DNA from: a virus
IMG/VR virus record: IMGVR_UViG_3300036861_000287
Span: 1 to 45,984 of that record
Strand: one strand, 5' to 3'
Length of the DNA: 45,984 bases
The position numbers and the translations under genes are program-made. Shown piece after piece: positions 1 to 45,984 of this stretch. The notes beneath the pieces are model-generated. The model had not been told where the DNA came from and ran no database searches. It worked only from the letters and a program-made list of their open reading frames with translations. Position 1 is the stretch's first letter; every line of letters begins with the position of its first letter.

Positions 1-86
1 CACGCGCGCAGGTCGAGGACGGCCTGAAGTTCGCGGACGACCCCGGCGAACGGTTCGTCGGCCAGGTCGACGTCGAGCTGGGTCAT
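1..86 (-). CDS. partial, diverged copy of the small gene at 45730-45885
   Basis: Reading leftward from the ATG at 86, the frame gives MTQLDVDLADEPFAGVVREL and runs off the window. The same gene at the other end of the window reads MTQLDVDLAAERFGGVVREL. The first codons are identical, then single differences appear at bases 46, 52 and 58, and the sequences part completely upstream of about base 40. This is either a strain variant at a contig end or a real second gene version. It overlaps the upstream gene by ATGA. Function unknown. Confidence 0.5.
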   Translation of the reverse strand, partial: MTQLDVDLADEPFAGVVRELQAVLDLRA

Positions 87-185
87 GGCCGCAACTCCAA
101 CGCAGCAGTCACCTGTTCGTGAATCCAGGTCTCAACCGAGCTCGGCCAGGCTCGTTCCTCCATGGCGTCCAGTTCCGCTCGGGTG
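59..185. repeat. terminal direct repeat, left copy
   Basis: These 127 bases are identical to 45858-45984 in the same orientation. Both copies contain the 3' part of the small zinc-finger gene and the start of the MTQLDVDL gene. The repeat shows that the molecule closes on itself. A length of exactly 127 equals a common assembler k-mer size, so it is more likely an assembly overlap of a circular or circularly permuted genome than a true terminal redundancy. That last point is inference. Confidence 0.85.
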
Positions 186-364
186 AACCCCAGCTCCAGA
201 ACTTGCCCTTTGCCATGCTCAGGCTCATCCCACTGCCGATGGCTTGGATGCCAGCGTTCTATATGCGCCGCGAATGCTTCGCGTTCCAGAAAGGCGTTCA
301 TGCACTCCATGGGAGGCACTTGCCCGAACTCAGGCCGGTAATCACAATGCCAGGTCGTGCTCAT
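83..364 (-). CDS. small zinc-finger-like protein
   Basis: A 93-residue protein beginning MSTTWHCDYRPEFG. Cys7 and Cys21 are followed by a helix with two histidines (HIERWHP), spaced like a divergent C2H2 zinc finger; the rest is acidic and helical. I chose this ATG because it overlaps the stop of the upstream gene by ATGA, and its own stop overlaps the next ATG the same way, so it belongs to the coupled minus-strand operon. The function is unknown; nucleic-acid or protein binding is a guess from the Cys/His pattern. Confidence 0.7.
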   Translation of the reverse strand: MSTTWHCDYRPEFGQVPPMECMNAFLEREAFAAHIERWHPSHRQWDEPEHGKGQVLELGFTRAELDAMEERAWPSSVETWIHEQVTAALELRP

Positions 365-555
365 GTGTGGTCCGCCTCTCCGACCCGGACTTGGCCGTAG
401 CAGACCCAGCAGAACGCCTGGCCGATAGCGCCGTCGTGGTGGCGCGGGCCAGTCCAGCGCGTCACCCATTCCGCGGGGATGCCGTTGAAGCACCGAAGGC
501 AGACCAGGACCGGGCGCGCCTGGGGGGCGGGGTCGGCGGCTGGGTCGCGGGTCAC
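361..555 (-). CDS. small CxxC zinc-ribbon protein
   Basis: A 64-residue protein with two CxxC pairs (VCLRCF at about 18-23 and FCWVCYG at about 48-54), the layout of a zinc ribbon. The start is a GTG whose bases overlap the stop of the gene upstream (GTGA), which fixes it. Likely a structural zinc site in a DNA-associated or regulatory phage protein; no specific role can be read. Part of the ATGA/GTGA-linked early operon. Confidence 0.7.
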   Translation of the reverse strand: MTRDPAADPAPQARPVLVCLRCFNGIPAEWVTRWTGPRHHDGAIGQAFCWVCYGQVRVGEADHT

Positions 556-794
556 GGCGCACCGGTCCAGAAGTCGGAGCGTTCGGGGCTGCGATCAATC
601 GTTCGGCCGTAGAAGAAGACAACCATGCCCAGCAGCGGGCCGATGATGATGAATGACGGGTTGTCGTACTCGTCGCTGCCGCGTTCGAGCCTCGGCCGCC
701 ACGATTGCGTGACGGTCCATGGCGGGTGGTACTGCCAACGCTTGCCGTAGAACCCGTCTCGCCAAGTGAACTCGCGGCCCCACTTCTCGCTCAC
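552..794 (-). CDS. small membrane protein
   Basis: An 80-residue protein with a charged, Trp-rich N-terminal half and one clear hydrophobic segment near residues 47-62 (SFIIIGPLLGMVVFFYG). It starts with GTG, overlapping the previous stop as GTGA. Presumed inner-membrane protein made early in infection. Function unknown. Confidence 0.65.
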   Translation of the reverse strand: MSEKWGREFTWRDGFYGKRWQYHPPWTVTQSWRPRLERGSDEYDNPSFIIIGPLLGMVVFFYGRTIDRSPERSDFWTGAP

Positions 795-973
795 TTCCCG
801 CTCGCTTTCGGTTGAGTTTCGGTGCGAGTCGTGTTCGTTTCGTGCACAGAACGAGTCGCGTCCCGATCAACTTCCGGTTCGGTTTCGGTCGAGAACGTGA
901 CGACTTGTGCGTCCGGCCAAGGCACGAATCCGCCGAGGCTGGACCAGAACTGCCGCAGCTCGGTTGGCGTCAT
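791..973 (-). CDS. hypothetical protein, 60 aa
   Basis: The N-terminal half (MTPTELRQFWSSLGGFVPWP) looks folded, while the Thr/Glu/Lys-rich C-terminal half looks disordered. The start ATG overlaps the stop of the replication-initiator-like gene upstream by ATGA. I do not recognise a family. Confidence 0.6.
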   Translation of the reverse strand: MTPTELRQFWSSLGGFVPWPDAQVVTFSTETEPEVDRDATRSVHETNTTRTETQPKASGK

Positions 974-1626
974 GGCTCGCTCACTTCCTCGGCGTCGGCG
1001 TCCTGGCGGCGTCGTTCCAGCGCAGCCCGCAACGCCGCACGCTGCGCTTCCGTCGGCGGCTGGCCGTTGTTCCAGGTGTTTGTGGGTTCCGCTGCCAGGC
1101 CGGCGGCCGCTTGCGAACTGCCGGCCGGGCTGGCAGCGGGTGACGGGCCGGTGACGGGGGGGTTTAGAGAAGCTTGCTCTTTGAGCTTCTCTAAACCCCT
1201 AGGGGGCGGCTGTTCGCGAACGTCACGCGGGTGTTCGCGTACGCCGTCACGCTCCCGTTCGGGTGACGTGTCACCCGAACGTCTCTTGGCTCTCCAGCGG
1301 CGGCTGCGGCCGGCCGAGTCCTTGCGCTGTTCGTCCAGTTCGGCAGCTGATGGGTTGTACTCCAAGAAATCGTGAATCCACCATCCGCCGCGGTCGTCGT
1401 CGCGCTGCCAGCGGCCGACGGCGACGAGCTTGGCGGCGGCCTGCTCGTGCTGGCGGCGGGTGGCGAACGCCAGCAGGGTCGGCAGCGCCACCTCCGGGAC
1501 GAACCCGTCAGAGGCGTGGTCGGCGCTGTAGCAGATCCCGGCGACGTCCAGGCACATGCCCATGGGCCCGGCGGCCTGGACTTTCGGGTGCCGCGGGTAG
1601 CGGTCATCAAGACGGGCCCAGCTCAA
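970..1626 (-). CDS. replication-initiator-like protein (DnaD/replisome-organiser type N-terminus)
   Basis: 218 residues. The N-terminal 100 (RLDDRYPRHPKVQAAG, later DGFVPEVALPTL and GGWWIHDFLEYNP) follow the pattern of phage replication-initiation or replisome-organiser N-terminal domains, a winged-helix fold that binds the origin. The C-terminal half is charged and low complexity, with an ERRRQDADAEE tail. The start is TTG at 1626 with AAGGAG four bases upstream. No helicase or polymerase is present, so this protein would recruit the host replisome. Family assignment is by pattern only. Confidence 0.55.
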   Translation of the reverse strand: MSWARLDDRYPRHPKVQAAGPMGMCLDVAGICYSADHASDGFVPEVALPTLLAFATRRQHEQAAAKLVAVGRWQRDDDRGGWWIHDFLEYNPSAAELDEQRKDSAGRSRRWRAKRRSGDTSPERERDGVREHPRDVREQPPPRGLEKLKEQASLNPPVTGPSPAASPAGSSQAAAGLAAEPTNTWNNGQPPTEAQRAALRAALERRRQDADAEEVSEP

Positions 1627-1634
1627 CGGTCTCC

Positions 1635-1886
1635 TTAGCCGGTCTCAGCGGTCGCGGGCTTGGGGAGGCGGATGATCTTGCCGGTGTCGGTCAGGTACGG
1701 CAGCAACTCGGCGCGGGCGTCGTCGTCGTTCCGGTTCACGGCCAGGCGCACGACGAGCTCAAGCGCCTCATACTTCTGCTTGGCGGTAAGGTTCCTGGAC
1801 TCCTTGAGCACGGAGGCGAGGTCGCTGTAGTTGTGCTGGTTCGCGAGGGCGAGGACGGCGATCTGCTCGACCCGGTTGAGTGGCAT
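1635..1886 (-). CDS. hypothetical helical protein, 83 aa
   Basis: A compact, mostly helical 83-residue protein (MPLNRVEQIAVLALANQHNY...). The ATG has a strong GAGAGGAGAACC leader, so translation is independent here rather than overlap-coupled. It lies directly upstream of the replication-initiator-like gene. Function unknown. Confidence 0.6.
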   Translation of the reverse strand: MPLNRVEQIAVLALANQHNYSDLASVLKESRNLTAKQKYEALELVVRLAVNRNDDDARAELLPYLTDTGKIIRLPKPATAETG

Positions 1887-1896
1887 GGTTCTCCTC

Positions 1897-2340
1897 TCAG
1901 AGCGCTTCTAGTTCGTCATCGGCTGATGCGAACTGCCCTCGGTGCTCCCGTACCTCTTCGTCCTCGCCTGGCACGTCCAGCACCCAGAGGCCGCTACGCA
2001 GCTGCTCGGGGCTGAGCGGTTCCCAATCAAGGCGGTAGCCCTCCGGCTTGGATGGGTCCGAGCGGCGTTTCATGTAGCCGGGTTGGCCATCACGCCGGAG
2101 GCCCCAACGGTTGACCTGAGCCTCAATGCGTTCGGCTGCGAGCCTGTCGTGGATTGCCGCAGGCCAGACTGCCTCGACTGTTTCAGCGATGGCCGACTGC
2201 CACTCCTGTGGATCGTCGGAGGTGATGCGCTTCACCCGGTCGGACGGTGGCGGGGCCTGCACGACGCCGAAGCGAATGTTCCGGGCCGGGTCGTGCAGGC
2301 TCGGGGGGCCGACGATGGTGCCGGGCGTCAGGCTGTCCAT
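1897..2340 (-). CDS. hypothetical protein, 147 aa
   Basis: Starts MDSLTPGTIVGPPSLHDP; ends acidic (ASADDELEAL). The chosen ATG lies 13 bases inside the upstream gene and has GGGGAAGC before it. The middle (EWQSAIAETVEAVWPAAIHDRL) is predicted helical. No recognised domain. Its position among replication and recombination genes suggests a DNA-metabolism accessory. Confidence 0.55.
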   Translation of the reverse strand: MDSLTPGTIVGPPSLHDPARNIRFGVVQAPPPSDRVKRITSDDPQEWQSAIAETVEAVWPAAIHDRLAAERIEAQVNRWGLRRDGQPGYMKRRSDPSKPEGYRLDWEPLSPEQLRSGLWVLDVPGEDEEVREHRGQFASADDELEAL

Positions 2341-3068
2341 GCTTCCCCCTTCGCCCAGCGCACTTCCTGCTTGAACCGGTCGGCCAGCTTGCGGTGGAGC
2401 GCCTTGCAACGGGCCGGATCGGCATGACGCACCAGGAAGTCCCAATCGCGTTCGATGCGGTTCTCGTAGCTGTCGAGCGTCCGCTTGGAAACAGATGGCT
2501 GCTTCGGACCCAGGGCCTTGTTATGCTCGGCAATGGCCTGACGCATGGCAGACGGACCAGGCGGTCGTCCTTCCTTGGCCAACTTCCGCGCGCGACGCAG
2601 GACCTCCGGCACTTCATCATGCCGATCGTGCTTCACGAATCTGATTAGCGGCCTGAGGGTCCTCCTGCCTATCCCATCTGGAGCCGGTTCGGACCGGTCC
2701 GAACCGGCTCGAAGGACCTCCTCAAGGTCAAGGAGTTCTTCGGCTGTATAAGGTGTGAGTGGTTCTCCGGTCGTCGGGCTCGTCACCCGATCTTCGGCCC
2801 ATAGGTAGAACCGCTCCCGGCTACGCTCATCAACCTTGTTCTGACCCGGTCGGCGCTTCTCTGGGATCGGATGGGAGATCCGCATCTCTTCGACCCAGTG
2901 GTCATCCTCATAGAGGTCGCTCAGATCACCGGCCCGCGTCATCCAGCCCTTGTCGGCCTCCTGGTCGGCACGCTCCAGCTGCTCGACATAGGTCCGGGAA
3001 CTCTGCAGCTTGGCTTCGAACTCTGCATCGTCCAATCGCTTCGACACCTCTACGGTCTGGGCGGTCAT
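2328..3068 (-). CDS. hypothetical helical, highly charged protein, 246 aa
   Basis: A 246-residue protein rich in Arg, Lys, Glu and Asp, with long helical stretches at the N-terminus (about 8-45) and a basic C-terminal half (RTLDSYENRIERDWDFL). It may bind DNA through the basic part, but no family is recognised. An AGAGGAAG ribosome site precedes the ATG. It overlaps the next gene by 13 bases. Confidence 0.55.
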   Translation of the reverse strand: MTAQTVEVSKRLDDAEFEAKLQSSRTYVEQLERADQEADKGWMTRAGDLSDLYEDDHWVEEMRISHPIPEKRRPGQNKVDERSRERFYLWAEDRVTSPTTGEPLTPYTAEELLDLEEVLRAGSDRSEPAPDGIGRRTLRPLIRFVKHDRHDEVPEVLRRARKLAKEGRPPGPSAMRQAIAEHNKALGPKQPSVSKRTLDSYENRIERDWDFLVRHADPARCKALHRKLADRFKQEVRWAKGEAWTA

Positions 3069-3107
3069 GGCATACTTCCTCTCGGTCGGTGGCGCCTTGG
3101 TCCCCTC

Positions 3108-3284
3108 CTAGGTCGGGGCGCCGCTGTCTTCTTCTGTCTCGCCGCGGTATGCGCGATGGTGACGAAGCCTCTCCATGGCCTCGCGAAGTTCTTCCTTCGC
3201 CAAGACAACAATCCATGCGGCCTTCATTGCGTTGTCCTGGAGCTGTCGTTCGTGTTCCTTCCACTCCGCGACCTGACCGCTCAT
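3108..3284 (-). CDS. small coiled-coil protein, 58 aa
   Basis: A short gene that is easy to miss: MSGQVAEWKEHERQLQDN, then a continuous amphipathic helix to about residue 45 and an acidic tail ending DSGAPT. The ATG overlaps the stop of the annealing-protein candidate as ATGA and has GGGGAAG upstream. Probably a dimeric helical accessory protein; partner unknown, though coupling to the gene upstream points there. Confidence 0.6.
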   Translation of the reverse strand: MSGQVAEWKEHERQLQDNAMKAAWIVVLAKEELREAMERLRHHRAYRGETEEDSGAPT

Positions 3285-4636
3285 GGCTTCCCCTCTCCGG
3301 GGTCGAGGTAGATCGCTTCCAACGCCGTGATCGCATTCACTGCCTGTTCACCCTGCAACTCCTGCAGGTCTTTCCAGTCCTTCAGCCACCCGAAGTCGGT
3401 CTTGAACTGCTTGCGCAATGCGACCTTGGCGACCCGCAAGTCGACCGGTGGGTCCTGGCGTAGGGCCCATTCCTCGACGGGGTAAGCGGGACCGGCCGAG
3501 CCCCCGTTTCCGCCCTCTGGACTCCCTTCACCAGCTAGCGAATCTGACTCGGCCGGTCCCACATTGGCGGCTTGGGCTGGCGGGGCCGTCACCCCGTCGG
3601 GACCCTTGGCAAGGATGGCCTGGATCTTCTCTATCGGCTCGTCATCCTCGTAGAAGTCGCCTTGATTGGCGTCCCCGCGCTCCGCTGCCGCTGCCTTCTG
3701 GGCGCCGGCAGGGTCCGGCGGGGACGTGGAACCCTCTGGGCCGACTATTTGGGCCACCCCACGCGCGGCCGGCCCAGAGGGCGAAGGGTCCGGGGTCGGG
3801 GAGCCAGCCGGCGAACCATCCCCAGGAGCACCGGCGGGTGCATTCCTCGACCCGACCCCGGACGTTGGGTCCGACCCGCCACGGCCGTCCGCGGGGGGGC
3901 TGACGGGACCGGGCGGGTCGGACTTCTCTGCAAGCTCACGGTCGATCGCGCGCCGCAGTTGCGCGAGTTGCGCCTTGGCCAGCGGCCGCTCATACGACTT
4001 GGATTCCAGCCACTTGGCGACCCACTGCCGCATGCCGTGCTGGTCGATGAAGTGGCCGAGTTCGGCGTAGGCGCGTTGCTGCTCGGGCAGGTCGCGCCAG
4101 CCGGGTCGGACGCCGTGGCCGCCGCTGACGGTCTCGCCGCGGGCGGCCGCTTGCTCCATCTCCTCCGCGGGGGTCGCGTCGTAGCCAGCGAGGTGCATGA
4201 CGAACCCCAGCGGCATCCGCAGCGCCTTGGAGCTCGCGCGGGTGATCGCCATGCTGCGGAGTTGGAACGACGGCGCGTCGCGCCACTTGGCGTTCTCGTC
4301 GTGGGTGCACTGGGCGTCGGCGCGGCCCACCATGTTCCCGGCCATGGTGCGGGCCTCGACGGTGGCCTGGTAGCCGAGGACCTCGCCTTCGTGGACGATC
4401 GGGCCGGAGGAGACGGTGATGGGGAACACGCCGAGCATGGTCCCCGCCAGCGTCCACCCCTCGAGGAACACGTGGTCGGAGGAGCCGATCCGCTTCACGA
4501 GCCGCTGCTCGCGGATGAGGGGGGCGATCTCGTTCGCGATCCGGGTCGCTTGCGCGACGATCGCGGCCGGGTCGGGCGACGCGAACAGGGTCGTCGGGGT
4601 ACGGTCGGTGTCGGGGTAGATTTCGAGGTCGGTCAT
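3281..4636 (-). CDS. putative phage recombination / single-strand annealing protein
   Basis: 451 residues from the ATG that overlaps the previous stop (ATGA); a start three codons earlier is possible but less likely. Residues about 45-175 contain EGWTLAGTMLGVFP, QLRSMAITRASSKALRM and HLAGYDATPAEEM, a set of motifs shared by a widespread phage DNA-metabolism family that I associate with Rad52/Sak-type annealing proteins. That functional link is tentative. The C-terminal 200 residues are Pro/Gly/Ser-rich and disordered, like the partner-binding tails of single-strand DNA proteins. It sits between helical accessory genes in the early operon. Confidence 0.5.
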   Translation of the reverse strand: MTDLEIYPDTDRTPTTLFASPDPAAIVAQATRIANEIAPLIREQRLVKRIGSSDHVFLEGWTLAGTMLGVFPITVSSGPIVHEGEVLGYQATVEARTMAGNMVGRADAQCTHDENAKWRDAPSFQLRSMAITRASSKALRMPLGFVMHLAGYDATPAEEMEQAAARGETVSGGHGVRPGWRDLPEQQRAYAELGHFIDQHGMRQWVAKWLESKSYERPLAKAQLAQLRRAIDRELAEKSDPPGPVSPPADGRGGSDPTSGVGSRNAPAGAPGDGSPAGSPTPDPSPSGPAARGVAQIVGPEGSTSPPDPAGAQKAAAAERGDANQGDFYEDDEPIEKIQAILAKGPDGVTAPPAQAANVGPAESDSLAGEGSPEGGNGGSAGPAYPVEEWALRQDPPVDLRVAKVALRKQFKTDFGWLKDWKDLQELQGEQAVNAITALEAIYLDPGEGKP

Positions 4637-4863
4637 CCCATCCACCTGCCCATTGCGTTGACATAGCTGCTCAGCCCCTGCAGGGCCTGGCCGAGATAGG
4701 CGGCCTCCTGCAACTGCCAGAACCGGTCGGCGTGGTTGTCGGCTTCTTCGCTGGCCTCGACGAGCAGGGTGATCCGGTGGGCCATGCGGGCGCCGTCCTC
4801 GAGGGCGCCGTCGCCGGGGTAGATCCTGCGGGCGCGCGTCCAGGCAGTCTCGATGCCGCTCAT
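4633..4863 (-). CDS. hypothetical helical protein, 76 aa
   Basis: Begins MSGIETAWTRARRIYPG and is helical throughout, with a His/Asp-bearing stretch (EADNHADRFWQLQEA). Both ends use ATGA overlaps, which fixes the start. Function unknown; coupled to the annealing-protein candidate. Confidence 0.6.
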   Translation of the reverse strand: MSGIETAWTRARRIYPGDGALEDGARMAHRITLLVEASEEADNHADRFWQLQEAAYLGQALQGLSSYVNAMGRWMG

Positions 4864-5057
4864 GGCCGCCCTTTGGTCCGTAGCAGCAACCAGGCGAACT
4901 CGGCGGCTTTGCGTTCCCCGTCGGGGCTCAACTGGAAGGTGGTGACGCCGTCGTCGTCCTGCTCGGTCTGGACGAGGCCGAGGCGGCGCAGCTCGAGCAG
5001 GTCCCAGAGGAGTTCCTGCCGGTTGGTTTCCATGCGGGCGGCTTCGGCGGCGGTCAT
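4860..5057 (-). CDS. small winged-helix-like protein, 65 aa
   Basis: The core (LLWDLLELRRLGLVQTEQDD, then VTTFQLSPDGERKAAE) fits a minimal winged-helix DNA-binding fold: helix, turn, helix, then a beta hairpin reading the wing. ATGA overlaps at both ends set the start at MTAAEAARM. May be a transcriptional regulator of the early operon; this is a fold guess only. Confidence 0.5.
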   Translation of the reverse strand: MTAAEAARMETNRQELLWDLLELRRLGLVQTEQDDDGVTTFQLSPDGERKAAEFAWLLLRTKGRP

Positions 5058-5335
5058 GGCTCGATCCCCCCGAGATCGACCCGGATCCCGACCCCGTTCT
5101 GCCATCCCTGGTCGTAGCCGGCGTCGAATACCTCATCGACGACCTTGTGGAGCTCTTCGTTGCGCTCTGCGAGGTAGGCGACCTCGCGGTAGGCGTCGGC
5201 GGCTTCGGCCTGCCACCGCTGCGACGACCAGTGCCATTGGCGGGCGCGGCGGCGGGCGGCCATGGTCTCGGCGCGGCGTAGCAACCCGCCGAGGGCGAAC
5301 CCGGCGAGCAGCGCGGCCACGACCCACGGGGTCAT
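5054..5335 (-). CDS. membrane-anchored coiled-coil protein, 93 aa
   Basis: One N-terminal membrane segment (MTPWVVAALLAGFALGGLL), then an Arg-rich stop-transfer stretch and a long helix (about 40-75). The layout resembles the shorter gene at 6157-6351, which also has a membrane helix followed by a coiled coil. Probably a cytoplasm-facing membrane protein. Start fixed by an ATGA overlap with the gene upstream. Confidence 0.6.
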   Translation of the reverse strand: MTPWVVAALLAGFALGGLLRRAETMAARRRARQWHWSSQRWQAEAADAYREVAYLAERNEELHKVVDEVFDAGYDQGWQNGVGIRVDLGGIEP

Positions 5336-5541
5336 GGGGTCGGCTCCGGCTTGGCAACCCACGGCGGGGTTGCTTCGCCCTCGGACAGTTTGCCGGTCAG
5401 GTCCTGCATGGCCGCGATCGACCAGTAGCGCAGCCACGGCAGGGGCTTGTCGGTAAGGACGTCCCAGTCGACGTAGATCGTTGGGCCCTTGTCCGCGTCC
5501 GGACTCAGCGGCTCGTCCTGAATCCACAGTCGTACCCTCAT
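5332..5541 (-). CDS. hypothetical protein, 69 aa
   Basis: Begins MRVRLWIQDEPLSPDADKG and ends WVAKPEPTP. Mixed beta/alpha pattern with no known motif. Its ATG overlaps the stop of the 21-codon gene upstream, and its stop overlaps the next ATG. Function unknown. Confidence 0.55.
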   Translation of the reverse strand: MRVRLWIQDEPLSPDADKGPTIYVDWDVLTDKPLPWLRYWSIAAMQDLTGKLSEGEATPPWVAKPEPTP

Positions 5542-5603
5542 GGCGTTCCCCATGCGGCGGCCATGGCGAGGTAGTCGACCCACGCCTCCCGCTGGTCGGT
5601 CAC
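5538..5603 (-). CDS. 21-residue microprotein, paralogue of the tail of the gene at 5767-5907
   Basis: A GTG start overlaps the previous stop (GTGA), and the stop overlaps the next ATG. The product starts MTDQREAWVDYLAMAAAW and is clearly related to MTDQRQIWVKYIATVAGW in the gene at 5767-5907. The pattern MTDQRxxWVxYxAxxAxW is kept in both. An amphipathic helix with Trp at both ends. Function unknown. Confidence 0.5.
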   Translation of the reverse strand: MTDQREAWVDYLAMAAAWGTP

Positions 5604-5770
5604 GGCGCACCCTCGCTGGTCGTGTTGAAGTTGGGGTGGCCGATGGCGACCTGTACGCCCTTCTGGCAGAGCCAGCAGCGCGGGTCCTCGACGAGGAAGC
5701 CGCGCTTGTCGATGGCGTGGCCGTTGGCGTCCTCACGGACGACGTTGACCCAGCCGGGGGATTCGCTCAC
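5600..5770 (-). CDS. small CxxC protein, 56 aa
   Basis: GTG start (product MSESPGWVNVVRE...) overlapping the previous stop as GTGA. A single RCWLCQ pair near residue 30 could bind zinc or iron as a dimer or with distal His residues. No family recognised. Confidence 0.5.
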   Translation of the reverse strand: MSESPGWVNVVREDANGHAIDKRGFLVEDPRCWLCQKGVQVAIGHPNFNTTSEGAP

Positions 5771-5907
5771 AGCCGCCACCTCCATCCGGCGACCGTGGCG
5801 ATGTACTTCACCCATATCTGCCGCTGGTCGGTCACGGTTTGGTTTTCAAGCAACAGGGACCCGGCGGCGCGCTGGCCGAGCTCGACGCCGTCCAGTTCGC
5901 GGGTCAC
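5767..5907 (-). CDS. 46-residue protein ending in the MTDQR microprotein motif
   Basis: GTG start coupled by GTGA to the gene upstream. The first 24 residues (MTRELDGVELGQRAAGSLLL) are followed in frame by an internal GTG and a segment homologous to the 21-residue protein at 5538-5603. The protein may therefore be an extended version of that peptide, or the peptide may also be made from the internal GTG. Function unknown. Confidence 0.5.
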   Translation of the reverse strand: MTRELDGVELGQRAAGSLLLENQTVTDQRQIWVKYIATVAGWRWRL

Positions 5908-6107
5908 GACGACAGCCCTTCATCATCGTCTGGCCATGGACCCGAGCAGTCCTGCTCTGTCGCCGACCCGTAGACATTGCCGTTGTAGTCGAGGACCGTG
6001 GCACCGCATGGGCACGTCCAGCGACGCGCGGCGCTCAGGGCGTGTGGCGGGTCCCATTCGGGCTGGTGGCCACGATCGGTTGCCGCGGTGGGGGCGGGTA
6101 GGCTCAC
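5904..6107 (-). CDS. small Cys-containing protein, 67 aa
   Basis: GTG start (MSLPAPTAATDRGHQ) linked by GTGA overlap at both ends. The WTCPCGATVLDYNGNVYG segment has a CPCG knuckle and a third Cys at about 54, suggesting a small zinc fold. Function unknown. Confidence 0.55.
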   Translation of the reverse strand: MSLPAPTAATDRGHQPEWDPPHALSAARRWTCPCGATVLDYNGNVYGSATEQDCSGPWPDDDEGLSS

Positions 6108-6160
6108 GACCCACCCGCTTCGATGTCGCGTTGCCATTCGGCGAGGGTATCGGCGCTCAT
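6104..6160 (-). CDS. 18-residue microprotein
   Basis: MSADTLAEWQRDIEAGGS, with its ATG overlapping the stop upstream and its stop overlapping the GTG downstream. It is very short, yet the double overlap matches the rest of this operon exactly. It may serve mainly to couple translation. Coding status uncertain. Confidence 0.4.
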   Translation of the reverse strand: MSADTLAEWQRDIEAGGS

Positions 6161-6351
6161 TCGACAGCCTCCGCGCGCTTGCGTTCCCACTCGACCTTGC
6201 ATTTGAGCTGGGCGACCTCTTCCTCGAGGTGGTCGATGTAGAGGGCGTCCTGGAGGCTTTGGGCGCGCTTGCCCTCGGTGGCCCACCAGGCGCCGAGAAC
6301 GAACCCGGCGAGCAGGCAGCCCCAGCAGATCAGCAGCCAGGCCCAGGTCAT
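6157..6351 (-). CDS. membrane-anchored coiled-coil protein, 64 aa
   Basis: A strong N-terminal membrane helix (MTWAWLLICWGCLLAGFVLG) followed by a charged coiled coil (DHLEEEVAQLKCKVEWERKR). Resembles 5054-5335 in design, so the two may be distant paralogues. ATGA overlap fixes the start. Could be an early membrane factor or an exclusion protein; no evidence decides. Confidence 0.6.
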   Translation of the reverse strand: MTWAWLLICWGCLLAGFVLGAWWATEGKRAQSLQDALYIDHLEEEVAQLKCKVEWERKRAEAVE

Positions 6352-6542
6352 GGCCCTGGCCTTGGCACGAATACCACGTCATCCTTCGGTCGCTCATAGG
6401 AACCTCGGCAATAGCCGGAGTTATCAGCGTTGCGGTGACCAATGATCCGGTCGGAGCCGCCTACAGCGCGCTCCTTCCCACATACTGGGCAGATACCGCG
6501 GCGGCGTTTGAAGGCACTATGGGTCAGCACGACCTCTCTCAC
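6348..6542 (-). CDS. small zinc-knuckle protein, 64 aa
   Basis: GTG start (product MREVVLTHSAFKRRRG), GTGA-coupled. A CPVC pair at about 18-21 with downstream His at 37 and Cys at 45 gives a plausible CCHC zinc site; the surroundings are basic, consistent with nucleic-acid binding. Function unknown. Confidence 0.6.
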   Translation of the reverse strand: MREVVLTHSAFKRRRGICPVCGKERAVGGSDRIIGHRNADNSGYCRGSYERPKDDVVFVPRPGP

Positions 6543-7141
6543 GACCCCACCTCCCGATCCTGCTGCCACCCGGCGACCTCGGCGGCGACCTCGCGGATGA
6601 GCGCGTGGCTGACGAGGTCGTGGTCGGCGAGCTGGTCGATGGCCTTGGCGCACAGGGCGTGGATGCCGATCAGATGCTGGACGTCGTAGGCGTAGTGGCG
6701 GGCGCGCCGGTCCAGCCCGACGAGTTGGCCGACCTTGCGGGCGACGTCGTCCACGGCGGTGGCGGTGTTGGCGGCGTGCTGCCGCCGGTAGGTCGCCAGC
6801 ACGTTGGCGGGCGGCTGGTCAGCGGGGGTGATGTCCTGACCATGTCGGCCCGGCACATCGCTGTTGCCGACCACCAGGGTCGCGTCGCCGGCCGCGTCGA
6901 GGGCGGCGCGGCGGGTCTGCTCGAAGACGGCGGCGCGGTCGGGTTCGGCGCCGTCGTCGGCGAGTTCGCCGGGCTGCCAGGTCGGTAGCTGGTCGGTCAT
7001 GCTCAGCGTGTCGCGGGCCGCAGCCAGCACACGCTTGGGGAGCGACGCCGTCTTGCGCTCGCCGGCCGCGTTGACGACCTCGACGTCGCCGTCGGCGGGT
7101 GGGGTGGTGCGGTCGGTGTCGGTCGGTCCTCGCTTCGGCAT
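6539..7141 (-). CDS. hypothetical protein, 200 aa
   Basis: Start taken at MPKRGPTDTDRTTPPADG because a GGAG box lies seven bases upstream; a GTG at 7225 in the same frame is possible but would overlap the neighbour. The N-terminal half is disordered; the C-terminal half (about 120-195) is helical with many Ala/His. No family recognised. Confidence 0.55.
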   Translation of the reverse strand: MPKRGPTDTDRTTPPADGDVEVVNAAGERKTASLPKRVLAAARDTLSMTDQLPTWQPGELADDGAEPDRAAVFEQTRRAALDAAGDATLVVGNSDVPGRHGQDITPADQPPANVLATYRRQHAANTATAVDDVARKVGQLVGLDRRARHYAYDVQHLIGIHALCAKAIDQLADHDLVSHALIREVAAEVAGWQQDREVGS

Positions 7142-7208
7142 ATACTGGGCTCCGTTCTGTCTGGCGGCTCCCGCTATCCGTGTCCTCGGTCGGGGGCCGC
7201 TGGTGTTG

Positions 7209-7751
7209 TCAGGAAGCCTGCTCACCTCGCAGTTCGGGTGGCAGTTCGATGCCGGCCAGATTGCAGACAGCTTCGACGGTCTCCGCTTCCGGGTACCGGT
7301 CCCATGCGTGCAGGACCTGCCGGGCGAATGCGAGGGAGGCGTCGAGCGCGGCGCGATTGGCGCGAAGCATGGCTGCCCAGTCCTCGAACTCGCGGCGGGT
7401 CATCCTGCGAAACATGACCTGTTGGAAGCCGCCGACTCTTGCCCCTTGCTCGTCACGCATCGGAGTGCCAGCACGAGTGCGGCCGGCGAGGGCCTGCCCG
7501 GTCTCCGGGTCGAGCCATCCCACGCGCCGGGCGATGCCTTCCTTGAGCCATCGTTCTGCGCCATCCAGGCGCATCCGGTCGAGCGCGGCCTGCGCGATCA
7601 TGTCGCCACCCTCGGCGAGTGCCTCGACCCAGGCGGCGAAGTCCGGCGCGAGTTGCGCCGGGGCGGCACGGTCGATCAGGTCGGCCTCTGCCTGCTTGAG
7701 GAACTGGTCGACGAGTGCGCGGAGCGGTGCCGGCTGGCGTCTGGTGCTCAT
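7209..7751 (-). CDS. hypothetical helical phage protein, 180 aa
   Basis: MSTRRQPAPLRALVDQFLKQ..., helical throughout, with a basic patch (MFRRMTRREFEDW). The ATG overlaps the stop of the HTH protein upstream. Probably acts with that protein, since the two are translationally coupled. Function unknown. Confidence 0.55.
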   Translation of the reverse strand: MSTRRQPAPLRALVDQFLKQAEADLIDRAAPAQLAPDFAAWVEALAEGGDMIAQAALDRMRLDGAERWLKEGIARRVGWLDPETGQALAGRTRAGTPMRDEQGARVGGFQQVMFRRMTRREFEDWAAMLRANRAALDASLAFARQVLHAWDRYPEAETVEAVCNLAGIELPPELRGEQAS

Positions 7752-8392
7752 GCCCTGCCTCCTTCGATGACCTTGAGTCCATGCAGGGCACGGTCGAGCT
7801 GGTCGAGCCAGTCCCGCATCTGATGGGTGAGTGACTCGACGGCATAGCGGTCGCTCTCGTCGGTGAGGGCCTCGCCGAGCGCGTCGGTGTCTAGCGGCAG
7901 CAGGTCGCGGGTGAAGGCGCGGCAGCCGGCGTGGAAGTCCCGGAGCAGCCGGGCGCGGGCGATGGAGCCGTCATCAACCTGGCCGGCCATCTGGTCAAGC
8001 CGCTCGTTTTCGTCCGCAGGCTCTGTCCATTCCTGGACAGGCTCGGCGGGAGGTGCTTCCTCGACCTCTGCTTCCTCTGGTTCCTCTGTCCATTCCTGGA
8101 CAAGCTCGGGCTTGCGATCTTCTGCGACCTGGCTCTTGCTGATGCCTAGTACGTCTGCCGTCTCGCGGGTGGTAAGCCCCTCGGCTGTCAATTCGGCAAC
8201 GGCCTCACGGCGCTCAGGAACGGACAAGCGCACATAGCCGCCAAGCCGCTGTTCGACCCATTCCCGGGTCGAGAGACCCAGCGCATCTGGCACACCAAGC
8301 CGCTCGGCCAGGAGAATCTGGCGCCAAGCGCCAGCGGTGATCTGGCCGAGGGCCTGGGTGTACTCCTCAGCGTCGGCAGCATTGATCATCAT
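7748..8392 (-). CDS. HTH DNA-binding protein with VQEWTE repeats
   Basis: 214 residues. An HTH lies at about residues 62-90 (LTAEGLTTRETADVLGISKS), close to ParB-like or sigma region-4 type helices that read DNA. It is followed by two copies of a VQEWTE motif 21 residues apart in an acidic linker, then a helical C-terminal domain. Start at the ATGATG overlapping the Cro-like gene's stop. Likely the second gene of the lytic operon and a regulator or replication or partition factor. The DNA encoding the VQEWTE repeats is palindromic (see the repeat entries). Confidence 0.6.
   Translation of the reverse strand: MMINAADAEEYTQALGQITAGAWRQILLAERLGVPDALGLSTREWVEQRLGGYVRLSVPERREAVAELTAEGLTTRETADVLGISKSQVAEDRKPELVQEWTEEPEEAEVEEAPPAEPVQEWTEPADENERLDQMAGQVDDGSIARARLLRDFHAGCRAFTRDLLPLDTDALGEALTDESDRYAVESLTHQMRDWLDQLDRALHGLKVIEGGRA
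8024..8039. repeat. 16-bp palindrome, copy 1
   Basis: TGTCCATTCCTGGACA: perfect 6-bp arms around TTCC. An identical copy lies at 8087-8102, 63 bp away, and the surrounding 27 bases match except one. Both copies encode VQEW within an HTH protein. It may be simply a coding duplication or a binding site for the protein itself. Confidence 0.7.
8087..8102. repeat. 16-bp palindrome, copy 2
   Basis: Identical to 8024-8039. The spacing of 63 bp is six helical turns of 10.5 bp, which would place both sites on the same DNA face if they are bound. Confidence 0.7.
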
Positions 8393-8610
8393 CGCGCTGC
8401 GGCCTCCGGCTCCGGCTCGGCCACCAGCTCGCCCGGCTCGACCTGGAGCGCGCGGGCGTAGAGCCGCAGCGACGCGAGATCCTTCGGTTCGCGCTGGCCC
8501 GTCTCCCACCGCTGGATGACGTCCTCTCCGACGCCGCAGAGTTGGCCGACCTGCTTGAGCGTCAGCTTCAGGTCCTTGCGTCGCCGTCTGGCGAGGGGGG
8601 CATTCAGCAC
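8389..8610 (-). CDS. Cro/CI-type HTH regulator (Cro candidate)
   Basis: 73 residues with a complete HTH_3 (lambda-repressor-like) domain at about 15-62: LTLKQVGQLCGVGEDVIQRW, then a short acidic tail. It is the first gene of the leftward operon, directly divergent from the repressor candidate. By analogy with other temperate phages it would bind the shared operators and favour lytic growth. The ATG follows its promoter by about 45 bases. Confidence 0.75.
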   Translation of the reverse strand: MLNAPLARRRRKDLKLTLKQVGQLCGVGEDVIQRWETGQREPKDLASLRLYARALQVEPGELVAEPEPEAAAR

Positions 8611-8651
8611 GGTGGTGGTACTCCCTTCAAGCCAGCGAGTAGGTTCCTGGG

Positions 8652-8680
8652 ACGCTACGCCGGGCTTGGCGCCGTGTCAA
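8652..8680 (-). promoter_or_regulatory. leftward early promoter
   Basis: On the minus strand, TTGACA (8680-8675), a 17-base spacer, then TAGCGT (8657-8652). This is a near-consensus actinobacterial housekeeping promoter and would drive the Cro-like gene and the long minus-strand operon. A CTTGGC site lies in its spacer. Confidence 0.7.
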
Positions 8681-8682
8681 TA
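8664..8682. promoter_or_regulatory. operator candidate O3 in the leftward promoter
   Basis: GCTTGGCGCCGTGTCAATA shares CTTGGC and the downstream CAA with the 19-bp site at 8715-8733. It lies between the -35 and -10 of the leftward promoter, where a bound repressor would block it. Confidence 0.5.
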
Positions 8683-8711
8683 CCGTGATGAAGTTGCCCC
8701 ACTATCCCCCC

Positions 8712-8741
8712 TTGACTTGGCACGTGGGCAAGTTCTAGGGT
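8712..8741 (+). promoter_or_regulatory. rightward repressor promoter
   Basis: TTGACT (8712-8717), 18 bases, TAGGGT (8736-8741), a typical actinobacterial pair. It points at the repressor candidate at 8791, whose ATG has GGAGGAG at 8772-8778. The -35 box overlaps a palindromic operator candidate. Confidence 0.7.
8715..8733. promoter_or_regulatory. operator candidate O1, 19-bp palindrome
   Basis: ACTTGGCACGTGGGCAAGT has matching ACTTG/CAAGT arms around nine bases and covers the -35 box and spacer of the rightward promoter. The size fits a dimeric HTH repressor. Confidence 0.55.
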
Positions 8742-8757
8742 TGTCCCAATGCCAAGT
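8741..8757. promoter_or_regulatory. operator candidate O2
   Basis: On the minus strand it reads ACTTGGCATTGGGACAA, matching the first eight bases of O1. It lies around the expected transcription start of the rightward promoter. The TGCCAAGT arm (8750-8757) is the exact inverse of 8715-8722. Confidence 0.5.
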
Positions 8758-8790
8758 AACCGCCGGTCTGGGGAGGAGTAGGGACCTACC

Positions 8791-9333
8791 ATGGAAGAGA
8801 CCTTCGCGGACCTCATCGACCGCAAGGCGCGAGACGCCGGCCTGAACGACTACCAGCTATCTGCCGCGATCGGGCTGCTACCCGACAACAAGGTGTTCAG
8901 TCCCAAGCAGGTCAACCGGGTGCGCATGGGCGAACAACGACTCATCCCGGCCGCTGTGCTCTGGCGGTTGGTTGAGGTGCTCGACCTCGACCCGGCCCTG
9001 GCATGGAAGAAGGCGCTGGAGGCGATCGACTTCTGGCCGAAGAACTTGACGGCTGAACAGCTGCGGATGGTCACGCGCCCCGCGGTGCCGGCGCTCGCGG
9101 CGGCGAGCGCAACCTCCCGGCGCCGCCGCAGTGACCGTCCCGTTCGTGTGCAGGGCAAACGCACTCAGGACCAGTTGTATGCATACCCCTGGCCAGCCAG
9201 TATGCCCGAGCAAACGCACAAGGCGCCCTTTGTTCGTTCGCCCAGGTCAAACGTCATCTCAGGTCACCGGCCCGCGCTCACCATCATCGCAGGTGAGAAG
9301 GACCAGGGCGAAACCGGACAGGAGGCAGCATGA
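8791..9333 (+). CDS. immunity repressor candidate (HTH protein)
   Basis: 180 residues. The N-terminal 75 form a helical DNA-binding candidate (FADLIDRKARDAGLNDYQLS then FSPKQVNRVRMGEQRLIP), reminiscent of lambda-type HTH domains. The C-terminal half is basic (ATSRRRRSDRPVRVQGKRT) and disordered, without the S24 peptidase domain that LexA-like repressors carry. Divergent position from the Cro-like gene and the shared operators make it the best lysogeny repressor. Its stop overlaps the next ATG. Confidence 0.6.
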   Translation: MEETFADLIDRKARDAGLNDYQLSAAIGLLPDNKVFSPKQVNRVRMGEQRLIPAAVLWRLVEVLDLDPALAWKKALEAIDFWPKNLTAEQLRMVTRPAVPALAAASATSRRRRSDRPVRVQGKRTQDQLYAYPWPASMPEQTHKAPFVRSPRSNVISGHRPALTIIAGEKDQGETGQEAA

Positions 9334-9464
9334 CTGAAGCACAGGCAGGCGTGCTCGTCGCAGTCGCCATCTATAGCGCCATCGAACTGACGATCCTCAA
9401 CTGGAGGCTCAACAGGTTGCGGTGGTTCTTCGAGGACCGGGACGAGGATCGGGATCGGGTCTGA
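9330..9464 (+). CDS. small membrane protein, 44 aa
   Basis: MTEAQAGVLVAVAIYSAIEL is a membrane helix, followed by a charged tail ending DRDEDRDRV. ATGA-coupled to the repressor candidate, so probably made in lysogens. Could be an exclusion factor by position; no family recognised. Confidence 0.6.
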   Translation: MTEAQAGVLVAVAIYSAIELTILNWRLNRLRWFFEDRDEDRDRV

Positions 9465-9727
9465 TGGCTCAGCCGCAGCAGCGATGGAGTCCACAGACTT
9501 GGCGGCGGGATAGAAACAGGATCGACTGGTTCCGCTGGGATGCACCTGAGCCGGTCGAGACGTGGATGATGACCTATCCATTCCCGCTACGAGGCGGCAG
9601 CGTGGTCGCTCGGTTGGTATTGCCGGTCAACCTGACCGAGCAGGAGTGCGAACGGCTCCGCCGGCACATGCTGGCGCTAGCAGTTGATCCTGCCCCGGGA
9701 GACGATCTTGTTGTCCCTGACCGGTAG
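9464..9727 (+). CDS. hypothetical protein, 87 aa
   Basis: MAQPQQRWSPQTWRRDRNRI..., a basic Trp-rich N-terminus and a folded C-terminal part (LVLPVNLTEQECERLRRHML). Starts on the last base of the previous stop. Expressed with the repressor candidate. Function unknown. Confidence 0.6.
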   Translation: MAQPQQRWSPQTWRRDRNRIDWFRWDAPEPVETWMMTYPFPLRGGSVVARLVLPVNLTEQECERLRRHMLALAVDPAPGDDLVVPDR

Positions 9728-9746
9728 TGCACAGCTTGCTTGCACT
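9726..9746. repeat. inverted repeat between repressor operon and integrase
   Basis: AGTGCA (9726-9731) and TGCACT (9741-9746) flank a nine-base centre that itself pairs AGC with GCT. It lies immediately after the stop of the third lysogeny gene. Could be a weak terminator or an integrase-arm site. The rest of the gap (9747-9859) shows nothing else clear. Confidence 0.4.
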
Positions 9747-9859
9747 GTCCCCTCCGGTGAACTACCCGCCTTTGGCCGCTGTGACCCGCCCGTGACCTTG
9801 CCGGCGAATGCTGCTCTCCTGCTGCCGAGTGCCCAACCACTCGCCACGGGGGGAGCACC

Positions 9860-10975
9860 TTGCCCGGTCCATGGGTCTACATCCTGCTGTACCTGTACTT
9901 CTATGCCTGCGTCTGGCGGTGGCTCCAGGTCATCTGCCCCGCGCTGGCACCAGACCGTCGGTCGGTCGCCATCCTGGTGCTGGTCGCCGTGAGCGTCTGG
10001 CTCGACGACCACCACCACCTCGCCGACGTCGACCTGCAGCTGCTCGGCGTCGTCACGTTCCCCGCGCTATGGCGCGACTACCGATTCTGGCTCGTCGTCG
10101 AGTCCGAACACGAACCATCCACCGTCAGCGAATACCGCCGCCACTGCTACGGCTTCGCCGAGTTCCTCGCCCTGCAGACCCGACCCAAGCTCTGGCATCA
10201 GGCCAAGGACCGCGACCTGTACCGGCGACTGGAGCTGCCGGTCAAGACCGGGCCGCGTGCTGGGCTGCCGCTGGCACCGCAGTCCCGGGCCAAGATCATC
10301 ACCGCCGTGTGCGGCATGTACCGGTTCGCGTTCGAGGCCGGCTACCTGCGCCGCAACCCGATGGCGCTGGTCCGCCCCCCCAAGATCCGCGAAGGCGCCC
10401 CACGGTCACTGGACCCCAACGAGCTGTCGAAGCTGCTGTGGAACGCCGAGAACGACGACCGCATGTATCTGCTCATCTGGCTCGGCTATGGCGCGACATT
10501 GCGGTGCGCGGAGATCGCCGGCGCGAGGGTCGAGGACTTCTATCCCGACCCGCGTCCCGGGCGGCTCCGGGTCGTCGGCAAGGGCCGGAAGGAGCGGTGG
10601 GTGCCGCTGGGGGTGGAGGTCCGCGCCGCCCTGGACCGGCACCTGGCCGCCCGCGGGGCGCAGCCGGGCGAGCCGCTGGTGGACAACCGCCGGTTCCCCG
10701 GGCGGCCGCTGCAGCCCCGGTCGGTGTCGCGGCTCCTCGGCGACTTCATCCACGGGATCCTGCCGCGCGGGTCGGCGCACTGGCTGCGGCACACAGGCGC
10801 GACACGAGCGCTCGAGGCGGCCGAGGGGACCAACCTCGAGGAGGTCCGGGAGTTGCTGGGTCATGCGACCGACAAGACGACCCGGGCGTACGTTCGGGCG
10901 TATCAGTGGAATGTGCGGGCCCGTGCGGTCGACCGGATCGACGACCCACGCCAGCCGAGGAAGGCGAGAACATGA
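9860..10975 (+). CDS. tyrosine recombinase (integrase) with hydrophobic N-terminal extension
   Basis: 371 residues. The catalytic domain is complete: Arg215 (GATLRCAEI), Lys241/244 (GKGRKERW), His307 and Arg310 (HWLRHTGAT), His335 (LLGHATDKT) and Tyr344 (RAYVR). A SAM-like core-binding domain starts near residue 67 (FPALWRDYRFWL). The first 50 residues are unusual: two hydrophobic stretches (about 5-26 and 36-48) that look like membrane helices. The TTG start has GGGGGGAG six bases before it; the only later starts, GTG at codons 40 and 44, lack a ribosome site. It would insert the phage into the host chromosome; whether it is membrane-bound is open. Confidence 0.85.
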   Translation: MPGPWVYILLYLYFYACVWRWLQVICPALAPDRRSVAILVLVAVSVWLDDHHHLADVDLQLLGVVTFPALWRDYRFWLVVESEHEPSTVSEYRRHCYGFAEFLALQTRPKLWHQAKDRDLYRRLELPVKTGPRAGLPLAPQSRAKIITAVCGMYRFAFEAGYLRRNPMALVRPPKIREGAPRSLDPNELSKLLWNAENDDRMYLLIWLGYGATLRCAEIAGARVEDFYPDPRPGRLRVVGKGRKERWVPLGVEVRAALDRHLAARGAQPGEPLVDNRRFPGRPLQPRSVSRLLGDFIHGILPRGSAHWLRHTGATRALEAAEGTNLEEVRELLGHATDKTTRAYVRAYQWNVRARAVDRIDDPRQPRKART

Positions 10976-11229
10976 CCAAGGACACACCGATCGACCAGAT
11001 GATCGAGGCGTTCTGGGACCTCTGCGATGACGGAGACGGCTGGCACTTCGAGTTCGCCGTCGATCAGTGGTGGGGGTTCGGTGCCCGCTGCGATCATCAT
11101 CCCTATCAGGGACCGTACGCGGGCGTTCCCTGGGCAACTTGGACATGGAACGCCCAGAGTCACGGGGCAACCGATCTGAGCACCGCCATCATCAAGGTAT
11201 ATGAGCAGGCAAAGGCGGCGCATCCATGA
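10972..11229 (+). CDS. hypothetical protein, 85 aa
   Basis: MTKDTPIDQMIEAFWDLCDD, Trp- and His-rich, with a central DQWWGFGARCDHHPYQG. The ATG overlaps the integrase stop, so it is co-translated. A role in integration or excision control is possible but not shown. Confidence 0.65.
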   Translation: MTKDTPIDQMIEAFWDLCDDGDGWHFEFAVDQWWGFGARCDHHPYQGPYAGVPWATWTWNAQSHGATDLSTAIIKVYEQAKAAHP

Positions 11230-11272
11230 TCCCGCATCCCCGACCCGCGCCGCCCGGCCAGGAAGTGACCCG

Positions 11273-11533
11273 ATGAGCTACGCACGGTTCGGATGGGACG
11301 GCAGCGATGTCTACGTGTTCAAGTCGGTCGGCGACCAAGAGCATCCCAACGGCTGGCTGGAATGCTGTTCATGCTCACTGATACCTGGTTGGTTCCGGGC
11401 GTTCTCAACCGCTGGCATGATCTGGCATCTGTGGGCGCATATGGCCGCTGGCCAGCATGTTCCCAGCGATGTCATCCCAGAACTACGGGCCGACGATATG
11501 GAGAACTTCCCATGCCGCCCGTCCAGGAGGTGA
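11273..11533 (+). CDS. hypothetical protein, 86 aa
   Basis: MSYARFGWDGSDVYVFKSVG, followed by a CCSC cluster and HLWAHM, a possible zinc site. A family of short actinophage proteins begins with a similar YARF..DSDVYVF motif. Preceded by AGGAAG. Function unknown. Confidence 0.65.
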   Translation: MSYARFGWDGSDVYVFKSVGDQEHPNGWLECCSCSLIPGWFRAFSTAGMIWHLWAHMAAGQHVPSDVIPELRADDMENFPCRPSRR

Positions 11534-11571
11534 CAGCTTCGGAGCTCCGACCCACTGATCGCGGCCGCTAG

Positions 11572-11799
11572 CCGACACAGCGAACCCGCGCGCGCACCGT
11601 CCCGCCTCGACGTTCCTGCAGGGCGCCGAGACCCCACCCTCGAAGTCCTAACCACCTACTAGCTGCTACCGATTTGGTAGTTCGGCCTGGCCAGGCCACG
11701 CACATGAAACATGATTCATGAACCATGCAGGTCAACGACGTAAGGTGGCCCCGCCGACGTGGTAGACGCCAGCGGGGCCGGTAGGCCAAGGAGAGAGCC
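11572..11799. promoter_or_regulatory. 228-bp intergenic region rich in palindromes
   Basis: No gene found. It contains CTACC/GGTAG around five bases (11666-11680), a perfect 14-bp palindrome GGCCTGGCCAGGCC (11684-11697), and the AT-rich palindrome CATGATTCATG (11710-11720) next to CATGAA repeats. A TAAGGT (11741-11746) could serve as a -10 box for the genes that follow, but no good -35 is seen. Lying just after the integrase block, it is the best place to look for attP or excise sites. Confidence 0.4.
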
Positions 11800-12003
11800 T
11801 TGACCCTTGCAGATAATCGCGCAGCCCGCATCCGAGCGGTAGCCGCCATGGTCGCCCACATCGCCGACTACAACCACGACCGCCTTCACCTCGTGTTCCT
11901 GGCCTGCGACGAGTTCGCCCTCCCCGTCCCGCCACCCGTCCGCGAGTTCGAGGGCCACCTACGACGGTGGTCCGTCGCAATCCAGAAGGGGGCACGCCCA
12001 TGA
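11800..12003 (+). CDS. hypothetical helical protein, 67 aa
   Basis: TTG start with AAGGAGAG just upstream; product MTLADNRAARIRAVAAMVAH. Helical, no motif. The stop overlaps the next ATG (ATGA). Function unknown. Confidence 0.6.
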   Translation: MTLADNRAARIRAVAAMVAHIADYNHDRLHLVFLACDEFALPVPPPVREFEGHLRRWSVAIQKGARP

Positions 12004-12455
12004 CCGACCCGCTGGCCGAGATCAAGGCACGCGACGAGGTACTTGCCGACTGGCATGAGACCTACGAAACCGTCACCGAGGACGAGGCCGAGCGGGCGCG
12101 CTATACGGGCTGGAAGCCAGCCCCTTCGCCGATGCGGCGGTGCCGCCAATGCGGTGCGGCAGCCCTCGACTACCCCGAGATCGACCTGGAGCACACCGTC
12201 GATTGCCCCGTACCGCCCGCCTTGGCGGCTGGGGGCACCGACCATGCCTGGCTCATCGGCGAGGTCGAGCGGCTCCGGGAGCTGCTGGGTCGCCTGGAAT
12301 GGGCCGGCACGATCGTCTTTGATGAGTGGTACGACAAGGGTAAATGTTGCCCGGTCTGCAGGGGCGAGCAAGACGACGGCCACGCTCCCGGCTGCGAACT
12401 GGCCGCCGCGATCCGGCCGACTAGCCTCGACCCACCCGAAGGCTCCCAGCCATGA
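12000..12455 (+). CDS. protein with two Cys/His clusters, 151 aa
   Basis: Cluster one is RRCRQCGAAALDYPEIDLEH followed by DCPV; cluster two is CCPVCRG followed by GHAPGCEL. Each is a plausible zinc site (CxxC...HxxxC). A helix (about 82-100) separates them. This repeated CxxC...H...C layout is common in short actinophage proteins of unknown role. Coupled on both sides by ATGA. Confidence 0.65.
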   Translation: MTDPLAEIKARDEVLADWHETYETVTEDEAERARYTGWKPAPSPMRRCRQCGAAALDYPEIDLEHTVDCPVPPALAAGGTDHAWLIGEVERLRELLGRLEWAGTIVFDEWYDKGKCCPVCRGEQDDGHAPGCELAAAIRPTSLDPPEGSQP

Positions 12456-12682
12456 GCATCTTCATCACGGGACGCTACTACTGTGCCGCGCCGGTCGGTG
12501 ATGGCAAGTGCGGGCAGCTGATAACCAACGCGGTCTGCGACCCGATCGAGGGGCCGAACGACGGGCTGTTCCGCACCCTTCTGCCTGGCCCCACCATCAC
12601 GCACCTACCGTGCGGGCATAACTGGTGGCGCGGGCAAGGCTGGGAACCGAAGCTCGAGCGGGTTCCCTGGGCGACGGATTGA
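12452..12682 (+). CDS. small zinc-binding protein, 76 aa
   Basis: MSIFITGRYYCAAPVGDGKC, later LPCGHNWWRG. The CPCGH-like ending with earlier Cys residues suggests a zinc fold. ATGA-coupled; last gene before a strong hairpin. Function unknown. Confidence 0.6.
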   Translation: MSIFITGRYYCAAPVGDGKCGQLITNAVCDPIEGPNDGLFRTLLPGPTITHLPCGHNWWRGQGWEPKLERVPWATD

Positions 12683-12724
12683 GTCAACCCACCCGAAGTG
12701 ATAGACCGTCCCGGAACGTGAAGC

Positions 12725-12760
12725 GGCCCGGGGACCGTCCCAACACGGTATCCCCGGGCC
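12725..12760 (+). terminator. hairpin terminator
   Basis: GGCCCGGGGA (12725-12734) pairs perfectly with TCCCCGGGCC (12751-12760), and the loop carries a second CCGT/ACGG pairing. There is no U-tract, as is usual in high-GC phages. It lies between the coupled gene set and a small membrane gene. The loop core CGTCCCAACACGG recurs near 12987-13001 inside another hairpin. Confidence 0.65.
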
Positions 12761-12797
12761 TAGGCCGACGCACCCAATGGGGAGGAGCGCCAGCCGT

Positions 12798-12929
12798 ATG
12801 GGCATCTCTATCAGCATCGCTGTCGTCTTGCTAGTCCTCGCCGTGGCCGCCGAGACCATCTGGATCGAGCGGGACACCTGGCGCAAGTGGCTGGCCGTCC
12901 GCATGTTCGAGGACCAAGACCACCCCTGA
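12798..12929 (+). CDS. small membrane protein, 43 aa
   Basis: MGISISIAVVLLVLAVAAET is a membrane helix, followed by a charged amphipathic tail. GGGGAGGAG precedes the ATG by about 11 bases. Last plus-strand gene of the central block. Function unknown. Confidence 0.6.
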   Translation: MGISISIAVVLLVLAVAAETIWIERDTWRKWLAVRMFEDQDHP

Positions 12930-13027
12930 GCATCGAGGGTCGGGCCGGTGCAATGGGGCCGGCTCGGCGAGCGGGCGGCCTGGCCCTACCCGTCCCAACA
13001 CGGGCGGGCCGGGTCGCCCCAGCCAAA

Positions 13028-13073
13028 CAACAATGCGCCCCACTCCCGCGGAGGAGGGGGCGCAAGATTGTTG
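13028..13073. terminator. bidirectional terminator between converging operons
   Basis: CAACAAT plus GCGCCCC (13028-13041) pair with GGGGCGC (13057-13063) and ATTGTTG (13067-13073), with a three-base bulge and a loop that contains a further CTCC/GGAG stem. The plus strand continues TTGGTGTTT. It separates the plus-strand lysogeny block from the end of the minus-strand late operon and could stop both. Confidence 0.75.
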
Positions 13074-13095
13074 GTGTTTCCGCAGCCGGATCCTA

Positions 13096-13347
13096 CTACG
13101 GCGCCTCGAACGGTGGCGCCTGCTGCCGCCTCGACTCGCGGACCCGGCGGACCCGGCGGGCCAGCAGCGCCTCCGCGGACGGCGGTGGCCGGTTCCGCAC
13201 GAAGTACACCCCGGCGGCGTTGACCGCCAGCGCACCCGTCACCACCCACGGTGGCAGGTCGCGCGGGTCGGCGGCGATGTAGGCGGCGGCCTCCAGCACG
13301 CCGAGGGCGGCCACCACCAGGAACTTCCGCATGCGGGCGAGGTTCAC
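13096..13347 (-). CDS. small membrane protein, 83 aa
   Basis: GTG start (MNLARMRKFLVVAALGVLEA), two hydrophobic stretches (about 8-24 and 35-51), then a basic Arg-rich tail. Last gene of the late operon, close to the lysis genes, so a holin-like or lysis-accessory role is conceivable. GTGA overlap with the previous gene. Confidence 0.6.
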   Translation of the reverse strand: MNLARMRKFLVVAALGVLEAAAYIAADPRDLPPWVVTGALAVNAAGVYFVRNRPPPSAEALLARRVRRVRESRRQQAPPFEAP

Positions 13348-13463
13348 GGCCTGTTCCCTCCGCTGCAGTGCCGCGGCTCCAGCTGATGCAGGAGCCGCCT
13401 TCTATGGCCGTTGGTTCCGGACCTGGAACGTCGGCAGCGGCGTACCCGCTCGGTCTCGGTCAT
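13344..13463 (-). CDS. short basic protein, 39 aa
   Basis: MTETERVRRCRRSRSGTNGH, very Arg/His-rich. The ATG follows GGGG closely, and its stop overlaps the next GTG. Coding status is uncertain because the composition is what a GC-rich shadow frame would give, but the overlap pattern fits. Confidence 0.35.
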   Translation of the reverse strand: MTETERVRRCRRSRSGTNGHRRRLLHQLEPRHCSGGNRP

Positions 13464-13473
13464 CAGCATCCCC

Positions 13474-13638
13474 TCAGCCGTCGTAGTCCACGAACTCAAC
13501 CGGGTCATTTCGGCTGCTCTCTGGCATTGGTACTGGTGGTGGGACGCCCATGTCGATGAGGCCACCGCGGGCATACCGGGCGTCCTCCACGGTCTGCCTG
13601 TACTGCTCCCGCCATCGGCGTAGCCAACTCATCATCAT
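13474..13638 (-). CDS. hypothetical protein, 54 aa
   Basis: Three ATG codons in a row begin the gene, followed by SWLRRWREQYRQTVEDARYA; a GGGAG lies shortly upstream. A helical basic N-terminus and an acidic, Pro-rich C-terminus ending EFVDYDG. Function unknown. Confidence 0.55.
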   Translation of the reverse strand: MMMSWLRRWREQYRQTVEDARYARGGLIDMGVPPPVPMPESSRNDPVEFVDYDG

Positions 13639-13665
13639 TCGTCTCCCGTCCTCAACACCTTCAGT

Positions 13666-14037
13666 TCACATGCCGCGCGTGACATATCCGCGGGCGATTA
13701 GATAGCTGTTCAGCTCGGCACCGTTGGGTGCGACCACCACCCCGACGTACCGCTGGAAGGTCATCTCCTCGTTGATCTCTTTCAGGCTGCCCTGACTCCA
13801 GAAGGTCGTCACGGTCACAAACCCTTCCGGGGCGTGCTCGTTCAGCCACGCGATCACGTCCGCCCGCGCGGCCGGCCCGTCGGCCTCTCGCAACTCCGGC
13901 GCGCGAACGTCCTTGAGCCGGATCCAGTCGCGGGTGCGGATGTGGTCGCCACGGTCGATATCGACCCTGATGGTGTCCCCGTCATACACCGACAGCACTT
14001 GGCAAACCGGGTAGATTCGGGGCACCCGTTTGTTCAT
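13666..14037 (-). CDS. SNase-like (thermonuclease family) nuclease
   Basis: 123 residues with the staphylococcal nuclease fold: VLSVYDGDTIRVDID, WIRLKDVRAPELRE (Arg and Glu of the active site), FQRYVGVV (second Arg) and LNSYLIARGYV. The length is about that of the bare domain. No signal peptide, so it would act in the cytoplasm on DNA or RNA, in contrast to secreted relatives. It overlaps the RHH gene upstream by ATGA. Its place at the end of the late operon, near the endolysin, is unusual for a recombination nuclease and may point to host DNA degradation. Confidence 0.8.
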   Translation of the reverse strand: MNKRVPRIYPVCQVLSVYDGDTIRVDIDRGDHIRTRDWIRLKDVRAPELREADGPAARADVIAWLNEHAPEGFVTVTTFWSQGSLKEINEEMTFQRYVGVVVAPNGAELNSYLIARGYVTRGM

Positions 14038-14255
14038 GAGCTACCCATCTGGATCGGTGGGAACATGCTGGCGACCCCGGCGACCTGGATGTTCGGCGGC
14101 TTGGAGACCAGCAGGCCAGCCTCGGCCAGCAGCCGTTCCTCGACCCAGCCGCGCAGCAGGGTCGTGTAGCCGCATCGTCTGCGGGAGGCGATCTCGCGGA
14201 GCCGGTCGGCCATCTCGGGTTCCAGCCGGATGGTGACCTGGGTGCCGAGCCGCAT
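14034..14255 (-). CDS. ribbon-helix-helix DNA-binding protein
   Basis: 73 residues with the RHH pattern: strand TQVTIRLEPEMADRLREIA then helices (GYTTLLRGWVEERLLAEAG). Such proteins bind DNA as dimers through the beta strand. It lies between endolysin and SNase genes and overlaps both, so it may regulate late expression. The Met-rich tail is of unknown use. Confidence 0.7.
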   Translation of the reverse strand: MRLGTQVTIRLEPEMADRLREIASRRRCGYTTLLRGWVEERLLAEAGLLVSKPPNIQVAGVASMFPPIQMGSS

Positions 14256-15223
14256 CAGACCGGCGGTGGCGCTGTCAGGTGCGCGACCCCGGCCGCGTCG
14301 TGCAAGGCCCGCACCAGCCGCTCATCGGTCGGCAGGTCACCGTCGGGGATGGTCGGGTCGCCCGACTTGAACTCAGCGTTGTCCTGCCCGGATGCCAGCG
14401 CCAGTTCCGCGCGTACCAGGGTGTTCCGCAGTGCCTGCGGGGTCGACGTCGCCAGCGCCAGCGCGTCGTCGTACTGCGCGGGGTGGCCGGTGTAGTTGAG
14501 CTCGGTCACGCCCGCGGCGGTGTGCGCGGACCGGTCGTCGTTGCTGATCGACTGGGCTTGGCCGCCGACGACGAGCTTGAGCGCCCGGTCGCCGTCGGCG
14601 CGGAGGATGAACGGCATGTCGGACTCCTTGGATAGCTGGGGGGCTGGTTCTGCATCGGCGAAGATGGCCGGCAGGATGTCCCGCTTGAGCTGCGCGATCC
14701 GTACAGGTCCTGGGCATTGCTTCCCGGCCGACGGGGTCCACGGTGTCGTCCCGTCCGGCAGCTCGAAACGGGTGTTGTCCCACATCGCGTGCCAGCCGAA
14801 CCCGGGGTCGTCGGGGGTGCGGCAGACCCGAGCTGGGATGCCATGCGTCGCAAGAGCCCACCGACCGAGTTGGACCAGCTTTTGGACCTGCTTGGGCGTC
14901 CATTCCTCGATATCGGCGGCGAACCTGGGGGCGTTGTCGCAGGTCTCCACCGAGATCGCGCGGACGTTGGCGGTGCGGTTGGCGTCGGCCTGTTCCTCGG
15001 TGTCGCGCCACTGGCGGGCCATCCCGTCCTGGGCAAGGCTGCGGCCCCACTTGCCCCCCACCCCGAAGTGGGACTCAACTCCGCCTGAGCGGCCAGAACA
15101 GAAGAAGTCCTGAAGGTCGAACAGGTCCCGCATGACGGCGGTGTGGAAGATGAACTGTGTCGGTCGGATCGCCGGCTCGGTGCCTGGGCAACGGTTCCAG
15201 ACCGCCATCGGGGCTCTCGCCAT
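14255..15223 (-). CDS. endolysin: N-acetylmuramoyl-L-alanine amidase (Amidase_2 type)
   Basis: 322 residues. The amidase domain covers about 15-180 with zinc ligands His27 (FIFHTAV), His145 (GWHAMW) and Cys170 (QCPG), plus Glu93 (SVET), as in T7-lysozyme-type amidases. It cuts the bond between muramic acid and L-Ala in peptidoglycan. The C-terminal 130 residues lack a recognised cell-wall-binding motif but are folded in pattern. No signal peptide, so it needs a holin; small membrane proteins lie nearby at 16774-17069. Confidence 0.85.
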   Translation of the reverse strand: MARAPMAVWNRCPGTEPAIRPTQFIFHTAVMRDLFDLQDFFCSGRSGGVESHFGVGGKWGRSLAQDGMARQWRDTEEQADANRTANVRAISVETCDNAPRFAADIEEWTPKQVQKLVQLGRWALATHGIPARVCRTPDDPGFGWHAMWDNTRFELPDGTTPWTPSAGKQCPGPVRIAQLKRDILPAIFADAEPAPQLSKESDMPFILRADGDRALKLVVGGQAQSISNDDRSAHTAAGVTELNYTGHPAQYDDALALATSTPQALRNTLVRAELALASGQDNAEFKSGDPTIPDGDLPTDERLVRALHDAAGVAHLTAPPPV

Positions 15224-15326
15224 TACGCCGCCACCCCGCTCCTGGCCTGGTCGGATGATTCGTTCATCTGTTCACCTCCGTGGCGGCGGCTACGTAGCCC
15301 TTGACGGGCCGCGCTGGCGGGGGTAC

Positions 15327-15479
15327 ATGAACGGGATGCGCCGGGTACTCGTCGCGGTCCTGGTTGCCGCCGTGCTCATGCTGGCGGCACCGGTCGCGAC
15401 CGCCCTGATCGGACCGGCGACACCGACCACGACCCGGCCGGTGACACCGTCGACTGACCCGCCGCCGAGCATCCCCTAG
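15327..15479 (+). CDS. small secreted protein on the plus strand (moron candidate)
   Basis: 50 residues: MNGMRRVLVAVLVAAVLMLA is a signal peptide with cleavage near the ALIGP region, followed by a Thr/Pro-rich tail (TPTTTRPVTPSTDPPPSIP). It lies antisense within the late operon. TTGACG at 15301-15306 and TACATG 17 bases later would place a transcript start near the second ATG at 15336, so a leaderless message is possible. The tail overlaps the end of the opposite gene by four bases. Coding status moderately supported. Confidence 0.5.
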   Translation: MNGMRRVLVAVLVAAVLMLAAPVATALIGPATPTTTRPVTPSTDPPPSIP

Positions 15480-16117
15480 GCGGGGACCAGGCACTGCCAG
15501 GCCTCGACACCGCTGCCGTTCAGCCCGACTTTGGCTGAGTTGCCCTCATACCAGTTGGTCAGATGCTCGGTTGAGGTGCCTGGCTCGAACCGGACCCTGA
15601 TGCCGTCGGCGGTAGTGTCAGCGACGCAGCCGCTGCTGGTCGCGTGGATGCTGGACCCGCCGCTGTCGCGTGACCGCCACGAGCCTTTGAAGTACACCCA
15701 GGTGACCGCGTTGGTGATGCCGGCTGGGTTCGCGCAGTTGTGCACGAAGATCGGGCTGTCGCCGTAGTGGCTGCAGAAGTTGGTGTGTTGGACGTTGAAG
15801 TACATGTTCGTCGATGGGCTGGTGGCGATCCACGCGATCACCCCGACCCATGAACGCCACTGGATGCTGGAGCCGCTGCCGACCCACTCAATGCGGTGGT
15901 CGTGACGGAAACAGCGGCTGTGATGGGACGGCGACGGACGCCAGCAGTGGGTGTTGTACTGCTGGCCGCTGGTCGCGTTGGGCTCAACCGCCGGGCTGGG
16001 TGGGATCATGGTGTTGTCGTCGTACTCGGCGCTCTCGCCGGCGTCCTGCGCGACCGCGCTTGGGACGGCGAGAAGCGCTGCCAGCAGGAACGCCAGCAGC
16101 GCAAGGGTACGTCTCAT
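15476..16117 (-). CDS. secreted Cys-rich protein, 213 aa
   Basis: A clear signal peptide (MRRTLALLAFLLAALLAVPS, cleavage at about AVA-QD). The mature part holds six Cys, four of them in the central half (THCWRP, SRCFRH, NFCSHY, HNCANP), and several aromatic beta-like strands. This suggests an exported, disulphide-bonded domain. Such a protein inside a lysis region could act on the cell envelope or on superinfecting phage. No family recognised. Confidence 0.65.
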   Translation of the reverse strand: MRRTLALLAFLLAALLAVPSAVAQDAGESAEYDDNTMIPPSPAVEPNATSGQQYNTHCWRPSPSHHSRCFRHDHRIEWVGSGSSIQWRSWVGVIAWIATSPSTNMYFNVQHTNFCSHYGDSPIFVHNCANPAGITNAVTWVYFKGSWRSRDSGGSSIHATSSGCVADTTADGIRVRFEPGTSTEHLTNWYEGNSAKVGLNGSGVEAWQCLVPA

Positions 16118-16225
16118 AGGAGCTCTACTTTCCGGCGGCGGCTCCGCGCCCAGGGCGGGCGGGTGGACGTGGAAGGGCCATTGCCGGCCCATGAAGGGGG
16201 CTAGGACGGGCACGAGGGGCAGGAA

Positions 16226-16777
16226 CTAGCGGTTCCCGACCGTGGTCGGTGGCGGCTCCCAGCCGCGCTCGATTGCCCACCGCCGCAGCGAGTCGTAATC
16301 CTTGGCGCGTTGCGCGGCGGTCCGCTGCGACGCCTCATAGTTCGGGATGGCGTCGACGCAGAACCGCCGCTGCGGCGGGGAGAGCCGAGCCGGCTGCGAG
16401 CATTCCAGCACCAGCCGCTGGATGTACCGAACGGTCGCCGCTTGGCTTTTGCGTTGGACGTTCTGTCCCTGGTAGATCAGGAACCCCAGCACCAGCGCGA
16501 GCAGGACATACCCGATCGCGGGTGCCCATCGCAGTTTGGGCTGGGCACCAGGCGGCCCCGTCTCGCCGGGTTCGCCCTGCTCGCCGCGCGCGCCACGGCC
16601 GCCCTCGCCGCCCTCGCCGCCGCCACCGCCCGGGCCTTCCGGCTTCCCGGCGCCGCCCTTGCCACCGGCACCACCGGCACCGCCGGGCCCGCCTTCTCTG
16701 CCGCGGCCGGGCTGGCCCTTGGAGCCGGGGCGGCCCGCCTCGCCGGGGTGGCCGGGCTCCTCAGGGGTCCCGCTCAT
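16226..16777 (-). CDS. collagen-like membrane protein, 183 aa
   Basis: Residues about 9-80 are Gly-X-Y or Gly-rich repeats (GHPGEAGRPGSKGQPGRG, GEQGEPGETGPPG), able to form a collagen-like triple helix. A membrane helix follows at about 86-103 (AIGYVLLALVLGFLIY), then a C-terminal domain with two Cys. The ATG overlaps the small membrane gene upstream. It lies between the holin candidate and the endolysin, so the rod could span or brace the envelope during lysis. That role is inference. Confidence 0.7.
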   Translation of the reverse strand: MSGTPEEPGHPGEAGRPGSKGQPGRGREGGPGGAGGAGGKGGAGKPEGPGGGGGEGGEGGRGARGEQGEPGETGPPGAQPKLRWAPAIGYVLLALVLGFLIYQGQNVQRKSQAATVRYIQRLVLECSQPARLSPPQRRFCVDAIPNYEASQRTAAQRAKDYDSLRRWAIERGWEPPPTTVGNR

Positions 16778-16881
16778 GGGTGCCACACCGGCCCGATGAC
16801 CAGCAGCACCAGCACCGTGGCCATCCAGACCACGACCACCCAGGTGGCGGACCGTGGGTAGCGGCAGACCAGGCCCCACAT
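16774..16881 (-). CDS. small membrane protein, 35 aa
   Basis: MWGLVCRYPRSATWVVVVWM, one membrane helix to about residue 31. The ATG shares its A with the stop of the holin candidate upstream, and its stop overlaps the collagen-like gene's start. Probably part of the lysis group, such as an antiholin or second holin. Confidence 0.55.
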   Translation of the reverse strand: MWGLVCRYPRSATWVVVVWMATVLVLLVIGPVWHP

Positions 16882-17069
16882 CAGGTGCCCCCAGTCCCGT
16901 TGTGCCGGTTGTCGCGGGGCAGGGTAAACGCCAGTCCAAAGACGCTGACCCCCGCTCCGCCAAGCGCCACGTTGAACTCCCCCGTCAGGCCCAGCACGAT
17001 CAGGTCGGCGAGCAGGAGGAACGACCCGAGCGCCAGGGCGGCCTGCTGGCGTGGGTCCATGTGACGCAT
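16881..17069 (-). CDS. holin candidate, 62 aa
   Basis: Two membrane helices (about 9-27 QAALALGSFLLLADLIVLGL and 30-47) joined by a short turn, with a charged C-terminal tail. GGGGGA lies just before the ATG at 17069. Size, topology and the location upstream of the endolysin fit a class II holin. Confidence 0.55.
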   Translation of the reverse strand: MRHMDPRQQAALALGSFLLLADLIVLGLTGEFNVALGGAGVSVFGLAFTLPRDNRHNGTGGT

Positions 17070-17121
17070 CGTTCCCCCAGGTTCTGGCCATGTGGGCGCT
17101 CCCTTCAACGAGGGGCGAAGG

Positions 17122-17586
17122 TCATGCAGGGCCTACATCTTCAATGAGCAAGAAACTCGGGTTGGTCGCCGATGCCAGCAGGTTGACGTTCCCGGCGTCC
17201 TGCTGCGCCAACGACAGCTTGTAGGTGTGCGACCCTGACGAGGGGGTGAGGATGACCGTCGCGGAGGCGCTTTCGGTGCCGGACGTCCCAGCCGACCAGC
17301 GGCGCTCCTGCAGCACCGTGGTGGATTCCTTGATCCGCAGGGCCGCGCGGTTCCCCGCACCCGACGAGCACGAGTAGCTGATCTCCGCGGTGATCTGGAT
17401 CCGGCGGCTGGTGTTGACCGTCACCGTCTGCGACAGGCCCGTCAGATCCGTCTCGGTGGTGATGCTGTTCTGGTCGGCGACGACCTGCACATACCCGATC
17501 CAGCCGCCGGGGAGGTCGTTGTCGTGCGCGGCGGTGTGGGTGATCCCGGTCGTGGAGGTGCCGGGGAATGCGGTCCTGTTGCTCAA
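17122..17586 (-). CDS. putative minor tail / tail-fibre protein
   Basis: 154 residues, almost all beta (TTETDLTGLSQTVTVNTSRR, ALRIKESTTVLQERRW, HTYKLSLAQQDAGNVNL). This C1q/jelly-roll-like strand pattern occurs in small tail-tip proteins of actinophages, often at the end of the tail operon. Likely a receptor-binding or host-range protein; the specific ligand is unknown. Confidence 0.6.
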   Translation of the reverse strand: MSNRTAFPGTSTTGITHTAAHDNDLPGGWIGYVQVVADQNSITTETDLTGLSQTVTVNTSRRIQITAEISYSCSSGAGNRAALRIKESTTVLQERRWSAGTSGTESASATVILTPSSGSHTYKLSLAQQDAGNVNLLASATNPSFLLIEDVGPA

Positions 17587-17598
17587 CGAATCCTCCGG

Positions 17599-18876
17599 TT
17601 ACCAGGCGGTCTTGTGGGTGCCGACCAGTCCGGCGCCGACCTCGCAGATATCGGCGACGGGCGCCAGCGCCGGGGAGGTGACCAGCCGCAGGTCCCAGGT
17701 GGCGGGGCTGACGCGGATGTCGGTGCTCATCTGCTGGATCAGGAGCTGCTGGCTGATCGTGTTCGGCCCGTAGTCCCGCAACACCGAGATCCGGTCCAGC
17801 AGCCGCAGGCCGAGCAACCTCGACCAGTCGTCCCCGCGGAGCAGGTTGGCATGGATCTCGCGGATGCGGTGTTGCGGGTCCTTGAACCGGGCGACCAGCC
17901 CCTGCGCCATCGTCAACGCTTCGGTGTCGACGACGAGCAGGTCCCCGACCTGCGCGGGGAACGCCAGCACCCCATGACTTGCTTGGCTGGTGAGGTCGTC
18001 GGCGACCTGCTCGATCGGTTCGTCTTCGGGATCTTCGGGGCGGGGATTGCGGGTGATCGCGGCGCGGTTGTAGACCCGTTCCCGCGATCGGGCAAGCTCC
18101 AGCGACGAGAACCCGATCCCGCCGGGGACGTCGGTGAACGCGGCCTGGACGGTGGTCGACCGGTTGGCGAGCGAGGTGCGGTAGCGGTCGTAGAAGGTCA
18201 GCACCCCGGACGCGTCGACGAACAGCAGGCCGAACTCGGTCCGCTCGACCTGTTGGATCAGGTCGAGGGCGCTGGAGCCGAGGACGGTCCCGCCGAGGAC
18301 GTTGTTGCCCTGGTCGAGGGCGAGCTTGTCGGTCGGCCAGCCGGCCCGGCCGGCGAGGTTGGCGATCCGCGCGCCGGTCAGGTCCCCCGACCAGATCGGG
18401 ACCTGCTCGAGCGGCAGATAGGCGCGGCCAAGGAGCTCCAACCCGTCGACGCAGGTGAACGTCACCGTCGGATCCCGGCCGGCGTCCAGCGAGATGTCGG
18501 CGACCTCGCCGGTGAACAGCGGCCAGAACATCCCGACGGGTCGTTCCGCGCGGACCTGGATAGGGGCATCGACCTCCACCATCCCCGCATACGGGCTTGA
18601 CAGATTGGTCGGGTCGTAGTCGCCGCTGGCGTTGCCGATCACGATCGTGCAGGTCGCCGGGGTCGCCGCGTCGATCTCCGACGGCCGGCCGAGATCCTGG
18701 ATGCTGACCGACCGAACGTCATTGTTGCCGGTCCCGGCGATCTCGACCATGTTCGCGCCGCCGACCACGTTGGTGCCGACCACACCCGAGTCGACCACGC
18801 AGACGGTCCCGCCGGGGGCGGTGCCGATCCCGGCCTGGACGCTGACCCTCGGCCATTGGGTGCCGTTGAACAGCAT
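17599..18876 (-). CDS. minor tail protein (tail hub / distal tail candidate)
   Basis: 425 residues starting MLFNGTQWPRVSVQAG. The central part (VTFTCVDGLELLGRAYLPLE, FGLLFVDASGVLTFYDRYRT) resembles tail-hub proteins of siphoviruses that cap the tail tube. It lies directly downstream of the tape measure, the usual place. Most of its length is beta with helical inserts (QHRIREIHANLLRGDDW). Confidence 0.7.
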   Translation of the reverse strand: MLFNGTQWPRVSVQAGIGTAPGGTVCVVDSGVVGTNVVGGANMVEIAGTGNNDVRSVSIQDLGRPSEIDAATPATCTIVIGNASGDYDPTNLSSPYAGMVEVDAPIQVRAERPVGMFWPLFTGEVADISLDAGRDPTVTFTCVDGLELLGRAYLPLEQVPIWSGDLTGARIANLAGRAGWPTDKLALDQGNNVLGGTVLGSSALDLIQQVERTEFGLLFVDASGVLTFYDRYRTSLANRSTTVQAAFTDVPGGIGFSSLELARSRERVYNRAAITRNPRPEDPEDEPIEQVADDLTSQASHGVLAFPAQVGDLLVVDTEALTMAQGLVARFKDPQHRIREIHANLLRGDDWSRLLGLRLLDRISVLRDYGPNTISQQLLIQQMSTDIRVSPATWDLRLVTSPALAPVADICEVGAGLVGTHKTAW

Positions 18877-18880
18877 CGGC

Positions 18881-21319
18881 TTATCTGAGCTGCGCCGCGG
18901 GGGCGACCCCGCTGCGGCGTTGGGTGTCCCGGATCGCTGCGCGCATCTTCGGCGCCAACTCGTTCGCGATGCGATTGGCGTCGCCGAGGAACGACGCGCC
19001 ACGAAGGTCGATGGTCACCTGGATGGTCGGGGCGACGCCGACGGGTTCGGGCCGGCCGGTCCGGTTGACCGCCAGGGTCGCGCCGGGCATGAGGTAGCCG
19101 CCGCGGTCGAACACCTTGCCGCCGCGGAATCCTTTGAACAGCTTCCCGAACGTGAGGTTCAGCGCGGCGGCGTCGCCGGAGATGTCGACGCCGGGGGTGT
19201 GGGCCAGCTGCCCCACCGCGCCGCCGCCGGCCATATGCCAAACCGTCCCGACCGAGGACGGCGACCGGGCCGATGACCCGACGAAGATCCCCGTTCGGGT
19301 GCTGCGTGCCTCAAAGCCCAACCCGCCGTACCGGCCGACCATGTGGCCGGTGCCATGCGGACCTGGTCGGCGGACGCCGACCTGGAACAGCCCGCCGCCG
19401 CCCGGCCGGAACCCGGTCCCGGCGGGGAACGTCGCGGTGGTGAAGTAGCGTTGCCCGTGGCCGCCACCGCGGCGGCTGTGCAGCCCGTAGGCGGCCGAGA
19501 CCAGTCCCGAGCAGTCGAAGGCTGAGGGTCCGGCGGCGCCCCACCGGTACGGCAGCCGGTCGGCCGCCAGCAGGAATCGCTTGACGACGGCACTGCCGCC
19601 GCTGACGGCCTTCTCGATCGCCTTCGACAGCCTCGACCCGAGCGCGGCGCCGAGCCGGTCGGCGAACCGGTCCCCGATCCGCCCCGTCGCGGTCACGACC
19701 GCACCCTGCCAGCGGCCAAGGTCACGGCGGACCGCGCCGCCGTCGGCGTAGCCGCGGACCTGCCGGCGCATCGCCTCCATCGCGCCGTGCCCGCCGGCCT
19801 TGCGGACCTCCGCGGCCGTCCACACATGTTCACCGGTGGACAGCATCGCCGGGACGCTGTCGGAGGTGCCGGTGCCGGGGCCGCGGATCGGTCCGCCGGT
19901 GGCGTGGAACCCGGGAACCTGCGCGGCCCGCAGATACAGCCGGGTCGACCGGGCAATCTCGACGGTCGCGCGGGCCTTTACATCAACCGTCTTGCCATGC
20001 AGATCGTTGATCGTCCGCTGGACCGCGCCGAGTTCACGGGAGGTCGTCTGCTGGATCTTGCGGAGGTTCTTCGCCCACGGCAGATGCAGGGCCTCGGCGG
20101 TGCTGGCTGCGACGCGGAGCATCCGGTCGAACCCGACCAGCCAGTTTCGGACCAAGCCGAGGAACGACGCGACCGCGGGGCGGACGAACTTGGTATGGAT
20201 CGCCCTGGCAGTCACGTCCAAGGAGGCCTGCAGGTCGTTCAGGTGGCCGCCGAGGCGGTTCAGGAACCGGGCGGCGTCGCCGAGTCCCTCGGTCAGGGTG
20301 GTCAGCGAGTCGGCCAGCGATTGCGCCCGTTCGTCGGCGGTCTGCGACTTGGCATTGACCTGGGTGAACGGGTCGAGCAGGGAAAGGATGGCTGCCTTGT
20401 TGTCGTCCCATGCCTTCTTGAGCCCGCCGAGCTTGGGGACAAGGTTCTTCTCGAGGAACTTGAACAGGTCATCGATCTTCGGCAGCAGCTTGCCGCCGAT
20501 CTCCTCCTGGACGTTCTTGAACGCCACAACGACCCGCTGCCACGGGTCCGCTGCCGCCTTCGCCGCCCCACCGAACTCCGATTTCAGTTCGCCCAGGATG
20601 ATCTTCTGGGCCTCCATCTTGCGGCCCGACTCGACCAGCGACTTGATCTGGTCCTTCTGGCCCTGCGTGAACGTGACACCGACCCGGGTGAGTGCGGTGA
20701 TGCCCTTGATCGGGTCGTTCAGGGCCTTGCCGACCTGGATGGTGGCCTTCTCCAGGCCCTGCTGGGTGATCTCGCCCTGATGCATCGCGGCGGTCATGTC
20801 CAGGATCGTCGAGCTGGCCTGATTGAAGATGTCGTTGTTCTTCCCGATCTCGTTGCGGACACCCTTGAAGGACAGCAGCATGTTCGCGCCGGCCTGGATG
20901 ATCTCGTCATCGACGCCGACCTTCCGCGACTCCGCGTTCGCCAGCTTCTCGACGTCGGCCGCGCTGACCTTGGCCACCCCGCCGGTCGCCTTGATGACGG
21001 CGTTGGTCTGCCGGGTGACCTTCGCGGCCTCCCGCGCTTCGTCAATAGCTCCTTTTAAAAAACCGCCGATCTGGACAGCGGCGAACGCGCCGGCGATCCC
21101 GCCGGCGGCGAGCTTCGCGATCCGGGTCGACGCGGAGAAGCCGTGGCCGAGTCGTTTGTTGAACCGCAGGCCGAACTGCTGGCCGGCATCGTCGCCGCCG
21201 CGCTGGAAATGCCGCTTGGTGTTGCGGGCGAACCGCTCATTGACCCGGTCGGCCTCGCGGAACCCGCTGGCATATTTACGAGGGTCGGCGACCAGATCCC
21301 ACTTGACGGCCTTAGCCAT
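18881..21319 (-). CDS. tape measure protein with NlpC/P60-like domain
   Basis: 812 residues. The N-terminal half is helical, with hydrophobic patches (AAGGIAGAFAAVQIGGFLKG) and repeated coiled coil, as expected for a tape measure that sets tail length. At about 590-660 lies an NlpC/P60-like segment: PYRWGAAGPSAFDCSGLVSA with the catalytic Cys near 601 and His near 655 (GPHGTGHMVG). It could open peptidoglycan during DNA entry. The start overlaps the frameshifted chaperone gene. Confidence 0.85.
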   Translation of the reverse strand: MAKAVKWDLVADPRKYASGFREADRVNERFARNTKRHFQRGGDDAGQQFGLRFNKRLGHGFSASTRIAKLAAGGIAGAFAAVQIGGFLKGAIDEAREAAKVTRQTNAVIKATGGVAKVSAADVEKLANAESRKVGVDDEIIQAGANMLLSFKGVRNEIGKNNDIFNQASSTILDMTAAMHQGEITQQGLEKATIQVGKALNDPIKGITALTRVGVTFTQGQKDQIKSLVESGRKMEAQKIILGELKSEFGGAAKAAADPWQRVVVAFKNVQEEIGGKLLPKIDDLFKFLEKNLVPKLGGLKKAWDDNKAAILSLLDPFTQVNAKSQTADERAQSLADSLTTLTEGLGDAARFLNRLGGHLNDLQASLDVTARAIHTKFVRPAVASFLGLVRNWLVGFDRMLRVAASTAEALHLPWAKNLRKIQQTTSRELGAVQRTINDLHGKTVDVKARATVEIARSTRLYLRAAQVPGFHATGGPIRGPGTGTSDSVPAMLSTGEHVWTAAEVRKAGGHGAMEAMRRQVRGYADGGAVRRDLGRWQGAVVTATGRIGDRFADRLGAALGSRLSKAIEKAVSGGSAVVKRFLLAADRLPYRWGAAGPSAFDCSGLVSAAYGLHSRRGGGHGQRYFTTATFPAGTGFRPGGGGLFQVGVRRPGPHGTGHMVGRYGGLGFEARSTRTGIFVGSSARSPSSVGTVWHMAGGGAVGQLAHTPGVDISGDAAALNLTFGKLFKGFRGGKVFDRGGYLMPGATLAVNRTGRPEPVGVAPTIQVTIDLRGASFLGDANRIANELAPKMRAAIRDTQRRSGVAPAAQLR

Positions 21320-21763
21320 CGCGACCATCCATGATCTTGCCCCACAGGTCGATCGCGTCGAACGTCATCGAGTCGTACTCCTGCCAGGTCAACCCGAAGT
21401 ACTCGCAGAACTGCGCGCGGGATCGGGCGCGGCGGGCTTCGCCTTCGGCTTGCTCCCGCCGTTCTTCCCGGGCGAGGAACCACTCGCGTCGGGCGGCGGG
21501 ATCGGAGGAGGGCTGACCGGCTCGAAGTCGCCGAGGAACGGCGTGTCCAGTGCCTCCTCCCAGGTGAACGCCGGATTGGCCCTGGACTTGAGGCACCAGA
21601 TCGTGAACGGGACCGCGTCGTCGACCTCGCCCTCGACCATGTCGTAGGGGCTGCGGCCGTCCAGCACCTCGGCGAGCGCGACCTTGGCGCGCGCCATGTC
21701 GCGGGGGGTGAGCAGCCGCGCGTCGATCTTCGGCCGCTCCGGCGTCTGTCCGTTCTCGGTCAT
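21312..21763 (-). CDS. frameshifted tail assembly chaperone (GT-type), -1 product
   Basis: A -1 shift late in the gene at 21389-21763 adds about 58 residues: REWFLAREERREQAEGEARR, then FCEYFGLTWQEYDSMTFDAI. The second part is the conserved T-domain pattern. No textbook slippery heptamer is visible. Candidates are the CCT CCT CCG run near 21510 and the CCC GGG AAG near 21470. The stop at 21312 overlaps the tape measure start. Confidence 0.7.
21389..21763 (-). CDS. tail assembly chaperone (G-type)
   Basis: 124 residues, MTENGQTPERPKIDARLLTP..., ending in a Pro/Ser/Lys-rich tail. It sits just upstream of the tape measure, and the whole frame one base back stays open, the hallmark of the lambda G/GT system. 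The ATG overlaps the previous stop. It would bind the tape measure and recruit tail tube subunits. Confidence 0.8.
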   Translation of the reverse strand: MTENGQTPERPKIDARLLTPRDMARAKVALAEVLDGRSPYDMVEGEVDDAVPFTIWCLKSRANPAFTWEEALDTPFLGDFEPVSPPPIPPPDASGSSPGKNGGSKPKAKPAAPDPARSSASTSG

Positions 21764-22218
21764 AGCCCTCTCTCCAGCTTGTCGCAGACATCCTTGAGAA
21801 CCTCGTCGATGGCGCGGCCGACCCGGTCCTCCTGCGGCGTCACGATCCGGTAGAAGGTCGGATGGCTGTCCTGCGCCACCCACGTCTCGCGGTCGCCGAA
21901 GACGGGGTGGCGCCAGCGGGTCAGTCCCTCCCACATCGCCGGAAGGGACTTCATCTGGTCGGGCATCTTGCGGCCGTCGACCCGCAGCCTTGCACCGGCC
22001 ATCCGCCCGGAGGTGCGAACCTCGATCCGCGCGGCCCGCCGCAGCTGGCCCCGCAGATGCCCGGAGCCGTAGCCGGCCTTGACCTGCGCGAGGACCGGCT
22101 TGAGCGCGTCGCGGATCCCGCCGGTCAACTGCTTGCGGAGTTGCTTGCCGTCGGCGACCTGCCGTAGCTGCTTGCTGAGGGACTTCAGGTCGGCCGAGTC
22201 GCGAACGGTGACCCGCAC
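21760..22218 (-). CDS. HK97 gp10-like tail completion / connector protein
   Basis: 152 residues, MRVTVRDSADLKSLSKQLRQ..., with a basic middle (HLRGQLRRAARIEVRTSGR) typical of the HK97-gp10 family of head-tail connectors. Its position after the major tail protein and before the chaperones is slightly unusual for that family. ATGA overlap with the chaperone gene. Confidence 0.6.
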   Translation of the reverse strand: MRVTVRDSADLKSLSKQLRQVADGKQLRKQLTGGIRDALKPVLAQVKAGYGSGHLRGQLRRAARIEVRTSGRMAGARLRVDGRKMPDQMKSLPAMWEGLTRWRHPVFGDRETWVAQDSHPTFYRIVTPQEDRVGRAIDEVLKDVCDKLERGL

Positions 22219-22313
22219 AATGACTCCCTAAACGTGACCCTTTTCGCCTATCGGCCAGACCGGAACAGGCGCATACTCAGGACACGGGACACCTAACCGA
22301 GAGGAAGATCCCG

Positions 22314-23006
22314 ATGACCCAGACCTGGGGACCAACCCCACCACCGCCGAACACGCCGCCGCCCCAGTGGGGCCAGACCCCACCTGCCCCCCCGCGCAAG
22401 AAGCGGAGCGCCTGGCAGATCATCCTGCTGGTGATCGTCGGCCTGTTTGTGATCGGCGGTATCAGTAACGCGCTGACCGGTGGCGACGAGACCAGCACTT
22501 CCGCAGCGACTTCACCCGTTGCGACCGAGGCGACCGAGGCGACCGAGGCACCGGACGTGACCGAGCCGGCGACATCCGGGCCACAGATCCTCAAGGTCGG
22601 CGAGACGCTTTCGGTGTCGCAGTCCGCCGACACCAGCGGCTTCGCCGACCCCGCCGAGGGCTCCGCCGACATCACCGTGACGAAGGTCGGGGCAGCTACT
22701 CGTGAGCCAGTCGACTACGGCAGCAAGCCGGAGCGTGGCTGGTTCGTCATCGTGAACGTCAAGGCAACCGGCACCGGCGGCGGCCTGGACGTGAACCCGT
22801 TCGACTTCTACATCAAGAGCCCGAACGGCTTTAAGACGGAAGACTCCACCTATTCCAGCGAGTGGGGGCCGACCCTGGAGTCCGCGACGCTCAACAAGGG
22901 TGAGCATGTCTCCGGCACGCTCGTCTTCGATGTGCCAAGCCGCCATGGCCAGATCGTCTATGCGCCGAACCTCGAGGGCGCCCCGATCGGAATCTGGAAG
23001 TTCTAG
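22314..23006 (+). CDS. membrane-anchored DUF4352-like protein (moron candidate)
   Basis: 230 residues on the opposite strand from its late-gene neighbours. A Pro-rich cytoplasmic N-terminus (PPPPNTPPPQWGQTPPAPP) and one membrane helix (about 34-53 AWQIILLVIVGLFVIGGIS) lead to a Thr/Ala/Glu repeat linker (ATEATEATEAP) and an exported beta domain like DUF4352. Such proteins are typical of actinobacterial hosts. AGAGGAAG precedes the ATG, and a perfect hairpin follows the stop. Probably expressed from the prophage and may modify the host surface. Confidence 0.75.
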   Translation: MTQTWGPTPPPPNTPPPQWGQTPPAPPRKKRSAWQIILLVIVGLFVIGGISNALTGGDETSTSAATSPVATEATEATEAPDVTEPATSGPQILKVGETLSVSQSADTSGFADPAEGSADITVTKVGAATREPVDYGSKPERGWFVIVNVKATGTGGGLDVNPFDFYIKSPNGFKTEDSTYSSEWGPTLESATLNKGEHVSGTLVFDVPSRHGQIVYAPNLEGAPIGIWKF

Positions 23007-23068
23007 TCGGACCACGGGCCCGCCGGAATCGGCCCCGCAAGGGTCGGGTCCTCGGTTGGCCCGGCAAG

Positions 23069-23093
23069 CGGCCCCCCGAACTGGGGGGCCGCG
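23069..23093. terminator. perfect hairpin terminator
   Basis: GCGGCCCCCC (23069-23078) and GGGGGGCCGC (23084-23093) around GAACT. It ends the plus-strand moron and lies just past the major tail protein stop on the other strand. Being symmetrical, it may also reduce late transcription from the abundant tail protein into the chaperone and tape-measure genes. Confidence 0.75.
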
Positions 23094-23103
23094 CCTATTC
23101 CTG

Positions 23104-23499
23104 CTAGCCGACCTTGGCGATCGGGCTCGCCGCCGACCAAGAGGCAGTGCCCTCGACGGCACCGTCGACCGCGCCCGAGACGTTGAAGTCAGGGAACACC
23201 GTGCCCCAGAAGTACTGCGCGGTCGCAGCTGTTGGGTACAGGTAGAACTTCCTGGCGATCCCGTCGGCGGCGGCGGTGTAAGTCTGGACGGTCGCGTCGT
23301 CGTACCAGAACGACAACTCGCCCGACCCGTCGGGGAGGCCGGCGACGTAGATCTTGGCGGGGTCGGTCAACGCGGTAACGTCGACCTTGTCGCTGGCGGC
23401 GTTGAATGCCCAGGTCCGCACGAACGCGATCGGTTCGGCGGTCCCGGCCGAGGTCAGATTCATATAGACACGGCCGAACCGGCCATGTGACCTAGGCAT
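23104..23499 (-). CDS. major tail protein
   Basis: 131 residues, beta-rich throughout (YVAGLPDGSGELSFWYDDAT, FWGTVFPDFNVSGAVDGAVE). The length, position between the head-tail connector genes and the chaperone pair, and the Ser/Thr/Ala-rich surface pattern fit the tube subunit of small siphovirus tails. The glycosyltransferase gene upstream begins its transcript, so the tube could be a glycosylation target. Confidence 0.7.
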   Translation of the reverse strand: MPRSHGRFGRVYMNLTSAGTAEPIAFVRTWAFNAASDKVDVTALTDPAKIYVAGLPDGSGELSFWYDDATVQTYTAAADGIARKFYLYPTAATAQYFWGTVFPDFNVSGAVDGAVEGTASWSAASPIAKVG

Positions 23500-23502
23500 A
23501 GC

Positions 23503-24534
23503 TTACTGCTCCTTCCGGTCGAGCAGCTCCATCAGCCGCTTCGCGTGGTTGGTGAACGTCCGATCGGCGACGGCTTCGCGTGCCTTGCCGGCCATCGCCT
23601 CGCGGACCCCGTCGTGGGCGAGGAACCACCGCACCTTGTCCGAGGCGTCGTCCGGGTCGGTGAAGGTGGGCAGCAGGAGAACCTCGTCGCCTTCCCCGCG
23701 TGGGTCGCGCAGGAAGAACAGCCCGCACGCGGCCATCTCGACCTCGCGGGGTCCCATGGCCCAGCCCTGCTGGAGTTCGGGGTGGGCGGCTTCGCGGCGG
23801 TACAGGTTGATGCCGACCTTCGCCGACCGATAGAGGGGGACGACGTCTTCGTTGTCCATGCACTCGTCGATGTCGTGCATCACGTGCTTCCGAAGCGGCG
23901 AGTCCTCCGGCAGGCGCATCCAGTTGCCGCCCAGCCGCACCTCCAGCCCCTCGAGGTCCATCGCCTCGAAGAACGCCTGCCGCGATGGGTAGCCGGTGCC
24001 GACGAACGCCAGGTCACACGCCAATTCTGGCACCGGCGGGCCGGGCGTGTGCAGGCTCGGCCGGTAGGCGTGCGGGATGTAGTCGGTGGGGCCGAGAGAA
24101 CGGAACCGGTCGATGTTGGTCGGGTCGTTCAGGAGGTTCAGGGTCGCGTGCGGGGCGAGGCCGAGCTGCCGGTCGTCCTCGTACGGGCTTTCGGTGTGCA
24201 GCAGGACAACTTGGGTGCCGGTCCGCATCGCATGCTTGAGCAGCTCGAAGTCGACGAAGAACGAACTGACCGACAACAGGATGTGGGGGCGGATCTTGAA
24301 CAGCGCCGCGGCGATGCCGTTGGTGGCCATCCCGATCGCCTGGTCGTCGGACAGGGCCTTGCGGTAGCCGCCTTCCCCATCGGGCAGGTAGGTGCTGTCA
24401 TAGAAGGCCAACCGGTCGTCGAGGTTGTACGGGAACACCATCAGGCCAAGCTCGCGGAGCGCCTCGATCCAACCAGTGTGGACGTCCGCAACACTGAAGT
24501 TGGGCCCCGGATGCACCACCAGGACACGCTTCAC
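23503..24534 (-). CDS. glycosyltransferase, GT-B / CgeB-like
   Basis: 343 residues. The N-terminal half (RVLVVHPGPNFSVADVHTGW) and the C-terminal half (CDLAFVGTGYPSRQAFFEAM, VGINLYRREAAHPE, REVEMAACGLFFLRD) match the Glyco_trans_1_2/CgeB pattern, including the Glu-rich acceptor loop. It transfers an activated sugar to an acceptor, unknown here. GTG start coupled by GTGA to the tail-terminator candidate and directly upstream of the major tail gene, so tail decoration is likely. Confidence 0.8.
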   Translation of the reverse strand: MKRVLVVHPGPNFSVADVHTGWIEALRELGLMVFPYNLDDRLAFYDSTYLPDGEGGYRKALSDDQAIGMATNGIAAALFKIRPHILLSVSSFFVDFELLKHAMRTGTQVVLLHTESPYEDDRQLGLAPHATLNLLNDPTNIDRFRSLGPTDYIPHAYRPSLHTPGPPVPELACDLAFVGTGYPSRQAFFEAMDLEGLEVRLGGNWMRLPEDSPLRKHVMHDIDECMDNEDVVPLYRSAKVGINLYRREAAHPELQQGWAMGPREVEMAACGLFFLRDPRGEGDEVLLLPTFTDPDDASDKVRWFLAHDGVREAMAGKAREAVADRTFTNHAKRLMELLDRKEQ

Positions 24535-24962
24535 CCGAGCATCACCCCGACGTTGAGCCGGGCGCCCTGGTACTCGACCCCGCCGTACTGGACCCGGCCG
24601 GCCTGCCCTTCCGGCACGGCGGTGACCAGGGTGATGAGGCCGGCCTGCCCGAGGTCGGGGTCGGCGTCCAGCGCCGCGTACACGCTCGAGGTGCCGGTGG
24701 GCTCGAGGTAGGCGGTCAGCAATTCCTGGCCGTCCTCGCTGCTGGCGTCGCTGACGAGCAGCAGGACCGCGACGGTCAGGTCGTGGGACATGCTGGCCTG
24801 GCTGGTCGCGTAGGTGATCGAGTCCACCCACAGCACCGCCGCGGGGGGCGTGACCTGCCCGGGAACCGTGTCTTGCACGTTCAGGGTGGCGCTGCCGTCG
24901 GGGGTCGGGACGGTGGCCAGCTTGGCGGCCAGCGCGTCGAGGGTCGCAGCGATCGTGGCCAT
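24531..24962 (-). CDS. tail terminator candidate
   Basis: 143 residues, MATIAATLDALAAKLATVPT... with alternating beta strands (AVLWVDSITYATSQ, DLTVAVLLLVS). Size, alpha-beta pattern and order (connector, tail terminator, major tail protein) fit gpU-type tail terminators that cap the tube at the head end. Its first 19 bases are almost repeated at the start of the gene upstream. Confidence 0.6.
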   Translation of the reverse strand: MATIAATLDALAAKLATVPTPDGSATLNVQDTVPGQVTPPAAVLWVDSITYATSQASMSHDLTVAVLLLVSDASSEDGQELLTAYLEPTGTSSVYAALDADPDLGQAGLITLVTAVPEGQAGRVQYGGVEYQGARLNVGVMLG

Positions 24963-25210
24963 CAGGGGATCTCGCGATTCTTTCGATAGCGCCGTTTCCG
25001 ATCGCGCTGCTTGGCCCGCTGGTCCTGCAAATACATCGCATCATGGGTGGGACAGCGTGCACTGGTGCGATGCGTTCCCTTGCGAACCCGAACAATCTGG
25101 CCGCAGCCATCAGCAGCGCATGGATCATGGCGCCATTCACTGAAGTGCTGCGCGACCATGCGAAATGTCTTCTCAGCGGTGGCCGTCAGGGTCGCAGCGA
25201 TCGTGGGCAT
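24962..25210 (-). CDS. small zinc-finger protein, possible inserted element
   Basis: 82 residues. Starts MPTIAATLTATAEKT, nearly the same as the tail terminator's MATIAATLDALAAK, then changes to a basic zinc-finger-like segment (HDPCAADGCGQIVRVRKG, TSARCPTHD) and an Arg/Lys-rich tail (QRAKQRDRKRRYRKN). Its flanks carry a 26-bp direct repeat with one mismatch (24940-24965 and 25188-25213). This suggests that the segment was inserted and duplicated the start of the tail gene. Resembles HNH-free relatives of homing nucleases. Confidence 0.6.
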   Translation of the reverse strand: MPTIAATLTATAEKTFRMVAQHFSEWRHDPCAADGCGQIVRVRKGTHRTSARCPTHDAMYLQDQRAKQRDRKRRYRKNREIP

Positions 25211-25380
25211 CAGCCGCCACCTGCCGCCGGTGGCGCAAGCATGGCCTTTATCGCACAGCCGACGAGATAGAGGGCCTGCTGTTCAGTGAATCCGGCCTCT
25301 TGGTACGACAGGAACATCTCGTGTATCTGCGCGGCACCCTCTGCGAGCACGCTCATGGGATCTTGGAGGTCGTCGCTCAT
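25210..25380 (-). CDS. conserved small actinophage protein, 56 aa
   Basis: MSDDLQDPMSVLAEGAAQIH then EMFLSYQEAGFTEQQALYLV: a short helical protein family often seen next to head-tail connectors in actinophages. The ATG overlaps the connector gene's stop; its stop shares a base with the next ATG. Function unknown. Confidence 0.65.
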   Translation of the reverse strand: MSDDLQDPMSVLAEGAAQIHEMFLSYQEAGFTEQQALYLVGCAIKAMLAPPAAGGG

Positions 25381-26255
25381 GCGAACGACAGCAGCTTCTT
25401 GTAGGGGCCGACAAGCTCCTGGTACTTGCCGTTGGTGCGGACCCGCGAGATGCCCAGGTCAGCGACGCCGAACACACCGAACTTGGTGTCCTTCAGCGCG
25501 AACAGTTCGGCGGCGGCGATCTCGCAGGCCTCGCGGATGTCGTCGGGCACGGCCGGCCAGCCCCACGTCCCGGTGACCTCGACGAGGTTGGCGCGGGCGC
25601 CGCCAAAACTCGGGTAGGGGAACAGCAGCCCCCCGACCGCTTTGATCTGGGTGTAGGGGCGGGGTTGGGGGCCGGCGTTGACGTTGGGGGTTCCGTCGGC
25701 GCAGAGCAGCTGGTAGTCGCCGGTCGTCCACGCCTGCTCGAACGTCCCGTCGCCGGCCGCGTCGGTCTTCAGGGTGGTGACGGACACGAGGTCGTTGTAG
25801 GCGCCGAGCTCCAGGGACCATGTGTCGGTCGGGGTGAACGTGCGCGCCTCGGTGATCTTCCAGAAGTGCCGCTGGCAGTCGGAGTCGATCATCCGGGTCG
25901 CGACGCGGATCTTGCTGTCGATGCTGGCGTGGTCCTGCGTCTTGGCCGACGGGATCGACAGGCGGCCTTTGACTTCCTCGCGGCTGGTGTAGACACGGGC
26001 GTTGGCGGCCGCGACGACGTAGAAGCTGCCTTCTTCGGCGTCGGTGACCGCGCCGGTGGCGACGAACCGGTACAGCCAGGTGCCAGCCAGGGTCGCGGCC
26101 TGGTTGTGGGTGTAGGTCACCGCCGGCGGTGCGCCGCCCGCGGTTGGGGTCGGGGTCGTGACCGCGCCGGCCGGGTCGGTGATCGTGAGGGCGACCGTCG
26201 CGGTGGCGCTGATCGTGTAGACCAGCGGGACCGCGTCGCCGATGTTGTAGTCCAT
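25377..26255 (-). CDS. head-tail connector (HK97 gp6-like adaptor) with N-terminal Ig-like domain
   Basis: 292 residues. The first about 85 residues are an Ig-like beta domain (VPLVYTISATATVALTITDP). The rest follows the adaptor pattern YTSREEVKGRLSIPSAKTQD, then SKIRVATRMIDSDCQRHFW and a C-terminal helical part. It would bind the portal after packaging. The N-terminal domain is an extra piece that could contact cells or glycans. Confidence 0.7.
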   Translation of the reverse strand: MDYNIGDAVPLVYTISATATVALTITDPAGAVTTPTPTAGGAPPAVTYTHNQAATLAGTWLYRFVATGAVTDAEEGSFYVVAAANARVYTSREEVKGRLSIPSAKTQDHASIDSKIRVATRMIDSDCQRHFWKITEARTFTPTDTWSLELGAYNDLVSVTTLKTDAAGDGTFEQAWTTGDYQLLCADGTPNVNAGPQPRPYTQIKAVGGLLFPYPSFGGARANLVEVTGTWGWPAVPDDIREACEIAAAELFALKDTKFGVFGVADLGISRVRTNGKYQELVGPYKKLLSFA

Positions 26256-27331
26256 CAGCCGATGGTCACCTCCCCATCTGTAGGCTCAACGATGACCGAC
26301 CCCGTAGTGCCGCCGGTGACGGCGTGCCCGGATGGCTGGCCGGCCTGGACATTGCCGCTGGTCGCGTCGGCCCGGGCCGTCCCGGCGGTCCGGCCGGCGT
26401 AGGCGTACCCGGGCGGCCGGCTTGGGGTGAACTCCGGCGGTGCGACCTGCGGCCACGGCGGGCTGAACTGCCGGCCTCGGCGCAGCCGTGCGGCGAACCG
26501 GGGCCGCGCGCCTGCCTGCCCTCTGAACGGCGGCCGCCAGACCGTCTGCGGGCCCTGCGGCCACGGCGGCTCGGTGAACCCTTGGCGGCACCGCAGCCAC
26601 GGCGTCGGACGGGCGCGGCGCAGGAACGCCGGGACCCCAGCGGGCCGGGCCGGCGGTGTCCAGGCGAACTGGCCGCGGCGGGCGGCCCCGGCCCACCGTG
26701 CCCTGGAACTGATGGGCTCGGGTGGCCAGACCGACGGCGCGGCAGCGACCTGCGGCCAGGGTGGGTCGAACCGGCCACCCCGTCGGGTCGGCCGGCCGGC
26801 GAGGCGGCTTGCCTGCTGGACCGGGTCGGGCCGCCAGACGCTCGGCTGGACGGCGACAGGCGGCCAGGGTGGTTCGTGGAAGGCGCCGCGGCGGGCGCTG
26901 ACGGGCTTCTGCCGGGCGCGGACCCATCCCGGCAGGGTGGTGGCCGCGGGCACAACAGCCGGCAGGGGGCCGTAGAAGCGGCCTCTGCGGGCCAGCAGCA
27001 GCCGGTTGCATGCACCGGCCTGTTCGCCGAACGCTGGCGGGGGGAGCCGCAGCGGCGGGACCGCGAAGAACCCGCGACGGCGGGCAAGCGCCGCCCGGCG
27101 CGAGCTCCGGCCACCGAACGTCGGCGGCCAGGTCGGCGCGGCCGGGACGATGGCCGCCCACGGTGGTTCGTGGAACGCGCCGCGCCGCGGGGCTGGCCGA
27201 CCGCGGGGTCGGCTGCCAGCCTGTTCGGTGAACGCGGGCGGGTAGGAAGGCGCCGCCGGCGCAACCGGGGCCGGTGGGACCTGGAAGAACTTGCTGCGGC
27301 GTGGCCAGGCGCCGCGCCAGCGCCGCAGCAT
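26255..27331 (-). CDS. basic nine-repeat RRG/PPW protein
   Basis: 358 residues built from nine imperfect units of about 30-38 residues. The core is RRGxFxEPPWPxV followed by Pro-rich spacers ending in an Arg pair; examples are RRGAFHEPPWAAIVPAAP and RRGGRFDPPWPQVAAAPS. The last 50 residues switch to a Gly/Thr/Ala repeat (GTARADATSGNVQAGQPSGH). Strongly basic, probably nucleic-acid or capsid-interior binding. Not an expected structural family; I do not recognise it. Lies between the connector and a secreted collagen-like protein. Confidence 0.7.
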   Translation of the reverse strand: MLRRWRGAWPRRSKFFQVPPAPVAPAAPSYPPAFTEQAGSRPRGRPAPRRGAFHEPPWAAIVPAAPTWPPTFGGRSSRRAALARRRGFFAVPPLRLPPPAFGEQAGACNRLLLARRGRFYGPLPAVVPAATTLPGWVRARQKPVSARRGAFHEPPWPPVAVQPSVWRPDPVQQASRLAGRPTRRGGRFDPPWPQVAAAPSVWPPEPISSRARWAGAARRGQFAWTPPARPAGVPAFLRRARPTPWLRCRQGFTEPPWPQGPQTVWRPPFRGQAGARPRFAARLRRGRQFSPPWPQVAPPEFTPSRPPGYAYAGRTAGTARADATSGNVQAGQPSGHAVTGGTTGSVIVEPTDGEVTIG

Positions 27332-27339
27332 GGGCTACC

Positions 27340-27819
27340 TCAATTCACGATGGCGCAAATCGCAGTGGCATCTGCGGTCGCGATATCGCCGGCGCCATTG
27401 TCGAAACCAACATAGGAGATGATGGCCTTGCCATTCCCATCCAGGGCCAGATCAAGCCTCGTCATCGCCTTGGGTGGATCGCTTACACCTCCGCTCCAGA
27501 TCACGCTCTTACCGGCTGGGCAAGCCACAGTGAGGATCAAGTCGCCACTGGTGAATGGTCCTGCATAATGCCGGAACACATACTGGTAGCCGGAGATGCC
27601 AGGCGTGCCCTGCGGCCCCGGCGGACCGGTCTGGCTCCAGTTCAGCGCTGTGTAGCCGCTCGGGCAACTCGCCGCCGAGTCGATCGTAATCAGCGCGCCG
27701 GTGTTGTTCTTGTAGCAGCCGTGGATTGTGCCGTCCGGGCCAGGGATCGAGGCATAAGCGATGCCGCCGAGTAGGAGCAAGGCAGCGATCCCAGCAGCGA
27801 GCAGCGCGCACCGTCTCAT
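27340..27819 (-). CDS. exported protein with short collagen-like stretch
   Basis: 159 residues. Signal peptide MRRCALLAAGIAALLLLGGI, then IHGCYKNNTGALITID, CPSGYTALNWSQTGPPGPQG and a beta-rich C-terminal half. The module of HGCY..., CPSG... then Gly-X-Y is typical of secreted proteins in soil actinobacteria. Inside the head gene region it may be host-derived or an externally displayed virion protein. Overlaps the gene upstream by ATGA. Confidence 0.65.
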   Translation of the reverse strand: MRRCALLAAGIAALLLLGGIAYASIPGPDGTIHGCYKNNTGALITIDSAASCPSGYTALNWSQTGPPGPQGTPGISGYQYVFRHYAGPFTSGDLILTVACPAGKSVIWSGGVSDPPKAMTRLDLALDGNGKAIISYVGFDNGAGDIATADATAICAIVN

Positions 27820-28313
27820 TCCTCGTGCTCCACGGCAAGCGTGTACTTGTGGCTGGTAGGAAGCGCGTTGTCAAGGTTGATGAATGCGATCCCGTTGGCG
27901 ACGCCGATCGCACAGATCATCTCTTCCAGCAGCTCGAACGGCAGGTCGACACCGCTCTGGCTGTTGAAGGTCACCTGGTACAGGTAGGGCGGCGTCCAAG
28001 TCGCGGTCGGCACAGCCGACCAGGCGGTGTCCAGGCCGGTGATCGCCGCCGCGGGGGAACCGGGGTCCAGCTTGGTCGGCGTCAGCGTGGTGGTCGCGGT
28101 ACCGCGGGCGGTGGTGCGGACGAAACCGACGGAGACCTGCTGCGAGCTCGGCGCGGCAGCACCGGCGATCACGCCGAGGGTGACGCGCCGCAGCTTGTAC
28201 CCGGCCGTCGCCGAGGCGTTCAGATTGGCGAACAGGGCGTTGGCGGTGCCGCCGGTCGGCGCAGTCGCCACGATCGCCGCGGCTGACTCGATGTTGGTGG
28301 CGAAGCGGGCCAT
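27816..28313 (-). CDS. putative virion surface / decoration protein
   Basis: 165 residues, beta-rich and Thr/Ala-rich (VGFVRTTARGTATTTLTPTK, YQVTFNSQSGVDLPFELLEE). Located in the run of candidate surface proteins between the glycosylation cassette and the connector genes. Probably displayed on the capsid, but without sequence-level proof. Confidence 0.5.
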   Translation of the reverse strand: MARFATNIESAAAIVATAPTGGTANALFANLNASATAGYKLRRVTLGVIAGAAAPSSQQVSVGFVRTTARGTATTTLTPTKLDPGSPAAAITGLDTAWSAVPTATWTPPYLYQVTFNSQSGVDLPFELLEEMICAIGVANGIAFINLDNALPTSHKYTLAVEHEE

Positions 28314-28346
28314 GCGGTGTTCCTTTCTGCTCGGGGCCGGATGGCC

Positions 28347-29108
28347 CTAGAAATAACCCCCATACTGGCTTTCCACAGCTGGGACGTAGGCGGCTGCGCC
28401 GACGACCGCGATCGCGCCCTTGAGCTCGAACGCGCAGATGTTGCCGCGTTCGGCGACGCCGGCGCGGTTGATCGAGATCGTGACCGGACTGAACGGATTG
28501 GTCGCTGCCGACCTCCGGGCCGAGCAGCCGCCGCCGCCGGGAGGAATGGTCGACTGGTTGATGATGACCGTGCCGCCGCCGTCACCCGACGATGCGCTGG
28601 TATTGTCCCAGTTCGACAGGCCACCCAGCACCCACGAGTTGGGATGCTGCGTGGTGATCGCCAGCGTCCGCGGGTCCGCCGAGCTGAGCGCGAACGACGC
28701 CTCGCTGGTCGCGCCGATCGGGCTGGTGGCATCGTGGCCGGTCCATTCCTCGACCGCGCCGCCGTGGTCATCCGCGATCGAGGCGGTGAACGTGACCGTC
28801 CGCGACGCCGGGCTCGCGCCGATCAGCTGGTAGGACGCCTGCCAGCCGGACCGTTCCCCGCCTTCGGTGAAGTCGCGGCCGACGATCGGCGTCCAGGTGC
28901 CGCCCAGCGAGTCGGTGACCACATCGCGGGTGTCGGTGCTGGTCCACGACCAGGTGATCAGGATCGAGTTCGCCGCCGGGGTGAAGCTGGAGGTCGTGAT
29001 CACCTGGGTGCTGCCCGAGACGGTCGCGCGGGTGGTGGAGAAGACCGGGGCGGTGCGGCCGAGCCAGGTCGGGCTGAAGAGGAACTCAGCGAGGGGGACG
29101 AGCGCCAT
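28347..29108 (-). CDS. beta-sandwich surface protein candidate, 253 aa
   Basis: Many Ig-like strands (STQVITTSSFTPAANSILIT, RTVTFTASIADDHGGAVEEW) and Ser/Thr-rich loops. No known motif. Encoded just before the exported and decoration proteins, so likely part of the virion exterior. Confidence 0.5.
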   Translation of the reverse strand: MALVPLAEFLFSPTWLGRTAPVFSTTRATVSGSTQVITTSSFTPAANSILITWSWTSTDTRDVVTDSLGGTWTPIVGRDFTEGGERSGWQASYQLIGASPASRTVTFTASIADDHGGAVEEWTGHDATSPIGATSEASFALSSADPRTLAITTQHPNSWVLGGLSNWDNTSASSGDGGGTVIINQSTIPPGGGGCSARRSAATNPFSPVTISINRAGVAERGNICAFELKGAIAVVGAAAYVPAVESQYGGYF

Positions 29109-29120
29109 GCCGACCCCCCC

Positions 29121-29777
29121 CTATGGGACGGTGAACTCCGACCAGGCCACGTTCGTGATGAATCGGCGCGTGTCGGAGGTGCTGCCGGCGTCGGCCTGCC
29201 AGCACGCCACGCCCTGGTTCTGCCGCAGCAGGATCTCGCCGTCCTCGGTGTCCGGCACCCAATCGGCAAAACCGGGCGCGGTCCCACCCGAAGTCGCGGT
29301 GATATCGGACACCGGTAGGAACGCCATGAACTGCGCGACGAGCGTGACGACGCTGGTGACTTGCGTGCTGCGCAGGGTCGCGGTCGCAGCCGGGAAGCCG
29401 GTGTCGGCCTTGGCGGGCGTGATCGCGGTCCCGGCCGGGGTGCCGGTGAACGTGAACGTTTGCAGCACAATCCGAGGGCTGGTCGGGGTGGCCAGGGCGC
29501 TGCCCCGTTGGCTCATGAACTGAACCCGCCGCAAGCCGCAGATCACCGTCGCGCTGGTGTTGTAGAGCCACCAGAACCCGGTGGAGGTGCCGTTCTGCGC
29601 GGCGGCCAAGACGACGTGGGCGCCGGTGTGCGCGCGGTAGACGCCGCTGTTGAGCCGCGCGGAGATCGGGATGACGTACTGCTCCTGCACAACACCCGGT
29701 CCGGCGACGGTGATCTCGCGGGTGTGGATCGCTTTGCCGACCGAATCGGCTGGCAGGATGATCTTCTGGTCCCCCAC
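29121..29777 (-). CDS. beta-rich structural protein, 218 aa
   Basis: GTG start (product MGDQKIILPADSVGKAIHTR). Beta strands with small residues (TATLRSTQVTSVVTLVAQFM) and no catalytic motif. Similar in character to the two neighbours, suggesting a cluster of virion surface proteins. Confidence 0.5.
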   Translation of the reverse strand: MGDQKIILPADSVGKAIHTREITVAGPGVVQEQYVIPISARLNSGVYRAHTGAHVVLAAAQNGTSTGFWWLYNTSATVICGLRRVQFMSQRGSALATPTSPRIVLQTFTFTGTPAGTAITPAKADTGFPAATATLRSTQVTSVVTLVAQFMAFLPVSDITATSGGTAPGFADWVPDTEDGEILLRQNQGVACWQADAGSTSDTRRFITNVAWSEFTVP

Positions 29778-29796
29778 TAGCGATCACCCGTTCCGC

Positions 29797-30594
29797 TCAT
29801 AGGTGGCCCGCCCGGCGCAGCGGCTGGATCGGCTGGTAGTTCACGTCGGCGGGGACGGCCGCCAGCGGCGCCAGCGACAGGTTGGTGCGCCGGAACAGCA
29901 CCTCCGGGTCGACGACCAGCAGGAACATCTCCGCGTCGGTGACCCGCCGGTTCCACACCGCGAAGCAGGCCATATCCATCGCCAGATGCGTGCCGCCGGT
30001 GGAGGTGCCGAGCAGCAGCTGGCCGGCGTCATAGGCCAGCGGCCCGGTGAAGCTGCCGATGGTCGTCTTGGCAATCGCGACCCGGCCGCCGTCGTAGTAG
30101 CCCTCCACCGATAACGGCGTCCCGGAGGTCCATCGGGCGAAGATCGATACCCAGCTACCGGTCGGGCACGCGGGCGCGACGACGTTGTTGGAGGCGCTGG
30201 TCCAGATGTACCCGGCGGTGTTGGACTGGTCGACCTCCAGACCATACGAATAGCCAGCGCCGGCGTTCACGTCCTTGCCGACCGGAGGGGCGCCTGAACC
30301 GGGAAGGCTGGCGAAGTACACCCGGCAGTAGGTGGTGAGCGCCATCGAGGGTTGCCGCATCCCCGGCCCGTCGTTGTACTTGAGGTGCTCGGTGGTGCCG
30401 TTGAACCGGGCGATGCCGTTGCCCCACTTGTCGCGGGCGCGGCTGGTGGTGCCGTTCGCGGGGCGGCCGCCGGTGATCTGCTCGCGTGGGCTCGCTGGCG
30501 AGTCGGTCATCTCGAACGGTAGGAACAGGCACAGCCCGTCGTGCAGCCGCGGGAACGGCCCCGTCCTCGGCTCCTGATGCAGCGTCAGGGTCAT
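29797..30594 (-). CDS. LamG / concanavalin-like surface protein
   Basis: 265 residues. A laminin-G-like pattern runs from about 25 to 215: FEMTDSPASPREQITGGRPA, NGIARFNGTTEHLKY, WVSIFARWTSG, GQLLLGTSTGGTHLAMDM and NRRVTDAEMF. These jelly-roll domains bind sugars or other ligands. Located among surface protein candidates, it may bind host glycans or the phage's own sugar. It shares an A with the stop of the gene upstream. Confidence 0.7.
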   Translation of the reverse strand: MTLTLHQEPRTGPFPRLHDGLCLFLPFEMTDSPASPREQITGGRPANGTTSRARDKWGNGIARFNGTTEHLKYNDGPGMRQPSMALTTYCRVYFASLPGSGAPPVGKDVNAGAGYSYGLEVDQSNTAGYIWTSASNNVVAPACPTGSWVSIFARWTSGTPLSVEGYYDGGRVAIAKTTIGSFTGPLAYDAGQLLLGTSTGGTHLAMDMACFAVWNRRVTDAEMFLLVVDPEVLFRRTNLSLAPLAAVPADVNYQPIQPLRRAGHL

Positions 30595-31037
30595 CAGGCG
30601 ACCTGGAGCTTGTAGCTGTTGAGATCCAGCGTCGACCCGGACGCGGGGAACGCCTGGGCGGTGGTGTTCTGCACCAGCACCTTGAACAGCCCCGGCGGGA
30701 GCGGCACCCCACGTAGGCTGATGACCTGCGCGGTGTTGACCGCGCGGACGGGGAACCCGCCCATGTAAAGGTTGGGGCTGGGGAGCACGGTGGTGGAGCC
30801 GTCGGGGTAGCTGGCGCCAGCGTCGAGGCTGGGCAGCAGGTACAGCTCGACGATGGCGTTGAGGACCGGCGCCGACGCGAACGTGACCGCCAGCTCGAAG
30901 TCGGCCCAGATGTCGTTGGGGACGGTGTTGTCCAGCGCCACCGAGATCGCCTTGCCGGTCGAGGAGCCGAGCGCGTTCAGTTCGGTGGTCATCACCGCCT
31001 GCAGGCCGGTGTAGCCGGACAGCTTGATCTCAGCCAT
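30594..31037 (-). CDS. putative virion protein, 147 aa
   Basis: MAEIKLSGYTGLQAVMTTEL then a beta-rich body (FELAVTFASAPVLNAIVELY, GLFKVLVQNTTAQAFPASGS). Two bases separate it from the gene upstream. Likely a capsid decoration or connector-associated protein. Confidence 0.55.
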   Translation of the reverse strand: MAEIKLSGYTGLQAVMTTELNALGSSTGKAISVALDNTVPNDIWADFELAVTFASAPVLNAIVELYLLPSLDAGASYPDGSTTVLPSPNLYMGGFPVRAVNTAQVISLRGVPLPPGLFKVLVQNTTAQAFPASGSTLDLNSYKLQVA

Positions 31038-31039
31038 CG

Positions 31040-31495
31040 TCAGGCCGTCCCCAGCGCAGCAGCGATGTCCTGGTCGGGCACGCGGACATCGACGCCCCAC
31101 AGCTCCTCGGCGCGGGACGCCGGGCGGCTGGCCAACGCGGTCAGCGCCGTCCGGGTCGCACCCACCGGGAAGATCCCGACGATCGTGGCCCGCATGTTCG
31201 CGTCCCCGCTCTTGATCCCGCGGGGGCCGGCCCGCGTCACCAGATCGGTCCACAGGGCCTTCTGCGCGGCGGTCAAGCTGGTGTACTCGGCCGCCACGAC
31301 CGCCGCGACCGCGTCGGAGAGGTCGGTATAGGGCTTGAACACGGTGACCGCGCCACCGGTCCCGGACGGCTGCGGGGCGGTGTTGAGCAGCCGGGACAGC
31401 TCCTGAACGCTGCCGCTGGCGACGGACGCGGCGTAGCCGATCCCTCTCGGGTCGGTGTTCAACTCCGTGGTGACCTGCGCGATCGTGTAGGCCAA
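31040..31495 (-). CDS. conserved phage structural protein, 151 aa
   Basis: TTG start with GAGGAG upstream (product MAYTIAQVTTELNTDPRGIG). The TELNTDPRG(I/L)GYA opening is common among head-region proteins of siphoviruses and is followed by helices. Role unproven. It is downstream of a short AT-hook gene. Confidence 0.6.
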   Translation of the reverse strand: MAYTIAQVTTELNTDPRGIGYAASVASGSVQELSRLLNTAPQPSGTGGAVTVFKPYTDLSDAVAAVVAAEYTSLTAAQKALWTDLVTRAGPRGIKSGDANMRATIVGIFPVGATRTALTALASRPASRAEELWGVDVRVPDQDIAAALGTA

Positions 31496-31595
31496 CGTCT
31501 ACTCCTCAAGGGATCTTGCGGGTCCGGCCGGGAAGAACTACTCGGGCAGCCCACCCCGGGGACGAACCGGATTGGCGGCTGGGTCGGCCCCTCCT

Positions 31596-31850
31596 TCACG
31601 GATTCTTGCGGGGTCGGCCGGGGCCGCGCTTGACCTGCGGAACGTCGTCGGTGGTCAGCGTGCCGCCGCGTTCCTCGGCCTCCGGCGCGACGGCCTTCTC
31701 GGCTGTGGGCTTCTCGGCGACAGGGGTTGCGATCCCGGCGCCGCAAAGCTGCGCGCCCTCCTCGTCGGAGACCTCGAGGATCCCCCCGATGGGGGGCCAG
31801 TCGACCCCGCCGCGGGTGCCGGTCATCGACATGGCGACTCGGACCTTCAA
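31596..31850 (-). CDS. small protein with C-terminal AT-hook
   Basis: TTG start after GTAGGAGG (product MKVRVAMSMTGTRGGVDWPP). Acidic middle, then the C-terminus KRGPGRPRKNP with a canonical GRPRK AT-hook that binds the DNA minor groove. Such short proteins are often found next to capsid genes in actinophages. Just past its stop, 31509-31528 repeats the last codons imperfectly (reading GRTRKIP and a stop), a partial duplication. Confidence 0.6.
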   Translation of the reverse strand: MKVRVAMSMTGTRGGVDWPPIGGILEVSDEEGAQLCGAGIATPVAEKPTAEKAVAPEAEERGGTLTTDDVPQVKRGPGRPRKNP

Positions 31851-31859
31851 CGTTGCCTC

Positions 31860-32828
31860 CTACAGAAGAGACTGGTAGGCGCGTTCCCACTGCTGCCAGT
31901 TGCGCTGGATCGTGAACGCTCGGGCGTGCTCGCGGGCCTTGGCGCCCATCTCGGTACGCATCGCCTCGTCGTTGGCCAACTGGTACAGCCGCCGGCCCCA
32001 CTCGTGCTCGTGGCGGACCAGGAACCCGGTCACCCCGTCCAGGACGAAGTCGCGGTACGCGGTCGCGTCGGAGGCGACGACAGGGATCCCGAGCGCGGCC
32101 ATCTCCAGCACCGGGATGTGACTCTTGGACTCCGCGAACGTCGTCGGGTACAGCGGGACGACGGCGATGTCGAAGTCGACGCTGCGGTAGAAGTCCCAGA
32201 TGTCATCGGACCAGTCGGTCCACCGCGCCCGGCCCTTGACGGTCTCGCGGAAGTCGGTCCCAACGATGTGGAACTCGACCTTGGGGTTACGCGCCAGGAA
32301 CCGGCGCAGCTGCCCGGCCACCATCGCCAGGTCCCGCCCGTGCGACGCGCCGCCACGCCACCCGACGACCAGCCGGTCCCTGCGCGGCCGCTCGAGCTCC
32401 AGGAGTCCCTCGTCGACGTAGTTGGGCAGCACCATCACCCGGTCGTGGCCGGCTTCGCGGCGGAACACCTCCGCCAGCGGCTGCGTGGAGACGGTGACGA
32501 GATCGGCGGCCTGCGCGACGAACGTGGCCACCTCGCGGGGAACGGGGCTGCGGTAGGTCCGCCACGCGAGGAAGTTGGCCGGGTCGACCGCGAACACGTC
32601 GTCGTCGACCTCGTACACGAGCCGGTGGCGGGCCTTCCACCTACGCCACGACGGGAGCGCCTCGGTCTTGTCGAACCGTTCCGCGACGATCAGATCCTCG
32701 TCGCCGTCGGGTTGCCGGTCGCCGTAGTTGGCCAGCATCTGGTGGCCGTGGCCAGCGAGTTGGGCGAACGGCTGGAGCACCCGGTAGGTGCCGCACGCCG
32801 AGTTGTCATGGAACCCTAAGACCTTCAT
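31860..32828 (-). CDS. glycosyltransferase, GT4-like (GT-B)
   Basis: 322 residues. The C-terminal half carries the GT4 EX7E-type signature: Glu233 and Glu242 with GIPVVAS after them, plus VVGWRGGASHG and HIVGTDFRETV. The N-terminal half contains YEVDDDVFAVDP. It would transfer an activated sugar to an acceptor. It overlaps the GT2-type gene by 23 bases, so the two are co-expressed. Confidence 0.85.
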   Translation of the reverse strand: MKVLGFHDNSACGTYRVLQPFAQLAGHGHQMLANYGDRQPDGDEDLIVAERFDKTEALPSWRRWKARHRLVYEVDDDVFAVDPANFLAWRTYRSPVPREVATFVAQAADLVTVSTQPLAEVFRREAGHDRVMVLPNYVDEGLLELERPRRDRLVVGWRGGASHGRDLAMVAGQLRRFLARNPKVEFHIVGTDFRETVKGRARWTDWSDDIWDFYRSVDFDIAVVPLYPTTFAESKSHIPVLEMAALGIPVVASDATAYRDFVLDGVTGFLVRHEHEWGRRLYQLANDEAMRTEMGAKAREHARAFTIQRNWQQWERAYQSLL

Positions 32829-33552
32829 TGGCGACCGCGCCGAGGGGGGTGTAGGCCGAGAGTCTGGTGAACCGGTGCACGACCAGGGGCTCGGGGATCG
32901 GGGGGACCATCCCGGCGACGCTGCCGAGCTTGTCGAGGAAGATCCCGTCGGAGTGGTAGCAGGTCTGCGGCGCTTCCGGCAGCCACGGGTCGCCAATCTC
33001 GTCCAGCAACTTGGTGCGCCACATCACCTGCGCGCCGTCCACCCGGCAGTCCATCGACGCGCCATACTTGATCTCGCTGGCGGGCCGGTGCGCGACCAGG
33101 ACCTCCGTGCCGTCCGGTTCCAGCCGCGCGAGCAGCTCCGAGCACCAGACCGCGCCAGTCTTGGGATGGGTGTCGAGGTAGCCGGCCATCCGTTCCATGA
33201 ACGACGGCAGGTACCGGTCGTCATCATAGAAGGTGCACATGTACCGGCCGCGGACCAGACCCTGCCGGATGGCGTTGTTGGTCGCCAGCGCCACCGGACA
33301 CGCCGTCAGCTTCAGGTCCGGACCCTCGTCGGTGAATGTCCACTCGACCAGCGGGTGCTTGGCGTAGTCGCGATGGATCCGTGCCATCAGTTTCGACTCG
33401 CGGCCGGACCCGCCGCGCCACCGGCCCGAGTCGATCACCAGGATGTGGATATCCCGCCGGGTCTGGTGGATGACGCTCTCGAGCGCGTCGCGGAGGTAGG
33501 GCTTCATATGGGCGGTGAGAAGGCAGGTGACCGCCGGGCCGGGGGCAGTCAC
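32806..33552 (-). CDS. glycosyltransferase, GT2-like (GT-A)
   Basis: 248 residues. VTCLLTAHMKPYLRDALESV and ILVIDSGRWRGG form the nucleotide-binding half; FYDDDRYLPSF at about 108-118 is the DxD motif that holds the metal and nucleotide sugar; WCSELLARLE and MDCRVDGAQVMWRTKLL complete the acceptor side. GTG start coupled to the preceding gene. One of the two transferases that could act on the sugar made by the neighbouring enzymes. Confidence 0.85.
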   Translation of the reverse strand: MTAPGPAVTCLLTAHMKPYLRDALESVIHQTRRDIHILVIDSGRWRGGSGRESKLMARIHRDYAKHPLVEWTFTDEGPDLKLTACPVALATNNAIRQGLVRGRYMCTFYDDDRYLPSFMERMAGYLDTHPKTGAVWCSELLARLEPDGTEVLVAHRPASEIKYGASMDCRVDGAQVMWRTKLLDEIGDPWLPEAPQTCYHSDGIFLDKLGSVAGMVPPIPEPLVVHRFTRLSAYTPLGAVANEGLRVP

Positions 33553-33809
33553 CCTTCTATCCGCTCATACCGGACGCCCTTGACGCCGCTGCGGAGTTCG
33601 ACGGGGTGGCCGAGCATCACCATCCCGTCCCCGGAGAGATATGGCAGGATGTCAGCAGGCGGGGGGAACAGACGCCGCAGCATCCGCCACATTTCGGCGT
33701 CCATGACCCAGCGGCACTGCCCCCGTTCGGGGAGTGGAACCGAGTACATCTCCTCGAACAGGACCTTCATCACGAGGTCGCGGTCTTGCTGGTCGCTGAG
33801 CGCATTCAT
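33549..33809 (-). CDS. hypothetical protein within glycosylation cassette, 86 aa
   Basis: MNALSDQQDRDLVMKVLFEE... then DILPYLSGDGMVMLGHPVEL. Compact alpha/beta, no motif. ATGA and GTGA overlaps on both sides tie it to the sugar genes; it may assist a glycosyltransferase or be unrelated. Confidence 0.55.
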   Translation of the reverse strand: MNALSDQQDRDLVMKVLFEEMYSVPLPERGQCRWVMDAEMWRMLRRLFPPPADILPYLSGDGMVMLGHPVELRSGVKGVRYERIEG

Positions 33810-34759
33810 GCCGCTAGGGCTTGCAGGTCGTGGGCGACCAGCCGCTCGACGACCCCACGGAACCGGACATTGGCCTGCCAGCCAAGCTGTTTCGCCGCGT
33901 ACATCGCGTTGCCCTGTAGGTGGTCAACGTCGGCGGGTCGCTGCAGGTCCACGTCGAAGTACACGTGGTCATCCCAGTCCAGATCAGCTTCGGCGAACGC
34001 GACCTCGCACAACTCCTGCACGGTGTGCGTCTGGCCGGTGGCGAGGACGTAATCGCCGGGGGTGTCCTGGTTGGCGATCAGCGGCAGGGCCTGGACGTAT
34101 TCGGGGGCCCAGCCCCAGTCACGGCGGGCGGTGAGGTTCCCCAGGGCTAGCCGCTGCTGCTCGCCGCGGGCGATCCGCGCGACCGCGCGGGTGATCTTGC
34201 GGGTGACGAACTCCTCCCCGCGCCGCGGGCTCTCGTGGTTGAACATGATCGCCGTCGACGCGTGCAGCCCGTACGACTCGCGGTAGTTCACGGTCGTGTG
34301 GTGCGCGAACGCCTTTGCGACCCCGTACGGGGAGCGGGGCCGGAACGGCGTCGATTCGTTCTGCGGCGCGGGTGCGGCGCCGAACATCTCCGACGAGCTC
34401 GCCTGCACAACGCGGATGGCGGGGTCGACCTGCCGGATCGCCTCCAGCAGCCGCAGGACGCCGAGACCGGTGACCTCCGTCATCAGGGTCGGCTGCTGCC
34501 AGCTCATGCCGACGAACGTGACCGCGCCGAGGTTGAACACCACATCCGGCTTCGCCGCCTGGAGGGCGTCGACCAGGGACGATTGGTCGAGCAGGTCGCC
34601 GTCCAGGAGCTGGAGGGAAGGCACCAGCTGCTTGATCCATCCGCGTTTCGGGTTCGCCTGCCCGCGGACCAATCCGAAGACCTGGTGGCCGTCGGCGTCG
34701 AGCTGTTCGGCGAGGTAGCTGCCGTCCTGGCCCGTGATTCCGGTGATGAGCGCCCTCAT
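33806..34759 (-). CDS. gmd: GDP-mannose 4,6-dehydratase
   Basis: 317 residues, an extended short-chain dehydrogenase. Residues 7-18 are GITGQDGSYLAE (NADP site of Gmd), 121-124 SSSE and 145-149 YGVAK (catalytic Tyr145 and Lys149). NESTPFRPRSPYGVAKAFAH is the typical Gmd block. It converts GDP-mannose to GDP-4-keto-6-deoxymannose, the entry to many deoxysugars. Length is near the bacterial norm. The ATG overlaps the previous stop. Confidence 0.9.
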   Translation of the reverse strand: MRALITGITGQDGSYLAEQLDADGHQVFGLVRGQANPKRGWIKQLVPSLQLLDGDLLDQSSLVDALQAAKPDVVFNLGAVTFVGMSWQQPTLMTEVTGLGVLRLLEAIRQVDPAIRVVQASSSEMFGAAPAPQNESTPFRPRSPYGVAKAFAHHTTVNYRESYGLHASTAIMFNHESPRRGEEFVTRKITRAVARIARGEQQRLALGNLTARRDWGWAPEYVQALPLIANQDTPGDYVLATGQTHTVQELCEVAFAEADLDWDDHVYFDVDLQRPADVDHLQGNAMYAAKQLGWQANVRFRGVVERLVAHDLQALAA

Positions 34760-34995
34760 GGGTAGTTCACCGGCTCGCCATAGTCGGCGATGGTTACTTC
34801 GCCCGTGACGTAGTTCTTTGTAAACGTCGGCGAGATCGTCTTGCCTTCAAGGTCCGCCGGGGCGTTGTCGTCCTCGAACTCGACCAGATGCATCTTATGG
34901 CGATCCGGTTCACCGATGGCGACCAGCCGCATCCCGCGCGGCAAGGCCAGGACAGACAGCAGTTCACCTGCCACGGGCACCCGATAGCGCGTCAC
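34756..34995 (-). CDS. hypothetical protein within glycosylation cassette, 79 aa
   Basis: GTG start coupled by GTGA (product MTRYRVPVAGELLSVLALPR). A beta-rich fold, with KMHLVEFEDDNAPADL and FTKNYVTGEVTI. No family recognised. Lies between the methyltransferase and Gmd and is translated with them. Confidence 0.55.
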   Translation of the reverse strand: MTRYRVPVAGELLSVLALPRGMRLVAIGEPDRHKMHLVEFEDDNAPADLEGKTISPTFTKNYVTGEVTIADYGEPVNYP

Positions 34996-36191
34996 AGCAG
35001 CACCGGAACCGGGATCGGGACCAGCAGCCGCGTCCCGTGCTCGAGGGCGACCCGCTCGCGCTTGAGCACCCCGGGGAGGTAGTTCCAGGCCAGCAGCAGC
35101 CACACGTCCGGCGGGACACCCTGCGGCTCAACGATCGGGATCCGCATCCCCGGCGAGTACCGGCCGATCTTCGCCGGGGTGGTGTCCTCGATCCACGGCA
35201 GGGTCGGGCGGCCGATCCCGCACCAGTTCAGCAGCGTGGTCGACTTCGCCGTCGCGCCATACCCGGCGATCGTCACCCCAGGCTGGAGGGTCTCGTCGAG
35301 CAGGTCGAGGAGGCGGGCCCGGAGGTACTCGGCGCGAGCCTGGACGGAGCGGTAGGTGTCAAGTTCAGCCACCACGCCGACCTCGCCACGTATGTGCACC
35401 CGAGCCCGGTTGCCACCATGGCGCAGGACGACGCGGATGCTGCCACCCTGCGCCGGCACATGCTCGACCTCCTCAACCTGCAGGCCGTGCTTCCAGCAGA
35501 CACCCGAGAGTGTCCGCAGGGAGAAGTAGAACCGGTGCTCATGGTAGACGTGGTCGAACTGGTTGCCGAGCAGCAGATCCGGCAGGTACTGCACCTCCAC
35601 CACCGCGACGCCGTCGGGGGCGAGCAGATCGGCGATCCCGCCGAAGAAGCCGTCGAGGTCGGCGACGTGCGCGGCGACGTTCCGCGCGATGATGAGTCCG
35701 GCCTGGCCGTGTGTGTCCTTGACCTTCTCAGCGACGGCACGGCCGAACGGCTCGACGTAGCGGTCCAGCAGCCACGCGAACGTCTGCAGCATCGGCCCTT
35801 CCGCCGGATCGACCCCGACAATCCGGCCACCGGTCGTGTAAAGGAAATGGCGCAGCAAGTCACCGTCGTTGCAGCCGATCTCGACCGTCAGCCGCTTCGC
35901 CTGGTCCGGGTAAACGGCCAGCAGGTCCGCCGCGAGCTGCTCGTGTTCGGCGACCTTCGATGGTGACGCGCCCGAGTAGAACCCGTAATCCTCCCCGAAC
36001 AGCTGGTCGTCGGGTACGACCTCCAGCAGTTGCACCAGCCAGCACGACCGGCACACCGCCAGCTCAAGCGGGAACGTCGGCTCCGGCTCGTCCGGGGTCA
36101 CGGGGAACCGATCGGCCAGGGGGGTCTTGCCGAGGTCGAGGAAGGTTTCGAGCTGGTCGGCGCCGCAGCCGCCGCAGACCTCACGGCGCAT
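34992..36191 (-). CDS. sugar C-methyltransferase (NovU / TylC3-like)
   Basis: 399 residues with the three parts of this family. An N-terminal zinc domain has Cys6, Cys9, Cys47 and Cys50. The SAM domain has VEIGCNDGDLL (104-113) and the catalytic-site block YHEHRFYFS (216-224). The C-terminal domain has IAGYGATAKSTTLLN. Relatives add a methyl carbon, usually at C-3 of a 4-keto-6-deoxy sugar nucleotide. With Gmd next door, a GDP-linked C-methylated deoxysugar is the likely product. Confidence 0.85.
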   Translation of the reverse strand: MRREVCGGCGADQLETFLDLGKTPLADRFPVTPDEPEPTFPLELAVCRSCWLVQLLEVVPDDQLFGEDYGFYSGASPSKVAEHEQLAADLLAVYPDQAKRLTVEIGCNDGDLLRHFLYTTGGRIVGVDPAEGPMLQTFAWLLDRYVEPFGRAVAEKVKDTHGQAGLIIARNVAAHVADLDGFFGGIADLLAPDGVAVVEVQYLPDLLLGNQFDHVYHEHRFYFSLRTLSGVCWKHGLQVEEVEHVPAQGGSIRVVLRHGGNRARVHIRGEVGVVAELDTYRSVQARAEYLRARLLDLLDETLQPGVTIAGYGATAKSTTLLNWCGIGRPTLPWIEDTTPAKIGRYSPGMRIPIVEPQGVPPDVWLLLAWNYLPGVLKRERVALEHGTRLLVPIPVPVLL

Positions 36192-36420
36192 CGTCGCCGT
36201 CCTTGCCGACCTCGCGGATCTCGGCTTCCTGGAGCATCGCCCAGTCGACCTCGAGCAGCCGCTCGTCGCCCCACCGCTGGATGTGCATGACGACCGGATC
36301 GCCGGCCTTCATGTCGATGATGCAGCGGACGATCTTGTCGTCCTGGTGGAAGACGCCGGCGTCGACCAGCGCCCTCCAGAAAGCGTTGGTGTGAAGCGCC
36401 CTGATCGGTTCCCGTGCCAT
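36181..36420 (-). CDS. hypothetical protein, 79 aa
   Basis: MAREPIRALHTNAFWRALVD..., first gene after the capsid hairpins, with GGAGGAACC upstream. It overlaps the methyltransferase by 11 bases. The pattern RALHTNAFWRALVDAGVF is helical. Function unknown; opens the glycosylation cassette. Confidence 0.55.
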   Translation of the reverse strand: MAREPIRALHTNAFWRALVDAGVFHQDDKIVRCIIDMKAGDPVVMHIQRWGDERLLEVDWAMLQEAEIREVGKDGDDAP

Positions 36421-36451
36421 GGTTCCTCCGTCTCCTCCGTGTCCCTTGAGC

Positions 36452-36485
36452 GCGCAGGCGGGCCACGGAGGCAACCCGCCTGCGC
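36452..36485 (-). terminator. strong hairpin between capsid and glycosylation cassette
   Basis: GCGCAGGCGGG (36452-36462) pairs perfectly with CCCGCCTGCGC (36475-36485). A second small hairpin (CCCGC/GCGGG, 36489-36504) and a GCCGGC pair (36513-36529) lie upstream, between it and the capsid stop. Partial termination here would give far more capsid than sugar enzymes. Confidence 0.6.
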
Positions 36486-36533
36486 TCACCCGCCGGGAAG
36501 CGGGCTCTATATGCCGGCGTATAGCCGGCCCTT

Positions 36534-37784
36534 CTAGGTGAGGGCCCCCACGTAGGTCTTGATCGAGCCGGTCAGGTCGACCAGCGCACCGTCGCCCCGG
36601 AGGATCGCCCGGTACGACACCAGGTCGGTCCCGAACGCGAAGTCGTCCGACCGTTCGAACCGGACCCCGCCGGCCATCCGCACGAAGAACGTGGAGAAGT
36701 CCCCGAACGCGACCATGCGGCCGCCGGTGACGATGGCGGGCATGAACGGGTCGCTCGCGATGGGCTTGCCGAGCAGCAGATCGGGCGCGCCGAGCTGCAT
36801 GCTCGGCTGCCAGATCGGCTGGCCGGTGGTGTCCTTGATCTTCCGCAGGGCACCCACGACCGCGTCGCGCATCAGCCAGAAGCACGACCGCGAGGACCGG
36901 TACGGCGCGATCACCGAGTACTGCAGGTCGACGAGGTCGTCGTAGACGGGCCGGCCGTTGACGCCGGTCGTGGTGCCGGTGACGGAGTTGGACGCGGAGG
37001 TGAGCAGACCGGCCGGCTTGGACGCACCGGTGCCGGTGATGAGGTCGGCGCCGAACCGGTTGCCGATCTCACGCCCGGCCGACTGCGACAGGTAGCCCGC
37101 CAGGTCGACGCCGGTGTCCTCCACCAGCTCGCGGGCGACCTGGCCCTGCCACGCGTACTTGAACGCGCCGAGGGTGGTCATGCCGAACGCCGGGTCGCCA
37201 GACGGCAACGTGCCGGTCTGGGCGGTGAGCGCACCGGCCGGGTGGGTGGTCGTCTTGGGGATCTGCAGCGGCTCCCCACCGGAGGTGTTCAGCACCGTCG
37301 GGTTGGTCTGCAGGATCCCGCTGGTCTCGATGAGGTGCTGGACCAGCTGGTCGTAGAACGACGTCGGGACGGTGTTGCCGCCGGCGGCGGTCAGGTTGGT
37401 CACCAGGGTCCGGTAGCTGACCGGCTGCCCCGGGGTCGCCCTGATGTCGAGGTACTTGGGGCTGCCGGCGTCGCCGCGGAGGAACGCGCGGAGCTCGGCG
37501 TCGCCCGGGACGGTCGACGGCGCGCCGCCCTTGCCCTTGTCGGCCGGCTGACCGTGGATGCGGTTGAACTGGTCGTCGGCGTCCTTGGCGCGCTGGTCCT
37601 GCTCCAGGACGGCCTTGATGCGCTTGTCGAGCTCGTCGAGCTCGCCGTTCAGCGCCTCCCAGGTGCCCTGCTCTTCCGCGCTCATCGCGCGGTTCTCGTC
37701 GGCGGCCTTCCCAGCGATCTCCTTGGCCTGTTCCCAGACGTTCAGGCGCCGGTCGCGCAGCCGCTTGGCCACTTCGTTGGCCAT
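36534..37784 (-). CDS. major capsid protein, HK97 fold
   Basis: 416 residues. A coiled-coil delta domain (about 1-80) with a charged, Gly-rich linker precedes the HK97 core, from about 105 to the end: TLVTNLTAAGGNTVPTSFYD, GMTTLGAFKYAWQGQVAREL, FRMAGGVRFER-type elements near the C-terminus. The delta domain is probably removed by the protease upstream. Forms the head shell and is a possible glycosylation target because the sugar cassette follows. Confidence 0.85.
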   Translation of the reverse strand: MANEVAKRLRDRRLNVWEQAKEIAGKAADENRAMSAEEQGTWEALNGELDELDKRIKAVLEQDQRAKDADDQFNRIHGQPADKGKGGAPSTVPGDAELRAFLRGDAGSPKYLDIRATPGQPVSYRTLVTNLTAAGGNTVPTSFYDQLVQHLIETSGILQTNPTVLNTSGGEPLQIPKTTTHPAGALTAQTGTLPSGDPAFGMTTLGAFKYAWQGQVARELVEDTGVDLAGYLSQSAGREIGNRFGADLITGTGASKPAGLLTSASNSVTGTTTGVNGRPVYDDLVDLQYSVIAPYRSSRSCFWLMRDAVVGALRKIKDTTGQPIWQPSMQLGAPDLLLGKPIASDPFMPAIVTGGRMVAFGDFSTFFVRMAGGVRFERSDDFAFGTDLVSYRAILRGDGALVDLTGSIKTYVGALT

Positions 37785-37818
37785 GGCGGTAGCCCTCCTT
37801 GGGGGCTTGTCGGTGCGC

Positions 37819-37948
37819 GGTGGGTGGCGCCCTGCCGCAAGAGGACGGGTCGGGCCGGCCGGCCGTGGTGGGTGGCGCCCTGCCAGCGGCCGGTGGCGTG
37901 ATGGACGGGGAATTGCCGAGTTCGGGGGACGGTGGGGTGCGCCCTGCC
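37819..37948. repeat. three 18-bp direct repeats in the capsid leader
   Basis: GGTGGGTGGCGCCCTGCC occurs at 37819-37836 and 37867-37884, and GGTGGGGTGCGCCCTGCC at 37931-37948. They sit in the gap (37785-37963) between the protease and the capsid ATG. No gene was found here. The GGCGCC core can pair with itself. They may control capsid mRNA. Confidence 0.7.
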
Positions 37949-37963
37949 GTCAGACCCTCGCGG

Positions 37964-38644
37964 CTACTCCCCGATGGAGGGGTCTTCCTTGCGGGCCAGC
38001 AGCGCGGTCAACGCGGCGGCGCCGTAGACGGGCTGCCGCTGCTTGACGGGCGCGCCCGCGTCGGTCTTGACGAAGAAGCGGCGCAGCTCGTTGGCCTCGG
38101 CGAGCTTGCGGACCTCGTCGAAGTCCGCCTCGAACTTGGTCGCCAGCGCGCGCAACCCGGCGGTGGTGTCCATGTACGCGGGGGCGTTGACGGGGGCGAC
38201 GTCGACGAGTTGGACGCTGACCAGGGTGCGGCGCGGGAAGCCCTGGTCGGTCAGGTCCCAGTCGTCCCCGTCGGGCATCATCCGGAACGCGAAGCTCGAC
38301 TTGCGGACGTCGCCGCGTTCGACGAGCTCGACGATGTCGCTGCGGGACTTGGGCGGCTCAACGTCGTACAGCAGCCCGGTGTTGTCGAGCTCCAGCCGCA
38401 GCGTCCCCGCGGCGCTGGTGCCGAGCAGCTGGTTGTCGTCGTGGTTGTAGCGGGCCAGCACCTCCGGCCAGCCGTCCCCGCGGGACTTGTTGAACGCGCC
38501 CGGGTCGACCTGCTCGACGAACCCGCCGAGGTTCTGCGACAGCCGGTTGAACACGGCCGCGTACCCGCCGATCCGCGGCTTGTCGCCGCGGGCGCGCAGC
38601 TCGACGGCCACGAAGGTGTAGCGCCGCTCAACGGCTGCGCTCAT
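37964..38644 (-). CDS. HK97-type prohead protease
   Basis: 226 residues. The fold signature includes GGYAAVFNRLSQ, His68 (YNHDDN), and Ser116/117 (RKSSFAFRM), the S78/U35-type catalytic layout. It cleaves capsid delta domains and then itself. The C-terminal 60 residues are a helical, Lys-rich tail. Directly upstream of the capsid gene. Confidence 0.85.
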   Translation of the reverse strand: MSAAVERRYTFVAVELRARGDKPRIGGYAAVFNRLSQNLGGFVEQVDPGAFNKSRGDGWPEVLARYNHDDNQLLGTSAAGTLRLELDNTGLLYDVEPPKSRSDIVELVERGDVRKSSFAFRMMPDGDDWDLTDQGFPRRTLVSVQLVDVAPVNAPAYMDTTAGLRALATKFEADFDEVRKLAEANELRRFFVKTDAGAPVKQRQPVYGAAALTALLARKEDPSIGE

Positions 38645-38692
38645 GGGATCTCCCTCCCGGGGTTCGTTTGGCGGCCGTTGCCGCCATCTGTG

Positions 38693-39922
38693 CTAGCGCC
38701 GCTGCGGCAGCGGGATGACGTCGCCGTCGCCCTCGCCCTGGTCGCCCTGGTCGCCGCCGCCCGCGGCTGGCTTGGCGAGCGGGGCGTAGTCCTTGCCTTC
38801 GCCGTTGGGCAGCGGCTCCAGGTCCTCGAGCTCGCGGAGCTCGTCGATGTTCCGCAGGCCGATCTTCCGCGCGATCTCATACACCCGGTAGCGGGTCAGC
38901 AGGTCGGTCCGCACGACCGCGTCCATCGCGAACTTCACGTACTGCCGTTCGGGCAGCAGCTGGTAGAACTTCGCCTCCAGCTTCGTGCACCACGGCCGCA
39001 CCGCATCCGTCTGCGTGGCGATCTGGTTCAGTTCGACCGTGTTGTACGTCAGCGGCCCGCCGGCCTGGCCGCCGATCTTCTCCGGCGGGACGCCGTAGAT
39101 CCCCGCGATCTGGGTCGCGCCGAGCTGCTGGCTCTCGATGAACTTCGCCTCGTACGGGGCGATCTCCAGCGGCGTGTAACTCCAGTCCTTCCCATGCACC
39201 AGCGGCCGCCGCCGACGGATCGACTTGACCAGCCGACCTGAGATCTCTTCCGCCTGCTCGTCGGTGATCGTCAGCGCCTCGTTCTTGAACGTCCCCGGCG
39301 GCACCCCACCCGCCGCATACCAGTCGCGGGAGAAGTCCTGCGCGCCGAGGGCGGCCTGGACGACCTGCGCGTACGCGGCCATCGGCGACAGCCCCCAGAT
39401 CTTCCCCGGGACGGGGAACCACGGGATGTGCACCACGTCCTCGGTTGGGACCTGCCGGCCCTGATACCACCAGACCGGCCGCGCGATCGACGCCTGCGGG
39501 GGCTGGTCGTCCACATACCAGTCGTCCGGGTTGGTCCACTCGACCCCGATGGGGAACCCGAACCCGTCACGCTGGGTGACCATGCCGACCGCGTTCCCAC
39601 GGCTCGCCATGCTGATGACGGGGCGGAACAGCCAGTCGACCAGCGTGCCCTGCGCGGCGGGCTGCTGGAACAGGGCCGGCAGCGACGCCATCCGCTGCCG
39701 GCGGTCCCCGAGGTCGCGGTAGGCATGCAGCGGCAGGGTCGCAATCTGGTCGCCCAAATAGCGCCACGCGCCGAACACCGCACCGAACGACGCGGCCCGG
39801 TCGAACGACACGGCAGCCGCGCCAGGTGGGTCGCCGACGTTCCATGGCAGCCCGGTGATCGCGCGCTGTTCCTCGCCGCCGCCGCGGTTGCGGTTCCACA
39901 CCAGACGGTCGAACCAACTCAA
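38693..39922 (-). CDS. portal protein, HK97 type
   Basis: 409 residues, MSWFDRLVWNRNRGGGEEQR... with the phage portal core (FGAVFGAWRYLGDQIATLPL, SPMAAYAQVVQAAL, EKIGGQAGGPLTYNTVELNQ) and a C-terminal disordered part (GDQGDQGEGDGDVIPLPQ). Forms the 12-subunit DNA channel. ATGA overlap with terminase. A 48-base gap to the protease shows nothing. Confidence 0.85.
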   Translation of the reverse strand: MSWFDRLVWNRNRGGGEEQRAITGLPWNVGDPPGAAAVSFDRAASFGAVFGAWRYLGDQIATLPLHAYRDLGDRRQRMASLPALFQQPAAQGTLVDWLFRPVISMASRGNAVGMVTQRDGFGFPIGVEWTNPDDWYVDDQPPQASIARPVWWYQGRQVPTEDVVHIPWFPVPGKIWGLSPMAAYAQVVQAALGAQDFSRDWYAAGGVPPGTFKNEALTITDEQAEEISGRLVKSIRRRRPLVHGKDWSYTPLEIAPYEAKFIESQQLGATQIAGIYGVPPEKIGGQAGGPLTYNTVELNQIATQTDAVRPWCTKLEAKFYQLLPERQYVKFAMDAVVRTDLLTRYRVYEIARKIGLRNIDELRELEDLEPLPNGEGKDYAPLAKPAAGGGDQGDQGEGDGDVIPLPQRR

Positions 39923-41547
39923 CGCACACTCTCCAGCGGGTCGTAGTCGTCGTCAACCGGCATCATCGCCGCAGCATCAAGGGCAAGGACCGCGCCGATC
40001 CCCGCGTCGATCTTCCGGCCATCCGGTCCCTTGACGAACACGAACTTGGTACGCCCGTCGTCGTCGTCGTCGCGGACGCGGACCTTCCGCTTGTGCATCG
40101 CCAGCACGTGCTCGCTCAACACCGTCGAGCCGTCATGGGACAGCGCGCCCTCGGCGATGGCGATCGAGAACCGGTCGCAGGCCTTCCACATGCGGGTCGC
40201 CTGGTTGGTGTCGAAGACCAGCACCCGTTCCTCGCCGTACAGCTCGGCCCAGTCCTCGATCTCGGTCGCCCACTTGGCCGGGTCACAGTTCTCCAGCCCA
40301 ACCCGCCAGTAGTCAAACGCCTCCTGTTGTCGGGCCCGCACGTCCCGTCGGGGGATCCGCCAGCCGCGGGGGGCATCCTTGGGTCGCTGCCACACCTCGA
40401 TCTCGAACAGGTGCGGCTTCCCGTCAACCATCGTGCAGCCGATCAGCGCCGTGCAGTCGTCCGAGATGGATCCGTCGAACCCGGCCCCGATATAGGCACC
40501 TGCTGGTACAACGATGTCCGGCCGGGCCAACTCAGCCCAGCGTGCCACCTCAACGGCCTTGTGGCGGTCGTCGCGGTTGTGGTTGAAGAAGTACCGCTCG
40601 GAATCTTCCCAGGTCGTCTCCGGGTCGCGGATCTCCAGGACCAGCCGGTCGAGGTCAACCCAGCCGCCCCGTTCCATCGCCGAGTCGCCATAGGGGACGG
40701 TGAGAGCCTGCCGGAGCGTCGGGTCCGGGTCGGTTTCGGTGACCTCGGGGGCTTCAACGGCGTCGTAGAACAACCCGGCGGCACCCTCGAGGGACGCCTT
40801 GTGCGTGCCCTCGGCGACGGAGTTCTCGCCCGGTGCGTAGCTGTTGGTCGTCTCGTAGCTGCGGCCCCGCATCTTGGCGACGTTGCGGCGCAGCGTCCGC
40901 GCGAGCTTCAGGCCGCCGTTGGCGGGCGTCCAAAGGTGCGTCTCGTCCAGAACCGCATAGGTGACCCGCTGGCCCTCGCGGGTACCGGCCGCCGCGCTCA
41001 CCGGCTCAAGCTTGCCGCGGCGGCCCTTCAGGAAGCACCGTGTCAGGCCGTGGTCGATGCCGAGCTCATCGGCGGCGTGGCCGTTGTTGGCCGACAGGAA
41101 CTCATACAGCGCCGAATAGGTGTTGTCGGCCTGGTCCTCGCTGACGGCGGCGATCTGCACCCAGGCGGGCGGATCGCCCATCGTCCCCCACGGCCGCCCG
41201 ACCGGCTCCCCCCGGGCATTCCAGCCGGCGAACCGCACCGGCCCCGCCAGCTCAGCGAGCGCCTTGGCGGCCTCCAGCGGTGACTTGCCCCAGCCCTTGC
41301 TGCGGCGGCTGCAGCCGCGGCGGTAGATGAACCTGCCCGCCAAATCAACCGCGTACCAGCGGACCAGCAGCGTCGCCTGCTCGGGCGTGAGGACGAACGG
41401 CTGCGACGGGTCAGTGGGCGACGGCAGGGCGTCCGAGAGCCAATCCAGCAGGTCCCAGCCGAGCGAGGGGAGCCTATCCGAGGTCGGCGACGGTGAGGCC
41501 GACGTAGCGGCTGGCCCTGGTGCTCTCGCGCTGGCCGGCGACTTCAT
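39919..41547 (-). CDS. terminase large subunit
   Basis: 542 residues. The ATPase has a Walker A-like SRRSKGWGKS (80-89) and Walker B VTYAVLDET (195-203); the nuclease half has GAGFDGSISDD with Asp358 and RVLVFDTNQATRMW. The start at 41547 overlaps the small terminase by 74 bases; no start codon exists after that. It pumps and cuts the DNA concatemer. Its start-region Ser/Pro stretch is probably disordered. Confidence 0.9.
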   Translation of the reverse strand: MKSPASARAPGPAATSASPSPTSDRLPSLGWDLLDWLSDALPSPTDPSQPFVLTPEQATLLVRWYAVDLAGRFIYRRGCSRRSKGWGKSPLEAAKALAELAGPVRFAGWNARGEPVGRPWGTMGDPPAWVQIAAVSEDQADNTYSALYEFLSANNGHAADELGIDHGLTRCFLKGRRGKLEPVSAAAGTREGQRVTYAVLDETHLWTPANGGLKLARTLRRNVAKMRGRSYETTNSYAPGENSVAEGTHKASLEGAAGLFYDAVEAPEVTETDPDPTLRQALTVPYGDSAMERGGWVDLDRLVLEIRDPETTWEDSERYFFNHNRDDRHKAVEVARWAELARPDIVVPAGAYIGAGFDGSISDDCTALIGCTMVDGKPHLFEIEVWQRPKDAPRGWRIPRRDVRARQQEAFDYWRVGLENCDPAKWATEIEDWAELYGEERVLVFDTNQATRMWKACDRFSIAIAEGALSHDGSTVLSEHVLAMHKRKVRVRDDDDDGRTKFVFVKGPDGRKIDAGIGAVLALDAAAMMPVDDDYDPLESVR

Positions 41548-41905
41548 CGTCGGTGACCTCCCAGCGCAGCCGCAGCATCGACAACGGGTTCAGCCCCAGC
41601 CGATCCTCAAGCTGCCGGGCCTCAGCCAACAACGGGATCGACAGCGACTCCTCAGCCCTGACCACCACAAGCACATAGCGCGCGACCGTACGCGGCCACT
41701 CGTGCTGTTCCCATACCGCGGCCGGCGGAGTTCTCCACAATTTCGCCCACAAGCGGCGCTCTTCGGCGGAAGGTTCCACGGAAAGCGGCCAAACTGGCGG
41801 ACGGCCCCGACGAGCTCGCGCCGGCAACTTGGTCATGGCCAATGTCGGGTTCCGGCGGCGGCGCTGGTCCTCAGGCTTCGGGATCGTGTTGCCGGGACCA
41901 GCCAT
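41474..41905 (-). CDS. terminase small subunit candidate
   Basis: 143 residues, basic N-terminus (KPEDQRRRRNPTLAM) followed by helices; the position directly upstream of the large terminase, and the overlap, fit a small terminase. The middle (WAKLWRTPPAAVWEQHEWPR) is typical of actinophage small terminases, but no strong motif is present. Confidence 0.6.
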   Translation of the reverse strand: MAGPGNTIPKPEDQRRRRNPTLAMTKLPARARRGRPPVWPLSVEPSAEERRLWAKLWRTPPAAVWEQHEWPRTVARYVLVVVRAEESLSIPLLAEARQLEDRLGLNPLSMLRLRWEVTDDEVAGQRESTRASRYVGLTVADLG

Positions 41906-41988
41906 CAGGGGGCTCCCACGGGCGTACAGGAAACGAGGCGGGTCATTGGGGGTCGGACGTCGTCGCGCAAGTAAGAAAATCCGGTCAT
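41905..41988 (-). CDS. possible 27-residue leader peptide
   Basis: MTGFSYLRDDVRPPMTRLVS... ends in a stop sharing one base with the small-terminase ATG. No good ribosome site. Supported only by the overlap and the absence of other genes in the gap 41906-42008, which could also hold cos. Confidence 0.35.
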   Translation of the reverse strand: MTGFSYLRDDVRPPMTRLVSCTPVGAP

Positions 41989-42008
41989 GGCCGCGCTGAC
42001 CTGCGGGT

Positions 42009-42149
42009 TCAGCCGGGCCAAGCGTGAATCAGCGGGACGAGGACGAACAGGGCCAGTCCTGCCCAACCAAGGGCGACCCTTGCCGTGACCCCAGCAGCAG
42101 CAGCGACGAGGCAGAGGAACGCGGCGAGCAGCAGCAGGAACTCAAGCAT
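42009..42149 (-). CDS. small membrane protein, 46 aa
   Basis: MLEFLLLLAAFLCLVAAAAG then WAGLALFVLVPLIHAWPG: two membrane helices with a short link. Genes of this kind often lie just before terminase in actinophages. Function unknown. Confidence 0.6.
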   Translation of the reverse strand: MLEFLLLLAAFLCLVAAAAGVTARVALGWAGLALFVLVPLIHAWPG

Positions 42150-42152
42150 CGG

Positions 42153-42332
42153 CTATGGGGTGGCGGGGCAGACGTTGGGCCGGTCGTCGGGGTTGCCGGT
42201 GCACTGACCAGAGTGACCAGCGCCGTTGCCGCCGTTGGTCGGGGGCTGCGCGTCGGCGAGCGCAGCGGCCATGCCGATGGCGGACATGGCGAACAGGGCG
42301 ATGCCGATGACGGCGATGCGGGCTTTGGTCAT
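42153..42332 (-). CDS. small exported protein, 59 aa
   Basis: A signal peptide (MTKARIAVIGIALFAMSAIG) with AxA-like cleavage near ALADA-Q, then a short mature part with Cys (HSGQCTGNPD, NVCPATP) that could form one disulphide. Its start overlaps the HNH gene's stop. Exported to the cell envelope; function unknown. Confidence 0.6.
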   Translation of the reverse strand: MTKARIAVIGIALFAMSAIGMAAALADAQPPTNGGNGAGHSGQCTGNPDDRPNVCPATP

Positions 42333-42631
42333 GGTGGTCTCCTTCGCTTACCTCGGTTGCAGTCCTTGTGCTCAAGGGCGTAGCCAGCATAACCGTCGGT
42401 GGGGTGGCCGAGGTCCAACACGCTGGGGTCAGGGCCGAGGGGCAGCGTGCACCGTCGGCATGGTTCGCTGGGCTGGTAGGTGGCCAGCAACTGGACGCGG
42501 ATGGCCTGGTGCTCGGTGCCGTAGCCACGCTGGGTGGTGGTGCCGCGCTGCTGGTCCTTGGCCCGGGTGCACTCAGGACACCGGGGGCTGGAGGTGAGGC
42601 GGGGACAGTCGAGGCACCGCTTCAGCGCCAT
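42329..42631 (-). CDS. HNH endonuclease
   Basis: 100 residues. A CxxC zinc pair (RCLDCPRLTSSPRCPECTRA) and then the HNH core: CRRC, LDLGHPTDGYAGYALEHKDC and CNRGK. In cos-type siphoviruses an HNH next to terminase is required for packaging-end cleavage, so this one likely works with the large terminase. Start taken at MALKRCLDCP. A 72-base gap precedes it. Confidence 0.85.
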   Translation of the reverse strand: MALKRCLDCPRLTSSPRCPECTRAKDQQRGTTTQRGYGTEHQAIRVQLLATYQPSEPCRRCTLPLGPDPSVLDLGHPTDGYAGYALEHKDCNRGKRRRPP

Positions 42632-42703
42632 GGGCACACTCCGCTGAATGGAGAATCTAGCACGGCCGGCAAGCGCACCGCTGGTCAACGGCTCGGCTCT
42701 TCG

Positions 42704-42916
42704 TTAATCCGGGGCAATCCGGTCACGCTGTTGTTCTAGCCGTGCCAAGAGGCAGGCAGCCGAGCAGAAGGTCCGTTCGACCTGCCACCAGTCCTCATAT
42801 CGATGGTAGGGACTCGGCTTGCTCACCTCGAACCAGCCATCATGGATCGGGTCGTCCTGCTGGGTGCCGCATTGGTCGCAGACGTAGGTGTCGCCGTGGG
42901 TGCGTCGTGGGCTCAT
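42704..42916 (-). CDS. small zinc-binding protein, 70 aa
   Basis: YVCDQCGTQQDDP and RTFCSAACLLARL give a CxxC...CxxxC zinc site like treble-clef fingers. Acidic loop in between. ATGA overlap with the gene upstream. May bind DNA or the host machinery; unknown. Confidence 0.65.
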   Translation of the reverse strand: MSPRRTHGDTYVCDQCGTQQDDPIHDGWFEVSKPSPYHRYEDWWQVERTFCSAACLLARLEQQRDRIAPD

Positions 42917-43374
42917 CCGGTCTGCTCGGTTCTCTTGGGCCAGTTCGCCGCGTCCTTGCTCCTGCGCTTCCACGAGTCCACCAGCTGCGCCAGCTCCGTC
43001 GTCCAGCCGCCACGCAGTTTCCGCAGCTCCCGGACCAGCGGGTCGTTCAGCTGAACCTGGCGGGGTGAGAGGTACCGGGGCCGGCGGGCATGGTCCTCGT
43101 CGTCGTTGCCGAAGTCCAGCCGTTCCTCGACGGGACGGCCGAGTCCGTGCCGGCCGATCGTGTGGCCGCCGATGGTGCCGCCACCCTCGGGGCTTTCCGG
43201 GCCGCCGGGCCCGTAGGCGGCGGCTTGCTTGGCGGCGTCGAGTTCCTGGTTGACCCAGACCAGGAGGTCCAGCAGCCAGGCGACGTCGTGGAAAGGGCCG
43301 GGTTCGCGCTGGTGGGCGAGTTCCTCGAGCAGGCCCTGGGCGTGGGCCAGGTCGTTCCTCGTCGGACGGGTCAC
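42913..43374 (-). CDS. hypothetical protein, 153 aa
   Basis: GTG start (MTRPTRNDLAHAQGLLEELA). A helical N-terminal half, a His/Gly loop (GTIGGHTIGRHGLGRP), then a basic C-terminus (RRPRYLSPRQVQLNDPLVRE). Coupled by GTGA. No family recognised; sits between packaging and methylase genes. Confidence 0.55.
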   Translation of the reverse strand: MTRPTRNDLAHAQGLLEELAHQREPGPFHDVAWLLDLLVWVNQELDAAKQAAAYGPGGPESPEGGGTIGGHTIGRHGLGRPVEERLDFGNDDEDHARRPRYLSPRQVQLNDPLVRELRKLRGGWTTELAQLVDSWKRRSKDAANWPKRTEQTG

Positions 43375-43685
43375 TCGGCCTTGTCCTCGCCCGCCAGCCA
43401 CGCCAGGAACCGTTCGGCGATCTGCAGGATCCCATCGACATGCTGGTCGGCGCGTGATGGCGCCCATTCTGCAGCGCGTACGGCTTCGTGGAGGGCGGCG
43501 GCGCGGACCGGGTCAAGCCATCGGCCGGTCTGCCATTGTGTTTCGAGCTCGCCGTGGGTCGGCCCTTCCTTCCATCGCCCTGGGCCAGGATCACCGCGCA
43601 TTGCACGGCCCCGTGCGGCCTCGTTCATGTGGTCTCCACTTCGGATTGGGTTCGTCCCCAAGGGCACACCCTGCAGTGGCCCCAT
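43371..43685 (-). CDS. hypothetical protein, 104 aa
   Basis: Either the GTG at 43688 or the ATG at 43685 starts the gene; the next ATG in frame is 43628. It encodes MGPLQGVPLGTNPIRSGDH... with an acidic helical C-terminus (DQHVDGILQIAERFLAWLAG). Function unknown. Confidence 0.5.
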   Translation of the reverse strand: MGPLQGVPLGTNPIRSGDHMNEAARGRAMRGDPGPGRWKEGPTHGELETQWQTGRWLDPVRAAALHEAVRAAEWAPSRADQHVDGILQIAERFLAWLAGEDKAE

Positions 43686-44074
43686 CACGGCACCTCCGGC
43701 TCAGTCGAGGGCGGGCTGGTCGGCGGCTTCCTCGTCGTCGGGGTCGACCGGGTGGTGGTGGTCTTCGGTGGGATGCCAGCGGTGGTCGTGCGCGTGGTTG
43801 GTGCCCCAGTTCTCGTGGTGAAGCGCGCCGTCAGGGTGGTGGACTTCCGGGTGGTCGTGGTCGTGGCCATGCTCGATGGCGAACGTTGCCTCGTCGGGCT
43901 GGGTATGGTCGACGTGCTGCTTGATTCCTGCCACGTGACTCCTCCTCCTACGGCGTAGCTGGGTCGGGGTTGGACGCCCAGGTCGGTGTCGACGTTGTTG
44001 GCGGCGAGAGCGAACGAGACGCCGAACAGGAGGCCGCTGGCGATGCAGAGGGCGCAGAGTTGGGGGCCGGTCAT
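43685..44074 (-). CDS. membrane protein with Thr/Ser/Pro-rich tail (overlaps another gene)
   Basis: 129 residues. The N-terminal membrane segment (MTGPQLCALCIASGLLFGVS) leads to a Thr/Ser/Pro-rich tail (TRTGAPTTRTTTAGIPP). The start overlaps the methylase stop (ATGA) and the end overlaps the next gene's start, so both boundaries fit. In a different frame the same DNA encodes the His-rich protein below. One of the two may be spurious, or both may be used. Confidence 0.45.
   Translation of the reverse strand: MTGPQLCALCIASGLLFGVSFALAANNVDTDLGVQPRPSYAVGGGVTWQESSSTSTIPSPTRQRSPSSMATTTTTRKSTTLTARFTTRTGAPTTRTTTAGIPPKTTTTRSTPTTRKPPTSPPSTEPEVP
43701..43934 (-). CDS. His/Asp-rich protein, 77 aa (overlaps the gene above)
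   Basis: GTG start with a strong GGAGGAG five bases upstream. Product MAGIKQHVDHTQPDEATFAI, EHGHDHDHPEVHHPDG, HAHDHRWHPTEDHHHP: clusters of His and Asp that could bind metal (zinc, nickel). The frame lies wholly within the gene at 43685-44074, so one of the two may be the only coding frame. Confidence 0.5.
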   Translation of the reverse strand: MAGIKQHVDHTQPDEATFAIEHGHDHDHPEVHHPDGALHHENWGTNHAHDHRWHPTEDHHHPVDPDDEEAADQPALD

Positions 44075-44637
44075 GATGCGGCGCCTTCGTAGCCCCAGCC
44101 CCATGAGTCCCAGCCCCATGAGTCCCAGCCGATCCGCTGGGCGCGGGCGAAGAGTTCGACGCGGGGTGCTGGGCTGACTTGCTCAACGGTGTCGAGGAAG
44201 GCTGGCGGCTTCTCGGAGTGCGCACCGCGGGACCATTGCCACCACGAGGAAGGCTGACGGCTGAGTTGTCCAAGCTTGCCTCGGCGGGCGAAGATGATGA
44301 ACTCGGTCGTATTGGCGAATGCACCACCGGGGCCGATCCCCATGGGCGGCTTGCACCACGTCAGAAGCTGCGAGAACCGGAAGCCCCACGCTTCGACCAC
44401 CATGTAGCCATCTCGGAGATAGCGATTCGTCGTCCACAGATACAGGTGGGCGTCTCGGCCTGCTAACTCGGTAACGGGGAGTGCGGCGATTTCCCAGACG
44501 CTCATGGTCGAATAGCCGAGACGATGCCGCCTTGTCGGGTCGCGAGAGAACTCGCCGGGTGGTGCGCCATCTGAGTGGTTCCATGGCGGGTCAGCCACGA
44601 TGGTCGCGTACGGCGGGCTCAGTCCTTCCCAAGTCAT
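44071..44637 (-). CDS. DNA N6-adenine methyltransferase, MT-A70 family
   Basis: 188 residues. DPPW motif (IVADPPWNHSDG) at about 15-18 and the later WGFRFSQLLTWCKPP, FANTTEFIIFARRG and SEKPPAFLDTVEQVSP are standard MT-A70 motifs. It would methylate adenines in phage DNA, likely against restriction. The extreme C-terminus duplicates WDSWGWDSWGW, a 15-base tandem DNA repeat near 44090-44122. Confidence 0.85.
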   Translation of the reverse strand: MTWEGLSPPYATIVADPPWNHSDGAPPGEFSRDPTRRHRLGYSTMSVWEIAALPVTELAGRDAHLYLWTTNRYLRDGYMVVEAWGFRFSQLLTWCKPPMGIGPGGAFANTTEFIIFARRGKLGQLSRQPSSWWQWSRGAHSEKPPAFLDTVEQVSPAPRVELFARAQRIGWDSWGWDSWGWGYEGAAS

Positions 44638-44852
44638 GCGACCTCCCGACCTAGCTGCCGGAGCCGTCTGGCGAGGGCGGCTTCCTTCCCGTGCCAGTCC
44701 CTGGGGGGCTGTTCGGGGAGGTGGCCGGGGCCGGAGTGGGCGGCCTTGAACCAGGCGACCTGCTGGTCTCGGTCGGGGGCGCCGTCGACGAAGATGGCCG
44801 CGTAGGAGGTCGGTGGGGTGCCGCAGTAGCAGGCGACGGTGGGGAGCGTCAT
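44634..44852 (-). CDS. hypothetical protein, 72 aa
   Basis: MTLPTVACYCGTPPTSYAAI, then a basic helical tail (DWHGKEAALARRLRQLG). A CYCG pair is the only motif. ATGA-coupled on both sides. Function unknown. Confidence 0.55.
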   Translation of the reverse strand: MTLPTVACYCGTPPTSYAAIFVDGAPDRDQQVAWFKAAHSGPGHLPEQPPRDWHGKEAALARRLRQLGREVA

Positions 44853-44965
44853 GGCTTCTTCCACCAGCCGAGGCGTTCCCCGACCGCGTCGATGGCGTGC
44901 TGCAGCAGATACCAGACCACCACGACACCGAACAGGGTGCCGACCACCGCGGTGGGGCGGGTCAT
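44849..44965 (-). CDS. small membrane protein, 38 aa
   Basis: MTRPTAVVGTLFGVVVVWYL, one membrane helix, then a basic tail ending GWWKKP. Both ends overlap neighbours. Unknown role. Confidence 0.55.
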   Translation of the reverse strand: MTRPTAVVGTLFGVVVVWYLLQHAIDAVGERLGWWKKP

Positions 44966-45282
44966 GCGCGCACCGCCAAGTAAACCCTCGCCAGCCACAG
45001 TTCCTGTTCCTTGGGGTCGCGGGCCACCGCGGCGGCGCGCTGGGCGGTGACGCCGAGCAGGACCAGGCGGGCCATCGTCCGGGCGATGTCGAGCTCGGCC
45101 TGGGGGAACCGTCGGCCCCAGCCGGGGACGCCCGGCTCGACCGGCCACTTGCCGTCCTTGGTGACGTTCTCCGGGTCCAGATAACCCCGCCGGCACCACA
45201 CGTCGAGCTGCCGGTAGCTGATGCCGGTCTGACGGCACACCTCGGCCGAGGTGTAGGTCGCCGGATGGGTCGCCGTGGTCAT
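44962..45282 (-). CDS. MerR-type HTH protein
   Basis: 106 residues. YTSAEVCRQTGISYRQLDVW and CRRGYLDPENVTKDG form a MerR-like winged HTH with a short following helix (LDIARTMARLVLLGVTAQRA). It may be an excisionase or a transcription regulator. Start at MTTATHPATY. ATGA overlap downstream. Confidence 0.65.
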   Translation of the reverse strand: MTTATHPATYTSAEVCRQTGISYRQLDVWCRRGYLDPENVTKDGKWPVEPGVPGWGRRFPQAELDIARTMARLVLLGVTAQRAAAVARDPKEQELWLARVYLAVRA

Positions 45283-45283
45283 G

Positions 45284-45733
45284 TCAGACAAGCTCCGGTA
45301 GATGCCAGGCGGTGAGGAAGCCATCCCACGTGTCGTACTGCTGGATCTGCGGGAGCCAGCAGAAGAAGTTTTCGCGTGGTCCAATAACGATGATTGGCTT
45401 GCCGCTGCCAAGTGCGATGCCGAACTCAACGTGTCGACCGCCGCACCCCTTGTCGGTGCGTGGTGGCTGCGTGAACGCAATGATGAGATCGGCCGCCATA
45501 ACGTCGTCGTAATCGTCGGTAGTGAACTTGGCGCGCAGCTGGGCGGCTTCGGGGCCGTCGCCATCCTCGACAAGCGCCTCACCAATATCGCTGATCGGGA
45601 CGCCAGTGTCACTGAGTTGGTGAGAGCCGTTCAGCCAGCGGGCGGTGACTTCAACGCCGATACTTTCCAGCATCATTCGGTAATCACAGAGTTCAAGGCG
45701 GCGGCTGTAACGGGCAGCAAGGTAAATCTTCAT
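45284..45733 (-). CDS. nucleoside 2-deoxyribosyltransferase-like protein
   Basis: 149 residues. MKIYLAARYSRRLELCDYRM, GVEVTARWLNGSHQL, DDVMAADLIIAFTQPP, GGRHVEFGIALGSGKPIIVI form the conserved phage family related to nucleoside 2-deoxyribosyltransferases. Likely salvages or exchanges bases on deoxyribose; whether this copy is active is unknown. The ATG overlaps the stop of the 51-residue gene. Confidence 0.7.
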   Translation of the reverse strand: MKIYLAARYSRRLELCDYRMMLESIGVEVTARWLNGSHQLSDTGVPISDIGEALVEDGDGPEAAQLRAKFTTDDYDDVMAADLIIAFTQPPRTDKGCGGRHVEFGIALGSGKPIIVIGPRENFFCWLPQIQQYDTWDGFLTAWHLPELV

Positions 45734-45885
45734 GCCATCCTTTCGTCCTTCAGGGCGGCGAGGAGTTCGGCGCGGTGCCGCAGCTGCTCCAGCGGCGACC
45801 ACTCCCCCTCGTCCAGCGCGGCCTGAAGTTCGCGGACGACCCCGCCGAACCGTTCGGCGGCCAGGTCGACGTCGAGCTGGGTCAT
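45730..45885 (-). CDS. small acidic/helical protein, 51 aa
   Basis: MTQLDVDLAAERFGGVVREL then EWSPLEQLRHRAELLAALKD. Helical, coupled by ATGA to both neighbours. The partial copy at 1-86 differs, see that entry. Function unknown. Confidence 0.6.
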   Translation of the reverse strand: MTQLDVDLAAERFGGVVRELQAALDEGEWSPLEQLRHRAELLAALKDERMA

Positions 45886-45984
45886 GGCCGCAACTCCAAC
45901 GCAGCAGTCACCTGTTCGTGAATCCAGGTCTCAACCGAGCTCGGCCAGGCTCGTTCCTCCATGGCGTCCAGTTCCGCTCGGGTG
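45858..45984. repeat. terminal direct repeat, right copy
   Basis: Exact counterpart of 59-185. Left of it, bases 45820-45857 still align with 21-58 but with three mismatches, each six bases apart, and beyond that the two ends differ. See the left copy for interpretation. Confidence 0.85.
45882..45984 (-). CDS. 3' part of the zinc-finger-like gene at 83-364
   Basis: Identical to 83-185; the remainder of the gene lies past the window end because the ends overlap. Annotate once, at 83-364. Confidence 0.75.
   Translation of the reverse strand, partial: TRAELDAMEERAWPSSVETWIHEQVTAALELRP

Follow-up and report, generated by a model that had tools for sequence, protein, structure and literature searches.

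Analysis of the 45,984-base IMG/VR virus record IMGVR_UViG_3300036861_000287 (positions 1 to 45,984, hereafter the window) identified a gene encoding an arginine-rich repeat protein, the RRG-repeat protein, which is under purifying selection and lies in a conserved three-gene cassette. The cassette comprises, in this order, a C-terminally tagged protein, a predicted beta-sandwich protein that we named MARY after the start of its sequence, and the RRG-repeat protein, usually followed by a head-tail adaptor. We tentatively propose, as a reading that may well be right, that the RRG-repeat protein is a disordered, multivalent tether or organiser on the virion surface, serving displayed adhesive proteins and/or host attachment.

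The RRG-repeat protein and its family

The gene and the repeats within it were delineated as follows.

26255-27331, minus strand: RRG-repeat protein gene, 358 aa, pI 12 (open reading frame, translational coupling, AlphaFold)
26441-27319, minus strand: nine-unit repeat region, residues 5-297 (leave-out HMM)
27319-27260, minus strand: unit 1, residues 5-24 (leave-out HMM)
27196-27149, minus strand: unit 2, residues 46-61 (leave-out HMM)
27100-27053, minus strand: unit 3, residues 78-93 (leave-out HMM)
27004-26966, minus strand: unit 4, residues 110-122 (leave-out HMM)
26905-26852, minus strand: unit 5, residues 143-160 (leave-out HMM)
26797-26744, minus strand: unit 6, residues 179-196 (leave-out HMM)
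26698-26639, minus strand: unit 7, residues 212-231 (leave-out HMM)
26611-26549, minus strand: unit 8, residues 241-261 (leave-out HMM)
26494-26441, minus strand: unit 9, residues 280-297 (leave-out HMM)
26258-26398, minus strand: C-terminal Gly/Thr/Ala repeat, residues 312-358 (47 residues), about 10-aa periodicity (sequence)

The open reading frame starts with an ATG at 27331 that has a GAGG-type ribosome site upstream, and its TGA stop codon overlaps the ATG of the next gene (TGATG). GC content at the third codon position was 0.86, the highest among the three positions. In all ten close pairs of relatives tested, dN/dS was below 1 (0.25-0.47 in nine pairs and 0.74 in one), indicating that the gene is under purifying selection. 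As a preliminary description of this DNA had stated, the protein is very basic: it contains 52 Arg and 2 Lys against 4 Asp and 9 Glu, with a pI of about 12 and a net charge of +41.

A 20-position HMM, trained on 176 unit cores of the relatives and excluding the window protein, detected exactly nine units in the window protein with a total of 58.7 bits, while the best of 1,000 composition-preserving shuffles scored -16.2 bits and none contained more than 2 units. A regular expression for the core matched 9 times, compared with a mean of 0.48 and a maximum of 4 in the shuffled sequences. The nine-unit architecture noticed earlier was therefore recovered independently of the window protein, and together with purifying selection it supports the earlier impression that the periodicity is purposeful. 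The core then given, RRGxFxEPPWP, holds as a repeat and fails as a literal wording; the core is better generalised to RRGx(F/W)xxPP(W/x), and RRGxFxEPPW is found in only 2 of the 9 units. The distinct Gly/Thr/Ala repeat at the C-terminus was confirmed, and most relatives carry their own, lineage-specific version of this repeat of about 10 aa. Examples are TVTVDAYSAT, GTALLDDSTG and TGVLLTDGHT, which are possibly of a beta type.

AlphaFold modelling of the RRG-repeat protein returned practically no secondary structure (pLDDT 51, pTM 0.16). The protein is thus predicted to be disordered, consistent with a polyproline-rich extended chain; a defined fold was considered and dropped on account of the pLDDT value.

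No obvious family had been recognised for this protein at the outset, and Pfam, PHROGs (up to E=1) and NCBIfam (up to E=0.1) gave no match. A profile match to a known structural family, named in the preliminary description as a possible refutation, was not obtained; the only PDB matches were to an mRNA interferase (E=0.087 and 0.16) and were judged to be due to chance. Searches of cultured phages (INPHARED) by tblastn, using family or MARY queries with E limits from 0.1 to 10, detected no relative, a negative result that is weak for the RRG-repeat protein because BLAST masks low complexity and fair for MARY. No relative was found on plasmids.

The first relatives came from IMG/VR scans with the RRG-repeat protein and its alignments. 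MARY as the query led to 32 loci, of which 24 lay on contigs new to the analysis; directly downstream of MARY in these loci were more members of the family, recognisable by their N-terminal signature M(x)RRWR. A genome scan queried with the RRG-repeat protein itself returned nothing, and one with the folded neighbour MARY was successful. About 35 relatives were collected from IMG/VR contigs and five actinobacterial genomes. The family is defined by the N-terminal M(x)RRWR followed by a tandem array of RRGx(F/W)xxPP units, each about 35 aa long, and both features are present in the window protein. Its members are 164 to 732 aa long, with a pI of about 12 in nearly all, and contain 1-20 units (a single unit in the L041 fusion, 3 to 20 in the others) with a median spacing of 35 aa. 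Three members are modified by other domains: the L028 protein contains an inserted LamG lectin-fold domain (Laminin_G_3 PF13385, E=7e-9), the L002 protein contains an inserted globular domain of about 240 aa, and the L041 protein joins a single N-terminal RRWR unit to a minor tail protein (phrog_1885, E=5e-22). Judged from these sequence comparisons, the RRG-repeat protein represents a new family and is not an orphan. An apparently orphan low-complexity reading frame thereby becomes a family that is defined and can be searched for in phages of soil actinobacteria, hosts that are little studied.

The three-gene cassette and its C-terminal tag

In the window, MARY and the tagged protein are encoded beside the RRG-repeat gene. 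The neighbours reported in the preliminary description, a head-tail connector and an exported protein, correspond to the adaptor downstream and to the small protein with an export-like N-terminus upstream.

28347-29108, minus strand: tagged protein, PHROG 38872 (function unknown), ending in the tag PAVESQYGGYF (28350-28382)
27816-28313, minus strand: MARY protein, 165 aa, predicted beta sandwich (32-sequence alignment, AlphaFold)
27340-27819, minus strand: small protein with an export-like N-terminus (homologues in the same slot of L004, L005, L008 and L020)
25377-26255, minus strand: head-tail adaptor with an N-terminal Ig-like extension, directly downstream with the TGATG overlap (PHROG 442, E=1.4e-15)

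The two genes MARY and RRG-repeat were almost always found together, whichever was used as the query. MARY was present in 13/13 loci found through the RRG-repeat protein, and the RRG-repeat protein was encoded just after MARY in 25/29 loci found through MARY, a count that takes in two loci cut by the contig end (L032 and L037), one reduced gene (L028) and one fused gene (L041). These 25 loci include one in a genome found afterwards, which served as a fresh test of this linkage. Among the 29 MARY loci, the RRG-repeat gene was absent from L023, L025 and L042. In L039 its slot is occupied by an unrelated 620-aa repeat protein (7469-9328) with units like KAASVSAGGAVVR, and the tag and MARY are present.

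MARY was modelled by AlphaFold as a confident beta sandwich (pLDDT 85, pTM 0.82). It matched uncharacterised phage proteins, and comparison with the PDB gave no match below E 0.001. The small protein between MARY and the RRG-repeat protein, found in several phages (L004, L005, L008 and L020), carries the motif IPGPDGxIHGCYK. Reading frames resembling HNH or homing endonucleases were seen in or beside the cassette in L005 (2940-3650), L008 (869-1405) and L006 (3926-4525).

In most loci, the protein encoded directly upstream of MARY ends in the pattern PP.[IV]SQY.G[FR][FWY] or a close variant. Once the tag was removed, the tagged proteins split into 16 groups unrelated by BLAST, which argues that the tag is conserved in its own right. 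Of the 3,135 six-frame reading frames of the loci, 35 end in the pattern, all but two of them in the cassette, and DNA scans of IMG/VR with the tag as the only query returned four loci, each with the cassette (4/4). A strict or degenerate tag was found in 23/29 MARY loci; it was absent from L023, L025, L028, L041 and L042, and L027 was ambiguous. These tagless loci are mostly those in which the RRG-repeat gene is missing, reduced or fused, and some of them are related to each other. Distances between tags correlated with distances between RRG-repeat N-termini when MARY distances were allowed for (partial r=0.34; 0/2,000 permutations). Simple linkage does not readily account for this correlation, since MARY separates the tagged gene from the RRG-repeat gene; few independent evolutionary events may underlie it. 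The SQY tag could be a docking signal for virion surface proteins. An origin of the repeat units as tandem tag copies was rejected, as the tag position matrix gave the repeat proteins no higher scores than shuffles in nearly all members.

Several forms of the tag (SQYxGFF, SQYxGRW and SQYGSFH) were seen across L002-L060 on sequence-unrelated proteins of virion type. A second protein of about 60 aa, with a hydrophobic stretch and an SQY tag at its end, is encoded just upstream of MARY in L004 (4702-4893), L005 (2212-2400), L008 (130-303), L010 (6225-6392) and L020 (2907-3080). The tagged proteins of L005 (1406-2215) and L006 (1312-2142) have an RRG-like start (MPPRRGYLKPPARIIRRGSRLLR), as if the unit had moved by shuffling to another protein of the cassette.

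Cassette position and possible functions of the repeat protein

The structural genes upstream of the RRG-repeat gene in the window are listed below.

39919-41547: terminase
38693-39922: portal
37964-38644: head maturation protease
36534-37784: major head protein

The major head protein gene is followed by a block of sugar genes, surface-type genes, the RRG-repeat gene and the PHROG 442 adaptor gene, and then by the tail terminator, major tail protein and tape measure genes. In the window, L053 and L054, the major head protein and the head-tail adaptor flank the cassette; in L029 it comes directly behind the adaptor, in L041 behind the tape measure, and in L051 behind the tape measure and the tail proteins and ahead of the endolysin. 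Display on the virion exterior is the simplest explanation for a cassette found in both head and tail positions, and we infer from gene position that the exterior is the compartment common to all of them.

In this reading, tailed phages of actinobacteria would have a three-gene cassette for the virion surface, and the RRG-repeat gene product would be its disordered, multivalent member. It would form an extended, polyproline-rich thread with a 'sticker' (Arg-Arg-Gly, an aromatic residue and Pro-Pro) every ~35 residues, and its end would be a short repeat of about 10 aa that differs between lineages. Most likely placed outside the particle, either on the head close to the connector or, in certain phages, close to the tail tip, this chain could serve as a tether or organiser, flexible and polycationic, for the MARY beta sandwich and for SQY-tagged lectin- or Ig-like proteins, and/or could attach the particle to the actinobacterial surface, which is anionic and rich in glycans. 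Its presence in the virion (from gene position), its exterior placement and the binding target of its units are inferred. Some observations speak against such a role: nucleic acid could equally be a ligand of a disordered chain rich in Arg, the units are unlike the tag and their binding to it or to a common partner is putative, and the slot is filled by an unrelated repeat protein in one locus and empty in three.

A direct adhesin for anionic cell-wall polymers or host glycans is a possible, rather unlikely alternative, with MARY and the tagged proteins as separate adhesins that are merely co-regulated. The high Arg and Trp/Phe content, the disorder, the Gram-positive actinobacterial hosts, the lectin-fold insertion in L028 and the tail-region position in L051 and L041 are in agreement with this alternative, but the close association with MARY and the tag, in an unvarying gene order, points to a function that they share. 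It is conceivable, and on balance unlikely, that the cassette is a phage-encoded, scaffoldin-like display platform consisting of the RRG chain and MARY, on which swappable lectin- or Ig-like proteins dock via the 11-residue C-terminal tag. If so, the phage would swap surface adhesins and leave the capsid and tail unchanged, explaining how these phages exchange adhesive domains. The conserved tag could be a plug-in docking signal, and as a short peptide it is directly testable.

Two further roles appear improbable. As an assembly scaffold or chaperone, the protein would gather MARY and the tagged proteins and be absent or minor in the finished particle. A disordered multivalent chain, the fixed gene order and covariation with the tag would suit this function; recurrent lectin-like insertions and lineage-specific C-terminal repeats, on the other hand, look displayed. 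Equally doubtful is an internal head protein lining or condensing packaged DNA, as suggested in the preliminary description alongside binding to a surface. The pI of 12, the charge of the window protein and a location mostly between the major head protein and the adaptor are in favour of this role, which would confine the gene to the head module, away from tail and receptor-binding contexts. Capsid lining is nevertheless disfavoured by the tail-region cassettes of L051 and L041, the minor tail protein fusion, the LamG insertion and the surface-type neighbours, and the Trp/Pro-rich, Lys-poor composition also argues against it. Surface binding, the other suggestion, fits better and is plausible. 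Finally, GC-rich DNA opens many frames, and reading frames of similar length overlap the gene, but an artefact of this kind or a functionless low-complexity by-product has a negligible chance and is already refuted by the translational coupling, third-position GC, dN/dS and retention of the frame in a fixed position in about 35 phages and prophages.

The proposed surface tether was compared with known systems. A precedent is mycobacteriophage Douge, in which the major capsid, tail and baseplate proteins bear domains that bind glycans, including Ig-like domains of the major capsid and tail proteins, a central fibre and BppU (PMC13033339). Both systems would provide the virion surface of an actinobacterial siphophage with several adhesive domains for host glycans; the Douge domains are folded and belong to known structural proteins, and a disordered Arg/Pro/aromatic repeat chain is not reported, at least in the part of that study cited here (PMC13033339). 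Head decoration and head-fibre proteins resemble the family in that many members are encoded between the major head protein and the adaptor, with modular insertions and short lineage-specific repeats. Unlike them, the RRG-repeat protein is predicted to be disordered and matches no catalogued family, and its cassette can lie in the tail region as well. PHROG 1885 minor tail proteins are linked to the family by the RRWR unit fused to one of them in L041, whereas their domain was seen in no other member, including the window protein. Arg/Pro/Trp-rich cationic antimicrobial peptides have a similar mixture of residues and an extended conformation. The RRG-repeat protein differs from them as a long phage tandem repeat encoded in a structural operon, and the likeness is compositional only.

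Sugar genes and hosts

Sugar genes were found in the structural region of the window (33806-36191, 31860-32996 and 23503-24530), encoding a C-methyltransferase (PF08484), a nucleotide-sugar epimerase (PHROG 540) and glycosyltransferases. L054 has sugar-type genes between the head protein and the cassette (2429-4807). This arrangement points to glycosylated virions in this lineage. When the window sugar genes were compared with the cassette loci, only a glycosyltransferase was common, with L054 alone; glycosylation as a general feature of cassette loci was thus unsupported.

The genome scan with MARY identified loci resembling prophages in Acrocarpospora catenulata, Candidatus Frankia meridionalis, Planotetraspora sp. 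and a Micromonosporaceae MAG. A fifth genome, from a later survey, belongs to the same family as the Planotetraspora genome. The cassette is rarely carried (2/395 genomes class-wide, 1/351 and 3/343 in two families, counts that include genomes already known), and the RRG-repeat gene directly follows MARY in all five actinobacterial genomes. The window phage shares 66% identity in the major head protein and 57% in the glycosyltransferase with the Micromonosporaceae locus L054, so its host likely lies in or near the Micromonosporaceae.
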